DNA of 64,000 nt, taken from the NCBI RefSeq assembly GCF_963576615.1, contig NC_088708.1:47665196-47729195 (forward strand), given 5' to 3'. The translations under genes and the position numbers were made by a program. The notes beneath the pieces are model-generated. The model made no database searches and had not been told where the DNA came from. It saw only the letters and a list, made by a program, of their open reading frames with translations. Shown here piece after piece: positions 1-64,000 of the stretch. This DNA comes from Watersipora subatra. Lineage: Eukaryota > Bryozoa > Gymnolaemata > Cheilostomatida > Watersiporidae. The first letter of the stretch is position 1. Each line of letters starts with the position of its first letter.

Positions 1-1350
1 GAGTCAACCCCAACTATTGATTTAATTCAATTGACTTCTACAACAAAATTAAACAAAAACAAATGACTACTAAAAACATACTTGGTTGTTAACCACCCAT
101 GGTGGTAAAGGTAGTGAAATCACATCGATTAAATTGTGACCTGCAGTGGCGTGGCCCTAGGACTATATGTAAATTGCACTCTTGCGAGATCACGCAATGC
201 TTGAAATCAATTAGCCTCAGTTGTGCCCCTCAACATCACAATAAAAAGAGAGGGCTAGCGCATAATATCATCGGGAAAATATAATATGGTGCTTGCAATC
301 TGAGTTATTTATCATAAAAATAATCTGTACATGGAGAGCTAATGACACTGATTCCTTTGTCATCTTCATTGGTTCTCTGGAGTTGTCCTACTTTTGCCTG
401 CCACTAGCGTCATTATCGTAGTGGATAAATATAAGCGGTAAGCAATAAAAATAAGTGGTAAGAGCACACAACACCAAATATGAAAATTGTGGCGTAATAA
501 TTTCTGAGCCTATACCATGGAACATTTCTGCGGTAGAGCTCTGGGGAAATCTTATAAACACCAACCAATGTCTGTCTCACCATGTCAAACAATGGCTCAT
601 TTGAAAGTCAAGATATTGAAGAACCTGAATAAGCTAAAACAGTACTTATATAATTGATGGGTTTTAAGAGCTTCAATACACAAGCTAACGAAAGGATCAA
701 ATATTTTTTGAGAAAAATTAAGTGTTAACAATAATTAATGGAGAGATTAAATATATCTTTTTACCTTTATTATGCAACTGTTTGTTCCAAAAATGTCAAC
801 CTTGTTTTACCTACAGGTCAACCATAAGCATTAGTTCACAGGAAAGAAAAGTATTTGTATCTGTCTAAAATCTAACACACAATAATGTTCTTTAACCTAG
901 CATTCTGTATTATCAAAGTACTATAATTTAATTATACTTCTACAAATAAACAGGAAAATACTGAAAGAATAACACTTTGTTAAGAGTAGCATACCAACTT
1001 CAGTTGGAGAATACAATATGAATAAGATATCAAAAAATAAGTAGTTTACATATAGAAAAGCACCTGCTGAAAATGCTTATGATGATGTGAGTTTTAAAAA
1101 AATTCTGCATTGATATTTATCAAGTTTACACTTGGCTAATGTTATATCACTTCAATAATACACAGTTCATATTTTATAGTAAAGTAAAACCCAGTTTTGT
1201 GTTAGCGTTACTTAAAGCCAGTTTTCAACTTTAGGCTAGTACCCTTTCAGCAATTATGTATATTTTATACAACTTTGTTGAAATGGAAGTGCATGCCACA
1301 ACTTCACATACAATAAATACTACATTTATGCATAATTCTTGAATACCCAC
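1..1350 (-). other. Copy A intron 3, 3' part (runs off left edge)
   Basis: This non-coding stretch lies 3' of copy A exon 3. Positions about 100-620 closely match 30600-31090 in intron 3 of copy B, including the shared string GTGACCTGCAGTGGCG, so it is part of the duplicated unit. The shared block may be an old repeat. A short open frame on the minus strand is present in both copies but resembles no family I know. Copy A exons 4-6 must lie left of position 1. Confidence 0.6.
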
Positions 1351-1474
1351 GTAGATGTGACTGCTCTGAATCGCTCTTGTCCAGCTGTATCCCAGATTAA
1401 TAGTTTGCACTTTTTCCCATCCACTTCTATTGTTGTTTCTATGAAGTCGATACCTATCGTGGTGGTATGTGATT
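1351..1474 (-). CDS. Rab35: Copy A exon 3 (switch I, G3)
   Basis: The exon is 124 nt, phase 1 in and phase 2 out. It encodes switch I (TIGIDF) and the G3 motif WDTAGQERF followed by RAVTS. The acceptor is TTTTAG. The donor is AC|GTGGGT, weaker than the GTAAGT of copies B and C. Of the three visible copies this one best preserves the canonical QERF. Confidence 0.88.
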
Positions 1475-4400
1475 CTAAAATATTGTGTGTGCATAAGCAA
1501 TCAATTTTTCTACTTTATTTTTACCATAAATACAAAAAACATCTCACAAACAAGTAGCAATGGCAACAATGCAGGATCTTGCTTCAGACCAACAATACAA
1601 AAGATAATGTAGGCTTACAGACACTATTATTTTCGAAATGAAAAAAATAGGCTCACTATACTACTAACATAGATTTATCATATTTAACTTGTTGAGATCT
1701 ACATGTATGTCTATTTAGGACATTCAGTGTTGTTTAGTTTGGTTGCTTTGCATTTTTTGGCTTTCATCGGATACTAAATAATGACCATTCAGTGGGTTGA
1801 AGCCTGCTACTTGTTTTGATCAAGCTTTTTGTTTTTGACAGTTTTTTACGTTGAGTCATATAAGAGTTATAGGACATTTAAGCTACACATTTAACTGCAT
1901 CTAATATGAAAGCTAATGAAAGAGTAGCTAGGGGTGATTTTCTAAAAGTCAAAGTCATTGTCCGAAGAGTAGCTTCTGTAGTTCATTGACATTACCAGCC
2001 AGTCTTTTTAGACATATCATTTCCATTTTCATGTTCTCCTATCTGATGCAGCCATAATTATCATTGCTTGCAACTTAAGTGTTCTTATCATTTATTTGCC
2101 GCGTATACATGTATATCTATGGATGCTTTACAGTAGAATGAATCTGTTTTATCTACAATGCACAACATTATTTGCATATTTGTTTATGTACAACAGTTCT
2201 ACTTAGAGTGGGGTAAATTGTTTATATAACTTTACCAGTAGTAATCACGGTTTATATCACTCATGTTATTGTTGAAACTGATAGATTTTTGAATAATGCT
2301 TTGGCTTGTAGGTACATATAATAATCCATGTAAGCTATGTAGCTAGGACTAACTTTTTCAAAAGCAGCTTTAGAAACACAAGCTACTTTCTGTATCTCAC
2401 ATCCTCTCAATAATCATTTTACACTTTAGGAAAGCCTACAAAAATATCAGCTCTAATCATGGCACCAACCTATTTGTGTTATATAGGAAGATTTTTTTTT
2501 ATTCACTTGCATGTATATAATAGAGATATATAGACAACCAAGAGCAAATAACTACAAGAGTTGTGGATTCTAAAATTGCAGGCGTAAGAACTAAGAGTTT
2601 GTGATTTTATTCAAGTCGATATCTGCATTAAATTATCCCTTGTTTGGGTTATAAAATCTGTAGGCAGTTGTGACACGAAGGATCATCAAAGTGACTAAGT
2701 GGACATGCCATCTGCCTTGAAGTGCCACCAGCCTTGAGTTGCCACCAGCCTTGAGGTGCCACCTGCCTTGAACTGCCACCTGCCTTGAAGTGCCACCAGC
2801 CTTGAAGTGCCATCTGTCTTAAGGCATTCATTAGAATAAACTCTGTCTATGAAGAAATTCTTTTCAGGGATTTTACGGTTACCTGTTTTATACATATTTC
2901 ATCTTTTATTTGGTTATTTAAAAAGAACAAAATGTTTTTTTGTATTGTCATCCATTTTTCGGTACAATAAAGTAAACCGACATTAAAAGCAATGTTGAAG
3001 GTCAACAGCTGTAAAGCAACTTAGACAAACTTCAAGTTTGTTAAGAATGTCATAGATGATGTAAAGTAGACGACATAAAATATCAATCATCAATCAGCTG
3101 CAGGTAAGTAGATGATTAAAAAATAGGACAACACTTACCACTGAACGTATGATCTGTATATTGATAGACTAAACTTGTCTTCCCAACTCCTACAAAATCA
3201 AAAAGTTTTAGTAAACACCTAATTATAAGACAAATTGGTATTGCCTGTAATTCTAGCCAGGCTTGGTTATAGTGGTAGGAAGTTGAATTGACAGACAGGT
3301 AAAAGGGATGCTTAGATATACTTAGATTTTAGCAGTATTTGAAATCAGCTTGGCATGATGTGTTTGGTTTATATCTGGTTGGTATAAAAAATTTGTCCAA
3401 GTTCTTTAAAGCGATACACACAGTTTTTAAAAGTGATCACTTTAATCAATTATATCTTATTTATTCTTTTTGTAGACAGTGAATATACATGTATTTGTAA
3501 AATACCATAAACCTACTTATTGAACGCCATGGCGCTCTATTTTTCAACCCTTCCTCTCTAGTGGTGGTCAATTGGAGGTGGTGTTCAAATAGAGGCTGGC
3601 ATTGTATTTTTCAAATGGCTCGTCAGAATTTTGAAAAGATAAATTTAGCCTTTTTTCGGACGAAGCGATTGTTGCTTATATTTTGCGTTCTTTTTTCCGG
3701 TAGAGCAATGTTAAATCTTTTGGATGCAATAAATCTGCTAACTTACCTCTACCTTGTCAAAGATCTCTAAATAAAATATGCATTGGGAAGCCGAAGAAAT
3801 TTCTTACCAATTGTTATCTATTGCTTGCAATCAATTTGCAATGATATTATAGCGTGTGCCTTGCTTTGCAATTTGTTAAAGTTTTCAAATTTTTTATTTT
3901 ATTCTAAATTTGAAAGCATATTTTTATTTTATATTAATATTTAACAATGTAGAATAAACGTCTGTTGCACTCATTGATATGTTTGCTACAGTTTGCAGCT
4001 AAAAAGAACTTTTTATATGCAATAGGTGATGAGTTATGAGCGTCGATCAATTGTAAGCCGTGTTAAAATAACCGCAAGGATGCTATTAAATACATGTATC
4101 ATGCTATAAATCTGCAAATTTATAAGTTATATAATGATATCCATCAAATGCTACAAATATATATATTCATGAACAAGTGACATAAATTAACCATACTTAT
4201 ATTACATGCAGAAACCAAAATTAACTTTTTTAAACAAACGTATTTGCATCATTTGCTCAGATAACTGCGCTTTGATTGTTGCTTTTCATGGAATGAGCTT
4301 TTTCTGGTTGTCCAATACCTTCCACAATGTCTTCCGACCTCAACTCTCCAGAACAGAACTAGTCAATATTATTGTCCAAACAATCTGTTGGCAGAGCAAT

Positions 4401-7400
4401 TCTTTGACGCGTTGCATTTAACACAAATTCAATGCGTAAAAGCAAATTGCACCAAATTTGCAAAAATGCAAATTGCTTGCTAAATGCAACCTTCATCATA
4501 AAACTAGAAATTCCCCTGTCATACAGCCCACGACCAAAAAAATAATGGAAAAAAGAAAGGGTACTGCTGGTTGTTGAAAAAGTAGTTACAAAAGGTCAGA
4601 ATTCTACAAAATTAGAATTCTTTAGTTAGATGTTGTAAGCTTTGCCTACAACATCTACTAAAGAGTTCTTTGAATCAGATGAGTTGTTGTTATTATCTTG
4701 AGTAGCGTGTTGTTGAACATTAGCATTTGATGTTGATGGTTGCTGTGAGCACCTTCTATTTCTCCTCCTCTGTAATAATTGGGAGACATGTGGACGGCCA
4801 ATGCGACGACGTGGTGTTCTGGGAGGTTGTATATGTTCATGGTAGTTGTCAAGTTGTTTTGAAATGAAATTCAAAAGGTCAATTATGCAAAACAAAATGT
4901 TGTATAAAAATCAGACCTAATCTACTACTATCTCAAACTTATGTTTTACAACAATAAAATGAATATTAATTCAAGCTGTAGACCTAACCTACTGTACGTA
5001 ATTTAACTAACAACAGCAATAAAGAAATATGTTTATTATATCTCTGAAATGCAATATTAAAAGTAAAATGGCAAGCTGCCGTGTAATATACAGTTTGAAA
5101 GTTGGTTGTGTTGTGAATGTAGAATGGTTTTGACAGCGATATGTAACAGAAAGCAAGCATTAGCATTCACGCGCCTAGAAGTTTTATGCAAACTGGAGTG
5201 AAATAAAGAAATATTCTTGTCATAAAGGGGCATTGTAGTTTTGTCCTAGCTTGTAGATAAGATGTAGAGAAGTCTGGCTGATGTTCTAGATAATTTAAAA
5301 AACCTTCGGTAATTGGACAAAAACGTAGGCCGATAAACTGTACCACATTTTCGTACCCGTAAATCGGTCTACGCCTCAAACAGTCTACGTTAATTACACA
5401 AACCTTCGGCAATTAAACAATGCCATAGACTGGTGAAATGTCCACGTTTTTCTCGTAAAATGCTGGCGACTTAATATTTCTACTCGGCTTTATCGGTGTT
5501 TTATATGTCGGTCTTAATTTTAATTACAATAAGCTTGTAAATTTTTTATTTCGATTTAAGGCCAAATTAATCTGTCTATTTAGGTATAATCCGATCAGAT
5601 GGGTTAGTTTCAGAGTTTTGCCGTAACCTTTCAAAGACATGGTAACATATTTAAAAAGGTTTATATGTGTTTTGTATCGTTATTATATTTAGACGACTCT
5701 ACGCAAAAATGGTTAAATTTGTTGATGAGATTTTAGTACAAGGGTTTGCGACAGCCGTTAATGAATAATTTTCGGGAGTTGTGTGCACATGTGCATTTAT
5801 CATAAATCTCCCAACCAATCGCTTCGCTCGTGTTTGGTCGTGGGACTAGTCGTCCATCTACCATCGTAAATGTAAACAATTTTATATACATGTACGTTCT
5901 GCTTCAACGTATCAAGACTGTGTTAAACAAAGAACTACTATTAGCCTGAGGCAGTTATTAATTATATCTATAGTGTTGCTTTTAAAATTTTAACAAAAAA
6001 AGATAGAAAGCTTTGGAATTGGAAAGCGAGATAATTAATTGTTATTGATGTGAATGATTCGTAATTAACACGATTTGGTGAACACTTTTCTACTGATCAA
6101 TATATATTATGGGCTCATAAAGATCAAATAATATCAAAGTGGTAGTCAAATAGGGGCGGCGTTCAATTAGACAGTGGCGCTCTATTTTTCAAACCTTCTC
6201 TCAAAGTGGCGGGCAGTTGGAGGTGGTGTTTAAATGGAGGTAGCATTTAATTAGAGGTTTTACGGTAAGTAGCAACTATATGTGAAACCTGAGCATAGAG
6301 TCGTAGGATATATCTTAACCAAAACCAGGTTAATTTTAAGTTGCGCTCGATAATGTACTTTTGTTAAGTTTTAGAAGGTTGTGGGCTCCTCTCGTGCTTT
6401 TTCACAATTACATTCTGACTGAAGTAATTTGCATTAACCAGAGTTGTCACGGTCTGCCTCTCACATGAAGAGGTGGCTATTAAAAGTGCACTCTTTGGTT
6501 TTAGAATATTCAAGGTGTTGATATACAGAGCTGGATTCTCTAGATATTTGGCAAGCATTTTCTATACATCTCTCTTTACTAGCAGTGCTTTTGTATCAAA
6601 ACTAATTCACTAGTTAAACAAACCTCACAAGATAAACGCAGTAGAGCTGTAACAGACATTTGGTAGAGTTGACTAGCGTATGCTAATTCATATACTATTT
6701 GGTTGGCAGGCATTGACACTATTACACGCAGGTAGTTCAGAAAAATAATAATCGCTGTCCAAAATCAAAATGCTAGTCAAGATAATTGTTAGCAGCTAGC
6801 AGTTGTATTCATAAACAATAACATTAATGGATAATAAAGAGTTGTCTTGTTTTGTCTGTAATAATTGTAAGAAACTGTTCATTTAAGCAAAAGGCTAGTC
6901 AAGATAGTTGATAGCAGCTAGTGGTTGTATTCATAAACAATAATATTAATGGGTAACAAAGAGTTGTCTCATTCTGAATGTAATAATTGTAAGAAGCTGC
7001 TCATTTAAGCATAAGAAAGCTCCACACAAAGTGACCCTTGCTTGAATACCCTAGCGAAAGTATGCCAGACACCCTAAGATCATTAGCTACTTCAAGGAAT
7101 TGTCCTTATTTCCATCATGAGTGTGAGTGCTCAACATCATGTGAGAACTGGTGGGTTCTGTCTGGTTATGCTTATATTTAAAATGCGTTTGCTGCAAATA
7201 CCAGTGTTTAGCCAAATACATGTGCTCTTGCTATATTTGTATAAACTTGTAGGTGTAATTGAGAAAGATTTTATTGTTGGTGTCAAATATTTAGCAACTT
7301 TATTCAGCTCATTTCTTGAAACTGCGCAAACTTTAGCAAGCCTCATGCTTGCATTGTTTCAAAGTTATGAAGTTTTCTCTCGTTTTATAATCTCACTAGC

Positions 7401-7761
7401 GCGTTTTCAGTACTCCTACTGGCCATCATAATTGCTGTCTTCGTAGGTTGGGAAGCTGTCAATCAGCCTTTGTAAATACAGATAGCCTAAGCAATATGGT
7501 TAAGCCTACACTCTCACACATTTGCTGCTAGAGCAATAATCAAAATGTATGCGATGTCTAGTAACATTATAAGCAGTGTTTCCTGGTTTGCCATTTGCTA
7601 ATATTAAAACATAGAAACAGCAAAACTAGTCTAGATTCTTCTTAATCATAAAAATGAAGCATTCATTCACTTATTAGTATAGAGAAAAACTAACCAAGAT
7701 CTCCTAGAACCACCAGTTTTAGGATATAATCATATTCCTCAACATCTTCCCTAGCTGCCAT
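1351..7761 (-). CDS. Rab35: Rab35-like small GTPase, copy A (partial: exons 1-3 of 6)
   Basis: This is the 5' half of a Rab-family GTPase gene: exon 1 at 7695-7761, exon 2 at 3139-3189, exon 3 at 1351-1474. The exons join in frame (phases 1, 1, 2). The start gives [20 protein letters not shown], then a P-loop GDLGVGKTS, switch I TIGIDF, and WDTAGQERF with the catalytic Gln. Order and spacing match Rab1/Rab35, and the other copies identify the Rab35 subfamily (THGVIVVYD, ETSAKEN). Rab35 acts in endocytic recycling and plasma-membrane trafficking. All splice sites are GT-AG (donors GTTAGT, GTAAGT, GTGGGT). The P-loop has Leu where the family has Ser. No stop or frameshift is seen in these three exons. 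Exons 4-6 lie outside the window. Confidence 0.85.
1475..3138 (-). other. Copy A intron 2
   Basis: The intron is 1664 bp. Its first 90 bp (sense) contain the single-copy version of the sequence expanded 14-fold in copy C: GGTAAGTAGATGATTAA on the plus strand beside exon 2. It also holds a short minisatellite at 2705-2823. Nothing coding was seen. Confidence 0.6.
2705..2823. repeat. 17-bp minisatellite in copy A intron 2
   Basis: About seven imperfect copies of a unit resembling GCCACCAGCCTTGAAGT lie head to tail. Because 17 is not a multiple of 3, the array gives open frames in more than one phase on the minus strand (short Trp/Gly/Ala-rich ORFs). These are repeat artefacts. Confidence 0.8.
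3139..3189 (-). CDS. Rab35: Copy A exon 2 (P-loop, [17 protein letters not shown])
   Basis: The exon is 51 nt, phase 1/phase 1. It supplies the GKT of the P-loop and the residues before switch I. The acceptor is TTTGTAG and the donor is AGTG|GTAAGTG. It is single copy here, unlike the expanded array in copy C. Confidence 0.88.
3505..6265. mobile_element. TA-target DNA transposon, CCATAAA/TTTACGG ends, about 2.76 kb
   Basis: The left end CCATAAACCTACTTATTGAA is an imperfect inverse of the right end GCATTTAATTAGAGGTTTTACGG. Both are flanked by TA, as in Tc1/mariner-type targets. Subterminal blocks (GGCGCTCTATTTTTCAA, GGAGGTGGTGTT) recur at both ends. A shorter relative lies at 57587-59115. No transposase ORF is recognisable, so it is non-autonomous or decayed. 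A nested insertion occupies roughly 4503-5860. Confidence 0.65.
4503..5860. mobile_element. Nested insertion inside the 3505-6265 element
   Basis: The related copy at 58.4-58.8 kb is continuous across the sequence that flanks this block. The left edge reads ACTAGAAATTCCCCTGTCAT, followed by CACGACCAAA; the inverse TTTGGTCGTG is at 5832-5841. The left-edge sequence recurs at 20414-20492, where it interrupts a LINE. The boundaries are approximate and the class is unknown. Confidence 0.4.
6771..7014. repeat. 122-bp tandem duplication in copy A intron 1
   Basis: Two adjacent diverged copies start with (T/G)GCTAGTCAAGATA at 6771 and 6893. Copy B has one related, diverged copy near 38816, so the doubling appears specific to copy A. 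Confidence 0.75.
7695..7761 (-). CDS. Rab35: Copy A exon 1 with start codon
   Basis: ATG is at 7761-7759. The exon encodes 22 residues ending LVVLGDL plus one base of Gly, with donor G|GTTAGT at 7694. The same ATG is present in B and C. Upstream, the sense sequence GCACAG sits about 35 nt before the ATG in A and B and looks like a 3' splice site for a 5'-UTR exon. That leader exon was not located. Confidence 0.85.
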
Positions 7762-8537
7762 TGCTTCCTTCAGCCCTGCTAAGGTTTTTACTAGCAGCCT
7801 ATACTGTGCAATAGCAAGACGACAATGTCGACAATGAACTCATAGAACAATTAGCATTATGGAGCCTTTGAATGTGAGTGAATAAAAGATGTTTTTATAA
7901 GGTGAATGAATCTACCTAAGTGTTTATCACATGAAGGTTGACATTATGGAATGTCAAAAGAACTACTGTTTGATTATGTAGTGATTAGACAATTTTAATT
8001 ATCATGCATAGACCTATTAACTATACTTAATACTTATAGTTAATAGTTCTATGTTATCATGCATTAAGTTTTGAGAGTTTTTGTTATAAAGAGCTCACAG
8101 CCTGAATAGAAACAGCTGATTGCCGATGCCTACCTGTAATGTCCCTGAGTACAGTGCTTTCCCAAACCACTGTATCCATAAATACTCACATTCTACTTTA
8201 GACTTCCACCACTCTCGGATTCCACACACTCAACCAAAACTAATCTTTGAAAAAATTGTTAACATCATTAAGATAATACGTCAAAATAAAAAATAAACTA
8301 TTTGTTTACAAATACTTTTACTTTTTAACCCTGACGGTTCTTGTTAATGCGTGTCAGTATCTCTCGACAATTTGTCAAATGATAGGAGGCTTTGTAGGCT
8401 TTTTATATATCTAAATATGCTCATAATCTAATGATATTTGGTGAAACAAGTCTAACAACATACAGCAAACATCGCAAATATAAAAAAAATTGTTTCACAT
8501 TTCTTCGGGCTAAAACCATGAAGTTTGTACGCTTTAA
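7762..8537. other. 5' flank of copy A
   Basis: The flank is paralogous to 41714-42600 upstream of copy B (shared ATGAAGGTTGACATT, GCTTTCCCAAACCA). It gives the empty site for the LTR inserted in copy B at 41841. No TATA box or leader exon could be assigned. Confidence 0.5.
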
Positions 8538-8690
8538 AGGTCGACTTGCAACAAAATTCACATTACAGTTATTTGATATCAAAAGATTCACCATGTCTTA
8601 CTCTGTTGTGTTGCAGGTGCAAAATATGTGGAAACATGATTACAAGCTCTTAAAAGCTCAAAAATGAACAGAAAATCGCAGCCACACGAG
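8538..8690. mobile_element. TTAA long-TIR MITE, single terminal arm
   Basis: It starts right after TTAA with AGGTCGACTTGCAACAAAAT and continues with the standard arm, to AAGAGCTTTTAAGAGCTTG in the opposite sense. Only one arm is present. It belongs to the same family as 54624-55503 and 62644-63559. Confidence 0.7.
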
Positions 8691-8810
8691 ACCATCAAAT
8701 CATGAATGCAGCATTATATCCATCAAACACACATACATTATTATATTCTGACTCAAAATAGTCAACAAAAATAATATTAATATCATATAATTCTTCATCT
8801 GCATCACAAT

Positions 8811-9076
8811 CAACTATCACATACCAATTATCACATACCAACTATCACATACCAATTATCACATACCAACTATCACATACCAACTATCACATACCAATTA
8901 TCACATACCAACTATCACATACCAACTATCACATACCAACTATCACATACCAATTATCACATACCAACTATCACATACCAACTATCACATACCAACTATC
9001 ACATACCAACTATCACATACCAACTATCACATACCAATTATCACATACCAACTATCACATACCAACTATCACATAC
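8811..9076. repeat. 14-bp minisatellite, 19 copies
   Basis: The unit CAACTATCACATAC or CAATTATCACATAC is repeated head to tail. The span is exactly 19 x 14 bp, and the visible variation is almost only C/T at unit position 4. The low divergence implies recent expansion or homogenisation. Confidence 0.92.
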
Positions 9077-9540
9077 AAACGAGTCACATCAAAATTTTCG
9101 CAATAACTCCCCAGTAAAATTATTATTATATTGAAGGAAATAGATAAAGATATTTAAAAACAGTTAAAAATGAAAGTAAAATTTCTGGTGCAGCGCCCTA
9201 TGAAAAAATTAATTTGATTGGTTTACGCAATTACTTAGAAACAGCATCTGTATACAGAGCCATGTGCATGCCCGTATACCGGCAATCATGGATTCTGACA
9301 CATGCGACTGGTCGCCAGAGTCCAAAGAGTTACGTGTACGTGAGATACTACCGGTGCAAGTCGATGCTTAAATAATATTAGTTGATAGGAAATGGAGTGG
9401 ATTTATAGTGGATTTATAATCACTGGAGTTACAACCTATTAGCATTCTAGTTTAAAAATTAAATGACACAATCAGATTTTCCTTGTACTTGTGCCAGATA
9501 TGTGTTTAGATTGTCAATTATATACAGTTTCAGTAGTATA

Positions 9541-11337
9541 CCCTACAGGATGAAAATATTCGATGGATATAAAAATTCGCGATTTCGCGAACAGTCAATT
9601 CCGCGAATTATTAAATTCCAAGAATAATTAGCTCTATTTTTAATCCCAAGGGAGAATAACTACTGCCTCAAATTTAAAACTAGCCACTAGGCATAAATAC
9701 TAAACATATTTGAGTTCCAAAACCTTTTTAAAATCATTGCTGGGGCTTTGAGCTAACCCCATTGCCAATGAATCGCATTTCTTTACAAAAATTTTCAAGG
9801 TTGTCACAAGATATGCAGAATGGCGTCATCGCAAAAATAGCCGCTAGGCAGGAGTACTAAATGTAGCCGAGTTCTAAAACTTCTTTAAAATCATCGCCGG
9901 AGCTTCGAGTTTTATTGCCATTCAAACTTGTTTACAAAATTATTCAAGGTTTTCACAAGTTATTTGGTATGGCTTCGTCATCGCAAAAATCTCTCCTACA
10001 GTCTTTATACATTGAAATCAACTCTATCCATCTCTAATACCGAAGTTGAGGACAATAATGATTCTGATCTAGACATTATGGTATGTATTTGATTTGCAGT
10101 GCAGATACGTTTTTCCATAATTAACTGCGTTAGTTAATTTTTTTGTTTAAAAACTGATCGTTTTCATTAAATACTTCAGCTATTGTTTTTTTACTTCCTT
10201 TACACTTATTAATATTTTTTTCTTTGTGTTTACTGCAAATTGAGAATGAAACATGACCTATTCTGATTACAAAAACTAGAGACAAGTAGTAATATTCATC
10301 ACGGCAGGAATATTGGCAGAGAAGCAACCAGTCAACGTAAACCGCTTCATTAAGAACAACTCCTTGATATGGCTGCAGCAAACATGATTATATTATATAT
10401 TCTATTTCATGCATAGATATGTTACAATTTACTACAAACTTGAGTGTACAAATAAAATATTTCAAATACAAATAAAATTTTACAAACGATGAATGGAGTA
10501 GATATAAACAGTTTAGTTCATATGGTGGTTTGTCTAGCAATAAAATTAAACTGATACTCTTGATAAGTGAATACAAGCGTGTAATGGTGCTCTCTGACTA
10601 GTTATTTTGGTAATAGCAGCTCTATATCGCTGTCACTGTCTTGGATAGATGTTAAAGGCAATTCTCTCGCTACTACATGGCTGGTAAATGAGTTATCATC
10701 AGAACTCTTCTCGTGGCTTACTATTGCAATGTTCTGCCGGTTGGCCAAAAATTCGTCTTCGTAAAGGCGTTGTTGTTCCTTTTTTAAAACAGATATATTC
10801 TTTTCATTAGCAGCTGCAGTCACTTCTACCTCAATTTCAAGACCTTCTGAATGATTGGTGGTGTTCTAAGAATGACATCTACCACCCTTGCAGTCATTGT
10901 GCCTCCGTGTATGATGAAAAGTCTCTCTCACACTAAAACAAATAACGAAGTGGTATGAAGAAAAAATAAATATTGCGTTTCACCAAAGAACCAAAGTAAA
11001 ATTCAACTAATTTAGTAAATGGTTTTGAAAAAACTTATTACTTACCACAAGTTGTTGGTTCATCAAAGGCCTCCAACTCAATGAATATTCGTGAAAACCT
11101 CTGAACGCAGCAAGAAATTTATAGCTTAGCATGATCGACTCGTAGTTGTAAGCTAAATAGAAACCGAAACACGTGATGTGCGCGCATGCATATGGTTAAC
11201 TCTCTTGTTAGCCGCAATAGAGTTAACTCTTCATAGAGAGTGACAGTGTTCAGCCGCGAATAAATTAATCCGCGCATTTGCATGAAAAAGGTAATTTGCG
11301 CGAAACTTAACTCCGCGAATAAATTCATCCTGTAGGG
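9541..11337. mobile_element. TA-target DNA transposon, CCCTACAGGATGAA ends, 1.8 kb
   Basis: The terminal inverted repeats CCCTACAGGATGAA and TTCATCCTGTAGGG are each flanked outside by TA. TTCGCG-rich subterminal sequence occurs at both ends. Copy B lacks it at the paralogous place (about 42800-42880). Inside are short coding-like relics, including 10602-10823 and an ATGGCTTCGTCATC start near 9970, but no intact transposase. Confidence 0.75.
10602..10823 (-). pseudogene. Coding relic inside the CCCTA element
   Basis: The 73-residue open frame is acidic and Ser-rich near its end (IQDSDSDIELLLPK). Upstream minus-strand sequence to about 11060 has further coding-like pieces, including FIELEAFDEPTTC just before a GTAAGT donor at about 11047. 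The arrangement recalls transposon-borne genes with a ubiquitin-ligase-like region, but this is a loose resemblance. It lies wholly inside the transposon, so I treat it as a captured or transposon-encoded fragment. Confidence 0.35.
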
Positions 11338-11522
11338 TAATAGTTATAATAGTAAATATTACCACAACAAAAATTTCTTTCAAATATTAGACTTTTCATG
11401 AGACGAAAGCATCTTAATATAAACTTGAATAGCCACCAATTTTAAGTATTTAATACTTCTGTATTGAATCGCTAAAACCTTATAACGTTAAGATTGAAAA
11501 AACCAGCTATCTACAAAATAAA

Positions 11523-12276
11523 CAGTTAATCACAGCCATCATGAAAACGGTAGTAGGTTGAAATCCCTCTCAAAACGGCTCAAGTGTGACATAGTTAAAC
11601 ATGATGTGCTTCTGTTTACACTTTCATACAACCTCATTCGTCGAAATATTTTCACAAATACACTTCACGCATTCAATAAAATCATGTCTATTGTCCTTAC
11701 GCGTCTATTTCATTATCATTGTAATGCTGTCACTTTCAGCACTGATATCTCAAAACCTAGCATAAAAATCAGTTTAATCTTTTAACCTTAGCTTGACGGG
11801 TTGTATATCATCCTCTGATAAACACGAGGAGCCTGTTGGTCACTTGTGATGGTCGAAAAGTGCTGCAGGAATTGTTCACGCAATTTGGCGCAAATATGGG
11901 TCACATGATCAGATTATGAATAGGTGATTAGACCACACTAAAATGAAACTGTAAAGTAGCGAGCACCTATATTTGATAAGGGTTTTCCGGTAGAACCCGA
12001 AGTGTATGTGGTAAAATAGTGCTATGAGACGTTTTATATTGAGTCTTTCATTTCACGTGATAACATCACGTGTCAAAACGATAACCCAGTCCAGTTGAAT
12101 ACGTCATCAAAATAGTGGGATTTCAACCTATGGCCATTTTTAACTGTTCGTTTTTGAGCTTTTAATAGCTTGTAATCACATTTCCACATATTTTGCACCT
12201 ACAACACAGCAGAGTAAGACATGGCGACCCTTTAGATACCAAATAACTGTTATGTGAATTTTGTTGCAAGTCAACC
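11523..12276. mobile_element. TTAA long-TIR MITE, left tip missing
   Basis: The right arm ends GTTGCAAGTCAACCT, followed by TTAC in place of TTAA. The left arm starts internally at CACAGCCATCATGAAAACGG. The middle matches 54.7-55.4 and 62.8-63.4 kb (CGTGATAACATCACGTG, TTCGTCGAAATATTTTCAC). Confidence 0.75.
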
Positions 12277-12581
12277 TTTACGATTTTGCTAATAGGTAGA
12301 AGCTCAGTCACAATAGCCTAGCCTGAAATTAGTACAAATCTATATGAGTAATATCTGGGATAATTTTGTTACTGGTTACCTGAAATAATAGCTCCTACTT
12401 GTTTAATAATTCAGAGTCAATGAAGCTTTTGCTATTGTCTTTGAATGGTGAGTGTTTATTAAAATGCAAGTTATTACCAATAATACGTTTCGAACAATAA
12501 TAACATTAGGTTCCATTCCTTAGCATGAATAGAAACAACGTTTCAATATTTTACCAATTACTCACCTAAATTGTTTCATAT
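12277..12581. other. Ancestral upstream flank of copy A
   Basis: It matches 46550-46840 upstream of copy B (CACAATRGCCTAGC, ATATGAGTAAYATCTGGG), extending the duplicated unit at least 5 kb upstream of exon 1. Nothing coding was seen. Confidence 0.6.
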
Positions 12582-12898
12582 TGTAAAGGTTTTGTGCCCT
12601 GCCCTTTACTGCTCCAAAATACAAGACTCAGTGCAAGAGTTCATACATATATTTATCTGTTTAGTATAGAGTGGTTACAAGAATAGCATGCAACAAGTCA
12701 TACAACAGGCGCAGATCAGCTCTGCCTTCTCATCAGAGTGCGTGCTCTTATATAGTAAGAAGCCCCCTTCTTGTTCCACTTGGTTGGACTCAGCTTGGCT
12801 CGGCTCTCTTCATCTCATTATTCCGCATGATTGAGCTCAGCTTGGCTCAGCTTAGCTCAGTCCTAAGCTCAGCTCTCGGTGAATCACATTCCACAACA
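12582..12898. mobile_element. Solo-LTR-like insertion, 317 bp, ATAT target duplication
   Basis: It begins TGTAAAGG and ends CACAACA (TG...CA), with ATAT on both sides. The paralogous site at about 46838 reads GCATATAACTTACAG without the insert, giving a clean empty site. A TATA-like CTTATATAG lies near 12747. The GAGCTCAGCTTGGCTCAG-like tandem motif in its 3' part makes short spurious ORFs. Confidence 0.65.
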
Positions 12899-14824
12899 AT
12901 ATATCTTACAGAGTCCTCTTGAATGGTAAAATAAGAGCCACCAGAAAACTGAATAAAAAAAAAACAGAACTTTTGGCTGCAAACTCTGACAACAGCGGTT
13001 AGTCCTCTAACTTACATGTGATATTATCACACTGTTATTGCCCTGAGCACTCCTACTGCATATGTAGCTCACCTGCTGATACATGCCAGGTTTTAATATA
13101 TGCTTGATCTTATATAGTTCCTCTTTCATCTTTCACTCAGTTGGCTAACAGACTCATTGCTTATTTCATTTTTCCTTCCTTAGTTTTTTGATGCCGTGGA
13201 GTAAAACACAATATTATTCAAATTTAATTATTAAAATAACACGATTTAATGTCAATATAGTCAATAAAACAAAATTCATCCAAGATAAATAAATTATTTA
13301 AAATTTTAAACCACATTTCCTTATCATTGCCACTGTACTGCTTGCTATACACTTAGATTCATTGCATATAAATTTTTAAAAGTGTGCTACATTTAGCAGC
13401 TAATACTTCTGAATGAGTAATAATATATAGATTATCTGTAATATATATTACAGATAGACTATATATAAATCTCAAAGTTTGTCTGCCAGCTCTGATGTCT
13501 GCCTGTGTAGCTATAGCTATTCAAATCTTGGAATTAAAAGCTCACCTTGTGCTTTATTTGAACTAACACTGATTGCAACAGCAAGCTGGTGATATAATTG
13601 ACTAACCACGAATCTAAGATGGCTCTTATGATTAATAGCTCTTAATGTACACTCTCATACTGTACACACATTTTTTCCGGTTTTACGCGCTAGTTGATGT
13701 AATCATTGAAACTTCATTAACTCTATGAAACACCATGCTTTTCCATCCTCGCCATACTAGGGCTAATTTGTTTTCCGCAAAAAGATATCATCTTACTCAA
13801 CAATAAATTCTCTCTAAATTAAAATTTGGCAATTGCATCTCAGTTCAGTATCATTCTCAATAGTAAGAATGGGTTTGCAAACAGATAGGTGATGAAATTT
13901 TGATCAAAAGTTTCCTAAAACGCACACTAAAACTTCCTTCAAGTATGTTTTTAGTAAGCAAAATTCATTTAAGTTAGATTCAGTGATTATGTTACACGTC
14001 TGTCTCGAAGGTAAAAACTCCACGTAGTACATTGTAATGTTACGCTTTCTTGCAATTCGTAGCCACGAAATGCATTAAAGTTATTGTAAGTAATTATAGT
14101 TACTAAGGCTAACATATAGTTTTGTGACTTTTTATAATGGTGATGATTTTGAAGATTTTTACCAGGCAGTGATTGCATTAGATAGTTATTATGGGTTTCT
14201 ATATCACTCCATACGTCTATACAATATTTTCGCCTTATGATGCCAAAACTGAAATGAACTAAAATCATATAATACCAATAATATAATAAATCATGTATAC
14301 CAAATAGTTTTTCATTGTAATCATAGCAAAACAAACTATATTTAGCCACTACTTGCTAAAGATTTCACAATTACATTTAAACACCTTTACAATTTTTTTT
14401 TATTTATCTCAATAAAACACTTCTTTCATGATATGAAATTTAAAAGTTACAGCTGCTTGAAAAAGTGTAAAACTCTTTCCAGTTGTTTTTTTTCTTAATT
14501 CATTTGAACTGCACAAAAACATTTTCTATGATATGAAGTTTAAAAGTTAGAATGGTAAATGTTGTTAATGTTAAATAAAAATAAATTTAATGTCCAAAGA
14601 TTTTTTGTTACCTGGCAATCAAGGTCGGGCATTCAACTAGTAAAAGTATAAACACCAGATTGTTTGAGTGAATTATTTCTATATTACAGGTAACAAAAAT
14701 AGAGATACTTGATATTTTGAATGAATACCAGAGACAGTACCAGTAGCAAAAATATAGACACCAGTCAGTCTGAGTTTCATAGATATTGCAGCTGATGAAA
14801 GTATAAACACCTGAATGTCTGAGC

Positions 14825-14859
<35 letters not shown>

Positions 14860-15564
14860 TTATATATATAAATCTCAGTGTCTGTTGCCGTTTGTTCATT
14901 TATAGCGATAAGATTCTAGGAAGGAAAATTTGGCTTTGCGGAGGGTTTGATCATTGAGGGTTTGACATTGGCCAAATATAAAAATAATCAAATATATAAA
15001 TAAATGCCTTTATTCATACAGACATATTACTTTATTGGCAATAATTTTATTTCAAATAGAAATGTTTTTCAAATTATGTCATACAAAAATAATAAAAAAA
15101 GAAAAAGAAAAAAGGGCAACAGTTAGTTACTAAAATCGAATAAATAGTTTGACAAATAGTGTCTGAAATGCCTTTCTCTGCTGGGAGAACGAATATTATG
15201 TGGAGGTTTGTTAAAGCAGCTGGCTATGAAATTTTCAAAATAACTGGTAGTAGTTGGATGCAATTTGTTCGTGTTATCTAAGTTGAAATGCGTTGAGAAC
15301 TTGTAGTTGTCATGTAAAATACGATAACACAGACCATGAAAAATAAATGTGTAAATGTATAAATGTGTAATATAATATTTTATATATCACTTACAATGCC
15401 ATTGGTTTGTGATATAAGAAGATGTAGTCATTGATTGCATGATACTAAACAGAGATTGTACAAATGGTCAATATTCTGGAGCTGGTTGACATTTGAATAA
15501 ACAGAAACTTTGCAGATTTATAATATATTGAAAAATAACAGCGAACAATTTGATATGTTTACAG
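12899..15564. other. Intergenic region, no gene identified
   Basis: Positions 12899-13220 still match upstream of copy B (46850-47170), and the duplicated unit seems to end there. Beyond that are a short palindrome near 13430, a reversed CCCGG-family repeat relic (14380-14600), loosely repeated AGTATAAACACCAG motifs (14640-14820) and a TA tract. A 120-codon minus-strand frame at 13987-14349 has no recognisable features. Confidence 0.5.
14826..14872. repeat. (TA)n microsatellite
   Basis: An alternating TA tract of about 45 bp with one interruption. Confidence 0.9.
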
Positions 15565-15827
15565 AGAAATGGAAATAAAGGTGAAATGGTTAATTCCAGG
15601 AAGTGCAGAGCACAAAGTCCTTTGTGATGCGTTAGGGCAAGCGAGACTGCTAAACACATTGCGTTTGTTGAACCATGGTTCACACACTGGTGCTTTAGAA
15701 AACCTCCACAGCCTCATTAAGTTATGCACCAAAGCAAATATAGACTTTGATCCCTCAGGATATTTTACGAAAATCAAACTAGCAGTGACAGATCACAACA
15801 CGAATGTGGGAAGAGGAGTTCTGACTG
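15565..15827 (+). CDS. Exon of a transposon-type gene (HTG-LE-HS / DHN-NVGR motif domain)
   Basis: The open exon is flanked by acceptor TTTACAG (15558-15564) and donor CTG|GTAAGC at 15828. The frame from MEIKVKWLIPGSAEHKVL continues through HTGALENLHSLIK to KLAVTDHNTNVGRG with no stop. This H-T-G-x-L-E-x-x-H-S ... D-H-N-x-N pattern is one I associate with a family of transposon-derived proteins in fish, amphibians and invertebrates that carry C2H2 or THAP-like regions; I cannot name a domain accession. No other exons were found: upstream is repeat-rich and a TTAA element is inserted 165 bp downstream. It may be a recent relic. Confidence 0.45.
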
Positions 15828-16385
15828 GTAAGCTGTATCTACAATAAAATTATATATGGATTATTATACTACTCTTCAGCAGAGATACCACTTTTACAGC
15901 TTGTACAACATTAAAGATAAATTTATGCAGAAATTGTATTAACACAATTGATAACTGGCATTAAATTTTAATTATTATAAAGTATTTATTAAAGATGTAG
16001 TTGCGTCAAAAAAGTCAATTAGGACCCATAAAAGGCTAAAACATCAGCTACAATTTGATGCCATTTTTTTCTTTGTAGACCAACCCTGTCCAGAGATACA
16101 TGCGTTTGAATGAGGCCCTCTTTTAAAAAGCTCACGTTCCAGCGGGTGCCTATTTCGTGACGTCACAAGCAAGGTATCTGAAACGAAACCACGAGCAATA
16201 AATATGAGGTCGATTCGTTAGCCAATCATGCGTGCGAAATTTTTATATAGGCCGTAATAAATGTTATCACTCGTAAAACGCGTTGTCTGTGATCTCGAAG
16301 ATTCTCCTAATTAGAGAATTCATTCTCATTACGCGTTACAGATTCAACGCGTTTCAACAATTACTAAGCTATACATAGTTTTAAA

Positions 16386-16517
16386 ATGGCTTCAAGTTCG
16401 AGCGACCGCTACTCAGAGTTATCTGAGCAACTTTTAGTAAAAGATTAGAGTAGACAGCCTATGGCCAAAGCTGACAGGCGTCAGCAGCGTTTTGCTGCAG
16501 AAGAAGACAGAATGGAG
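16386..16517 (+). pseudogene. First-exon relic in the TTAA element
   Basis: ATG at 16386 starts MASSSSDRYSELSEQLLVKD and meets TAG at 16446. The same frame then continues as a charged stretch (QPMAKADRRQQRFAAEED) up to a possible donor GAG|GTAAAT near 16517. It probably belonged to the same gene as the 16930-17100 relic. Confidence 0.4.
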
Positions 16518-16929
16518 GTAAATTAACTTAGAGTCTTCCATACTTGAGTAAATGTGATATTTTTTATAGTCATAAATACATATACTAATTAATAAAATGA
16601 TAATTCTTTGCTATCTCCAATCATCGTTTCATAGCTTATCTGCCGTTTTACCTAGCTATAATATTTTTTTCGAATTTTCTTTGGTAAATTAGAGTCATGA
16701 TTACAAATTATTATCACTCGTAGGAAGTGGGTAAAATCGATTGATCATTGCAAGTCTTTAATTTCCAGAACCAAAGCTTCGAATCGTTGGCTTGGCGTAC
16801 TTGTGCCTTTATTAAATGTTTATTCGTTTTTAAAATTACACTCACAATCTATTTAACTCCCAATTTGGAAGCTGTCAATAGATACGCTTTAGAATGACAT
16901 ATATTTATTGCATTTTTTTTACTGATTAC

Positions 16930-17100
16930 AGAATGTTTATGTCGTCCCACCAGCCGAAGAAGCTTTGTCAGTGTGGAAACTGCCATAAAGTGGAACGAGA
17001 GACTTGAATGCGTGCTGCATAAGCCATGATGCTTTGTTTGAGTTTGTTGCAATAGATGAATTTGTCTTATTGTATCAGCTAATACTATCTGAGTGGCCAC
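16930..17100 (+). pseudogene. P2RX7C-like zinc domain relic, frameshifted
   Basis: After TTACAG, one frame reads KKLCQCGNCHKVERET and then stops. The next frame continues with CCISHDALFEFVAIDEFVLL. Together they follow the P2RX7C layout (CxCGxC, CC, then a C-I-x-H-x-x-F segment), a cysteine-rich domain first seen at the P2X7 receptor C-terminus and common in invertebrate orphan and transposon genes. At least one frameshift and one stop make it non-functional. It sits inside the 2-kb TTAA element, suggesting transposon carriage. Confidence 0.5.
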
Positions 17101-17224
17101 GACTTGATGAATATTTTTAATAAAAGTTTTATGCCGAGATGAAAATATTTTTGCTTGTAAAAATTATATAATAAAATAATATTGTTGAAGATAATGCAAA
17201 ACATGATTTGCAGAATATTGTAGT

Positions 17225-17295
17225 GAATCGGATATGGTATATGGGTGTCCGCAGAACTGGAGAATGTGAGTTCAAATCCAGTTTGCAGCAGACTT
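17225..17295 (+). repeat. tRNA-like (SINE-type) fragment
   Basis: GAGTTCAAATCCAG near 17269 resembles a tRNA B box. The A-box side is weak and no cloverleaf could be closed. It may be a decayed tRNA-derived SINE inside the TTAA element. Confidence 0.25.
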
Positions 17296-17988
17296 CTCAT
17301 CCTTAAAACTCTATCCCTGTCTATATTCTTTTCAAAGAGGTGGCTTGCTTATTTCACTTATCTAGTATTCGGTAAGAATACTACTAGTAAGAAACTAGTA
17401 CGTAGGCAATAGGTAATAGGCGACATAATGTGGGCGGGGCTTATGGGAGGCTGTATATCGTTTGTATGGGTAGCTGCAGAACTGTGCTGATACAAAGACC
17501 GCGTTCTACAAAAGTGACTTGACAGAATTACCGTAGACTGGTAGAATTGGTAGTCGGTACCCAAATGTTTACACAACATTTGGAGAAAGTGAGTAGAACA
17601 AATTTTCAATTTTCGTTATTTGAGGCCTTTGAAACATTCATAATAATGCATCTGTAGCAGGATTTAAAATTTTATTCTAGCCAACATGAGCAAATACAAA
17701 ATAAGATATATGCCAATAGAGCCGCGTAAGACTAGACTTTTATCGCAAATACCCGAAGTGAATTCGAGAGATAGAGACAGGTTGCCAAACGCGTGACATC
17801 ATTTTGGGCAAGTCTGAGCACGTTTTGGTGGCCTGAGCGTTTTTACGGCGATCAGATTTTTTCGGTTTTAATCTTCAAATATCTTGGCAATGCAATCGTG
17901 TAACACAACAAACAACATATCAACTGATAGAGAAAAAAAAATGCTTTCTTTTAAGATCAACTTAAATTTGACGCAACTACATCTTTAA

Positions 17989-18841
17989 AGATAGCGATAT
18001 AGGGAACTGAAGATGACAGTCTATTACTCTAAAGAAGCTAGAGGCTTTGCACAAGAAATGTATATGCTGAAAAGAGGTTTGAATTTCGAAGAGAGCTTTT
18101 AAAGATTATCTGTAAGAAATCTATGGGATCAACTCCAAAAGTACCTGCAGTAAGTCATACCTAAACTGCAATGTATGAAAAGCACATTTTGTACCAAGAT
18201 GTTGGTTCAATAAGTCACTGTCACACAGTCTGCAGAATAATGCATGAACATACAGTCACCATGCAGTCTTAAATTACCCTAACACTGTACTGTGTGACAT
18301 TCTGAAATTAGTATGATGATGGTGTAAAAACACACAAAAATTTCAGCCAGTTTGTTATAATTTTAATTGCTCTACATGTAGATAATAGCTATATTGTGAA
18401 TAAATATTATATGAATTGGAGGACAGAGCAGCTCCACTTTCAAAACATCTTTCAAAGCTAGATGGTAGAACAGCAATAGAAATGCACAGGTCAAGATTTA
18501 CATGAAAGTTATACCCAATCCTTAGTAGTTCTATATGAGGTATCGTTTTGATAAAATTAATATAACAGGCTATTAAAATTATAAATATTATGTTGTTCTT
18601 TGTATAACATGATTTAGATTTATGTAACGTAAGCTGTTAAATGTGGTGTTTTTATGTCATGGCACAAGACAAATGATTGAAATATAATTATTTATCAAAC
18701 CACACATTATGATTGTATTATTTTGTTAAAATCACTTATTCACTGTACAAGACATGAACATCAGCTAAGTAAAGATGCTGTCAGATTCAGTTAAAATATT
18801 TCTGAAAACCATGTTTTTCTCAACTCACAACTGAACTTACA
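17989..18841. other. Intergenic, nothing identified
   Basis: AT-rich sequence without splice-flanked open frames or repeats matching elsewhere in the window. Confidence 0.4.
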
Positions 18842-19042
18842 TTAATTTCCTTCATCCATAATAAAAAGCTCCACTTCATCTGCGTCATTCTGATCATCAT
18901 CTTCTGATTCTACATTTTTGAAGCCTACATAACTCCCATTTGGATCAGGCAACATTATGTAGAAAACAACGCATGAAGGAATAACTTTTCGGTTTTTTTT
19001 CCAAGGTACCCGTAGACAAGAAAGGGGTAGTTGTTTTAGCAT
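18842..19042 (-). pseudogene. P2RX7C-like C-terminal exon relic
   Basis: The minus-strand frame reads WKKNRKVIPSCVV, then LPDPNGSYVGFK and an acidic tail (ESEDDDQNDADE), stopping at 18844. The R-K-V-I-P-S-C-V-V ... G-x-Y-x-G-F pattern is the typical end of the P2RX7C domain. The true exon probably starts near 19010 (after AG on the minus strand). No partner exons are visible on this strand, so I call it a relic. It is a separate copy from the plus-strand relic at 16930. Confidence 0.5.
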
Positions 19043-19499
19043 TGAGTCTTTTAGCCTTCATATTGTGAACGTAATAAAAGAACGATAGAAATAAATTATA
19101 GTTGAAATTTTTTAGCGAAACGTTTTAGCAATGACGATCATAGAGCGTGTTCTATATGTGCACTTGTTTTCGGGTTGTCACAATTGCGGAGACGTGCGGT
19201 CTCCATAACATTGGATAATAACGAATCAAGTCAAACGCTATGTTTCGCGTGATTGGATGATTGATTAAGAATCAGTGTACCCAGTGGCGAGTCCGTTTCA
19301 CACTCATTTTCGCAATGGCGTTATCTAACCGATTTTTGCAAAATATGCAGTCGGAAAAAGACTCCATACTCAGTTATATGTGAATGCACGGGCATTTTTT
19401 GTTTTTAAAATATTATTCTTAGTATTTATCTGTTGTAAGAAACAATTTGTATTTTGTTAAACGTAGTAATTTACACAAAACAAATAGGGTAAAAGTTGG

Positions 19500-22437
19500 C
19501 CTTGCTCAGTAAATTGTGTTCACTTTCCCTTTAAATTTAAGAGCCAAGCTGTGTCGAAGGTTTTCATTAGTAGGCCTATTATAAAAAAGGAAATGCAATT
19601 TTTGTAAATTAATTGTCATGTGATTTGAAGTATACCAGTTGCTGGTAATTTGCATGATGAGATTATGGTTCACCTGTATAAGTTGCATATCTTGTGATGA
19701 CTCACAAAGACAGTATCATCGGCATAGACAAAGCCTCTTGGAATAAGTCTGAGAAGATCATTGATATATATTAAAAACAATACTGAAGCAATAAGAGACC
19801 CCTGTGGAACACCAACATCTATTTCTTGTGTCAAGGATTCTTTGTCATTCATGAGAACTTTTTGACGACTTTTGTGAAAATAGGATTAAAGTATAATTTG
19901 CAGCGATTCACTTCTAATAAAAATTTCAGTTTATAAAATAATATTTTGTGATTGGCACAGTCAAAAGTTTTGCCAAAACCCAAAAAAATTAAGCAAGTTT
20001 TTTCACCCTTTGTTTTAAGATCTAAACAGTCTGAGATCAGTTTACGAACGGCATCAGCGCATGAGTGGCTTTTTTGAAACCACACTGATAAGGGTATAAA
20101 ATATCATTTTTGGACAAATGAGAGTAGATGTGGATATTTAAGTGCTTTTCAAAAACTTTATATTAAATAAGGAGTACTGAGATAGGGTGGAAATTTGATG
20201 GGTTGCTATGATCTCCTCCTTTGAACAATGGAGTAACCCGTGTTTGCTACCATGCCGAAGGAAAACTGCCATCAATCAATATTCTGTTTAACATATCAGT
20301 GATAGTAGGTACAATGACTAGAAGAGTTGCTTTTAACATTTTTACAGAAGTATTGCTTAAGCCTTTTGCTTTTAATTTACATGTAGGTATTTTACTGATG
20401 AATTTCACAATATCACTAGAAATTCCCCTGTCATACAGCCCACGACCAAAGTGATAATGGAAAAAAGAAATGGTACTGCTGGTTGTTGAAAAAAGTTTAA
20501 TTTCAGTGTATCCTCACATTAATACCACTTACAAAGCGGTATTAATAATATGGCTTGTCCTGTGGTATCATAATGAGAGTGGTCATTTTAAAAGCACTCA
20601 GGCAGTGGTATTAATTAGCACCACTTGTGATGTGATATTAACTAATACCACAGTATGAGTGGTAGGAAATAATGATTTGTCTTTTGGACAAATACTATAT
20701 AATTATAATATATAATATTATAATATATCATTATAATATTATTGATCTTTCTGTTCTGTAAACTTTCTAACACTCGCGCTTATTTTGTGTAAAAGATGAT
20801 GTGTTACCATGAAATGACAAGCCTACTAAATTGCTATAGTCATAGAATATCCACAGTGACTGTCAAGCCAGTATGGGGGTTGGTTTGGGTTTTATTTGCT
20901 ACCACACCACAAGTGGTACTAAACTAATACCACTGCTTGAGCGGTTCTAAACAATGCTATAATTATGTTGCTGCATTCTAGATATTTTATAATAAATCAT
21001 CAAGATAAATATCTCTGTATGAGTGATGCTAACAAAACCACATCATGAATGGTACGAATAATACCTGCTAATAAGTGGTATTAGTGGTGCCATCTAAACC
21101 ACTTATTTAGTGATACTAAGATGATACTAGGATACTAGGATGATCTCTTTAATTTACATGTACATGTAGGTGTGTTACTGATGAAGTTTACAATATCATA
21201 AGGAGTAAATTTTGGAAACTTATTCAAAGTGGTCTTCCACTCAGTGTTTTAATAAGAAAAATAAGGATTTGATGACGATAAAACTGAACTTGAAAGATTA
21301 CTTGCAATAGATACAAAATGTGAGGTAAGTTCTGAAGCTGTCAAAAAAGTGTCACAGCCTTGAGGTTTCTTATCTTTCACAACCAAAGTTTGCTAAAGTA
21401 CCGCTATCACCGAGCTTTGACTGTATAACAAGTTTGTCAATACACTTTGTTTTTTTTTCTTTAAATGAGATTTGCGACAAAATTGCCTGTTCTTTGTAAG
21501 CAGTCTAATCTCTGCAGTTTTCATTTTGTCTCTCAACTTAATGTTTTGCCGTACGTCTTTGTCAAGCCAGATAAATAAAGATTCTGACTTGAGGTTTTTA
21601 GTTTTGAGAAGTGCCAAATTATTGACAGCTAAAGAAAATTTTGATTAAATAGATTAATTTTGTCATTAATGTTCTTTTTAATCAGGATATCATTTTATCT
21701 GAGGAGAAAATTGATTTGAAATATTGTCAAGCACAAATCTGGAGTAATCTCTATAAGTGATATTCGAGGAAATGAGTTATGCGTGACACCAATGTTTTTT
21801 ACAATAAACACCAAATTATGATCACTCAGTGATAATTTAAGAATTCCAGAAAACTTGGCGTGATGAGAAAAGTTTGTGTAAACATGATCAATTAATGTGA
21901 AGGAGTTTGCAGTTATTTTGGTTGGTTCACCAATCAGCTGTTTTAAAGAAAATGGATTACATATTCTGCGTTTCCAATTGGACCCCTCTTTTGTGTTCAA
22001 CAAGTTGACATTGAAATCATCCAGTATCCAAATTTCTTCAGTGTTGCTGTAACACTTTTTTATGAAGTTCGAAACTTTGTTATCCAATCAAGTGTTGAAT
22101 TTGGGGGTCTATAAACAAAAAACGCTATGTAAGGTCTCGAAATGACTAGAATGACTTTAATGGAATGACTATCAGCATCAATTTCATTATTTGCAAATTC
22201 CAAATGCTTGAAATTAATGAAGTGCCGAATATATCATAACAAGCCACTACCCTGGTTATAGTTCTTATTTCTTATCATATTGTAACCGGAAATTTTTAAG
22301 TAATCATCACCATTTTTTGCTCCAAAAAATGCCTCAGAAACACAAATACTTTTGATTCTATACTTTAAAATTAAATACTTGACTTCATATATTTTGGAAG
22401 ATAAACCTCTAATATTCCAAATAGAATGTAAAATCCT
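19500..22437 (-). mobile_element. Degraded non-LTR retrotransposon (APE endonuclease + RT)
   Basis: Reading on the minus strand from 22437: an endonuclease-like start (WNIRGLSSK), then ILDDFNVNLLN, LIDHVYTN and LSDHNLVF (about 22040-21790), as in APE-type LINE endonucleases. A linker follows (IKLRDKMKTAEIRL, 21540). Then reverse transcriptase: CADAVRKLISDCLDL and a KTFDCANHKIL box (20030-19940), GVPQGS (19796-19813) and YADD (19715-19726). Many stops and frameshifts break it, so it cannot be active. A foreign block (20416-21147) interrupts it. The clade is unresolved; the layout fits Jockey/CR1-like LINEs. Confidence 0.85.
20416..21147. mobile_element. Insertion within the LINE, flanked by a 45-51-bp direct repeat
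   Basis: LINE sequence TTTAATTTACATGTAGGT...CAATATCA occurs at both 20371-20415 and 21148-21198. Between them is unrelated DNA with repeated CCACTT / GTGGTATTA motifs. Its first 80 bp match 4503-4583. The class is unknown. Confidence 0.5.
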
Positions 22438-24257
22438 TTAGAGAGACCCATTATTTAAAAGGTTCAGCATGACATAAACAATGTGCCGATGGTATACTCA
22501 TTCAATGTGGTCGAATATTGAATGTGAGCGCTGATTGAATATATGATGAAGAATTGGATGAAGAAAGTGTTGAAAGCTCAACAATGCACTTTGTTTATAT
22601 TTGCTCATTAAGAGCCTTATTTTGTTCTTCTGTGAAGGCGGTTAATATCTGTTCATAGTGGGAAAAGAAGAAGTAAAGATCTGTAAGCTTTTTCACATGT
22701 ATTCTACTCGTAGTGTTGTACAAGTTCACAGTATACAAGGCTAAAGCACCTGAGTGAACGACGAGACCAGGATGGTCTATATTCTCCTGATGGACTTCGC
22801 TTATTGTTGAATAATAGGTAAATCACGAAACCATGTTTGAACACTTCAAAGCTGGGAGCAGTACCATATATGACTATCTGTGAGTTTTTAGGCTTACCCA
22901 GAATGGCGTCGGTAGTTTTAGTCCTTTCAGTGTAATCTATTTTTTGTGCAGATATTTGATTCTAGACAATGTGTATGGCTGCTGATTAGACTTTATTATT
23001 TCACTTGTTTTTTTTTAGAAGCCTGACTGTCCAATTCGTTTATCTGCCCTTTTTTATTAGTATCAGAAAATATTTTTTTCCTTATTTTGATTTATTCCCC
23101 ATTTTTAATGAATGTTTTCAAACTTTAAAAGAGCACAAATTTTGCCGATTTTTATTTAAAAGTTAAAATTTTAGGTGTTGTATACGTATGTTAAATAAAA
23201 ATGAATTTTCCGTGCAAAAACTTTTTTATTCCTTGTGCACCGTCTGGTAGTTAGTTAGTATGACAGATGATGGGAGTATAGACACCAGCTTGTCTAAGAA
23301 AATGGTGTATACATTACATAATAAGCCGAAAGCTCACAGAACAAGTTTTAGAATGATATATCTATGAACAATGAATTTGTTTAATCTGCTTTTATCAAAA
23401 TTTAAATGCAAAGTTTATGCCTGAATTACATATCAAAGTCATTGGTTTTTGCTTTAAAGTTTTTTTAACAAAATTAAATTAATTACTTCAATTTACCACA
23501 AAAGCCTTGCATTTGGTTTATGCAGCACTCAAAAGGCAAAACAACTGATTTATGTTCAATGTCCAGTTCGGAGACATCCTACTCAAAGCTCATAATATCA
23601 ACATGGTGCCTCATTTAATAGTAATAAATTTCAACTAAATTTTTGCGTTCATAAATATAGTTAATTAAAGTTCTTACTATTAATATGCATTCGAAAGGCC
23701 AACATATCTTAATACTTAATTTAGCAATTTTCAGGAGATTATTTGAGATCTGTGGAATTCTTTAAAACTGATTATGTTTGATACCAATTTTCAAGGTTTG
23801 GTAATTAGCAGCATATGGTTTCGTTCCGTAAAACTCATAAAATATCAATCCATCTGCTTGGACTTAGTCTAAAGTAAAATGAGTTGGTTTAATATTTTAC
23901 AGCAATAACATAAGGTGTGTAGTGATCTCTACACACATTATTTTATTGTTGTGATAATACAATAAATCGACAGTGCTTCCTAGTTGTTAACTGTTTGAAG
24001 AACTTGCAAACAAATATTTGCTTTCATTATGTCTTTGTGTAGTCAATGTTTGTCTTTTTAATAAGGTAGTGTCTGCATAGCTATTGTTGGTTTCTAGATT
24101 TTTGTAGTCTGTATAGCCAATGTTTGCGATTGGAAAAGTGCTCTCAAATCCTATTTTGCACATTTAACAAAGTTATAAAATCGGCAATGACAACCAGTTT
24201 AGTTGTCTATGAACAAACTGATGATTTCACATCTATATATATAATTCTCAAAGTGTT
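22438..24257. other. Intergenic, nothing gene-like
   Basis: AT-rich sequence. Positions 23130-23300 faintly resemble the reversed CCCGG-family repeat and the AGTATAGACACCAG motif seen at 14.6-14.8 kb. No supported coding region. Confidence 0.4.
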
Positions 24258-24560
24258 TGAGTGTGTGTGTGTGTGCGTGTGTGTGCGTGCGTGTGTGTGT
24301 GCGCGTGAATGCGTGTGTGTGTTTGTGTGTGAATGCGTGCGTGTGTTTGTGCGTGAATGCGTGTGCGTGTGTGTGTGCGTGTGTGTGTGTGTGCGTGTGC
24401 GTGTGTGTTTGTGCGCGTGCGTGCGTGTGTGTGTGTGCGTGTGTGTGTGTGCGCGTGTGTGTGTGCGTGTGTGTTTGTGCGCGTGCGTGCGTGCGTGTGT
24501 GTGTGTGCGTGTGTGCGTGTGTGTGTGTGCGTGTGTGTGGTTCCTGCGTGAGTGTGTGTG
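24258..24560. repeat. Compound (GT)n/(GCGT)n microsatellite
   Basis: About 300 bp of alternating purine-pyrimidine sequence, TGTGTG broken by GCGTGC, TGAATGCG and TTTG variants, with a loose higher-order pattern. Long Cys/Val/Arg-rich ORFs across it are artefacts. Confidence 0.95.
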
Positions 24561-25217
24561 ATTCAGTTTGTCCAGCTATAGCTATTAAAATCTTGGATTC
24601 AAAAAGCCGTATTGCTGAAGATTTTATCTCGGAAATGCTGTTTGATTGATGTAGGAACAGTAAAAAATATCTAGCTCTAGATTTAAAACAGATTCACTTA
24701 ATATATAGTAATCACTAGAAGGCTTGACGCACATGTAAGAGGCAGTAGAAATAAGGAAAAACTTTCCTCTCCTAGACGATGTGATTGTTATTCAAGTAGT
24801 GAAAATGATTATGAGATTAGGAAGTGTGATGATGTGCATTGCTTTTTCTGTAATGACTTTACAGCAATTATAGTAGATCGTGTGAACAACAGAAAAATAG
24901 ATAAACATAAATATTGTCCAACAAAAGATCCCAAAGTCTCTGAGTTTTGCAAGTACAGTAGGTAATCCTATACTGTAAACTTCCTAAAACATAAAGTTCA
25001 CTTGAAGTAAAAAATTTATGAAAAGTTTTTGCTTCATGTTATATAAAACATTTCATATAACGCAAAGCGTCAAGTCGGTGCAAGTTCTGAAACTCTATTG
25101 AATGACGAGTCCCATAGTTACCCATAAAAATATGTTTTTTTTTTCTGCCGCGCTTGGGAGAGTAAATTAAATATAAAGGTATTGCTATCATAAATACTAG
25201 TGCTGTCACAGCTTAAC
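24561..25217. other. Intergenic, nothing identified
   Basis: AT-rich sequence. A short plus-strand stretch near 24840 (CFFCNDFTAI when translated) looks coding-like but is unsupported. Confidence 0.35.
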
Positions 25218-25505
25218 ATGCCTTAAGAGATTGAATGCGTGAAGTATTTTCGTGAAAATAATTCGACGAATGAGGTTGCTTGAAAGTGTAAACAGAAGCC
25301 ATCTCCTACATCTCCCTTTCCATTTTGGAAAGGGAATCCAAACTACGGCAGTCTCGTGTGGGTGCGATTAATTGTTCGTTTTTTAGCTTTTAAGAGCTTG
25401 TAATCACATTTCCACATACTTTGCACCTACAACACAGCAGAATAAGACATGGTGAATCTTTTGATACTAAATAACTGTAATGTGAATTTTGTTGCAAGTC
25501 AACCT
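25218..25505. mobile_element. TTAA long-TIR MITE, right-end fragment
   Basis: It ends GTTGCAAGTCAACCT followed by TTAA (25506-25509). The inner part matches the other copies (TTCGACGAATGAGGTTGC). The left half is missing. Confidence 0.75.
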
Positions 25506-25659
25506 TTAAGAGATTGTCAGGTGTGCCAATCAAGTGTGGATAATAAGTAGCTGCACAATTATTCAGAACTACCTAAAGGAAGTCGATTGATGCAGGTGTT
25601 GGAGTGTCAGGCCCATCAATCCGAATGTCATGAGCTGGAGTCTTTTAGACTTTTAGACT

Positions 25660-25924
25660 TTTAGACTTCTAGAACTAGACTTTTATCGCAATAGCCGATG
25701 TGAATACGAGAGATAGAGACAGGTTGTATCACTCGTTACATCATTTTGGGCAAGTCTTGGCATGTTTTTTTGGCCTGAGTGTTTTTACCGCGATCAATTT
25801 TTTACAATTTCAATCTTCAAATATCTTGACAATGAGATCACCTAACACAACAAACAACATATCAGCTGATCGACAAAAAAATGCTTTCTTTTAAAATGAA
25901 ATAAAATTTGACGCAACAACATCT
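25660..25924. mobile_element. Right-end fragment of the 2-kb TTAA element family
   Basis: It matches 17725-17984 over its length (GACTTTTATCGCAA, GATAGAGACAGGTTG, TTTTGGGCAAGTCT) and ends TTGACGCAACAACATCT followed by TTAA. Confidence 0.75.
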
Positions 25925-25964
25925 TTAACCTAGCCTCTGAAAAATGGACCGACACCCATCACCC

Positions 25965-26880
25965 AATTTTTTATAAATTTAAAAAAATTTATACTAAGCT
26001 CAACTTGGACGGATGACTTGAGGTAATATAATGGATAGACCCCTTGAGTCATTAAACTTAGCCCACGCATATAATAAATACAATTAAGGAATTGATAGTC
26101 CCGATCTACTAAGGTTACTTCCTATCAATGCCTAGCTATAGCTTGGTTCCTATATACGTCGCAAAGCACCGACGACAGCACTGCAGGCTATTAACGGTAA
26201 AATGGAAACCTACAAGCCGGATACCGCCGAGGACCGCCGATAGCTGCCAGTGGCAACGCAATAGTTTAGCACTACTAAAATTTTGCGACAGACCGCAGGC
26301 AATACCTTCTCAAAATGCACTGTACATGTGAAGGTCACCATTATAGAAAAGGCATGGCGAGCAAACATTTTATTTGATTACGCGGTTATGTTTAGCGATG
26401 CAGCTTATATGTGAACAGATGCCGCCGAGCCTAGCGTCGCAAGCGTTTTGCTGGGTAAGTTACAGCCGGAGTCTCGCAATCGATATGGGAACCAAGCTTA
26501 AGTGGCATATAATCTCTACGTGTTGGCTTTCTTTATAGAGATAATGTTTTCAAAGCACATGATATGTACGATAGTAAGAGCGAACTATTGCGTTGCCAGT
26601 GGCAGCTATCGGCGGTCCTCGGTGGTAACCGGCACATAGGTTCCCATTTCACCAATAATAGCTTGCGGTGCTGTCGTCGGTGCTTTGCGACGTATATAGG
26701 AGCCAAGCTATAGCTAGGCATTGATAGGAAGTAACCTTAGTAGATCGGGGCTATCAATTCCTTAATTGTATTTATCATATGCATGGGCTAAGTTCAATGA
26801 CTCAAGGGGTCTATCCATTATATTACCTCAAGTCATCCGTCCAAGTTGGGCGTAGTATAAATTTAAAAAAAAATTTTTTT
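25965..26880. mobile_element. Fold-back element, about 300-bp arms
   Basis: The left arm (25965-26266) and right arm (26585-26880) are inverted copies: TACCTCAAGTCATCCGTCC and its inverse near the tips, GCCAGTGGCAGCTATCGG and its inverse near the loop. The loop is about 320 bp. A right-arm relic lies downstream of copy D at 59125-59290, so the insertion may predate the B/D split. Confidence 0.8.
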
Positions 26881-27726
26881 AATTCCTTTTTAAAATCAAA
26901 AGAAAAATGGGTTCGTTTTCATCCATGTCTTTGATTATTGTTTCCGATTGTCACTGTCAGTACTGACTACAAACATTGCTTCAATATGTGGTAGATGAAG
27001 CTGTGTTTTAGATGCTGAAAACAAGCAGGTGAAAATGTGGCAGCTCATTCACAAGTGTCTCTTTTTGCTGAGTACTCACAAATTCATGTCAGAAATGCAT
27101 AAGTGATTTCAACATACGGGAAAGTTGCTGCACAGAGTATGACAGACAGTTGTTCCCACCGCAGATCAAAACAATTCTAAATTTCTAGTAGTCTTTATTT
27201 TGTTTGTTGAAGAAAGTGATTGTCAAAGCTGTGGATGATGCATATAAATTAACAAATTTAGTCACTTCAATCTTGCCACAAATCTGCCATGAAGTTTTAC
27301 AATCTATAATGTGTAAGAGCCCATGCACCTAACAAACTTGCAATATTTTAGGATTATACTTAACACTTAAACATAAAGATATTCTTAAATGTTGCAAAAT
27401 GTTTTGGAGTATATTTTTGATAAGTTTTATAGCTTCCTAATCATAGCATTAAAGATAATTTAAAAGTGCCAACAAAAAGATTTGTGTGTATGCATCACAA
27501 GTTAGCCAGCTTGAAGTCAAGCATAACATTTACTACTGAGTCATAAGGAGTCTGTCAGATGAACATGATGCTCGTATATAATAAAACTCTGACTGAGAAC
27601 ATATTATTAGCTCTCTCTATAACATCAACTCTATTGAATGTATAGAAAGACTGTTCAAACAAGTTTCAGTAAATGTTGTTCAAACCTACAGTTCCTATGT
27701 ATTCTCACTTAAAGCTATGTTGTTGT
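26881..27726 (-). other. 3' flank / 3'UTR region of copy B
   Basis: It is paralogous to 59300-60169 downstream of copy D (TGATTATTGTTT, AAGGAGTCTGTCA, TCAACTCTATTGAAT). On the gene strand an AATAAA-type signal (TTTATT on plus near 27190) could end the transcript. This is untested. Confidence 0.5.
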
Positions 27727-27900
27727 TCACTTGCAGCATTTCTTCTTATTTTTAACTCTCTTGGCTCTTAGTTCAGGAGTGTCTTGCGTCACACCAGAAG
27801 CCTGCTCATTCAGTCTAATCACATCTGGAAGAGTCTTTTGTGGTTTGGTGAGCATTTCCATGCTATGCTTTATTGCTAGTTGAGTAATTTTTTCAAACGC
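27727..27900 (-). CDS. Rab35: Copy B exon 6 (C-terminal tail, CCK end)
   Basis: The exon is 174 nt and begins [17 protein letters not shown]. It ends [10 protein letters not shown] and TGA. In copy D the same place reads TGC TGC TAG TGA; here TAG has become AAG, so translation runs one Lys further to the adjacent TGA. Confidence 0.88.
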   Translation of the reverse strand, partial: AFEKITQLAIKHSMEMLTKPQKTLPDVIRLNEQASGVTQDTPELRAKRVKNKKKCCK

Positions 27901-30900
27901 CTAGAATACAAAAAAATATTTCATGGACCAATGGTGTTATCAAGGTGCTACCGAAATTTAAAAAGGAGTATTAGCATTATACAGAAGCACACATTCACCA
28001 TTGCCCAAACTGAAGAATTTGTCTTGGATGTTTCTTTTTCAAGGAATCGCAAAAGCTATATCTGCTATATCTGCTATATCTCTTATTACGAACGTAGATC
28101 CGTTCTTCTTTGCTTACAATTATGGTTCACTGAGACCAACAAAAACAGTTTGTTCAATTAAGTTTAGAATCAAAATGACCAGGCGCTAATGCAAACGACC
28201 TGCTCAATACTGCCATTTGATATCAGTTTTGGCTATTTTCAATAAGCGCCAATTGTTCTTGGAAGTAGCAATAATCACCATTGAGTAATTCCTGCCAGAT
28301 AATAGTCTGGTACAAAAATGTATACTTTATTATTGCATGAACAAATGCGACCACAGATGTTCTGTGGCTTTTGTGGCAAAATCTGTGGCTTTCTTTATTT
28401 TAAACACAAAAGTAACAAACAAAAAAGAACAGCGACAAATAAAGAGAGGGAGAAAAGAAGGAACAGAGAGCGAGAATAGAGAGAGAGTGTTGGGACAGAG
28501 ATAGATAGCAAAAGAAAGAGAGAAAGAAGGATCAAATGGAGATTGAAAAGAAAAAGCGAGCAAAAGAGAAAAAAACAAAGGATGTAGAAAAAAAAGTTTG
28601 GTCAAAAGTTGAAAAATTGATAGAGGATTCAATGAAGGAAATGTGTTGTTAATGAGAATTCACTTTGAAATTCTCTCTTAAAATTCACCATGATTTGATA
28701 TTTTAAGAGAGAGTTATACGTTGATCCAAAAAAAGCTGCAAAAGCTTTTCAATATGTTTTATTGCTATTACACGAGCTATTGTGATGTAAAATATACACT
28801 AAACATTCCATCGTAGTACTTCCGGAAAAAGATGCCTTGCTCTAGTCTTGTTGCAAATAGTCTTTGCAGAGAATCTATTGATTGCTTTGAAGGTTAGTTG
28901 CTATCTCATATCTTTTTGTTACCTGTTCAACATTTGTGTTCTTTTTGGCACTTGCTTCAAATAAGGGAATACCCTCTTGTTTAGAAAAGTTGCGAGCACC
29001 ACGAGTTGGAACTTCTTTTTCCTCTGGGTTATCATTTTTGCTTCCAACTAAAATACAAGAATAAGAGTTTAAAGTAGCACACCTTTATCATGCCATGCGA
29101 TATATGCTATGGAGTCAAATTCGTTAGAATAATTCTCACTATAGCAAAAAACCACGGTTGAAAGTTGAAAAAAAAGAAAACATCATTCAAAATTTGAGCT
29201 CACGCTTTCCAGCATGGTCGACGCTCTAACAACTGCAAAACTTTGCCATTTTTAGACACGTAGAAATAATTGCAGACTTATTCTCTGTGCTTTATTTAAA
29301 CTCAAATTTCTAAAACATTGTTTCTAACTGAATAAACAAAAACCAGAAATCGGTCTCAAGCCAATGGGAATTAAGGGAATCTCATTTGCCTTCACAAGCA
29401 ACTAAGATAGTCAAATAAAACTACGATTGGGCTTTATAATGTATCATGCAGAATACCATTATTGGACAACCAATCTTCATATTTATTAATAAATAAAGTT
29501 TACTAACCCAATATTTTTGGAACATCGGGACAATATTTATCCACTTCCTGTAACCACTTCGGGATGTTTGTAAAAGAGCAGATATCCTGTGTGTCATACA
29601 CTAAAATCACTCCATGTGTTCCCCGATATAGCCTGCAAACACAGAATCATCCATGCAGCTATAGAAAGAATCAATTCTTGATTTACTCTGACACCATTAT
29701 TCTGACCTACAGCCTTTTTTATTACTATTTCTTCACTGAAATATCTTGTGATTATGGTAGAAATAGCATGGACACATTGCTGTTATCATCTAAAGTTTAA
29801 TTTTTCATAGTTTACAATACGCCCATGCCTCCGAGGTTTCCATAATTTAATCTGTTGGATTCATGCACTTACAGGTGATTCAAGAATGCTTTTTACTTAC
29901 TGATTTGCTTACTATGATCCTTTTTTAAAAGATCAATACTTTCTCTCAGAAGCTGTTTTATTTTATAAAATTATTAGAGGAAAAAAATATCCTACATCAA
30001 AATTTGCTCATGACAACAACAAATGCATAGCTACTGTTTAGTTAGCCTCTCTTGACAAATTTTTGTTTTTGCGGAGTTGTCCCCCGCCGAGCGGGCAAGC
30101 AGCACAACAGCCTTTCACAAGACATACTGCACCTGATGCATCAGCTACACTTATAGGGAGTTGTTCTGTTCCGTCTATGCGGCTTGGTTACGATGTTATG
30201 TCGGTCGCTCCATTGGTAATCATAACTGATTTCGCGCAACAAATTATGTAGAAAAAAATAAGATTACAACGTTTAATCGTTCGATCGAGCCTATATTCAA
30301 TGCACAAAGAATAATAGAACTTTGAAAAACAGAGTGTCAAAAGTATGTCCTGCAATAAAAAAAACACTTGGTTGCGGTTTCCACAATGTGATGTCGTAAT
30401 TATTATTTGGCCTTAGGTCGTTGATCCTTTTCGCTGCCACTGAGGCTGCGCTTTTCCGTGACAATCGGTGCTGTTAAACCCAGAGAGCGCTAATAATAAA
30501 CTAGGATTCTAAATAATCAACACTGCCCGGGGATCATGGTAATGCCCGACCAATACAAACACATGTTCTGGGTTAATTAATTATGCTTCAATAAATATAC
30601 TGCCGTTGATAAAAGTTATGAAATCCCATCAATTAAATTGTGACCTGCAGTGGCGTAACTCTAGGACTATATGTCAATTGCAATTGAAATTAATTAGTCT
30701 CAGTCGTTCCCCTCAACATCTCAATAAAAAGAGAGAGCTAGTGCATAATATCATTGGGAAAACAGAGTATGGTGCTTGAAATCTGAGTTATTTATCATAG
30801 AAACAATCTGCACATGGAGAGCTAATGACACTGATTCCTTTGTCATTTTTATTGGTTTTCGGGAGTTGTCCTACCTTCGCCTGCCAGTAGCGTCATTATC

Positions 30901-33900
30901 GTAGTTGATAAATATAAGCGGTAAGCAATAAAATAAGCGGTAAGACCACACAACACCAAATATGAAAATTGTGGCGTCACAATGTTCGAGCCTAAACCAT
31001 TGAACATTTCTGCGGTAGAGCTCTGGGGAAATCCTATAAACACCAACCAATGTCTGCCTCACCATGTCAAACAATGGCCCATTTAAAAGCCAAGATATTG
31101 AAAAACTTGAATGAGCTGAAACAGTACTTATTTAACTGAGGTGCTTTAAATACCCTAGGACACTTATGCATTCGCGCCATCTAACTTTTGCGGATTTGCG
31201 GAGTCATCCTCTCGCGAACATTTTATGAGCAAAACTAAACAATCATAACAAATGAGCAAAAACCCAAAATTAAATAGCTTTGTTCATTGATAGCCACAAT
31301 AAAATCGTCATATTAGAAATGCAGGTAATTTTCGTGTGTGGTGTGGTTGGCTCATTGGGCAATTTCTGCTAAACTCGTTATAGCTAATACACCGGCTGAG
31401 CAGCATGGCAAAGCAAATTAAGATAACAAGTTTTTTTGGAGAAGCCAAAAATTAATAATAATAGTTAATAATAAATTTAGTTATTATACTTTTGTTCATC
31501 GATTAAATCAAATCACCATTCGTTTCCTTAACAAAAAAAGTCGATGAGTAATTGTCTTCCTCTTCTGCTTTTGTTGATAAGATACTGTCAAGACATCTTC
31601 CATGTCAGGGGTCTAAAATTCTCGATAAACATGAAATCCTCTCAACCCACAAGTGAAATCAAACTGAGCCATGGCCACCACGTGCTATAAATACATGAGA
31701 TCTAATATTGGTACCACATCAGTCAAGGCGGCAGGGACCTAGACGATAGTCTAGGTCCATTGGTAGTCTAAGAAACAAATGGCAGCAAGCGATCAAGTTG
31801 CATTATCGATCTTGCCTACACATTTCTACCTGTGGTTCACAAATACAAACTAGTCCCAAATTGAAAACTTTTTCCTAACCAGTAAACTGGACCTGAGGAA
31901 TCTAATTATGTTTGTTCCACAGCATTTGTTTTCACATCACCATATTTTCGAGCTCATCAGAGCTGCGAAATTAAGTAGCTGCGAAATTTTACTCTATATG
32001 CTACTCACGAAATTAAATACTAGCGAAATATAAGTGTCCTAGGGTATATCTCTTTACCTTTATTATGCATTTGTTTGTTCCAAAAAGGTCAACTCTGTAT
32101 TACCTATAGGTCAACTATACGCATTAGTCCACCAAAATAATGGCATTGTGTCTGTCTAAATTCTAACTCATGATCATTAGTATTAACCTAGCATTATTTG
32201 TTCTTAAATACTATAATACAGATATGTTTATTGCAATAAATGCCATAAATTTATGTTTATGGCATTAAATTGGCAAAAATCTAATGTTATTTCAATTAAA
32301 TAAATCATTGGCAAGGTTTATGGGAAATACTGAAAGAATAACACTTTACTGAGAGTAGAGTACAAACTGTTACTAAAGAATGCAATATAAATAAGGTATT
32401 CAAAAGTGAGAAGTTTATGTATAGACAAGCACATGCTGAAGATGCTTGTACAGGTGTGAGTTTAGAGAAAGGAACACGCATTTATATTTGCAGTCCATAT
32501 TTTATAGTAAGACGAGCAATAACTTTTCATCAGCAACAAGTTTCTTTTTTCAACCTTGTACTATGTCAGCAATTATGTTTATTTTATATAATCTTGTTAA
32601 AACAGGAGTTTGTTGCATAAAGTCGCATGCAATAAATAATATATATTAATCATGCATAACTCATAAATACTTACGTAGATGTGATTGCTCTGAAATTCTC
32701 TTGCCCAGCCGTATCCCAGATTAATAGTTTGCACTTTGTTCCATCCGCTTCTACTATTTTTCTCTTATAGTCAATACCAATTGTGTGAACATGGTATTCT
32801 GAAATATTTCAAGTGTATAAAAACTTAGTTTTGTCACTCTATTTTTACCATAGCTACAAAAAACATCTCACAAGCAAATAATCATGGTAACAACGCAAGA
32901 TCCTGTTTTAGACCGCAGATAGAAAAATATTATGAAGGTGCACAAACACAAAGATTTTTTAAGGATTAACTGGCAGCCCAAATTTTTATGACACTAGCAG
33001 GAGCAGGTAAAATTACAGATTATTGTTTGAATAGTATATTGAACAGATTTTACCAACGTTTTCAAGTCGTGAAAATGAACGGTAAGACTTGTGATCTTAG
33101 CAAATTACTGACCAAAAATGGCTGCAATTCTATATGATTATATCAAAATTTTCATTTCTTTAAAAATCAATTGGTTCAAATCTTTATTAATAAAAAGAGA
33201 GCACGCATTAAAAGGTTTTAAACACATGATTTTCAAAATGGCTCATTTTTTTTGTTAGTGAGGGAAGAGTGCCTTGTTAGATGTAGACACATTCAAGCTC
33301 ATTGGTTTTAAATTCACGCATTAGCTATATTATACATCTACGTTTTGCCAAAAAATGACTTCTTTAGGTTCCAGTTTGGAGCTTCCATTGCGAGTGTTTG
33401 TGTCTCCAAAGCTAGTTCTTGTTCTGATATCAACATGATGGCTGAAAAATTAAATATCGTAATTATAATGATATAAATAGATGTAATAGTAAAATGCTGT
33501 CAATTAGCTTTTAAAATGTCAGGAAAAGGCTCACCATACTATCAAATATAGCTAACATATCGACTTGCGAAATGGTGAGTGACCTATGTTCATGTATGTT
33601 ATTTAACATTGTTCAGCTTTCATTTGATACTGACTAATGACCATGTAGTAGGTTAAAACCTGCTACTTGTGTTTTAATAAAGCTCTTGTTCCTTTTATTC
33701 TTTCTGGAAAGTCACACTGAGAGTTATTGAGAATGAGTAGACTTCTATACCGGTATAATAGCAAGGGCTATTTGAAGAGCTGGCAGATTCTCAAGAAGTG
33801 GTTTTATTTTTTTTTCTTTAGATCAGGTTAAGCTAGTTGTATGGTTAAAATAGCTTAATAGACTTTGTTGTCTACATACGTACTTGCTTAGCCCAGTCTG

Positions 33901-36900
33901 TAAAAATAGAATTCACTCTGCCACTAGTTGTCTAAGACTCGCTGTAGAGGCTGACTCCGCATAAATTATTTCTAGGGATAACGGCTAGCTGTTTTATACA
34001 TTTCCTATCTTTCCTTTAGTTATTTCAAGAGAACACAAGTTTTTTTGTATATTTCTGTCCATATTGCAAAACAATAAAGTAAACTGATATTAAAAACAAA
34101 ATTGAAGACCAACAGGTGTGAAACAATTTGAAAGAATTAAAAGTTTATTAAGTATTTCATTGATGATAGAAAGCCGAAGACCTACAATATCAATCTTCAA
34201 TCAGGGGCAGGTAAGTAAATGATTAAGGGAAAAGACAACACTTACCACTGAATGTATGCTCTGTATATTGATAAACTAAACTGGTCTTCCCAACTCCTAC
34301 AAAATCAAAAATATTTTATTGAACACTTCATTTTATGACAAACTAGTACATTTGGCAATTCCATGAACCGTGAGAGATTGTAATGAGTAATCAGTGTATG
34401 CATCATTAATTTGGGAAGTGGCAAGGAGGTGGAGTAGGGCAGCGGTTAAAGCGAAAGATCACAAATTGGAGTACCTGAGTTCATTTCTTGAGCAAAGCAA
34501 TTTTTGTCGCGAGCGCTGTTTGCATGGCTCTTAACAGATGTATGAACGCTGCCCTTATCATAGTGGAGACTAGTTGAATGTCTAGCGTCACTCGAGTAAT
34601 CAAAAACCTTTGCACAGAAGACATTTTTTAATTTAACATAATGCAACGTTTACGATTCTAACTTTTAAACTTCCTATCATGAAAAGAGTGTTTTTGTGCA
34701 GCTCAAATAAATTAAGAAAAAAAAAACAATGAACACATGGAAGTGTTCATATAAAAAAGGTTACTGTTACAGCAGAAGCTCTTTGTATTCGAAGTTTTAA
34801 TGGACGATACTGATACCTCCCGAGACTGGCACAAACGCAAAATATAGATATTGGACTGTCTTTGTCTGATATTTTGACTGACCAAACGAAGAGAGAATGT
34901 AGAGGCATTTCCTACACCAAATAATCCAATTTTTTACATGAAAAGCCTTTATCTTTTACAGACTTTCTAATACCGGAAATATTAGTGTAATGGCACATTT
35001 TAAATTGAAAATTACAAATCAGAAAAATAGGTCATAGTAAAAACCTTAGTTTTCAAAGAAGTTTAGAAAAATTACAAATGAAAAATGTAATATCAATTAA
35101 TAATAAATGTGCACATTTATCGTCTGCAATCGCCAAAAGGATATATGTACAGTATAGGGTAAGAGCAATAGGAATGATAAGAACGGCTTAGGCTTGTGGT
35201 TATGCGCGCTTGTTAAGAGATTTGCAATATAGATGTGACAAATTCATTACGAAGGTGACTTTTTATTGCTATAACTTGAATATATAGCACAGATCGTCAT
35301 TTGTCCTCCGTTTGGGCGGACAGATAGCATACAGACAATGAACAGACAACAGATGTATGACAGACAGACAGGCGACAGACGGACCATGAACAAACAACGG
35401 ACAGACGACGACCAGTCAAAAGACAGATGACGGACATACGCCGGACTGATGACGGGCAAGCAACGGGCAGACGACGGACAGACGACAGACAAATGACGGG
35501 CAGACGACGGACATACGCCGGACTGATGATGGACAAACACTTAGATTTATATATATTGATTACTGAATGCCCGGCGTTCCCCGGATAATAAAAAAGTATT
35601 TGCACAGAACATTTATTTTTATATAACATGTAACAAAAGTGGCCATTTTAATTTTCAAACTTCATCTAATGAGAAAAGTGTTTTTACAGTTCAAATAAAT
35701 GGAGAGAAAAAATGAAACAACTGCGAAGGTTTTCAAACTTTTTCAAATAGCTGTAACTTTTAAGCTTCATATCAGGAAAAAAAATGGTTCATGCCGTTGA
35801 AATAAATTAAGAAAAAAAAATTACACAACTGTAAAAATGTTTGAATGTAAATGTGAAATAATTAGCAAGTAATGGCTAAATAAAGTCTGTTTTCCTATAT
35901 GTTTACAAGGAAGAATTACTTAATATACAATGATGCGATTTTAATTCATTTCAGTGTTGACATTGACAACGCAAAATGTTGTATAAAGTAGCATAGATAA
36001 CCCTAGTAAATATTTAAGGCGAACAACCTCTCATAAAAATTGTCAAAGTGTTGAATATGTTCTGTACATATTAAAAGTTAGTAACAAAACAATATCCTAA
36101 CTTTAGTAACTATAGTTACCTACAGTATACTTAGTGTATTTAGTGGTTATGATCTGCAGACAAATGTAACATTACAATGTGCAGTACATACCATGGAAAG
36201 TTCTTATGTTACAGACATATAAAATAAACATTGAGTTTAATTTAAATGAATTCAACTTACTAGACACTTAAAACTGAGTTTTAGTATGTATTTTCCTAAA
36301 GTAAACTTCTACTTTGCCATAGGCTAAAATTTTATTCCATATCTGTTTTCAGTTTTGTTCTTACCATAACTTATAATGCTGAACTGAGATAACGAGCATC
36401 GTATTTCCTTCAAGCGTTGTGGGAGCGAATTGCATATTGGCATTTTTGTTGTTTTGATGCAATCAATGCAATGACTGCTAAATTTTATTTTTGAGAAAAA
36501 ATTTTCTTGATATAGTAAAGAGGGAGACAAGAGGGCACACTGTAATAATTAATAATTTTTTGTGTGCAATCATGAAAAAGACATACAATATATGGTGAGA
36601 GCGATGAGTACGGTAAGAACCGCTTAGCCTTGTGGTTACCGCTTAGCCTTAGCCTTTGGGAGTTCAAATCCAGTACTTATTATATTTTTCATTTTTTTTT
36701 TGGTTATTTTTTGTTGCTAAAACTTTATCGCTATAAATAGAAATATACACAACAGACTAAAATTTATGTATATATGTACTAGTTGAATGCCCGGCGTTGT
36801 CTGGGTAATAAAAGTCTTTGCACAGAAAATAGATTTTTACCTAATATATAACACAGTTACCATTTTAACTTTCAAACTTTATATCATGAGAAAAGTGTTT

Positions 36901-39900
36901 TGTGCAGTTTAAATAAATTAAGAGAAAAAATAAAACAACTGTAAAGGTTTTCAAACTTTGTCAAAACTATGATCGGGTATATCTACTAGTTGCGCTACCT
37001 GGCGTTGCCCGGGTAATAAAAAAGTCTTTGGTTAGAAAATTGATTTGTATTTAACATACATGTACAACAACATTTGCCATTCTAACTTTCCAACTGCATA
37101 TCATGAGAAAAGCGTTTTGTGTAATTGAAATAAATTAAGAGAGAAAATAAAAACAACTGTAAAAGTTTTCAAACTTTGTCAAACAACTTTTAAACTTCAG
37201 ATCATGAGAAAAATGTTTCGTGTAGGTCAGATAAAAAAAATAAAGTGACTATAGAAAGGTTTGGATACAAATGTGAAATAATTAGCAAGTAATAACTAAA
37301 TTAAGTCGGTTCTGCTACGATTACAATAAAAGATGATTCAGTAATGGTACAATTAATACGAACTGAGAAAACAAAATAAAAATCCAGAATATGTTAAATT
37401 AACAACAATTCTTGCATAGAAATGCGTGTGTATAAAAAGCCTACTGTTCCACCAGAAGCTATCCATCAAAACTTTGAATACGACAATACTGGTACCTCTC
37501 GATATTGGAGCAAATGTAAAAATTAGATATCGCACCGTCTTTGTCTGGTACTTTGTCTGACCGAACGGAGAGAAAATGTAGAGGCTAGTCCTACTCGAGA
37601 TAATACAATTATCCACGTAAAAAGTATTAGCCTTTACCGATTCAGCAATCAAACCTTACAAAAAATCGAAAATGGAAGTGTAATGGCACATTTGAAATTA
37701 AAACGGCACATTTAAATATTACAAATTTAAAAAGTAGGTAATCGTAGAAAAAAATTAGTTTTTAAACAATTTCAAAAAATAAAAATTGCAAAAGGTAATT
37801 TTAGTTAATAATCAAAAGCGCTCATTTAGTGTGGTCATACGGTATACGCTATATGACAAGAGCTATAGAATGCTAAGCTCTTTATAGCTCAGTGGTTAGG
37901 TGCATGGTTTGAAAATTGCAATTGCACCCTTCAATAGTTCAAATTCTGCACGTTGTGAGCTTTTTATTTTATGATTTTACTAGCTATAACTGGGAAGACA
38001 GACCACAGGCGACAAACTTTGATATTCACGCATATACATGTGTATAAATTGGTATCGACTCCAATCTTATTTATCCTGAGTCATAGTTGCAGAAAGTTGA
38101 ATTGACAGACAGAAAAAAATGCCCAGACTGTGACAGTGTTTGAAGTTAGCTTAGTACAGATTCGTTTAGTTTACACATGATTGATGTAAAAAATTGTTCA
38201 AGTTCTTCAGAAAATATACACAAAAAACTATTTAAAAGTGATTTATTTAATTAATTACATCTTATTTATCAGTTTCATGTTTATAAGTGATTATAGTTCT
38301 AAAGTGAGTAGCGGCTGTACATTAAGTCTGAGCGCAGGGTTGAAAGAGACATTTTCACCATAACCAGGATATTTTAAGTTGAGCTGAATTAAACAGCACA
38401 ATAAACTGTATTAGGTGAGTTTTAGGTGGTTGTGAGCTCCCCTCGTGTTTTTTTACAATTACTTTCCGGCCTAAGTAATTTTCATTAACCGGACACGGTG
38501 TGCCTCTTTCATGGAGAAAATACTCTTAAAATTATGCTCTCTGGCTTTAAAATTTTTTAGACATCATGATACAGATCTGGAGGCTCTAGAAATTTAACAA
38601 GAATTTTCTTTACATCTTCTTTTACCAGCGGTACTTTTGTATCAAAGCTAATTCTCTAGTTAAACAAACCTCACAAGATAAGCACAGAATAGTTGTAAGA
38701 GGCATCTGCTAGAGTTGGCCAGAGTATACTTATTCATATACAATTTGGTTGGCTGGCACAGACACTAATACAAGCAGGCAGTTCAGAAACAATAATAATT
38801 CCTGTCCATAAGCAGCAGGCTAGTCCAAGCAATGGATAATAAATAACAGCTAGTAGTGGTGTTAGTAGACAATAATTCTAATGGATAATAAAAAGGTTTT
38901 GCCTAATTTATAATGCCTTTCAGAAGAGAAACACATAGTTCATGAGTTTTTCCACTTGAAGGTTTACTTGCAACAAAATTCACATAACAGCTATTTGGTA
39001 TCAAAAGGTTAACCATGTCTTACTCTGCGGTGTTGTAGGTTCAAAATATGTGGAAATGTGGTTAAACGCTCTTAAAAACTCGAAAACGAACAGCTAATCG
39101 CAGCCATCATGAAAGTTCGGTAGTTTGGAATTTCTTTATTCAATGATGTACTCAACTCAACGTATATATTGTTTTGACATGTGATGTTATCACATGAAAT
39201 TAAAGACCAATAAAAGGCTCAATATAAAACGTCTCGTAGCAATAGTTTATGACAAACACTTCGGGTTCTACCGGAAAGCCCGTATCAATTATAGATACTC
39301 TCTATTTTACAGTTTTTTTTCAGCCTGGTCTAATCATCTAGTTGTAATCTAATCATGTTACCCATACTTCCTGCCAAATGACGCAAACATATTCTGCAGC
39401 ATTTTTGCGACTATCACAGATGATGACTTGCACCCCTTCGAGCTAAAGTTAAAAAATTAAACGAATTTTTACGGTAGGTTTTGAGATATCAGTGCTCAAG
39501 GTGACTGCATTACAATGATGATGAAATAGACGCGTAAGGACAATAGACATGGCTTTATGAATGCGTGAAGTATATTTGTAAAAACATTTCGACGAATGAG
39601 ATTGCATGAACGTGTAAACAGAAGCCATCGTGTTCAACTATGTCCCATTTGAGCCGTCTTGAAAAGGGATTCCAAGACATGGTGAGTCTTTTGATACCAA
39701 ATAACTATAATGTGAATTTTTATGTGAGATTATTAGCTACTTCAAGGAATTGTCTTTACTTCCATCTTGAGTCTGGGTGTTCGACATCATGTGAGAACTG
39801 TGGGGTTCTGTCTGTTTATGTTTAGAATTTAAAGAGTGTTTTCTACAAATACCAGTGTTTGACCAGCTGCATGTGCTTTTGCTACGCTTGTATAAACTTG

Positions 39901-41713
39901 TAGCAGCATTTGAGAGAAATTTCATTGTTGGTGTCAGATATTTAGCTACCTTAGCTCTAATACTGGTTTTTTATTGCAAAGTTAAGGGTTTTTAACACTA
40001 CTACTGGCCACCATGATTGCTGTCATCCTAGTTTGGGAAGTTGTCAGCCAACCTGTGTAAGTACAGGCAATCTAAGCTGCCAAGTTAAGCGTACACTCTC
40101 CATCATTTGCTGTTAGCAAGTGAGAAAGCAAGAAAGAGAATGCATGCAATGTTTAGTCTATTCATATAAATCTCTGTGTTTCTACTTGTCTGTTAGTTAT
40201 TCTTGTTGTCATTCTAAAGTTTTAGGAATGAGAAATTGGCTTCGCACAGGATTTGACTTCGGAACCTTAAGTTATAATAACTGCTTTTATTATAGTCAGA
40301 TTAACTAGCTTAAATTACTCAAATTCGTTGGGTAAAAAAACTTAGCCAATTAAAAATAATAAAAATATTATTATTATATACCCATGCAATGCCAGGCATT
40401 GCATTAGTAACATTATATGCAATCTTTTCTGCAATGCCAGACATTCACCTAGTCTATATATATATATTTCTCAAAGTGTGTCATTTGTAGGATTGATTGT
40501 CCGGCTATAGATCTTAAAATCTTGGAATAAATATTCTGTACCGAAAAGGATCCGATCTTGGACCCTATCATTCACCAGTCTGACACCTTACCCACTAGAC
40601 TACAGAAATCGAATTGCTAGCTTGCCAATCTAAGTCATTATATAAGAGCAAATACCTACTGCTTTGCATATGACGCGGGTCATAGAATAACGTCACGAGA
40701 AACTGTTCGCTCACATTATTAAACTGACTAATGGCGAGCAACTCTCACTACTTCTCATTGTTTATAAGACAAAACACTTTTCTCATGATATGTAGTTTGA
40801 AAGTTAAAATGGCAAATGTTGTTATATGTTAAATACAAATCAATTTTCTGTCCAAAGACTTTTCTATTACTCGGGCAACGCCGGGTGGCTCAGCTAGTAA
40901 TATTATATGCAGTTTTTCCTGCAATGCCAGGCATTCACTTAGTAATATTATATGCAGTCTTCTCAGGTTTACAATTTGTTGATACTGCAAAAAAGAAACA
41001 GTAGAGCATTAGGCTCTTTTCAATCAAAAATCAGTAAATTAGACAGCGATGTCGATGCTCTAACTAGTAATTGAGTGAATTCCTTAACGACGAAAATCTT
41101 TGAAATCGCAGACAACTTTTTCTACTGGCAATAACATTTGTTATGACCTATATAAAAATTTTATGCTAATGATTGGCCAAAGAAGAGATATTATATTTAT
41201 CATTTGTGAACTCTTTTCATATGTATCACTATACATGTCACAAATAGAGCACCCGCTCGAATCTGAGCATTTCAAAAAAAAACAGCAAAGCCGTAGGCTC
41301 TTTTCAACCAAAATTATTTTGACTTCAGCTTAATTATTAATCAACCTCATCCAGTGTCTATATTGTTTATATCTCTACTGCCTGATATAAGCTTTAGAAG
41401 TTATACTCTATGATTGGGTGCTGCTGCGATGCACTGAAGAATATTTTGTTTTTGACTTGAAATTTGAATGAGCCCAAAAAATAACTTGCAACTTATAAGC
41501 TTTCGAATGCAAGAGAGTAAAAATAGCGCATTTTGGACTTGAGTTACGTGTAAAAGAAGAAGAATGTCGGAAACTGTACATTTATATATAGCAGCATTAA
41601 ACGTGTTGATATAGTGTAAGTATAAGGGATAACTAGCGTACTAACCACTATCTCCAAGGACCACCATCTTTAAGATATAATCATATTCTTCAGCATCTTT
41701 CCTTGCGGCCATT
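27727..41713 (-). CDS. Rab35: Rab35-like small GTPase, copy B (complete, six exons)
   Basis: Exons: 41647-41713, 34246-34296, 32675-32798, 29508-29632, 28923-29047, 27727-27900. These total 666 nt, or 221 residues plus stop; Rab35 is about 201. Motifs in order: P-loop GDSGVGKTS, switch [17 protein letters not shown] with the GTPase Gln, [13 protein letters not shown], a G4 box reading SKND instead of NKND, G5 EASAK, and a polybasic tail ending KKKCCK. The family cycles between GDP and GTP on recycling and plasma membranes and is anchored by geranylgeranylated C-terminal cysteines. All junctions are GT-AG and in phase, with no stops or frameshifts. Two changes are notable: Asn to Ser in G4, and a one-residue extension past CC. 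It may be expressed with altered nucleotide binding. Confidence 0.85.
27901..28922 (-). other. Copy B intron 5 with purine-rich tract
   Basis: The 1022-bp intron is collinear with copy D intron 5. On the plus strand, 28430-28600 is almost pure purine (GAGAGGGAGAAAAGAAGG-like), hence a pyrimidine tract on the gene strand. The 100-codon ORF over it is an artefact. Confidence 0.65.
28923..29047 (-). CDS. Rab35: Copy B exon 5 (G4 SKND, G5 EASAK)
   Basis: The exon is 125 nt, phase 1 in and phase 0 out. It encodes [20 protein letters not shown], then [17 protein letters not shown]. The acceptor is ATTTTAG and the donor is CAG|GTAACA. Confidence 0.88.
29048..29507 (-). other. Copy B intron 4
   Basis: The 460-bp intron is collinear with copy D intron 4 except for the Tigger-like MITE present only in D. 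It shows the empty site for that MITE near 29280. Confidence 0.6.
29508..29632 (-). CDS. Rab35: Copy B exon 4 ([13 protein letters not shown])
   Basis: The exon is 125 nt, phase 2 in and phase 1 out. It encodes [16 protein letters not shown] and ends YCPDVPKIL. The THG after the YRG and the DVPKIL segment are close to Rab35. The donor is G|GTTAGT. Confidence 0.88.
30046..30250. mobile_element. Single arm of the 48.6-49.3 kb fold-back family
   Basis: It starts near CTTGACAAATTTTTG and matches the left arm of 48631-49304 (GCGGAGTTGTCC, CTGATGCATCAGCT, TCCGTCTATGCGGCTTGG). The inverse arm is absent. Confidence 0.7.
31153..32044. mobile_element. TA-target MITE, CCCTAGGACACTTA ends, 892 bp
   Basis: The inverted ends CCCTAGGACACTTATGCATT and AATATAAGTGTCCTAGGG have TA outside each. 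Copy C (49695) and copy A (about 752) show the uninterrupted AAATATATC. Subterminal TTCGCG motifs resemble the CCCTACAGG element of copy A. Confidence 0.85.
32675..32798 (-). CDS. Rab35: Copy B exon 3 (switch [10 protein letters not shown])
   Basis: The exon is 124 nt, phase 1 in and phase 2 out. It encodes [10 protein letters not shown], then [18 protein letters not shown]. Arg of QERF is Asn here. The donor is AC|GTAAGTA. Confidence 0.88.
32799..34245 (-). other. Copy B intron 2
   Basis: The 1.45-kb intron is collinear with copies A and C. It holds a single copy of the sequence that forms the 60-bp array in C. Nothing coding. Confidence 0.6.
34246..34296 (-). CDS. Rab35: Copy B exon 2 (P-loop)
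   Basis: The exon is 51 nt, phase 1/1, encoding [17 protein letters not shown]. The acceptor is TTTGTAG and the donor is AGTG|GTAAGTG. It is single copy. Confidence 0.88.
34600..34760. repeat. CCCGG-family dispersed repeat, truncated
   Basis: It shares CTTTGCACAGAA, ATCATGAAAAGAGTGTTTTT and CAAATAAATTAAGA with 35560-37260, but lacks the GCCCGG head. Confidence 0.5.
35300..35545. repeat. Degenerate GACAGACGACGG minisatellite
   Basis: Tandem variants of GACGGACAGACGAC, interspersed with CATACGCCGGACTGATGA twice. Ser/Arg/Cys-rich minus-strand ORFs over it are artefacts. Confidence 0.85.
35560..35860 (+). repeat. CCCGG-family dispersed repeat
   Basis: It starts TGAATGCCCGGCGTTCCCCG followed by ATAATAAAAAAGT, then the body TTTGCACAGAACATT. 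The GCCCGGCGTTGCCCGGG-type head is a short palindrome shared by all full members. Confidence 0.7.
36600..36690 (+). repeat. tRNA-like SINE fragment
   Basis: CTTAGCCTTGTGGTTACCGC (A-box-like) is followed by GGGAGTTCAAATCCAG (B-box-like). It resembles 35180-35230. No complete cloverleaf, so not a tRNA gene. Confidence 0.35.
36776..37260 (+). repeat. Two tandem CCCGG-family repeats
   Basis: Heads lie at 36782 (TTGAATGCCCGGCGTTGTCT) and 36990 (CTACCTGGCGTTGCCCGGGT). Each is followed by the same TAATAAAA-AAGTCTTTG body. The first copy is truncated by the second. Confidence 0.75.
37866..37950 (+). repeat. tRNA-derived SINE-like fragment
   Basis: TAGCTCAGTGGTTAGGTGCA is a good A box and AGTTCAAATTCTGC a B-box relative 50 nt later. 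The anticodon arm does not pair convincingly. Confidence 0.4.
38960..39724. mobile_element. TTAA long-TIR MITE in copy B intron 1, ends damaged
   Basis: The left end AGGTTTACTTGCAACAAAAT follows TTGA. The internal region matches the other copies. The right arm is internally deleted and its tip lost near 39724. Confidence 0.7.
40548..40625 (-). repeat. tRNA-derived SINE-like fragment (minus)
   Basis: On the minus strand, TAGTCTAGTGGGTAAGGTGT (A box) precedes GGTCCAAGATCGG (B-box-like). Flanked by CCCGG-family pieces. Confidence 0.4.
40755..40905 (-). repeat. CCCGG-family repeat, reversed
   Basis: Ends ATTACTCGGGCAACGCCGGG. The body is the inverse of 57120-57050. Confidence 0.7.
41647..41713 (-). 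CDS. Rab35: Copy B exon 1 with start codon
   Basis: ATG is at 41713. It encodes [20 protein letters not shown] and DS plus one base of Gly; donor G|GTTAGT. The frame stays open upstream (KTLAELKEA), as in copies A and C, but the GCACAG acceptor-like site 5' of the ATG, the conserved Met and the Rab N-terminus favour this start. Confidence 0.87.
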
Positions 41714-41840
41714 GCTTCCTTTAGCTCTGCTAAGGTTTTCACTCGCAGTCTACTGTGCAATACAAGACAACAATATTTACAAAAAACTTGTAGAACAATT
41801 AGCATTATGAGGCTTTTAAATGTGAATAAATAAAAGATGC

Positions 41841-42229
41841 TGTTGTGGTGGCCAATCACGGAGGCCAAAACCGAGAGAGAAGACTGCTGACGCCAAGGGG
41901 ACTGATGCCAGAACCGGGCCAAGCCTCGACTCAGTAGACAACACAGCCTTCAGTAACGCTTCTAGTCGACTGAGGGTCGTCTGCCAAAAGTCGGCCCCAG
42001 AACCGAGGCGCGCAGCCTAATCAAGCCAGGGAACTATATAAGACGTCGCAAAAGCTACAGAGAACAGTGCACCTAGAAGTTTCACACAGTGCAGTCACTG
42101 ATATGTCTTTTGTATATTTAGCTGCACTTATATTATTGATAGTTGCGAAATAAATACTTTCACTGCCTTGCAGTCAAGTAGTCTGATTCTGCAGGGAGCC
42201 AGTAGATAAACTTGTTCAATTCCTTTACA
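41841..42229. mobile_element. Solo-LTR-like insertion, 389 bp
   Basis: Begins TGTTGTGGTGGCCAATCACG and ends CCTTTACA. It contains a TATA box (TATATAAG, 42037) and AATAAA (42149). It is markedly GC-richer than its surroundings. Copy A (about 7890) is uninterrupted here (AAAGATGTTTTTATAAGG). No clear target duplication is visible. Confidence 0.75.
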
Positions 42230-43639
42230 CTTTTAAAAACTGAATGAGTTTTCCTTCATGTATACTCTTATTATTAATACCGTATGAAGGTTGACATTTT
42301 AGAATTTCAAAGAAACCGCTGTCAGATTAAGTAGAAAAAGGACAAATGTAATTATGATGTATCAAGTTTAAAAGATTTTTGTTATAAAGAGCTCAAAATC
42401 TGAATAGAAACAGCTGATTGCCAATGTATACCTGTCGTGTTGCAGAGTAAAGCGCTTTCCCAAACCATTATATCCATAAATACACCCATTTTACTGTAGA
42501 CCTAGGGCGCTTTTGGATTCCATATACGCTCACCCAAATAACCATCTTTTAAAAAACTGTCAGCACCATTCAGATAGGGTGTCAAACTAAAAAATTTATT
42601 TATTTGTTCAAAAATAATTCAAGGGCACGCAAGACACCATCATGGCGAGTTATTGCGGGAATCATTTGACAGAATATTCCAGGTCAGAGTGGATTTATAA
42701 CCACTAGATTTATAACTTCCTATAGCATTTCAAGTTCAAATACAAATAACATGTAATGAGATTTTTTCTTTTCTTGTGCCAGGTATGTGTTTATATTGTT
42801 AAATATATATTGTATGCAGCTTCAAATTCTTTGCAAACGTTCATAAACATCTGCACATATTTCATCACCAATTTTAAGTATCAAGTACTTCTGCTTTAAA
42901 TTGCTGAAAGGTTATCGTGCTTAGATTGAAAAATTCCATGTCTACGAAACAATATTTATGCGAGGAGGTTTTGAATAGCACGGGGTGAGCACAGTTTTTT
43001 AGATGACAATACTTGGGTAATCCAAAATTATTAAATTTTCATATTTGCTTCAATCAAAATTTCATTTACAAGGTTGAACTTCTATCTTTTTTAAAGAGAA
43101 GTTATTATCTAAACAGTTTAGTAACAAGAAAACTAGAATGCATTTTTCGTCATAATCGCTATCAACATAAGATATTTTGGTTTATGGTTGGCGCTTTGAT
43201 TCTAGGTAAGGATGGTTGCTTGAAAAATGATAGTAAAAACTTTGCTTGAGTAAATGTTAGTTTTAAGGCGATAGACTTTACAAATTTAGATAGTTAAATA
43301 TAAATTGTTTCAATTAGTCTGCAATAGATAAACTTAAACCAATTAAAACAATGACTTTTATAAACCACTTTGATTTGTAGTCCTGCTTCTTTTGCAGACA
43401 GCGTACAAATACACACACAAAGTGCACAAGTTTATCTTTCATTTTTCTTAATGTTATTACAAGAGAACCATAGCCTGTTGGTGCCTGTTATGAAACCTAT
43501 CATAACTTGAAGTATGTAATGGCATGCAGCAGCATCAAAATGTATCTGCTTATAATTGTGCGGTTGATTCCAGTCGGCCCTTTATATACTGTATGTATTG
43601 GTATATATATAACATATACAGATTTCCTGAAAGTTTTTA
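42230..43639. other. 5' flank of copy B
   Basis: Positions 42230-42960 match 7900-8300 and 9400-9540 plus 11400-11500 of copy A with the inserted elements removed. The remainder is unassigned AT-rich sequence. Confidence 0.5.
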
Positions 43640-44780
43640 CACAGGTGGCAGCAGTGTATTCTAACTTATTTCTGACTCTATGCTAACTCATTTCTGGATG
43701 AACCCCCAACAAGCTGAGGGAGTCTGTTTTAAAACAGCCAGCAGCATGAACTCAGGGATACAACTCAAGCACTGAATACTTTGAATGTGGTAGTTCAGTG
43801 ACAAAGAATGTTGTACGGGAAAAAATGGCAGCACAAACTTGGGGACATGAGCACGGCCTGCCCTAAAAGTGACAGTCCCATAGCCGAGTGAGTCCTGCCT
43901 ACAAAATAGCACATGTAACTTGGAGGTAAAATGTGAGCACTTTTTGCATTAAAAGTAGTAGCTAGGTACTCCTGAGAAACCCCTGCGACATGGCCCACAG
44001 ATATGCCAGAAGCGCAAACCCAGACTTGTTAGTCGAAGCTCTGAAACGCATAATGCTGATGCTCCGGTCTCAGATAGTGGCTGACCATTTCACGGCACCT
44101 CAGTATACTAGAACTGGAGATGTTGAGTACATTGTCAGTAAGTTTTAGGAAGTAGCAGATGCAAAACGCTAGACAGAGAAGGCCACTCTGCTGCACTTGA
44201 GGGAGGCTTTAAAAAAAGCCAAGGACTGCAGACAAACCGAGTGAGTAGTAGCCATCATTGATACACTCTGAGTTTGGTTAGGGCTGTCTCTCAGATTCAA
44301 AGTTGGCACAGCTCATTGAGGTGGAGCAACAAAATCTCACTGCAGGAGCATGCCATGAAGGTAGAACAGCTTTTCCTTGCTTACAGAGATCTGCCTGACT
44401 TGCACTAGACCAACATGGCAATGGAGATTTTCTGCAATTCACTAAACAACCCTTCTCTCTCTCTAGGACACCTGTTGGCAGTGCCCACCTCTACACTATC
44501 TGATGCTGTAAGAGCTAACAATGACTTCCCACAAAAAAGCTGAAAAAAACAAACCCATTGGCACTTCTGTCAGGGTAGTGGATGAGAAACCACTTAGCCA
44601 GATACAGGTGGCAAAAAGGATAACATCACTCAGCTGACGCTGATGATACAGCATCTCACATGAAGAGTCGAGAAGCTGCAAGAACGGCCCAATTCTACCA
44701 AGGTAAAGACCCAATTACGGCCCACCATCTGATGGAAATGTAACAGAAAGAGCACGTCTGTAAGAACTGCTCCAACTAGA
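43640..44780 (+). pseudogene. Decayed Gypsy-type gag
   Basis: A primer-site-like GGTGGCAGCAGTG lies at 43644. Gag-like coding follows from about 43990, in several frames: TGDVEYIVSKF then stop, EVADAKR, KATLLHLREALKKA, LSLRDSKLA, LAYRDLPD and LLAVPTSTL. This order is that of Ty3/Gypsy gag polyproteins in invertebrates. A damaged CCHC-type knuckle (first Cys position TGA, one frameshift) follows near 44735-44775. Stops and frameshifts are frequent, so it is dead. No pol was found. Its link to the 41841 LTR is not shown. Confidence 0.7.
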
Positions 44781-44879
44781 CAAGGTCAACCCTAGAAACG
44801 ACGAAGGGCTATGTTTCTCAATACATAAGCAAAATAGCCCAAAGCCTATGGAAATGGGCAGACAGGTGAAACTATTATG

Positions 44880-45114
44880 GAGGGCTATACAAAAGAAGGT
44901 CAAGGCAGAAAACACTTTTGTGGCCACCTGTTACTACTATCAGGCTTTGGATAGACCCCACACCAGTTCGGCGCTAGAGCTGAACCAAACAGATGCCGCA
45001 AACTTTTGTTTGGTTCAGCTCTAGCGCTGAACTGATGTGGGGTCTATCAAGGCCTGATAGCAATAACAGGTGGTCATAAAAGCATTTTCTGCCTTGACCT
45101 TTTATATAGCCCTT
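44880..45114. repeat. Large palindrome at the gag 3' end
   Basis: Arms 44880-44990 and 45008-45114 are near-inverse (GAACCAAAC / GTTTGGTTC at the centre, CAAGGCAGAAAA and its inverse outside), with a 17-bp spacer. The left arm continues the retroelement sequence. Confidence 0.88.
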
Positions 45115-45120
45115 TGTTGT

Positions 45121-45124
45121 ATAT

Positions 45125-45173
<49 letters not shown>

Positions 45174-45238
45174 TGAGCACTTTTTAGTCAGAAGATTTCC
45201 ACTAGATATATTAGTATATATATATATATATATATATA
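45121..45238. repeat. Two (AT)n tracts
   Basis: AT tracts at 45131-45168 and 45209-45238 directly follow the palindrome. Confidence 0.9.
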
Positions 45239-45240
45239 TC

Positions 45241-45417
45241 CCATCGAATCCAAACTAAGGCGGTCTCATGTGGCTGCGATTAACTGTTCGTTTTTGAGCT
45301 TTTAAGAGCTTGTAATCACATTCCCATATATTTTGCACCTACAACACAACCGAGTAAAACATAGTGAATCTTGTGATACTAAATAACTGTAATGTGAATT
45401 TTGTTGCAAGTCAACCT
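45241..45417. mobile_element. TTAA long-TIR MITE, right arm
   Basis: Ends GTTGCAAGTCAACCT followed by TTAA (45418-45421). Only the right arm is present, abutting the AT tract. Confidence 0.75.
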
Positions 45418-45421
45418 TTAA

Positions 45422-47406
45422 GTAAATGTCTTAGGGTATTAAAATTTGGTAAAAAATATGCATAACGTACTGGATGGTCATACATTTAGAACCTATCGTT
45501 GAAAAACAACAAAAAGAGAATTATGCTAATGCTCTTTCTTCTTAGAGGACTTTACGGTCCTTTAGTTTATTCAAACTATGAATGCAGTAACTAAATTATT
45601 CTTCCTACTTCAGGCAACCACTAGTGATAAACAGATTTTATTGATTAGACGCCTTAAAGCTGATAGTGGAAGTTGACTACATAGGTGTTAGGTATAGCTG
45701 TTGAGTAAATCAACAACTCAGGACAGGCATTTGCTTGTAAACTAAATGGCATCGGCAGCAGTAAATTACACCGGATTTGATTAAATTTCCAAAAATGGTC
45801 ACTGGTGATGGCAGTAATAACATCATAACCGTCAAATGCTTTCTGCAACCGGGTACATTTCGAATTGAGGTTTCTTTGCTACTGTACTCAGACATGTTCA
45901 GCCAAGATCCCAATGTCATTGTTTTTGCAACAATACTCTTAAAAACTTGTACCCAGCCTTTGCTTACAGCACACTAAGCAGACAGAGCACCAGAATTTGG
46001 GTTTGGATTTCAAGTGATACAATACTGCCAACATTCTTCCTTAAAAACTCATGTTCTCAAATTAACAAGTTCACTTGTGTATTAAAAAAACAGTTATCAC
46101 AATGATCAATAGAAAGGTTCTCACGTTTTCCTGAGACAGGCACAAATGAACAGCTCATCATGATTTTTTGCCCTATAGCAATAAATTATAGAAATATGAG
46201 AAAATAATAATGACCCACTAATCTTACATTCTGTTTTGACAAGCGCCAACAAGGTATTTTTCTAAAAGGTACACATTCATTGTCATTATCAGCTTTTTAT
46301 CATCACAAATATGGGATAAGAGGTAGGAAATAAAAATAATCTTGGTCTACTACTATAATGGTAATATGATATTTTAGTATATTACTCCAAAGCAACAAAT
46401 TTTTCACAGAATTACAAAAAAACTGTTAAATATTGAAAGGTTTATGAGTGCTGTTTTTTTACCCTTTATCACTGTAAGTCTATAAACTTTAGTAGAGCTA
46501 TCCTATAATGTAAATACAGCAGAAGACAACTCTTTAAGATTTATTAGCTCATAGATAGGAACTCGGTCACAATGGCCTAGCGTGATATTAGTACAAATCG
46601 ATATGAGTAACATCTGGGCTCTTTTTATTACTGGTTAACTAAACTAATAACTCCTGCTTGTTAAGTAATTCAAAGTCAATGAATCTTCTGTTATTGTCTC
46701 TAAATAATGACTGTTTGTAAAGTATATAGGTTATTACTAATAATATGTTTAGAACAATAATAACATTAGGGTTTCATTCATTAACATGAATACATACAAG
46801 GTTTTGATATTTTACCAAGTACTCACCAGTTGTTGCATATAACTTACAGAGTCCTCTTAAATGGTTAAAATAGCAGCCACCGGAAAAGTGAATAAAAGAA
46901 ACAGGTACTTTCTGCTGCAGACTCTGATCACTTATAATTCTGATCTTCGAGGACAGCAGATAGTACCCTAACTTACATGTTATCTTATCACAGTGTTATT
47001 GCCCTGAGCACTTCTACTGCATGAGTACCTCACCTGCTGATACATGTCAGGTTGTAAAATATGCTTGACCTCATATCTTTTATTCAGTTAGCTAACAGAC
47101 TCATTGCTGATTTCATTTGTCCTCCTTAGCTATTTTGATGCTGGGGAGTAAAACACAATATTATTCTAATAATGCTATTTATTGTCAATATAGGGTGAAT
47201 TCTCATGTGTGAGATGTTTTATTGTGTGTAATTTATAAGTAAAGCATAGAAAATAACAAAATGCAAACATAAAGCAAAAAGGAATCGTCTTATAGTTTGA
47301 GATTAGCACCAGGACAGACACAGTTATGGCATCACACAGATGAGCGAGCATTGGTAGCACCATGGTTGTTAATTGCCGATGAGCGCTCCGCCATCTTCAG
47401 TTTCAT
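45422..47406. other. Distal 5' flank of copy B
   Basis: Positions 46550-47170 match 12296-13220 of copy A, including the empty site of the 12582 LTR. Positions 45422-46540 have no match or coding signal I can support. Confidence 0.5.
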
Positions 47407-47715
47407 AACATAACCGCTGAACCAACACAGGTACATCGAGATCAGGCCAGAATAGATGCTGCAGCTGCTAGAAGTGCAGAGACTGCTGAGCCGACCTAAC
47501 AGCAACTCAAACGGTTCAGAGCAGCCGCTAGAGCGACCAGATGTGCAGAAACCTCCGAGCAGATGCAGCGGCGACAAGAACATGATGCACTAGCTACAAC
47601 AGCTGCTCGGAGAGCTGAATTTACAAAGCAGATGAAACGGCAACAACAGCAAGATGCACTAACTACAGCAGCTGCTACCAGGCGCCGTGTATTGGCAGGA
47701 AAACTTCGCACTTGA
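47407..47715 (+). pseudogene. STPR-type 23-residue repeats (Helitron-like relic)
   Basis: One plus frame shows four consecutive 23-codon repeats (starts 47407, 47476, 47545, 47614) around an AET-EQ core: AETAEPT, AETSEQM, AEFTKQM. They are rich in Ala, Arg and Gln. This matches the 23-residue STPR repeat found in FMBP-1-like proteins and at the N-terminus of some Helitron-type helicases. A TAA at 47497 breaks it and TGA ends it at 47713. About 80 bp on, another frame reads CNALRWKGE, like the Cys motif that follows in such helicases. Frameshifted and truncated, hence a pseudogene. Confidence 0.6.
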
Positions 47716-48380
47716 TTACAGTCCTGCAACACAGTATAGGGCCGAAGTTTTCTATGGGCCAAATGTCCAAAAATGCTCCCAGGTGTAATGCCTTACGTTG
47801 GAAAGGCGAGAGGCCATATATATGTAGCTTATATGGTAGATTTTATTGATAATAAATTTTATCAACACAACCACATTACTGCTGCACAGTTTGTATATAC
47901 CATGTCAAAAAGCAGGCTATAGACGAAGAACTGGTGAGTCATGATTAGTGTTTTAAGCATGTAGAAGTCTCAATTTCAATAAATGCTGGCAATAGCTTAA
48001 CAGTGCAATAGCAAAATATTTTCTAGAATTTCTTAAAATATGTAAAACTTTTCAAAACTGCCAGTTTGAAGAACTTCAGTTTGCCTAGCAATGTCAATTT
48101 CATTATCAGTTTTGTGTACAAAATTAGGACAACTTCGATTTGAGTGGTTAGAGACTGATGCATTGTAGACTAGCTGTAAAACACATTGCATATTTCCATT
48201 GTTCTCCCCACCATTATTGACATGGATGACTGCATATGTGTATGCAGTCTGATTGGCACAAAAATTTCAGTAGATTGTATATTTGGAGTTGTTTACAGTA
48301 TGAAAGACGATTCTCAATAAAACTATTGCTTTACGTAAATCTGTTCCCAAACACGGGTAATGCAGCTAGTGAACTTATAA
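47716..48380. other. Region where copy C exons 5-6 are expected but absent
   Basis: By analogy with B and D, the end of exon 4 and exons 5-6 should lie here or just left. I found no trace of the SKND/NKND, SAK or Cys-Cys sequences between 42.2 and 48.4 kb. The start of the stretch holds the Helitron-like relic tail (to about 47900). Confidence 0.55.
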
Positions 48381-48433
48381 AGATATCCTGTGTGTCATAC
48401 ACTAAAATTACTCCATGTGTTTCCCGATATAGT
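48381..48433 (-). pseudogene. Copy C exon 4 fragment
   Basis: Acceptor GCTGGCAG, then [17 protein letters not shown]. Gly of YRGTHG is Glu. Homology to B and D ends after DTQDI at GATATCTTTATAAG, and the frame then runs into unrelated sequence. Confidence 0.8.
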
Positions 48434-48630
48434 CTGCCAGCACAAAATCAGTCATGAACTTATAAAAAGAATTAACTCTTGATTTATTCTGGCAACATTA
48501 TTCTGACCTCTTTGATACAGCCTTTTTGATTACTATTTCCTTACTAAAATATCATGTGATTTTGGTAGACATAGCATGGACACATTGCTGTTATCATCTA
48601 AAGTTTAACTTTTCATAGTTTATGATACTC

Positions 48631-49304
48631 TAGCGACAGTCTAGCCTGCCTTGACAAAGTGTTGTTTTTGCGAAGTTGTCCCCAGTTGAGCGGGGCGAGC
48701 AAAACAACAGCTTGTCACAAGAGGCACTGTACCTGATGCATCAGCTGCACTGAAAGAGAGTTGTTCTCTTCCGTCTATGCGGCTTGGCTGCGATTTTATG
48801 TCAGTCGCTCCATTGGTAATCTTAACGGATTTCGCGCAAAAATTTATGTAGAAAAAATAAGATAAATACGTTTAACCAGAGACCAGTCTCTGCAATAAAC
48901 TTTAGTAAAACTTGAGAATAAAATAAATTTTTAAACAATCAATGAGACCAAATAAAACTGACTGATACTAAAATAGAAATAAAACTGACTGAGCGCATTA
49001 ATAACAACATGTTTAGTTGCTGTTGTTGCCTAAGTTCTACTAAAGTTTACCGCAGAGACTGGTCTCTGGTTAAACGTTTTTATCATATTTTTTTCTACAT
49101 AAATTTTTGCGCAAACTCCGTTATGATTACCAATAGAGCGATCGACATAACATCGCAACCAAGCCGTATAGACAGAAGAGAATAACTCCCTTTTAGTGTA
49201 GCTAATGCATCAGGTGCAGTGCGTTTTGTGACAAGCTGTTGTTTTGCTCGGTGGGCTCGCCGAGGGACAACTCCGCAAAAACAACAGTTTGTCAAGACAG
49301 GCTA
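48631..49304. mobile_element. Fold-back element, 674 bp, 9-bp target duplication
   Basis: The target ATGATACTC occurs at 48622-48630 and 49305-49313. Arms of about 270 bp run 48642-48914 and 49033-49304, inverted (TAGCCTGCCTTGACAAA versus its near-inverse at the right end). Copies B and D have an uninterrupted, single target here (TTTACAATACGCCC). Confidence 0.85.
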
Positions 49305-49794
49305 ATGATACTCCCATTCCTCTGAGGTTTCCATAATCTAATCTGCTGGATTCATGCACTCACAGGTGATCCAAGAATGTTTTTAGTTTTCTGATATGCT
49401 CGATGTGTGTTTTTGAAAGAATCAACACTTTCTCTCAGAAGCTGTTTTACTATACAAAAATCATCTTAGGAAAAACTATATCTATCCAACTTAGCTAATA
49501 AAAATACCAAATGAATAGTTATAATTCAATGCAATAATTAAATAAATAAACAAACAGTCTCTAATGAAACAATTAAATACATAAATATTTTCAAATGAAG
49601 ATATCAAAGAAACAGGCATTTGATGAAAGAATAAGATACAAAAATATTTGATGAATAAAATTAAAATTGTTAACAATTCTTAATGGAGGGAGTAAATATA
49701 TCCCTTTACCTTTATTATGTAATTGTTTATTTTAAAAATGTCATCTCTGTTTTACCTATAGGTCAACTATAAGCATTAGTCAACGAAATAAAAC

Positions 49795-49945
49795 ATATAC
49801 ATGTACATATAGGCCTACACATATATACACATCTACGCATACATATATACAAATATATATGTACATGATATATATATGTACATGGTACATATGTACATAT
49901 ATATGTAATAATAATATATATTATAATAATAAATAATATATATTA
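49795..49945. repeat. AT/ACATGT-rich simple sequence
   Basis: Irregular ACATATAT, TACATGTAC and TAATAATAT runs just 3' of copy C exon 3. Confidence 0.8.
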
Positions 49946-49971
49946 ATATCGCATAACTCATAAATACTTAC

Positions 49972-50095
49972 GTAGATGTTATTGATCTGAATTGCTCTTG
50001 TCCAGCTGTATCCCAGATAAATAATTTGCACTTTTTTCCATTTGTGTCTACTATTTTTCTCTTATAGTCGATACCGAGTGTGGTGATATGCGATT
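49972..50095 (-). pseudogene. Copy C exon 3
   Basis: The exon is 124 nt in the standard phase. It encodes [14 protein letters not shown] and [16 protein letters not shown]. The donor AC|GTAAGTA is intact and there is no stop. Confidence 0.85.
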
Positions 50096-51540
50096 CTGAA
50101 ATATTTCATGCGTATAATAACTTAGTTTATTCACTCTACCATTACCATAGTTACAAAACACATCTCACAAGCCAATAACCATGGTAACAATGCAGGATGC
50201 TGGTTCAGGCTGCAGATAGAAGAATATTATAAAGGTACACAGACACAATACTTTTAAAGGGTTAACTGGCAGCACAAATTTTATGGCACTAACAGGAGCA
50301 GATAACATTACAGATTCACTTTCAACAATAGTTAATTTTTAGAGACGATATTTTAAATTTCTTATTTGTGTGAAGGAAGAATGTCCCGCTAGCACACTTT
50401 TCAAGATTTACACAAGCCGATTAGTGTAATTTTATAACCATCCCTCAAAATGTTATGCGGGAGGTATAAGTACAGTGCAAACTTTGTCATTATTTGTAGA
50501 ATCTGTTTCACACTTGTGTTATAATTATCTGCTTGCTGGCTAACCAAAACATGTAGCTTCATGACTAAATGGGAAAATCTATTAAAACGGCAGACAACAT
50601 AGACGCTTGTCTTACATACATGCATTGGCTATATTATACGTCTATGTTTTACCAAAAACTGACCTTTTAATGTTTCAGTTTATAGCTTGCATTGCGACTG
50701 TTTGTGTCTCCGAAGCTAGTTTTTAATTTGACATCAAAGTCATGGCTAAAAACCAAAATATATCATATTTATGTTGATATAAATAGATATAATATTAAAT
50801 TCTGTCAATTAGCTTTTAAAATATCAAGAACAGGCTCACCATACTATCAAATATATCTAACATATCAACTTGCAAAATGATGAGTGATCTATGTCCATGT
50901 AAGTCATTTAGTATTGTTTAGTTTCGTTACTTTACACATTTTGGCTTTTACCATCTTGGCTAAATGGCTATTGACTAATGACCATTTAGTAGACTGAAAC
51001 CTGCTACTTGTGTTGTAATAAAGCTCTTATTCCTTTTAGTTTTTCTGGCAAGTCACACTGAGAGTTATAGGAAATGTGTAGACTTCTATATGGGTATAAT
51101 AGCAAGGGCTATTTCAGGAGCTGGCTGATCCTTGTGCCAGTGTTTTGCTGCTGCGTATCTAGTTAAGCTAGTTGTATACTTAAAATAGTTTAACATAGTT
51201 TGTCGTACATACTACATACGTACTTGCGCAATCTACACTCCGCAAAAAAAAGAATTTAAAGGTTGCCTTCACATCAATTTCTTCGAAAAATAACGGCTAG
51301 CTGTTTTATACATGTTTTAACTTGCAATTAATTTTCTTAAAGGATCACGAATTCGTTTTTGTATATTAGTCCATATTGCAAAACAATCAAGTAAACTGAC
51401 ATTAAAAGCAACATTGAAGACCAATAGCTGTAAAATAACTCAGACAAACTACAAGTTGGTCAAGTATGTCTTTGATGATAGAGCAGAAGACATACAATGT
51501 AAACATTCAATCAGCTGCAGGTAACTAGAGGATGAAGGGA
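50096..51540 (-). other. Copy C intron 2 outside the array
   Basis: It is collinear with copy B 32799-34200. Nothing coding. Confidence 0.55.
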
Positions 51541-52380
51541 TAAGATAACACTTACCACTGTATGTGTGATCTGTATATTGGTCAGAAGATGATTAAGGGA
51601 TAAGATAACACTTACCACTGAATGTATGATCTGTATAATGATAAGTAAATGATTAAGGGATAAGATAACACTTACCACTGAATGTATGTTCTGTATATTG
51701 ATAAGTAGATGATTAAGGGATAAGACAACACTTACCACTGAATGTATGATCTGTATATTGGTAAGTAGATGATTAAGGGATAAGATAATACTTACCACTG
51801 AATGTATGTTCTGTATATTGGTAAGTAGATGATTAAGAGATAAGACAACACTTACCATTGAATGTATGATCTGTATATTGATAAGTAGATGATTAAGAGA
51901 TGAGACAATACTTACCACTGAATGTATGATCTGTATATTGATAAGTAGATGATTAAGGGGTAAGATAACACTTACCACTGAATGTATGTTCTGTATATTG
52001 GTAAGTAGATGATTAAGGGATAAGATAACACTTACCACTGAATGTATGTTCTGTATATTGATAAGTAGATGATTAAGGAATAAGACAACACTTACCACTG
52101 AATGTATGTTCTGTATATTGGTAAGTAGATGGTTAAGGGATAAGATAACACTTACCATTGTATGTATGTTCTGTATATTGGTAAGAAGATGATTAAGGGA
52201 TAAGACAACACTTACCACTGAATGTATGCTCTGTATATTGGTAAGTAGATAATTAAGGGATAACACAACATTTACCACTGAATGTATGTTCTGTATATTG
52301 GTAAGTAGATGGTTAAAAGATAAGATAACACTTACCACTGAATGTATGATCTGCATATTGATAGACTAAACTTGTCTTTC
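51541..52380 (-). repeat. 60-bp array made from exon 2, its splice donor and intron 2
   Basis: Fourteen units of exactly 60 bp. On the gene strand each reads (C)AATATACAG, then ATCATACATTCAGTG, then GTAAGTG, then an intron segment CTTATCCCTTAATCATCTAC. The innermost unit (52321-52380) is the true exon 2 3' end and donor; the other 13 lie downstream in the intron. The donor is GTAAGT in all but the unit at 52261 (GTAAAT). Units differ by a few substitutions with no indels. Copies A and B have one unit. A 281-codon ORF across it is in a different frame from Rab and is an artefact of the 60-bp period. Confidence 0.95.
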
Positions 52381-52386
52381 CAACCC
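52336..52386 (-). pseudogene. Copy C exon 2 (true copy)
   Basis: Acceptor TTTCATAG, then [17 protein letters not shown], donor AGTG|GTAAGTG. It is the only unit of the array with the P-loop-coding 5' half. Confidence 0.87.
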
Positions 52387-53359
52387 CTATGAAATCAAAG
52401 GATTCTGGTAAACAAGCTTTAGTAAGCTTTACCAAAGTAATGCCTGCTTGAAAACCCTACCAAAAGTATGCCAGAGTTGAAAAGATTTTTGCAGCCTTAT
52501 GTTCAATTAGGTATCGAGTGAGATTTGGTGTCAGATATTTAGCCGCATTAGGAGACTCATATTTTCAAAGTTGTACAAACTCGGATACTTGTGGCAAAAT
52601 TGCATATAGCTACATATATTATTATATGTAATAAATGATATGTATCATATACTAATATAACAAACATATATAAATATATTGTGTCAAAGTTATAGAGTTT
52701 TCTGGTTTTTTAAATCTTATAAGTTAGTTTTCAGCACTATTACTGGCCACCATGATTGCTGTTTTTTGTAGTTTGAAAAGTTCTCAGCCAAACTGTGCAA
52801 GTACAGATAGCCTAAGCCATCTGGCTAAGCATACACCCGCACACATTTGCTGCTAAAGCAAAAAAGGACAACGTATGTATATACAATGTCTAGTATATTA
52901 TAAGCGGTGTTCTCTGGTTTGTCATTTGTTGAAGCTAATGAAGGAATTGGTAAAACTAGTTTAGATTCTTGTCAATCATAAGAGTGTCAGCTTGAAAATA
53001 AAGCATTCATCGGTGGCCTATTTGTTATGTCGTGTGTCTCTATTGCCTGATATAAGCTTTGAAAGTTTCCAGTGATGAAAAATATTATTGAAATCAATAG
53101 ATCTAGTCATATAATTGCGCTCTTTGATTGGGCATTGCTGCATTGCGCTAAAAAGTATCTTGCTTTTGACTCGCTCAAAATTTGAATGAGTCAAAAGAAT
53201 TAAATTCAAAGTTGAAACTTTAAAATCCAAGAGGGTCAAGAATAGCAAAATTGTAGACCTGATTTAGATGAGGATGAATGTGGGAAACAGTACATTCAAG
53301 TATAGCAGCATAAAACTTGTTGATAAAAAGTAAGTATAGAGAATAACTAATGTACTAAC
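52387..53359 (-). other. Copy C intron 1, short
   Basis: 973 bp, the shortest of the three visible. It matches A and B intron 1 in parts (GTATGCCAGA, ACTGGCCACCATGATTGCTG) and lacks their large transposon insertions. Confidence 0.6.
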
Positions 53360-53426
53360 CATTATCTCCAATGACCACCAGCTTTATGATATAATCATAT
53401 TCCTCAGCATCTTACCTAGCCGCCAT
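53360..53426 (-). pseudogene. Copy C exon 1 with in-frame stop
   Basis: ATG GCG GCT AGG TAA GAT, then EEYDYIIKLVVIGDN. The change that made TAA also made a near-consensus donor AG|GTAAGA inside the exon. Its use would give an 11-nt coding segment in the wrong phase for exon 2. Confidence 0.85.
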
Positions 53427-54623
53427 TGCTTCCTTCAGCTCTGCTAAGGTCTCTACTAGTAGCCTACAGCGCAATACTGAGATGACAACGTCGACAAAGA
53501 GGTCTTTGAATAAGAATAAACTGATTGAATCTACCATATATATATAAACCTAGATTGGCCAATAGGGAAAAAGCCTGTCAGACTTAAATAGCACGACGTA
53601 ACGTCATTGTATTGTACCTCATGCTTAACTGCACTCTTAATAACAATGGAGCTCATCAGGAGAAGATGACAAAATCACATTTATTTTCACATAAAAACCT
53701 TCTTGGATACAAAATCCAGTAAACTAAAGCGATTCTGTGATAACATCTGATAACCACCATAGATTAAAAGTATAAAAGCTATGAAATGTTGCACACAAAT
53801 CATGAGCCATCAGGGCTTTATTTGCCACCCTCTCCTATCCCCATTCTCTCTTTTCCCCTTCCCCAAAGAAGAAGTGAGAAGGGGAAAAGAGAGAAGGGAG
53901 AAAGGAGAGGGGGGCAAATAGCCCACCCACCCGAAGCGCCAGACCCTGGCTAGGTGAAAAGACCAATATCATGCTGAACTAAACATGACTAAATACATGT
54001 ATGATGAGCCTGTGAAGTTTTGATCTGATCATGAAATGGAATCAATGGCTTTCTTAGCTAGAGCTAGAACGAGATCAAGGAATGCAGGGTCAGACCAGAC
54101 TCAGGGTCAGCAATGAGGGCCAAGATCGGGTCGGACCGGGTCAGCACGGCGCGCAATTTTTTATTCATTTAAGGTTAAGAGATAGTTATATTACAGCCTA
54201 ATGTTGTTACATCAATAAACTAAGATAAAAGAAACCACTATCACACCAATCATTATATTTTGTGGCTTGGTTTATAGATGCAATCTACAATTTGTGGTTA
54301 GACATTGGTGGATCAATGCTATTCAATAGGTGATAGATTAATGGCATGATTTGGCTAGTTTTTTTACAGATTTTATTTTCAACTGCTATTATAATCAACA
54401 AGAAATTAATTAAGAAATACTTTCCAAATATAGAAATAGATAACCCAGCATAGTGGAAAGCAAAAATCCATCACTTCCCTAAAACTTCTGGTATTAGTGA
54501 AAGAAACTAAAAATAAAATAAATTTGCTGGATTGAAGGTTCTTAGACGCGCTTTTAAGCTCCTCATGATGCCTTCGTTGTAAATGCCTCAATAGTATTGA
54601 AGTGGACCTTCTTTGTAGCTTAA
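53427..54623. other. 5' flank of copy C
   Basis: It includes a purine/pyrimidine hairpin (53818-53920) and a short GGGTCAGACC-type repeat near 54085-54150. Otherwise unidentified. Confidence 0.45.
53818..53920. repeat. Pyrimidine/purine hairpin
   Basis: A pyrimidine-rich arm (TTTGCCACCCTCTCC ... TTTTCCCCTTC) is followed by its near-perfect inverse purine arm (GAAGGGGAAAAGAGAG ... GGGGGGCAAA), with a roughly 12-bp loop. Confidence 0.85.
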
Positions 54624-55503
54624 AGGTTGACTTGCAACAGAATTCACATTACAGTTATTTGGTATCAAAAGATTCACTATGTCTTACTCTGTTGTGTTGT
54701 AGGTGTCAAATACGTAGAAATGTGATTACAAGCTCTTAAAAGCTCAAAAACGAAAAGCCGCCGTAGATTGGAGTCTACGGTTTATTTATCTGACGTAGTC
54801 ATTACAGTTTGGTTATCGTCATGTCACGTGATGTTCTCACGTGAATTGAAAAGCCAATAAAAAGCTCAATATAAAACTTATCGTAGCACTAGTTTATGAC
54901 AAACACTTCGGGTTTCACCGAATACCCCGTATCAAATATAGATGTTCGCTACATTACAGTTTTGTTTTGGCATTATTCAATCGTCAAGTCGTAATCTGAT
55001 CACGTGACCCAATACTTCGAAAATAATTTTTGCAGCACTTTTCGATTATCACAGGTGACCAACAGGCTCATCATAATTATTAGACAATGATATGTACTCC
55101 TTCGAGCTAAGGTTAAAAAGTTTAACGATTTTTTACGGTAAGTTATAAGATATCAGTGCTAAAAGTGACAGCATTACAATGAGGATAAAACAGACATGTA
55201 AGAACAATAGACATGGTTTTATTGAATATGTGAAGTATATTTGTGAAAATATTTCGACGAATGAGGTTGCATGAAAGTGAAACAAAAACCATCCTGTAAC
55301 AACTACAGCCCATCTGAGCCGTTTTGGAAAGGAATCCAAACTACGACAGTCTCGTGTGGCTGCGATTTTCTGTTGGTTTTTGAGCTTTTAAGAGCTTGTA
55401 ATCACCTTTCCACATATTTTGCACCTACAACACAACAGAGTAAGACATGGTGAATCTTTTCATATTAAGTAACGGTAATGTGAATTTTGTTGCAAGTCAA
55501 CCT
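54624..55503. mobile_element. TTAA long-TIR MITE, complete, 880 bp
   Basis: Flanked by TTAA (54620-54623, 55504-55507). Ends AGGTTGACTTGCAAC and GTTGCAAGTCAACCT. Inverted arms of about 150-190 bp include GTGCAAAATATGTGGAAATG-type sequence. Core contains TCACGTGATGTTCTCACGTG. No transposase frame. Confidence 0.88.
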
Positions 55504-56479
55504 TTAAGTTTTATGTATTATAGTCAAGTGAGGTATACAGTGCTGTACTTGACTAGCTCCCATGTAGTAGGAGTGTTGCATTCAAGAGTGGAGTTTGACC
55601 TCAAGTTAACATCATTAAATTCAGTGCTCAGAACTGCCTCATTTCTTCAGATCATTTTGTAAAAAAATGGTAAAATAGTTTGTTTTCTTCCAACAGAGTA
55701 TAAGAATAAAATAATGCAGTAATCAAAGCACAAAATTCAGTTAGTATTTCAAAAACCCAAACAAACACGCCTGCATGAAACAGTGAAGTAGTAAAGATAA
55801 CGAGAGGAGAGAGAATTTTTGATAGACATTTGAAGCAAAAAAATCTGAAATATTTTGCTTGAGATCCAAGTTTTTTGAGATCTGTGACATACAAAACTGA
55901 GGCTAGACTGTATATGGATGCATTACTAACAAACTGACACACATGACCAGTAGTACTGCAGAGCTGGTGACGCGCTGAAAAACTAGAGATGTTTTGACAT
56001 ATGTTCAAATTTTCATGAAATGGTCAGCGACGAAATGATTTTAATTTAATAAAAAGACTTTTTAACACGTGTAAGAGGAGATGACTCTAATGATATAACA
56101 CTGACATAGATTTGGTTAATAAAATGGTACAAACACTGAGTTATACCTCATTGATATAAATTTGAGTTGGACACATCTTTATTTAAGCTTTCTCATTTTT
56201 AAATGTAAATAGTTGAAAATATTTGAGCTCTAAAGCTATTTTAAGATATCTACAAGTCACAAGACTGTCTTGAGACTATAGTCTGTCTACAAGCACTGCA
56301 ATAGAACAGTGAAGGTATAAACACACTGAGAAGTTTGGTGTTGATCAAGTGCTTTTGGCATGGCAAGAAACCACAGATCTAAAAACACTTGAAGTGAGAT
56401 TTCTTAACAAATAGTTTAATGGTATGTGAGACACAATCACTGCGAGTCATTGCTTGAATAAGATCAGTAAACAAGAAAT

Positions 56480-56805
56480 TCCAGTGTCTATTTCTGATGG
56501 CAGCACTAGTGCTCATTCCTGTTGGCAGCACCTAGTGTCTATTCCTGTTGGCAGCATTTAGTGTTTATTCCAATTGACTGCATCTAGTGTCTATTGCTGT
56601 TGGCAGCACTTATCATCTATTCATGTTGACAGCAACTAGTTCTTATTCCTTTTGACAGCCTCTAGCGTCTATTCATTTTGACAGGACGTAGTGTCTATTC
56701 CTGTTGACAGTCGATATTGTTTATTCCTGTTTGCAGCACCTAATGTCTATTTTTGTCAATTGAAACTTAGTGTCTATTTTTGGCAGCCCTCCAGTGTCTA
56801 TAACT
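56480..56805. repeat. Decayed minisatellite, roughly 26-31-bp unit
   Basis: About eleven degenerate copies of AGTGTCTATTCCTGTTGGCA plus CAC(C)T. Spacing and sequence drift toward the right. Confidence 0.75.
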
Positions 56806-57049
56806 ATATATTCTGCAGATAAAACTTCTCAAGCCTTATAAAGAGGCTGCACGCTGACAACATGTTCATTAGGTTAGCCAGAAACCTGATACATCATATC
56901 TTGTTATATTTGTAGACAAGCACTAAAGCAGTCAAGTATGATAAATAATACTTTAAATTGCTATAAACATAAAGAATAAATATATTGAAAATATAAATAA
57001 GTTTATGATATCAAGTAAAGTTAGTCACAAAAAGTGTATATATAGACTA

Positions 57050-57310
57050 GCTAAATGCCCGGCGTTGCTCGAGTAATAAAGTCTTTAGAAAAAAGATTTA
57101 TTTGTATTTAATATATAACAACATTTGCCATTCTAACCTTCAAAATTCTTGTCATGAGAAAAGTGTTCTGTGTAGTTGAAATAAATTGAGAGAGAAAATA
57201 AAAACAACTGTAAAGGTTTTCAAACTTAGTCAAACAACTGTAACTTTTAGGCTTCATAGAAGATGTTTTGCTCAGGTCGAACAAGTTTAAAAAAAATAAA
57301 ACAGCTATAA
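57050..57310 (+). repeat. CCCGG-family dispersed repeat
   Basis: Head AAATGCCCGGCGTTGCTCGA, body TAATAAAGTCTTTAG ... TCATGAGAAAAGTGTT. It is related to 36776-37260, and positions 57355-57480 also match 37290-37430, so flanking sequence may have been copied too. Confidence 0.75.
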
Positions 57311-57586
57311 AAAGGTTTAAATGTAAATGTGAAGCAATTAGCAAGTGATGGCTAAATTAAGTCTCTTTTGCTATGATTACAATAAAAGATGATTCGGTAA
57401 TGATACGATTAATACGAACTGAGAAAACAAAATAAAAATCCTGAATATATTGAATTAATAATAACAATTATTGCATAGAAGTGTGTGCGTGATTCTAGCC
57501 AGGCCTTACAGCCTACCATGTGCTTTGAAAACATTCATACAACAAAGAGAGCCCATAAAACCTAAAACAGCCCGTAAAACAGACTA

Positions 57587-59115
57587 CCATAAAGCCTTTA
57601 GTTGAATGCCATAGCACTCTTTTTTCAGCCCTTCCTACATGTATATAGTAGTTAGTGCTTTATTAGAGATGACAATAAAGGGTGGCATTTTATTTTTCAA
57701 ACACTTGGTCAGAATTTTCAAAAGATAAATTTAATCCTCTCACAGCCAAAATGAATGTTGCCTATATTTTGCAGTCTCCTCTGGCAGAGCGACATTAACC
57801 CTTGTAAATGCAAGAAATTTGCTAACTTACCTCCAAATTGTCGCAGATCTCTAAATAAATTTGCACTGGTAGAGACATGTATTAGCATGTCTCTACCAGT
57901 GCTGATATCAACTGGTTGATATCAAATACTGGTAGATACCAGTTGATATCAACTCTCAACTGGTAGAGACATGCTGGTGCATGCATGTCTCTACCAGTTG
58001 ATTACAATCAACTTGCAATCTTATAGCCTGTGTTACAGTTTGTTGGAGCTTTCAAGTTTTTATTTCAATATAAATTTGAAAGCATATTTTTATTTTATAG
58101 TAACATTTAACAGTGTTTCATAAAAGCTCATTGCACTCATTGATAGGTTTTCTATAGTTTGCAGCCAAAGCTGGCTTTTCATGCCCAATAGAAAAGGAGT
58201 TATGAGCATCGATCCATTGTAAGCCGAGTTTATCTAACTGCAATAAAGCTATCAACCAATATGATATATTCCTATCTATAAGTTACATGTATATACTAAT
58301 AATCTATTAAATGCTAAAAATACATATATTCAAGAACAAGGGATATAAACAAACCATACTCACAACACATTCAAAAGCAAAAGTTCACATTTATAAAACA
58401 AAAATATTAGCATCATTTGCTCGTCTAGATGAGTTCTGAATTTTGCCTTTATTTGAAACCATTTCATATTTTTCTGGGAGTTCAATACCTTCCATAATGT
58501 CTTCTGACCTCAAATCTTTTTGCACAACTGAGCTAGTCGATATTAGTGTCCAAACCAATTTTTCGCAGAGCAGAACTTTTATGTGGTGCAATTTACACTT
58601 TCCACGCGAATAACGAGAAACTATGTGTAATCAAAATAGCCTCAAACTTTTAGCCTCAAAGCTCGTAGTAGCACAGATTCTATCAGAACTGCGAACAATT
58701 TTTTTTCATGTACATCAAAGTATCAAAAACTGCGTTAGGTAAGCAACTATTATTAGCCTGATACAGTTACTAATTGTATCTATGGTGTTGCATTCAAAAT
58801 TCCAACAGACAGAACTGTAAAGACTTAGAGTTGAAAAAACGGATTGCGATACAAACAGAAATAAGGAACAAGTTAATTGTTATTGATGTAATTGACTCAT
58901 TATTAGTACGGTTTCGTGGATACTTTTCCACTAATCACTTGCAATTATGCAATTATCAAAAATGCCAAATAGTTGCAGTCAAATATAAGTAGCATTCAAA
59001 TAGAAGTGAGGTTCAATTAAAGGATGGCGCTCTATTTGTCAACCCATCTTCCATAGTGTCACTCAAATAGAGGTGGCGTTCAAATAAAAGTGGCGTTTAA
59101 ATACAGGTTTTATGG
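57587..59115. mobile_element. TA-target DNA transposon, CCATAAA ends, 1.53 kb
   Basis: A relative of 3505-6265 without the nested insert. Ends CCATAAAGCCTTTAGTTGAA and ACAGGTTTTATGG with TA outside. It contains the compound palindrome at 57865-58000. Confidence 0.65.
57865..58000. repeat. Nested palindromes of ACTGGTAGAGACATG
   Basis: ACTGGTAGAGACATG and its inverse occur twice, around inner palindromes GATATCAACTGGTTGATATC and ACTGGTAGATACCAGT. The related element in copy A lacks this block. Confidence 0.9.
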
Positions 59116-60169
59116 TATATTCTACTTAGCTAGGTATTAATAAGAAGAAACCTTAGTAGAGCTACCAATCCCTTAATTGTATTTATCTTATGCGTGGGCT
59201 GAGTTCTAAGACTGATTACATAACTTGGGAGGAAGATAATACATTATATTATTCCTAAGTTATCTTTTCAAGCTGAGCTCGGGATAAATTTTTTCAAAAT
59301 TTCTCTTTCGACCTTTTATCAAAATTCAAAAGCAAAATATTTCCATTTTTATCCATGTCTATGATTATTGTTTTTGATTGTCACTCTCAATACTGACTAC
59401 AAAAATTGCTTGAATATGTGGTAGTTGAAGCTGTGTTGTCATGTCAAATGCTGAACACATTCAGGTAAAAATGTAACGGCTCATCGACAACTGCATTTTT
59501 CTGCTGAATATTTAAAAATTTATGTCAGAATTGCTTAAGTGAATTAAACATACTGGAAAGTTGTTGCACAGGGTATAACAGAGAGTTGTTCACACCACAG
59601 AGCAAAAACAATTCTAAATTTCTAGTAGTCTGTATTTTGTTTGTTGAAAAAAGTGATTGTCATAGATGTGGAGGATGCATAGAAATTAACAAATTGAATC
59701 ACTTCGATCTTGCAACAAATCCCTTATCAAGTCTTCCAGGTGTGAGGTGTGTGAGAACAAGTATAAGCCCATGAACCTACTAGTTTTGCAGCCTTTTAAG
59801 CATCTAGTTAACACTTTGAAATAAGGAACACTCATGTGTTGCAACATATTATAAAATATAATTTTGATAAGTTTTATAGCTTCTTAGTAATGATGTTAAC
59901 AAATTTTAAAGGATCACAAAAAGATTTGTGTAAGCATCACAAGTTAGCCAACCTAAAGTTAAGCATAACATTCACTGCTGGGTCATAAGGAGTCTGTCAT
60001 ATGAACATGATGTTAGTATATACTAAAACTCTAACTAAGAACATATTATTAGCTCTCTCTAACATCAACTCTATTGAATCTATAGAAAGACTGTTCAAAC
60101 AAGTTTCAGTAAATGCTGTTCAAACCTAAACTTTCTATGTAGTCTCACTTGAAGCTCTGTTGTTGTTCA
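59116..60169 (-). other. 3' flank / 3'UTR region of copy D
   Basis: It begins with a right-arm relic of the 25.96-kb fold-back element (59125-59290, CCTTAGTAGAGCTACC, CTTAATTGTATTTATC), then sequence paralogous to 26900-27726 downstream of copy B. Confidence 0.6.
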
Positions 60170-60343
60170 CTAGCAGCATTTCTTCCTATCGTTTTTAATT
60201 TTTGTTGTTCCTTGCTCAGCATTGCTTCGAATCACACCAGAAGCCTGCTCATTCAGCGTAATCACATCTGGAGGCATCTCTTGTGGTTTGAGAAGCATTT
60301 CCATGCTATGCTTTATTGCTAATCGAGTTATTTCTTCGAACGC
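60170..60343 (-). CDS. Rab35: Copy D exon 6 (CC terminus)
   Basis: 174 nt, from [20 protein letters not shown] to IKNDRKKCC and TAG. The next codon is TGA, the stop used in copy B. Confidence 0.9.
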   Translation of the reverse strand, partial: AFEEITRLAIKHSMEMLLKPQEMPPDVITLNEQASGVIRSNAEQGTTKIKNDRKKCC

Positions 60344-62475
60344 CTGGAATACAAAAAGTATTTCATAGATCAAGGGTCTTATTAAGATGCTACAAAAATT
60401 GTAGAAAACAAACAAGGATTGTTATTATTATTATCTGGAAGCGCGCATTAAAATTGAAGCTCCCTTATCTCCGATTTTCCTTCTCTCCCTCTCTCCCTTC
60501 TCTCAATCTCCCAAGGGAGAGAAGGAGAGAAGAAGGAAGACCGGGGAGAAGGGAGAAAAAGGAAGGAAAGAAGGGAGACCGAGAGAAAGAAAAGAGGGAG
60601 AAAAAAAGTGATGAAAGGAAGGAGGGAATTAAGGAAAGAGAGGAGCGAGATAGAGAGAGAAAGCAAGCAGAGGCAAAAAAAGATATAGAAAAGAAAGTGT
60701 GATCAAAAGTTGAAAAAGTGATAGATGATTTAATAAGACGCATGTTGTGTTTGTGAAAATTCATCATTATGAATTTTTAAGAGAGAGTTATAAGTTGATT
60801 AAAAAAACTATAAAACCTTTTCAATATGTTTTATTGCTATTACAGGACCTATCGGGATGCAAAATCTACACTAAATATTCTATTGTAGTACTTTTGATGC
60901 CTTATTCTAGTTTTGTTGCAAATTGTCTTTGCAGTGAATCTATCCATTGCTCATAAGTTTAGTTGTTAACTATTATCTTTTTATTACCTGTTCAACGTTT
61001 GTATTCTCCTTGGCACTGGTTTCAAATAAGGGAATACCCTGTTGTTTAGAAAACCTGCGAGCATTGCGAGTCGAAACCACTTTTGTCTTTGAGTTATCAT
61101 TTTTGTTTCCCACTAAAATGGGAAAGGAAGAGTTAAGAGTAGCACATCATTATACCGTGCTATAAACCATTTGGATATATTAGAAGAGACAGTAGCATAG
61201 TCCACTTCATTGGAATAATCTGAACTATAACAAAAGCCACAGCTGGAAATTGAGAAAAAGATGACATACAGAATTTGAGTTCATGATTTCTTGCATGATC
61301 GACGCTCTAATAACTGCGTCAATATGCCATTTTTAGACATGTAGGAATAATTGTGGAAATACAGTCAAACATGGATAACTCACCCACGGATAGCTCGAAC
61401 ACATGGTCAACTTGAACGGTTTCTTTGGTCCGTTCCCACATAATGATAAATTGCTTTAGATAACTCGACCTCAACTTGGTTAACTCAAACAGTTTTTTGC
61501 CCAACGGCTACCGAGACGGTTGTTATCGCTTTAGAAAATCACTTTATTCCAAGTCATAGAGGTAAACCTCAACTTTTCGTAAATCATAGGCGTCGTTATT
61601 ACCACCATCGGCAAAATATTTTTGTCAACGACTTTTCTAAAGGTTTGGTGAATTTTGATTTTTACCAAACATCCGCTTAGCGATCGCCTTTCGAAAGCAT
61701 GGAAAAATGAGGTGACCTTCATATAAACTTCAAGAAAAATTGGCAAAATTGATCTCGGTTAAAACGCTCAAAGAAAAAGATGTCTTTTCTTCTGAGCATT
61801 TCAACAACGATCAAGTTTTGCCAATTTTAATCTAAAAAACGTCCTGGCAATAACATCACCTCAAACAACAAAACAATCTCAAGTGATAGAAAAATCTCCT
61901 ATACTTTTTGATAAAAAAGTTTTAAACTTTACATTAAAAGCATTTTATTTGAAACAAGCCATTTATGCTTTTGATTTCTATTATAGTTTGTATATGTGCA
62001 TGTATCTACTAATAAATAAATAAATACATGGACTTGTGACAGTGCTCTGATAACTTGAACGCTCTGATAACTCGAACACTTTTGCTCGGTCCCGTGAAGT
62101 TCGAGTTATCCATGTTTGACTGTACTTATTCTCTGTGCTCTGTTTAATCTCAAATTCCTAAAACATCTTGCTTCTAACTGAATAAGACCATAACCAGAAA
62201 TCTGTTTCATATTATGTAGGAATCGATGGCGATTCATGTGCAATTATACTAATCTGATAAGACTATGATTTCAGCTTTATAATGTATCATGCAGAATATC
62301 ACTATTGTGCAACCAATCTCCATATTTATCAATATAGCAAGTTTACTAACCCAATATTTTTGGAACATCATCACGATGCTTAGCTATTTCCTGTAACCAG
62401 TTGGGGATGTTTTGGAAACTACTGATATCCTGTGTGTCATATACTACAATCACTCCGTGTGTTCCCCGATAAAGC
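60170..62475 (-). CDS. Rab35: Rab35-like small GTPase, copy D (partial: exons 4-6)
   Basis: Exon 4 is at 62351-62475, exon 5 at 60988-61112, exon 6 at 60170-60343, each with the family length and phase. Product segments: [63 protein letters not shown], and a tail ending NDRKKCC. This is the most Rab35-like copy: canonical G4 NKND, G5 ETSAK, and a C-terminal CC for double geranylgeranylation. No stops or frameshifts; donors GTTAGT and GTAATA, acceptors GCAG, TTTTAG and CCAG. Exons 1-3 lie beyond the right edge. It is likely the least altered functional copy, by inference. Confidence 0.88.
60344..60987 (-). other. Copy D intron 5 with purine tract
   Basis: The 644-bp intron is collinear with copy B intron 5. 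Positions 60480-60715 are purine-rich on plus, with a small CT/GA hairpin at the left end. Lys/Glu-rich and Ser/Phe-rich ORFs over it are composition artefacts. Confidence 0.7.
60988..61112 (-). CDS. Rab35: Copy D exon 5 (NKND, ETSAK)
   Basis: 125 nt in the same phase as copy B. G4 NKND and G5 ETSAKEN are canonical. Acceptor CATTTTAG. Confidence 0.9.
61113..62350 (-). other. Copy D intron 4
   Basis: The 1238-bp intron is the 460-bp ancestral intron seen in copy B plus a 761-bp Tigger-like MITE. Confidence 0.65.
61362..62122. mobile_element. Tigger/pogo-like MITE, CAGTCAAACATGGATAACTC ends
   Basis: The left end CAGTCAAACATGGATAACTC is inverse to the right end GAGTTATCCATGTTTGACTG. TA lies outside each. 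GATAACTCGAAC repeats occur subterminally. Copy B lacks it at about 29280. The TIR resembles pogo/Tigger-type elements known across animals. No transposase. Confidence 0.85.
62351..62475 (-). CDS. Rab35: Copy D exon 4
   Basis: 125 nt, phase 2 in and phase 1 out. [16 protein letters not shown], then WLQEIAKHRDDVPKIL. Donor G|GTTAGT. Confidence 0.9.
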
Positions 62476-64000
62476 CTGCAAGTACAAAATCGGTCATGAA
62501 CTTATAAAGAGAATCAACTCTTGATTTATTCTGACACAATTATTTTGACCTACAGCCTTCTTTATTACTATTTCTTTACTAAAATATCTTGTGATTTTGA
62601 TAGACATAGCGTAGACACACTGTCGTTATCATCTAAAGGTTAAAGGTTGACTTGCAACAAAGTTCACATTACAGTTATTTGGTATCAAAATATTCGCCAT
62701 GTCAAACTCTGTTGGGTTGTAGGTGCAAAATATGTGGAAATGTGATTACAAACTCTTAAAAGCTCAAAAATGAACAGTTAATTGCAGCCATCAGAAAAAC
62801 GCTGTATGTACGTTGGAATCCCTCACCAAAACGGCTCAAATGGGACGTAGTTGAACACAATAGCTTTCATTTTCACTTTCATGCAAGCTCATTCGTCAAA
62901 ATATTTTCACAAATATATTTCACGCATTCAATAAAACCATGTCTATTGTGCTTACGCTTCTATTTCATCATCATTGTAATGCTGTCACTTTGAGCACTGG
63001 TATCTCAAAACCTACCATAAATATTCGTTTAATTTTTTTATCTTAGCTCGAAGGAGTGCATATCACCCTTTAATAAACATGACGAGTTTGTCGATCACCT
63101 TTGTGGTCGAAAAATGCTGTAGTAATTGTTTGTGCTATATGGGAGAAAATATGGATCACATGATCAGATTACGACTAGACGATTAGACCGAGCTGAAACG
63201 AAACTGTAAAGTAGCGAGCATCTACATATATTTGATAAGGGCTTTTGGTAGAACCCAAAGTGTTTGTCATAAACTAGTGCTACAAGACGTTTTATGTTGA
63301 GCCTTTTATTGGCCTTTCAATTCACATGATAACATAACGTGTCAAAACAATAATCACAATGGTAGAGTACGTCATCAAAATAAAGAGATTCCAACCTAAG
63401 GCGTTTTCGTGATGGCTACGATTACCTGTTCATTTTTTAGTTTTTGAGAGCTTTTAATCACATTTCCACATATTTTGCACCTACAACACAGCAGAGTAAG
63501 AAATGGTGAACCTTTTGATACCAAATAACTGTAATGTGAATTTTGTTGCAAGTCAATCTTTAACTTTTAATAGTTTACAATACGCCCATTTCTCTGAAAT
63601 TTCCATAATCTAGGCTGCTAGATTCATGCACTTACAGGTGATCCAAGAATGTTTTTTTTTCATGGGCTCACTATGAGCCTTTTTGAAAGAATCAATACTT
63701 TCTCTCAGAAGCTGTTTTACTATACAAACATTTTCTGAGGAAAAACTGTATCCACCAAACTTGGCTATCAAAAACACCAAATGCATATAAAAGTACAACA
63801 ACCAAATCGATCATATTATTCAATACAACAATCAAATGAATAAATGTTCTACAATGAAAGGATAAAAGGATCAAAGGATCAACGTTCTCTGATGAAGGAT
63901 GTAAATACATAACCATTATCAAGTGAAGAAATGAAATATATCAAAATTCTTAAATCAAGAGATTTAACACATCAGTATTCTTTCATGAAGAAATTCAATA
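62476..64000 (-). other. Copy D intron 3 (runs off right edge)
   Basis: It contains a complete TTAA MITE (62644-63559). The rest matches B and C intron 3 (TTCATGCACTTACAGGTGAT). Exons 3-1 were not reached. Confidence 0.65.
62644..63559. mobile_element. TTAA long-TIR MITE, complete, 916 bp
   Basis: TTAA at 62640-62643 and 63560-63563. Copies B (29797) and C (48605) have a single TTTAA(T/C)TTTT at the same place, proving TTAA as the duplicated target. Long inverted arms, no transposase frame. Confidence 0.92.

Follow-up and report, generated by a model that had tools for sequence, protein, structure and literature searches.

In the study of intron gain by tandem duplication, a duplication within a gene reportedly supplies extra splice-site sequence. 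Intron gain via tandem genomic duplication is one of the settings described so far (PMC4974935), and human ABCA7 offers another, where a VNTR in intron 18 has the exon 18 donor GT as its first two bases and consists of about 12 to 427 units of 25 bp (PMC5954066). Retention of one unit and skipping of exon 19 were both observed at ABCA7; splicing at the donor one unit downstream keeps that unit in the message and shifts it out of frame (PMC5954066). Variable internal tandem repeats at exon-intron boundaries have also been described in paralogs from human segmental duplications, with 27 intron modifications (PMC2812944, Genome Biol. 2009). In addition, exon 1 of oestrogen receptor alpha has comparable donors 33 nt apart and was put forward as a well-suited natural model for studying how donors are chosen, and the mechanism favouring the intron-proximal of two comparable 5' splice sites was called not known in the same text (PMC6002489, citing Roca et al. 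2013).

The minisatellite analyzed here belongs to this known, splice-site-bearing kind; it is ordinary in kind and forms a neat natural series. It lies in the cheilostome bryozoan Watersipora subatra, where each unit spans the border of exon 2 and intron 2 of a Rab35-like gene and the unit number varies among four paralogs of one genome (A, 1; B, 1; C, 14; D, 3). As in ABCA7, a tandem repeat of variable length sits right at the end of an exon and includes its donor. However, the ABCA7 unit is given as 25 bp and intronic (PMC5954066), whereas the W. subatra unit is 60 bp with 25 nt of coding exon, and its length variation is known between paralogs, not individuals. The segmental-duplication paralogs likewise have gaps in minisatellite copy number between recent paralogs at exon-intron borders; their average repeat is a 30-bp unit present four times, and RNA support was available (PMC2812944), whereas the W. 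subatra arrays are read from the genome sequence. In contrast to the described intron gains (PMC4974935), no new intron is formed here; the extra donors sit within an intron that was already present and lead into stops. The arrays share competing, comparable 5' splice sites with oestrogen receptor alpha, for which the published description gives two such sites and, in the text consulted, speaks of no tandem repeat (PMC6002489). No bryozoan was named among the titles listed by literature searches on tandem duplications, repeats, and tandem or decoy donors at splice sites, and a search on duplicated 5' splice sites and U1 competition found nothing. The W. subatra case differs from these in having a bryozoan host, in carrying coding sequence within its unit, and in forming a 1/1/14/3 series across four paralogs.

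We analyzed a window of 64,000 nucleotides (G000:C1:47665196-47729195 of the 783.7-Mb assembly). The genome paper gives an assembly of 783.70 Mb from PacBio HiFi reads, with RNA-seq under PRJEB62167 (PMC12902671). Within the window, TRF reported a repeat at 51520-52360 with a period of 60, 14.0 copies, 0% indels, and a score of 1360. Unit extraction placed 14 head-to-tail units of 60 bp at 51521..52360 on the minus strand, running from C01 (52360-52301) to C14 (51580-51521), and confirmed that copy C contains a real tandem array. Each unit joins the final 25 nt of exon 2 to the initial 35 nt of intron 2 in the Rab35-like gene. Tandem units of 10-100 bp are the mark of a minisatellite, and the repeats in C (60 bp × 14.0) and D (3 units) fall within this range. 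The original prediction of 14 indel-free units of 60 bp was borne out by these data, as were its single units in copies A and B. It had located the array at 51541-52380, where an array is indeed found, although the gene register is shifted by 20 nt, to 52360-51521 on the minus strand; the exon part, taken to be 15-20 nt, is actually 25 nt. The claim that nearly every unit keeps GTAAGT holds for the gene strand, where the word occurs 13 times between 51521 and 52360, but not for the plus strand, where it occurs 6 times.

The donor is retained in register in 13/14 units of C and 3/3 units of D, and TGGTAAGT is likewise kept in 13/14 units of C. C02 is the lone exception and reads GTAAAT in place of GTAAGT. 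On the gene strand, 5/14 units of C end in T. Pairwise differences between units average 5.45/60 over all pairs and 4.18/60 among C03-C12. A positional order within the array was rejected, as adjacent units are no more similar than distant ones: differences average 5.15/60 at a separation of one unit and 5.2-5.4 at separations of 4-8. They climb to 7.7-9.0 at separations of 11-13 (3, 2, and 1 pairs), which involve the outermost units, and divergence, expected under the preferred account to increase toward the array edges, shows a weak trend in that direction (Spearman -0.41, permutation p 0.08). When a two-unit query of 120 bp was compared with the 784-Mb genome, at least 11 matches were found, all at A-D (at least 7 in C, 2 in D, 1 in B, and 1 in A). 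An Rfam scan of the window returned no structured RNA at gathering score. Two other identities for the array were rejected. Recursive splice sites have the AG of a 3' splice site joined directly to the GT of a donor, and the consensus of the units reads CAGTG/GTAAGT, with AG and GT 2 nt apart. New coding repeats do not fit the in-frame stop present in 13/14 units of C and 3/3 units of D.

Copies A, B, and D are six-exon genes whose introns all have GT-AG borders and whose frames stay open for 222, 221, and 221 aa, respectively, and their products contain the Ras/Rab GTPase domain (PF00071; E 6e-57 for A, 5e-54 for B, and 1e-58 for D). Copy B occupies 27727..41712 on the minus strand, with its single unit at 34211..34270, and the single unit of copy A lies at 3104..3163, both also on the minus strand. 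Exons 4-6 of copy D are found at 60170..64000 (minus strand), and its exons 1-3 and array lie past the end of the window. The D model is identical over 221 aa to NCBI protein P0001, "ras-related protein Rab-35-like," and Rab-35 was the best PDB match of the D protein. The array of D, at 70523-70338 on the window scale (G000:C1:47735718-47735533), has three units with the same breakpoints as in C, the first of which (D1) holds a 6-nt insertion. Upstream of the window, NCBI P0003 (L008, L009) has another C-terminal end for copy A, at -12383 and -13216 on the window scale; it replaces exon 6 of A, which we found open at -7015.

Copy C, as judged from its exons, is a broken gene copy. Its exon 1 (53360..53426, minus strand) reads ATG GCG GCT AGG TAA, and the in-frame TAA at codon 5 (53414-53412) stands where A, B, and D have GAA, AAA, and AAG, respectively. 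Exon 2, defined by alignment to A, B, and D and by its AG and GT borders, is 51 nt long, encodes the P-loop GKT (52336..52386, minus strand), and uses the first donor of the array as its own. Exon 3 (WDTAGQE) follows at 49972..50095 and a remnant of exon 4 at 48382..48433, both on the minus strand; past about 48382, after 52 nt, this remnant no longer resembles exon 4 of the B and D copies. A tblastn search over 114 kb returned three matches each for exons 5 and 6, which belong to A, B, and D, and none for C. With the TAA at codon 5 and exon 4 cut after 52 nt, no open frame extends over all exons of C. The mutation that created the stop in exon 1 (53426-53360) also yielded CTAG/GTAAGA, a donor-like word within the exon. 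In contrast, NCBI P0002 strings together an upstream exon (57832..57888, minus strand), the portion of C exon 1 that lies past the stop, the second and third exons of C, and exons 4-6 of B, and this gene model suggests that C may persist as the front of a C-B fusion. The P0002 exon begins just past the GTAAG of C exon 1 and does not use GTAAGA as a donor. Both P0001 and P0002 cross an array, and both are predicted models that splice at the first donor.

Other repeats were observed in the window. Intron 3 of copy C contains an inverted repeat at 48642-49304 with arms about 80% identical, partly matched in B near 30042-30276, which looks like a MITE-type insertion. A 14-bp satellite, ATCACATACCAACT, is present upstream of copy A in 20.5 copies (8803-9089). 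A dispersed repeat of about 150 bp, with window copies mostly 82-94% identical, occurs at 8534-8692, 12140-12280, 25351-25509, 38954-39137, 45262-45421, 54612-55513, and 62640-63563, and several times forms the paired inverted ends of a longer element.

The single-unit copies reveal the borders from which the unit was taken. On the exon side, CTAT (A) or TTAT (B) precedes CAATATACAG, and on the intron side ACTTAC is followed by CTGC. The array junction, ACTTAC/CAATATACAG, shares 1 nt; taking the T-ending units as the founder type raises this to 2 nt. The single-unit state of A and B is likely ancestral. The original prediction had proposed that microhomology between GATAGACTAAA in the exon and GATAAGTAGATGA in the intron could have seeded the array. 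This was rejected: the single-unit copies read GGTAAGT at this position, the junction shares 1-2 nt, and the GATAAGT used in the comparison is a variant inside the array. Its more general claim, a tandem amplification of the exon end, donor, and intron start, is supported. We propose that the 60-bp stretch over the exon 2/intron 2 border was duplicated in tandem in one of the four clustered paralogs, with 1-2 nt of junction homology, and that later growth and shrinkage by unequal exchange or slippage would have led to the 14 units in C and 3 in D.

The units of D closely resemble those of C. D1 (with its 6-nt insertion left out) and D3 both differ from C06 at 1/60 positions, and D2 differs from C11 at 1/60. 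In intron 2 past the array, by comparison, the two copies match at 179/267 positions across the first 320 columns. Sites dividing the four copies into two pairs were taken as informative. C and D were grouped at 6/8 such sites on the exon side (100 columns) versus 4/27 on the intron side (first 320 columns), a difference with Fisher p = 0.003 that comes from 8 and 27 sites in regions not fixed beforehand. Up to column 257, C goes with D at 0/20 sites, and on the exon side B goes with D at 4/4 sites in columns -130 to -107. The CD/BD/BC splits are 5/5/2 in the exon 1 region, 6/1/1 at the end of intron 1, 4/14/9 in the intron 2 flank, and 3/7/8 in the exon 3 region; over the four alignment pieces CD has 18, BD 27, and BC 20, with no clear winner. 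These mosaic flanks, in which C and D stand together mainly beside the array, suggest local gene conversion between the two copies. The array and about 50-100 bp of the adjoining exon 2 and intron 1 would have been swapped between C and D in one direction or the other. Part of the C-D likeness could be due to constraint, since the single-unit copies are also rather alike there; B and D2, for example, differ at 2/29 positions within the first 35 nt of the intron.

To describe what the extra units would mean for splicing, we compared the predicted pairing of each donor with U1. The real donor of exon 2 has a predicted pairing energy of -9.9 kcal/mol, stronger than that of the other four donors in A, B, and D alike. 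The decoys downstream of it are predicted at -9.9 to -10.2 kcal/mol for 12/13 in C and -9.9 for 2/2 in D, whereas the C02 decoy reaches only -5.3 kcal/mol. Nearly all extra units (12/13 in C and 2/2 in D) would thus put an equally strong predicted donor downstream of the real one, and the claim of 13 strong extra donors in C needs correction for C02 only. The donors are spaced in 60-nt steps, with one 66-nt step in D, and exon 2 would lengthen from 51 nt with the real donor to 117 or 177 nt with the decoys of D and to 111-831 nt with those of C. A 51-nt exon is close to the lower size limit of efficient exon recognition, and donors 2-3 could gain on size. Use of donor 2 or 3 in D leads to a stop at codon 43. 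In C, an in-frame TAA is present in units C01-C13 and absent from C14, and every decoy retains a stop because C01 is retained by every decoy. Since use of a decoy donor retains a stop, the array would be neutral at best and would lower the output of functional mRNA at worst. Some D transcripts would be expected to use donor 2 or 3 and then to be lost to nonsense-mediated decay. Fourteen units may be tolerated in the broken copy C, and D, with its open frame, has just three. The nonsense codon of C and its lack of most of exon 4 and of exons 5-6 weaken the idea that its array is a natural test of donor competition, but the idea stands for D, which is the better natural test of donor choice.

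The intronic end of the unit also resembles the 5' end of U1 snRNA. In copies A (3101..3109, minus strand) and B (34208..34216, minus strand), intron 2 contains ACTTACCTG, which equals 9 nt of the U1 5' end and can pair with the donor. The corresponding stretch in C reads ACTTACC six times and the wobble-compatible ACTTATC five times, both of which can pair with GGTAAGT. The U1 5' end reads AUACUUACCUG in the aligned locus L021. At least 42 matches to U1 snRNA genes were found in the genome; at G000:C5:45786606-45984104 (L021-L026 in part) many of them are about 1.37 kb or multiples of it apart, forming a tandem U1 array.

Several other explanations were weighed against duplication followed by conversion. 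Tandem arrays can be mis-assembled, and an assembly artefact, the least credible of the readings considered, is very unlikely because the units differ from one another (mean 5.45/60) and D holds a second array at a separate locus; moreover, the array is 840 bp long with distinguishable units, and the assembly is described as HiFi-based (PMC12902671). More weight is due to a single origin of the array that predates the divergence of the copies, with A and B later reduced to one unit and no conversion needed. An array that contracts to a single unit through unequal exchange bears no scar afterwards, and the array of C holds unit types like that of A (T12/G35) and that of B (G12/G35), with C03 differing from B at 3/60 positions. 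However, this reading does not sit well with units that are near-identical between C and D while the intron beyond them agrees at only 179/267 positions, nor with a C+D grouping found mainly adjoining the array. It also requires either two losses or a sister relationship of A and B, which is the least favoured split (18/65 sites). Overall, we regard an early array as rather unlikely.

A third explanation is that the units are kept for function, as self-masked decoy donors (a donor plus the U1-like ACTTACC) that tune the splicing of exon 2. The 9-nt match to the U1 5' end of W. subatra is present in intron 2 of A, B, and D, and all 19 unit donors of A-D have a predicted P(unpaired) below 0.01. 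In every copy exon 2 likewise has the donor with the highest opening energy (five donors compared in A, B, and D, three in C), but shuffling equalled or surpassed this energy in 1/200 trials for A, 25/200 for B, 34/200 for D, and 106/200 for C. Counted by cells, the donor word is less variable than the remainder of the unit (1/112 versus 45/728, Fisher p 0.02), yet by variable columns it is unremarkable (1/8 versus 23/52, p 0.13). The pairing partner ACTTAC is the most altered part of the unit in C (9/84 cells, with five changes wobble-compatible), and the biggest array sits in a broken copy. Taken together, selection for such decoys appears improbable. As the shuffle control was clearly positive in A only, a donor-masking hairpin was rejected as a conserved device, and the hairpin, as modelled, is a lead only. 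An extended form of the idea is very doubtful: the unit would be a self-masking 5' splice site, in which the donor is accompanied, inside the 60 bp or at their end, by 7-9 nt copied from the 5' arm of U1 snRNA, the length of the array would set U1 capture or exclusion at exon 2, and arrays would be swapped between paralogs.

The preferred account, which we consider probable as a whole, is that a stretch over an exon-intron border was duplicated, that the array grew and shrank, that conversion acted between C and D, and that the resulting decoys lead into stops and are tolerated in the broken copy C. Four paralogs in one genome with 1, 1, 3, and 14 near-identical donors form a series in which RNA-seq could reveal the donors used. 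The locus also presents a possible example of a splice-site array being spread among paralogs by local exchange.
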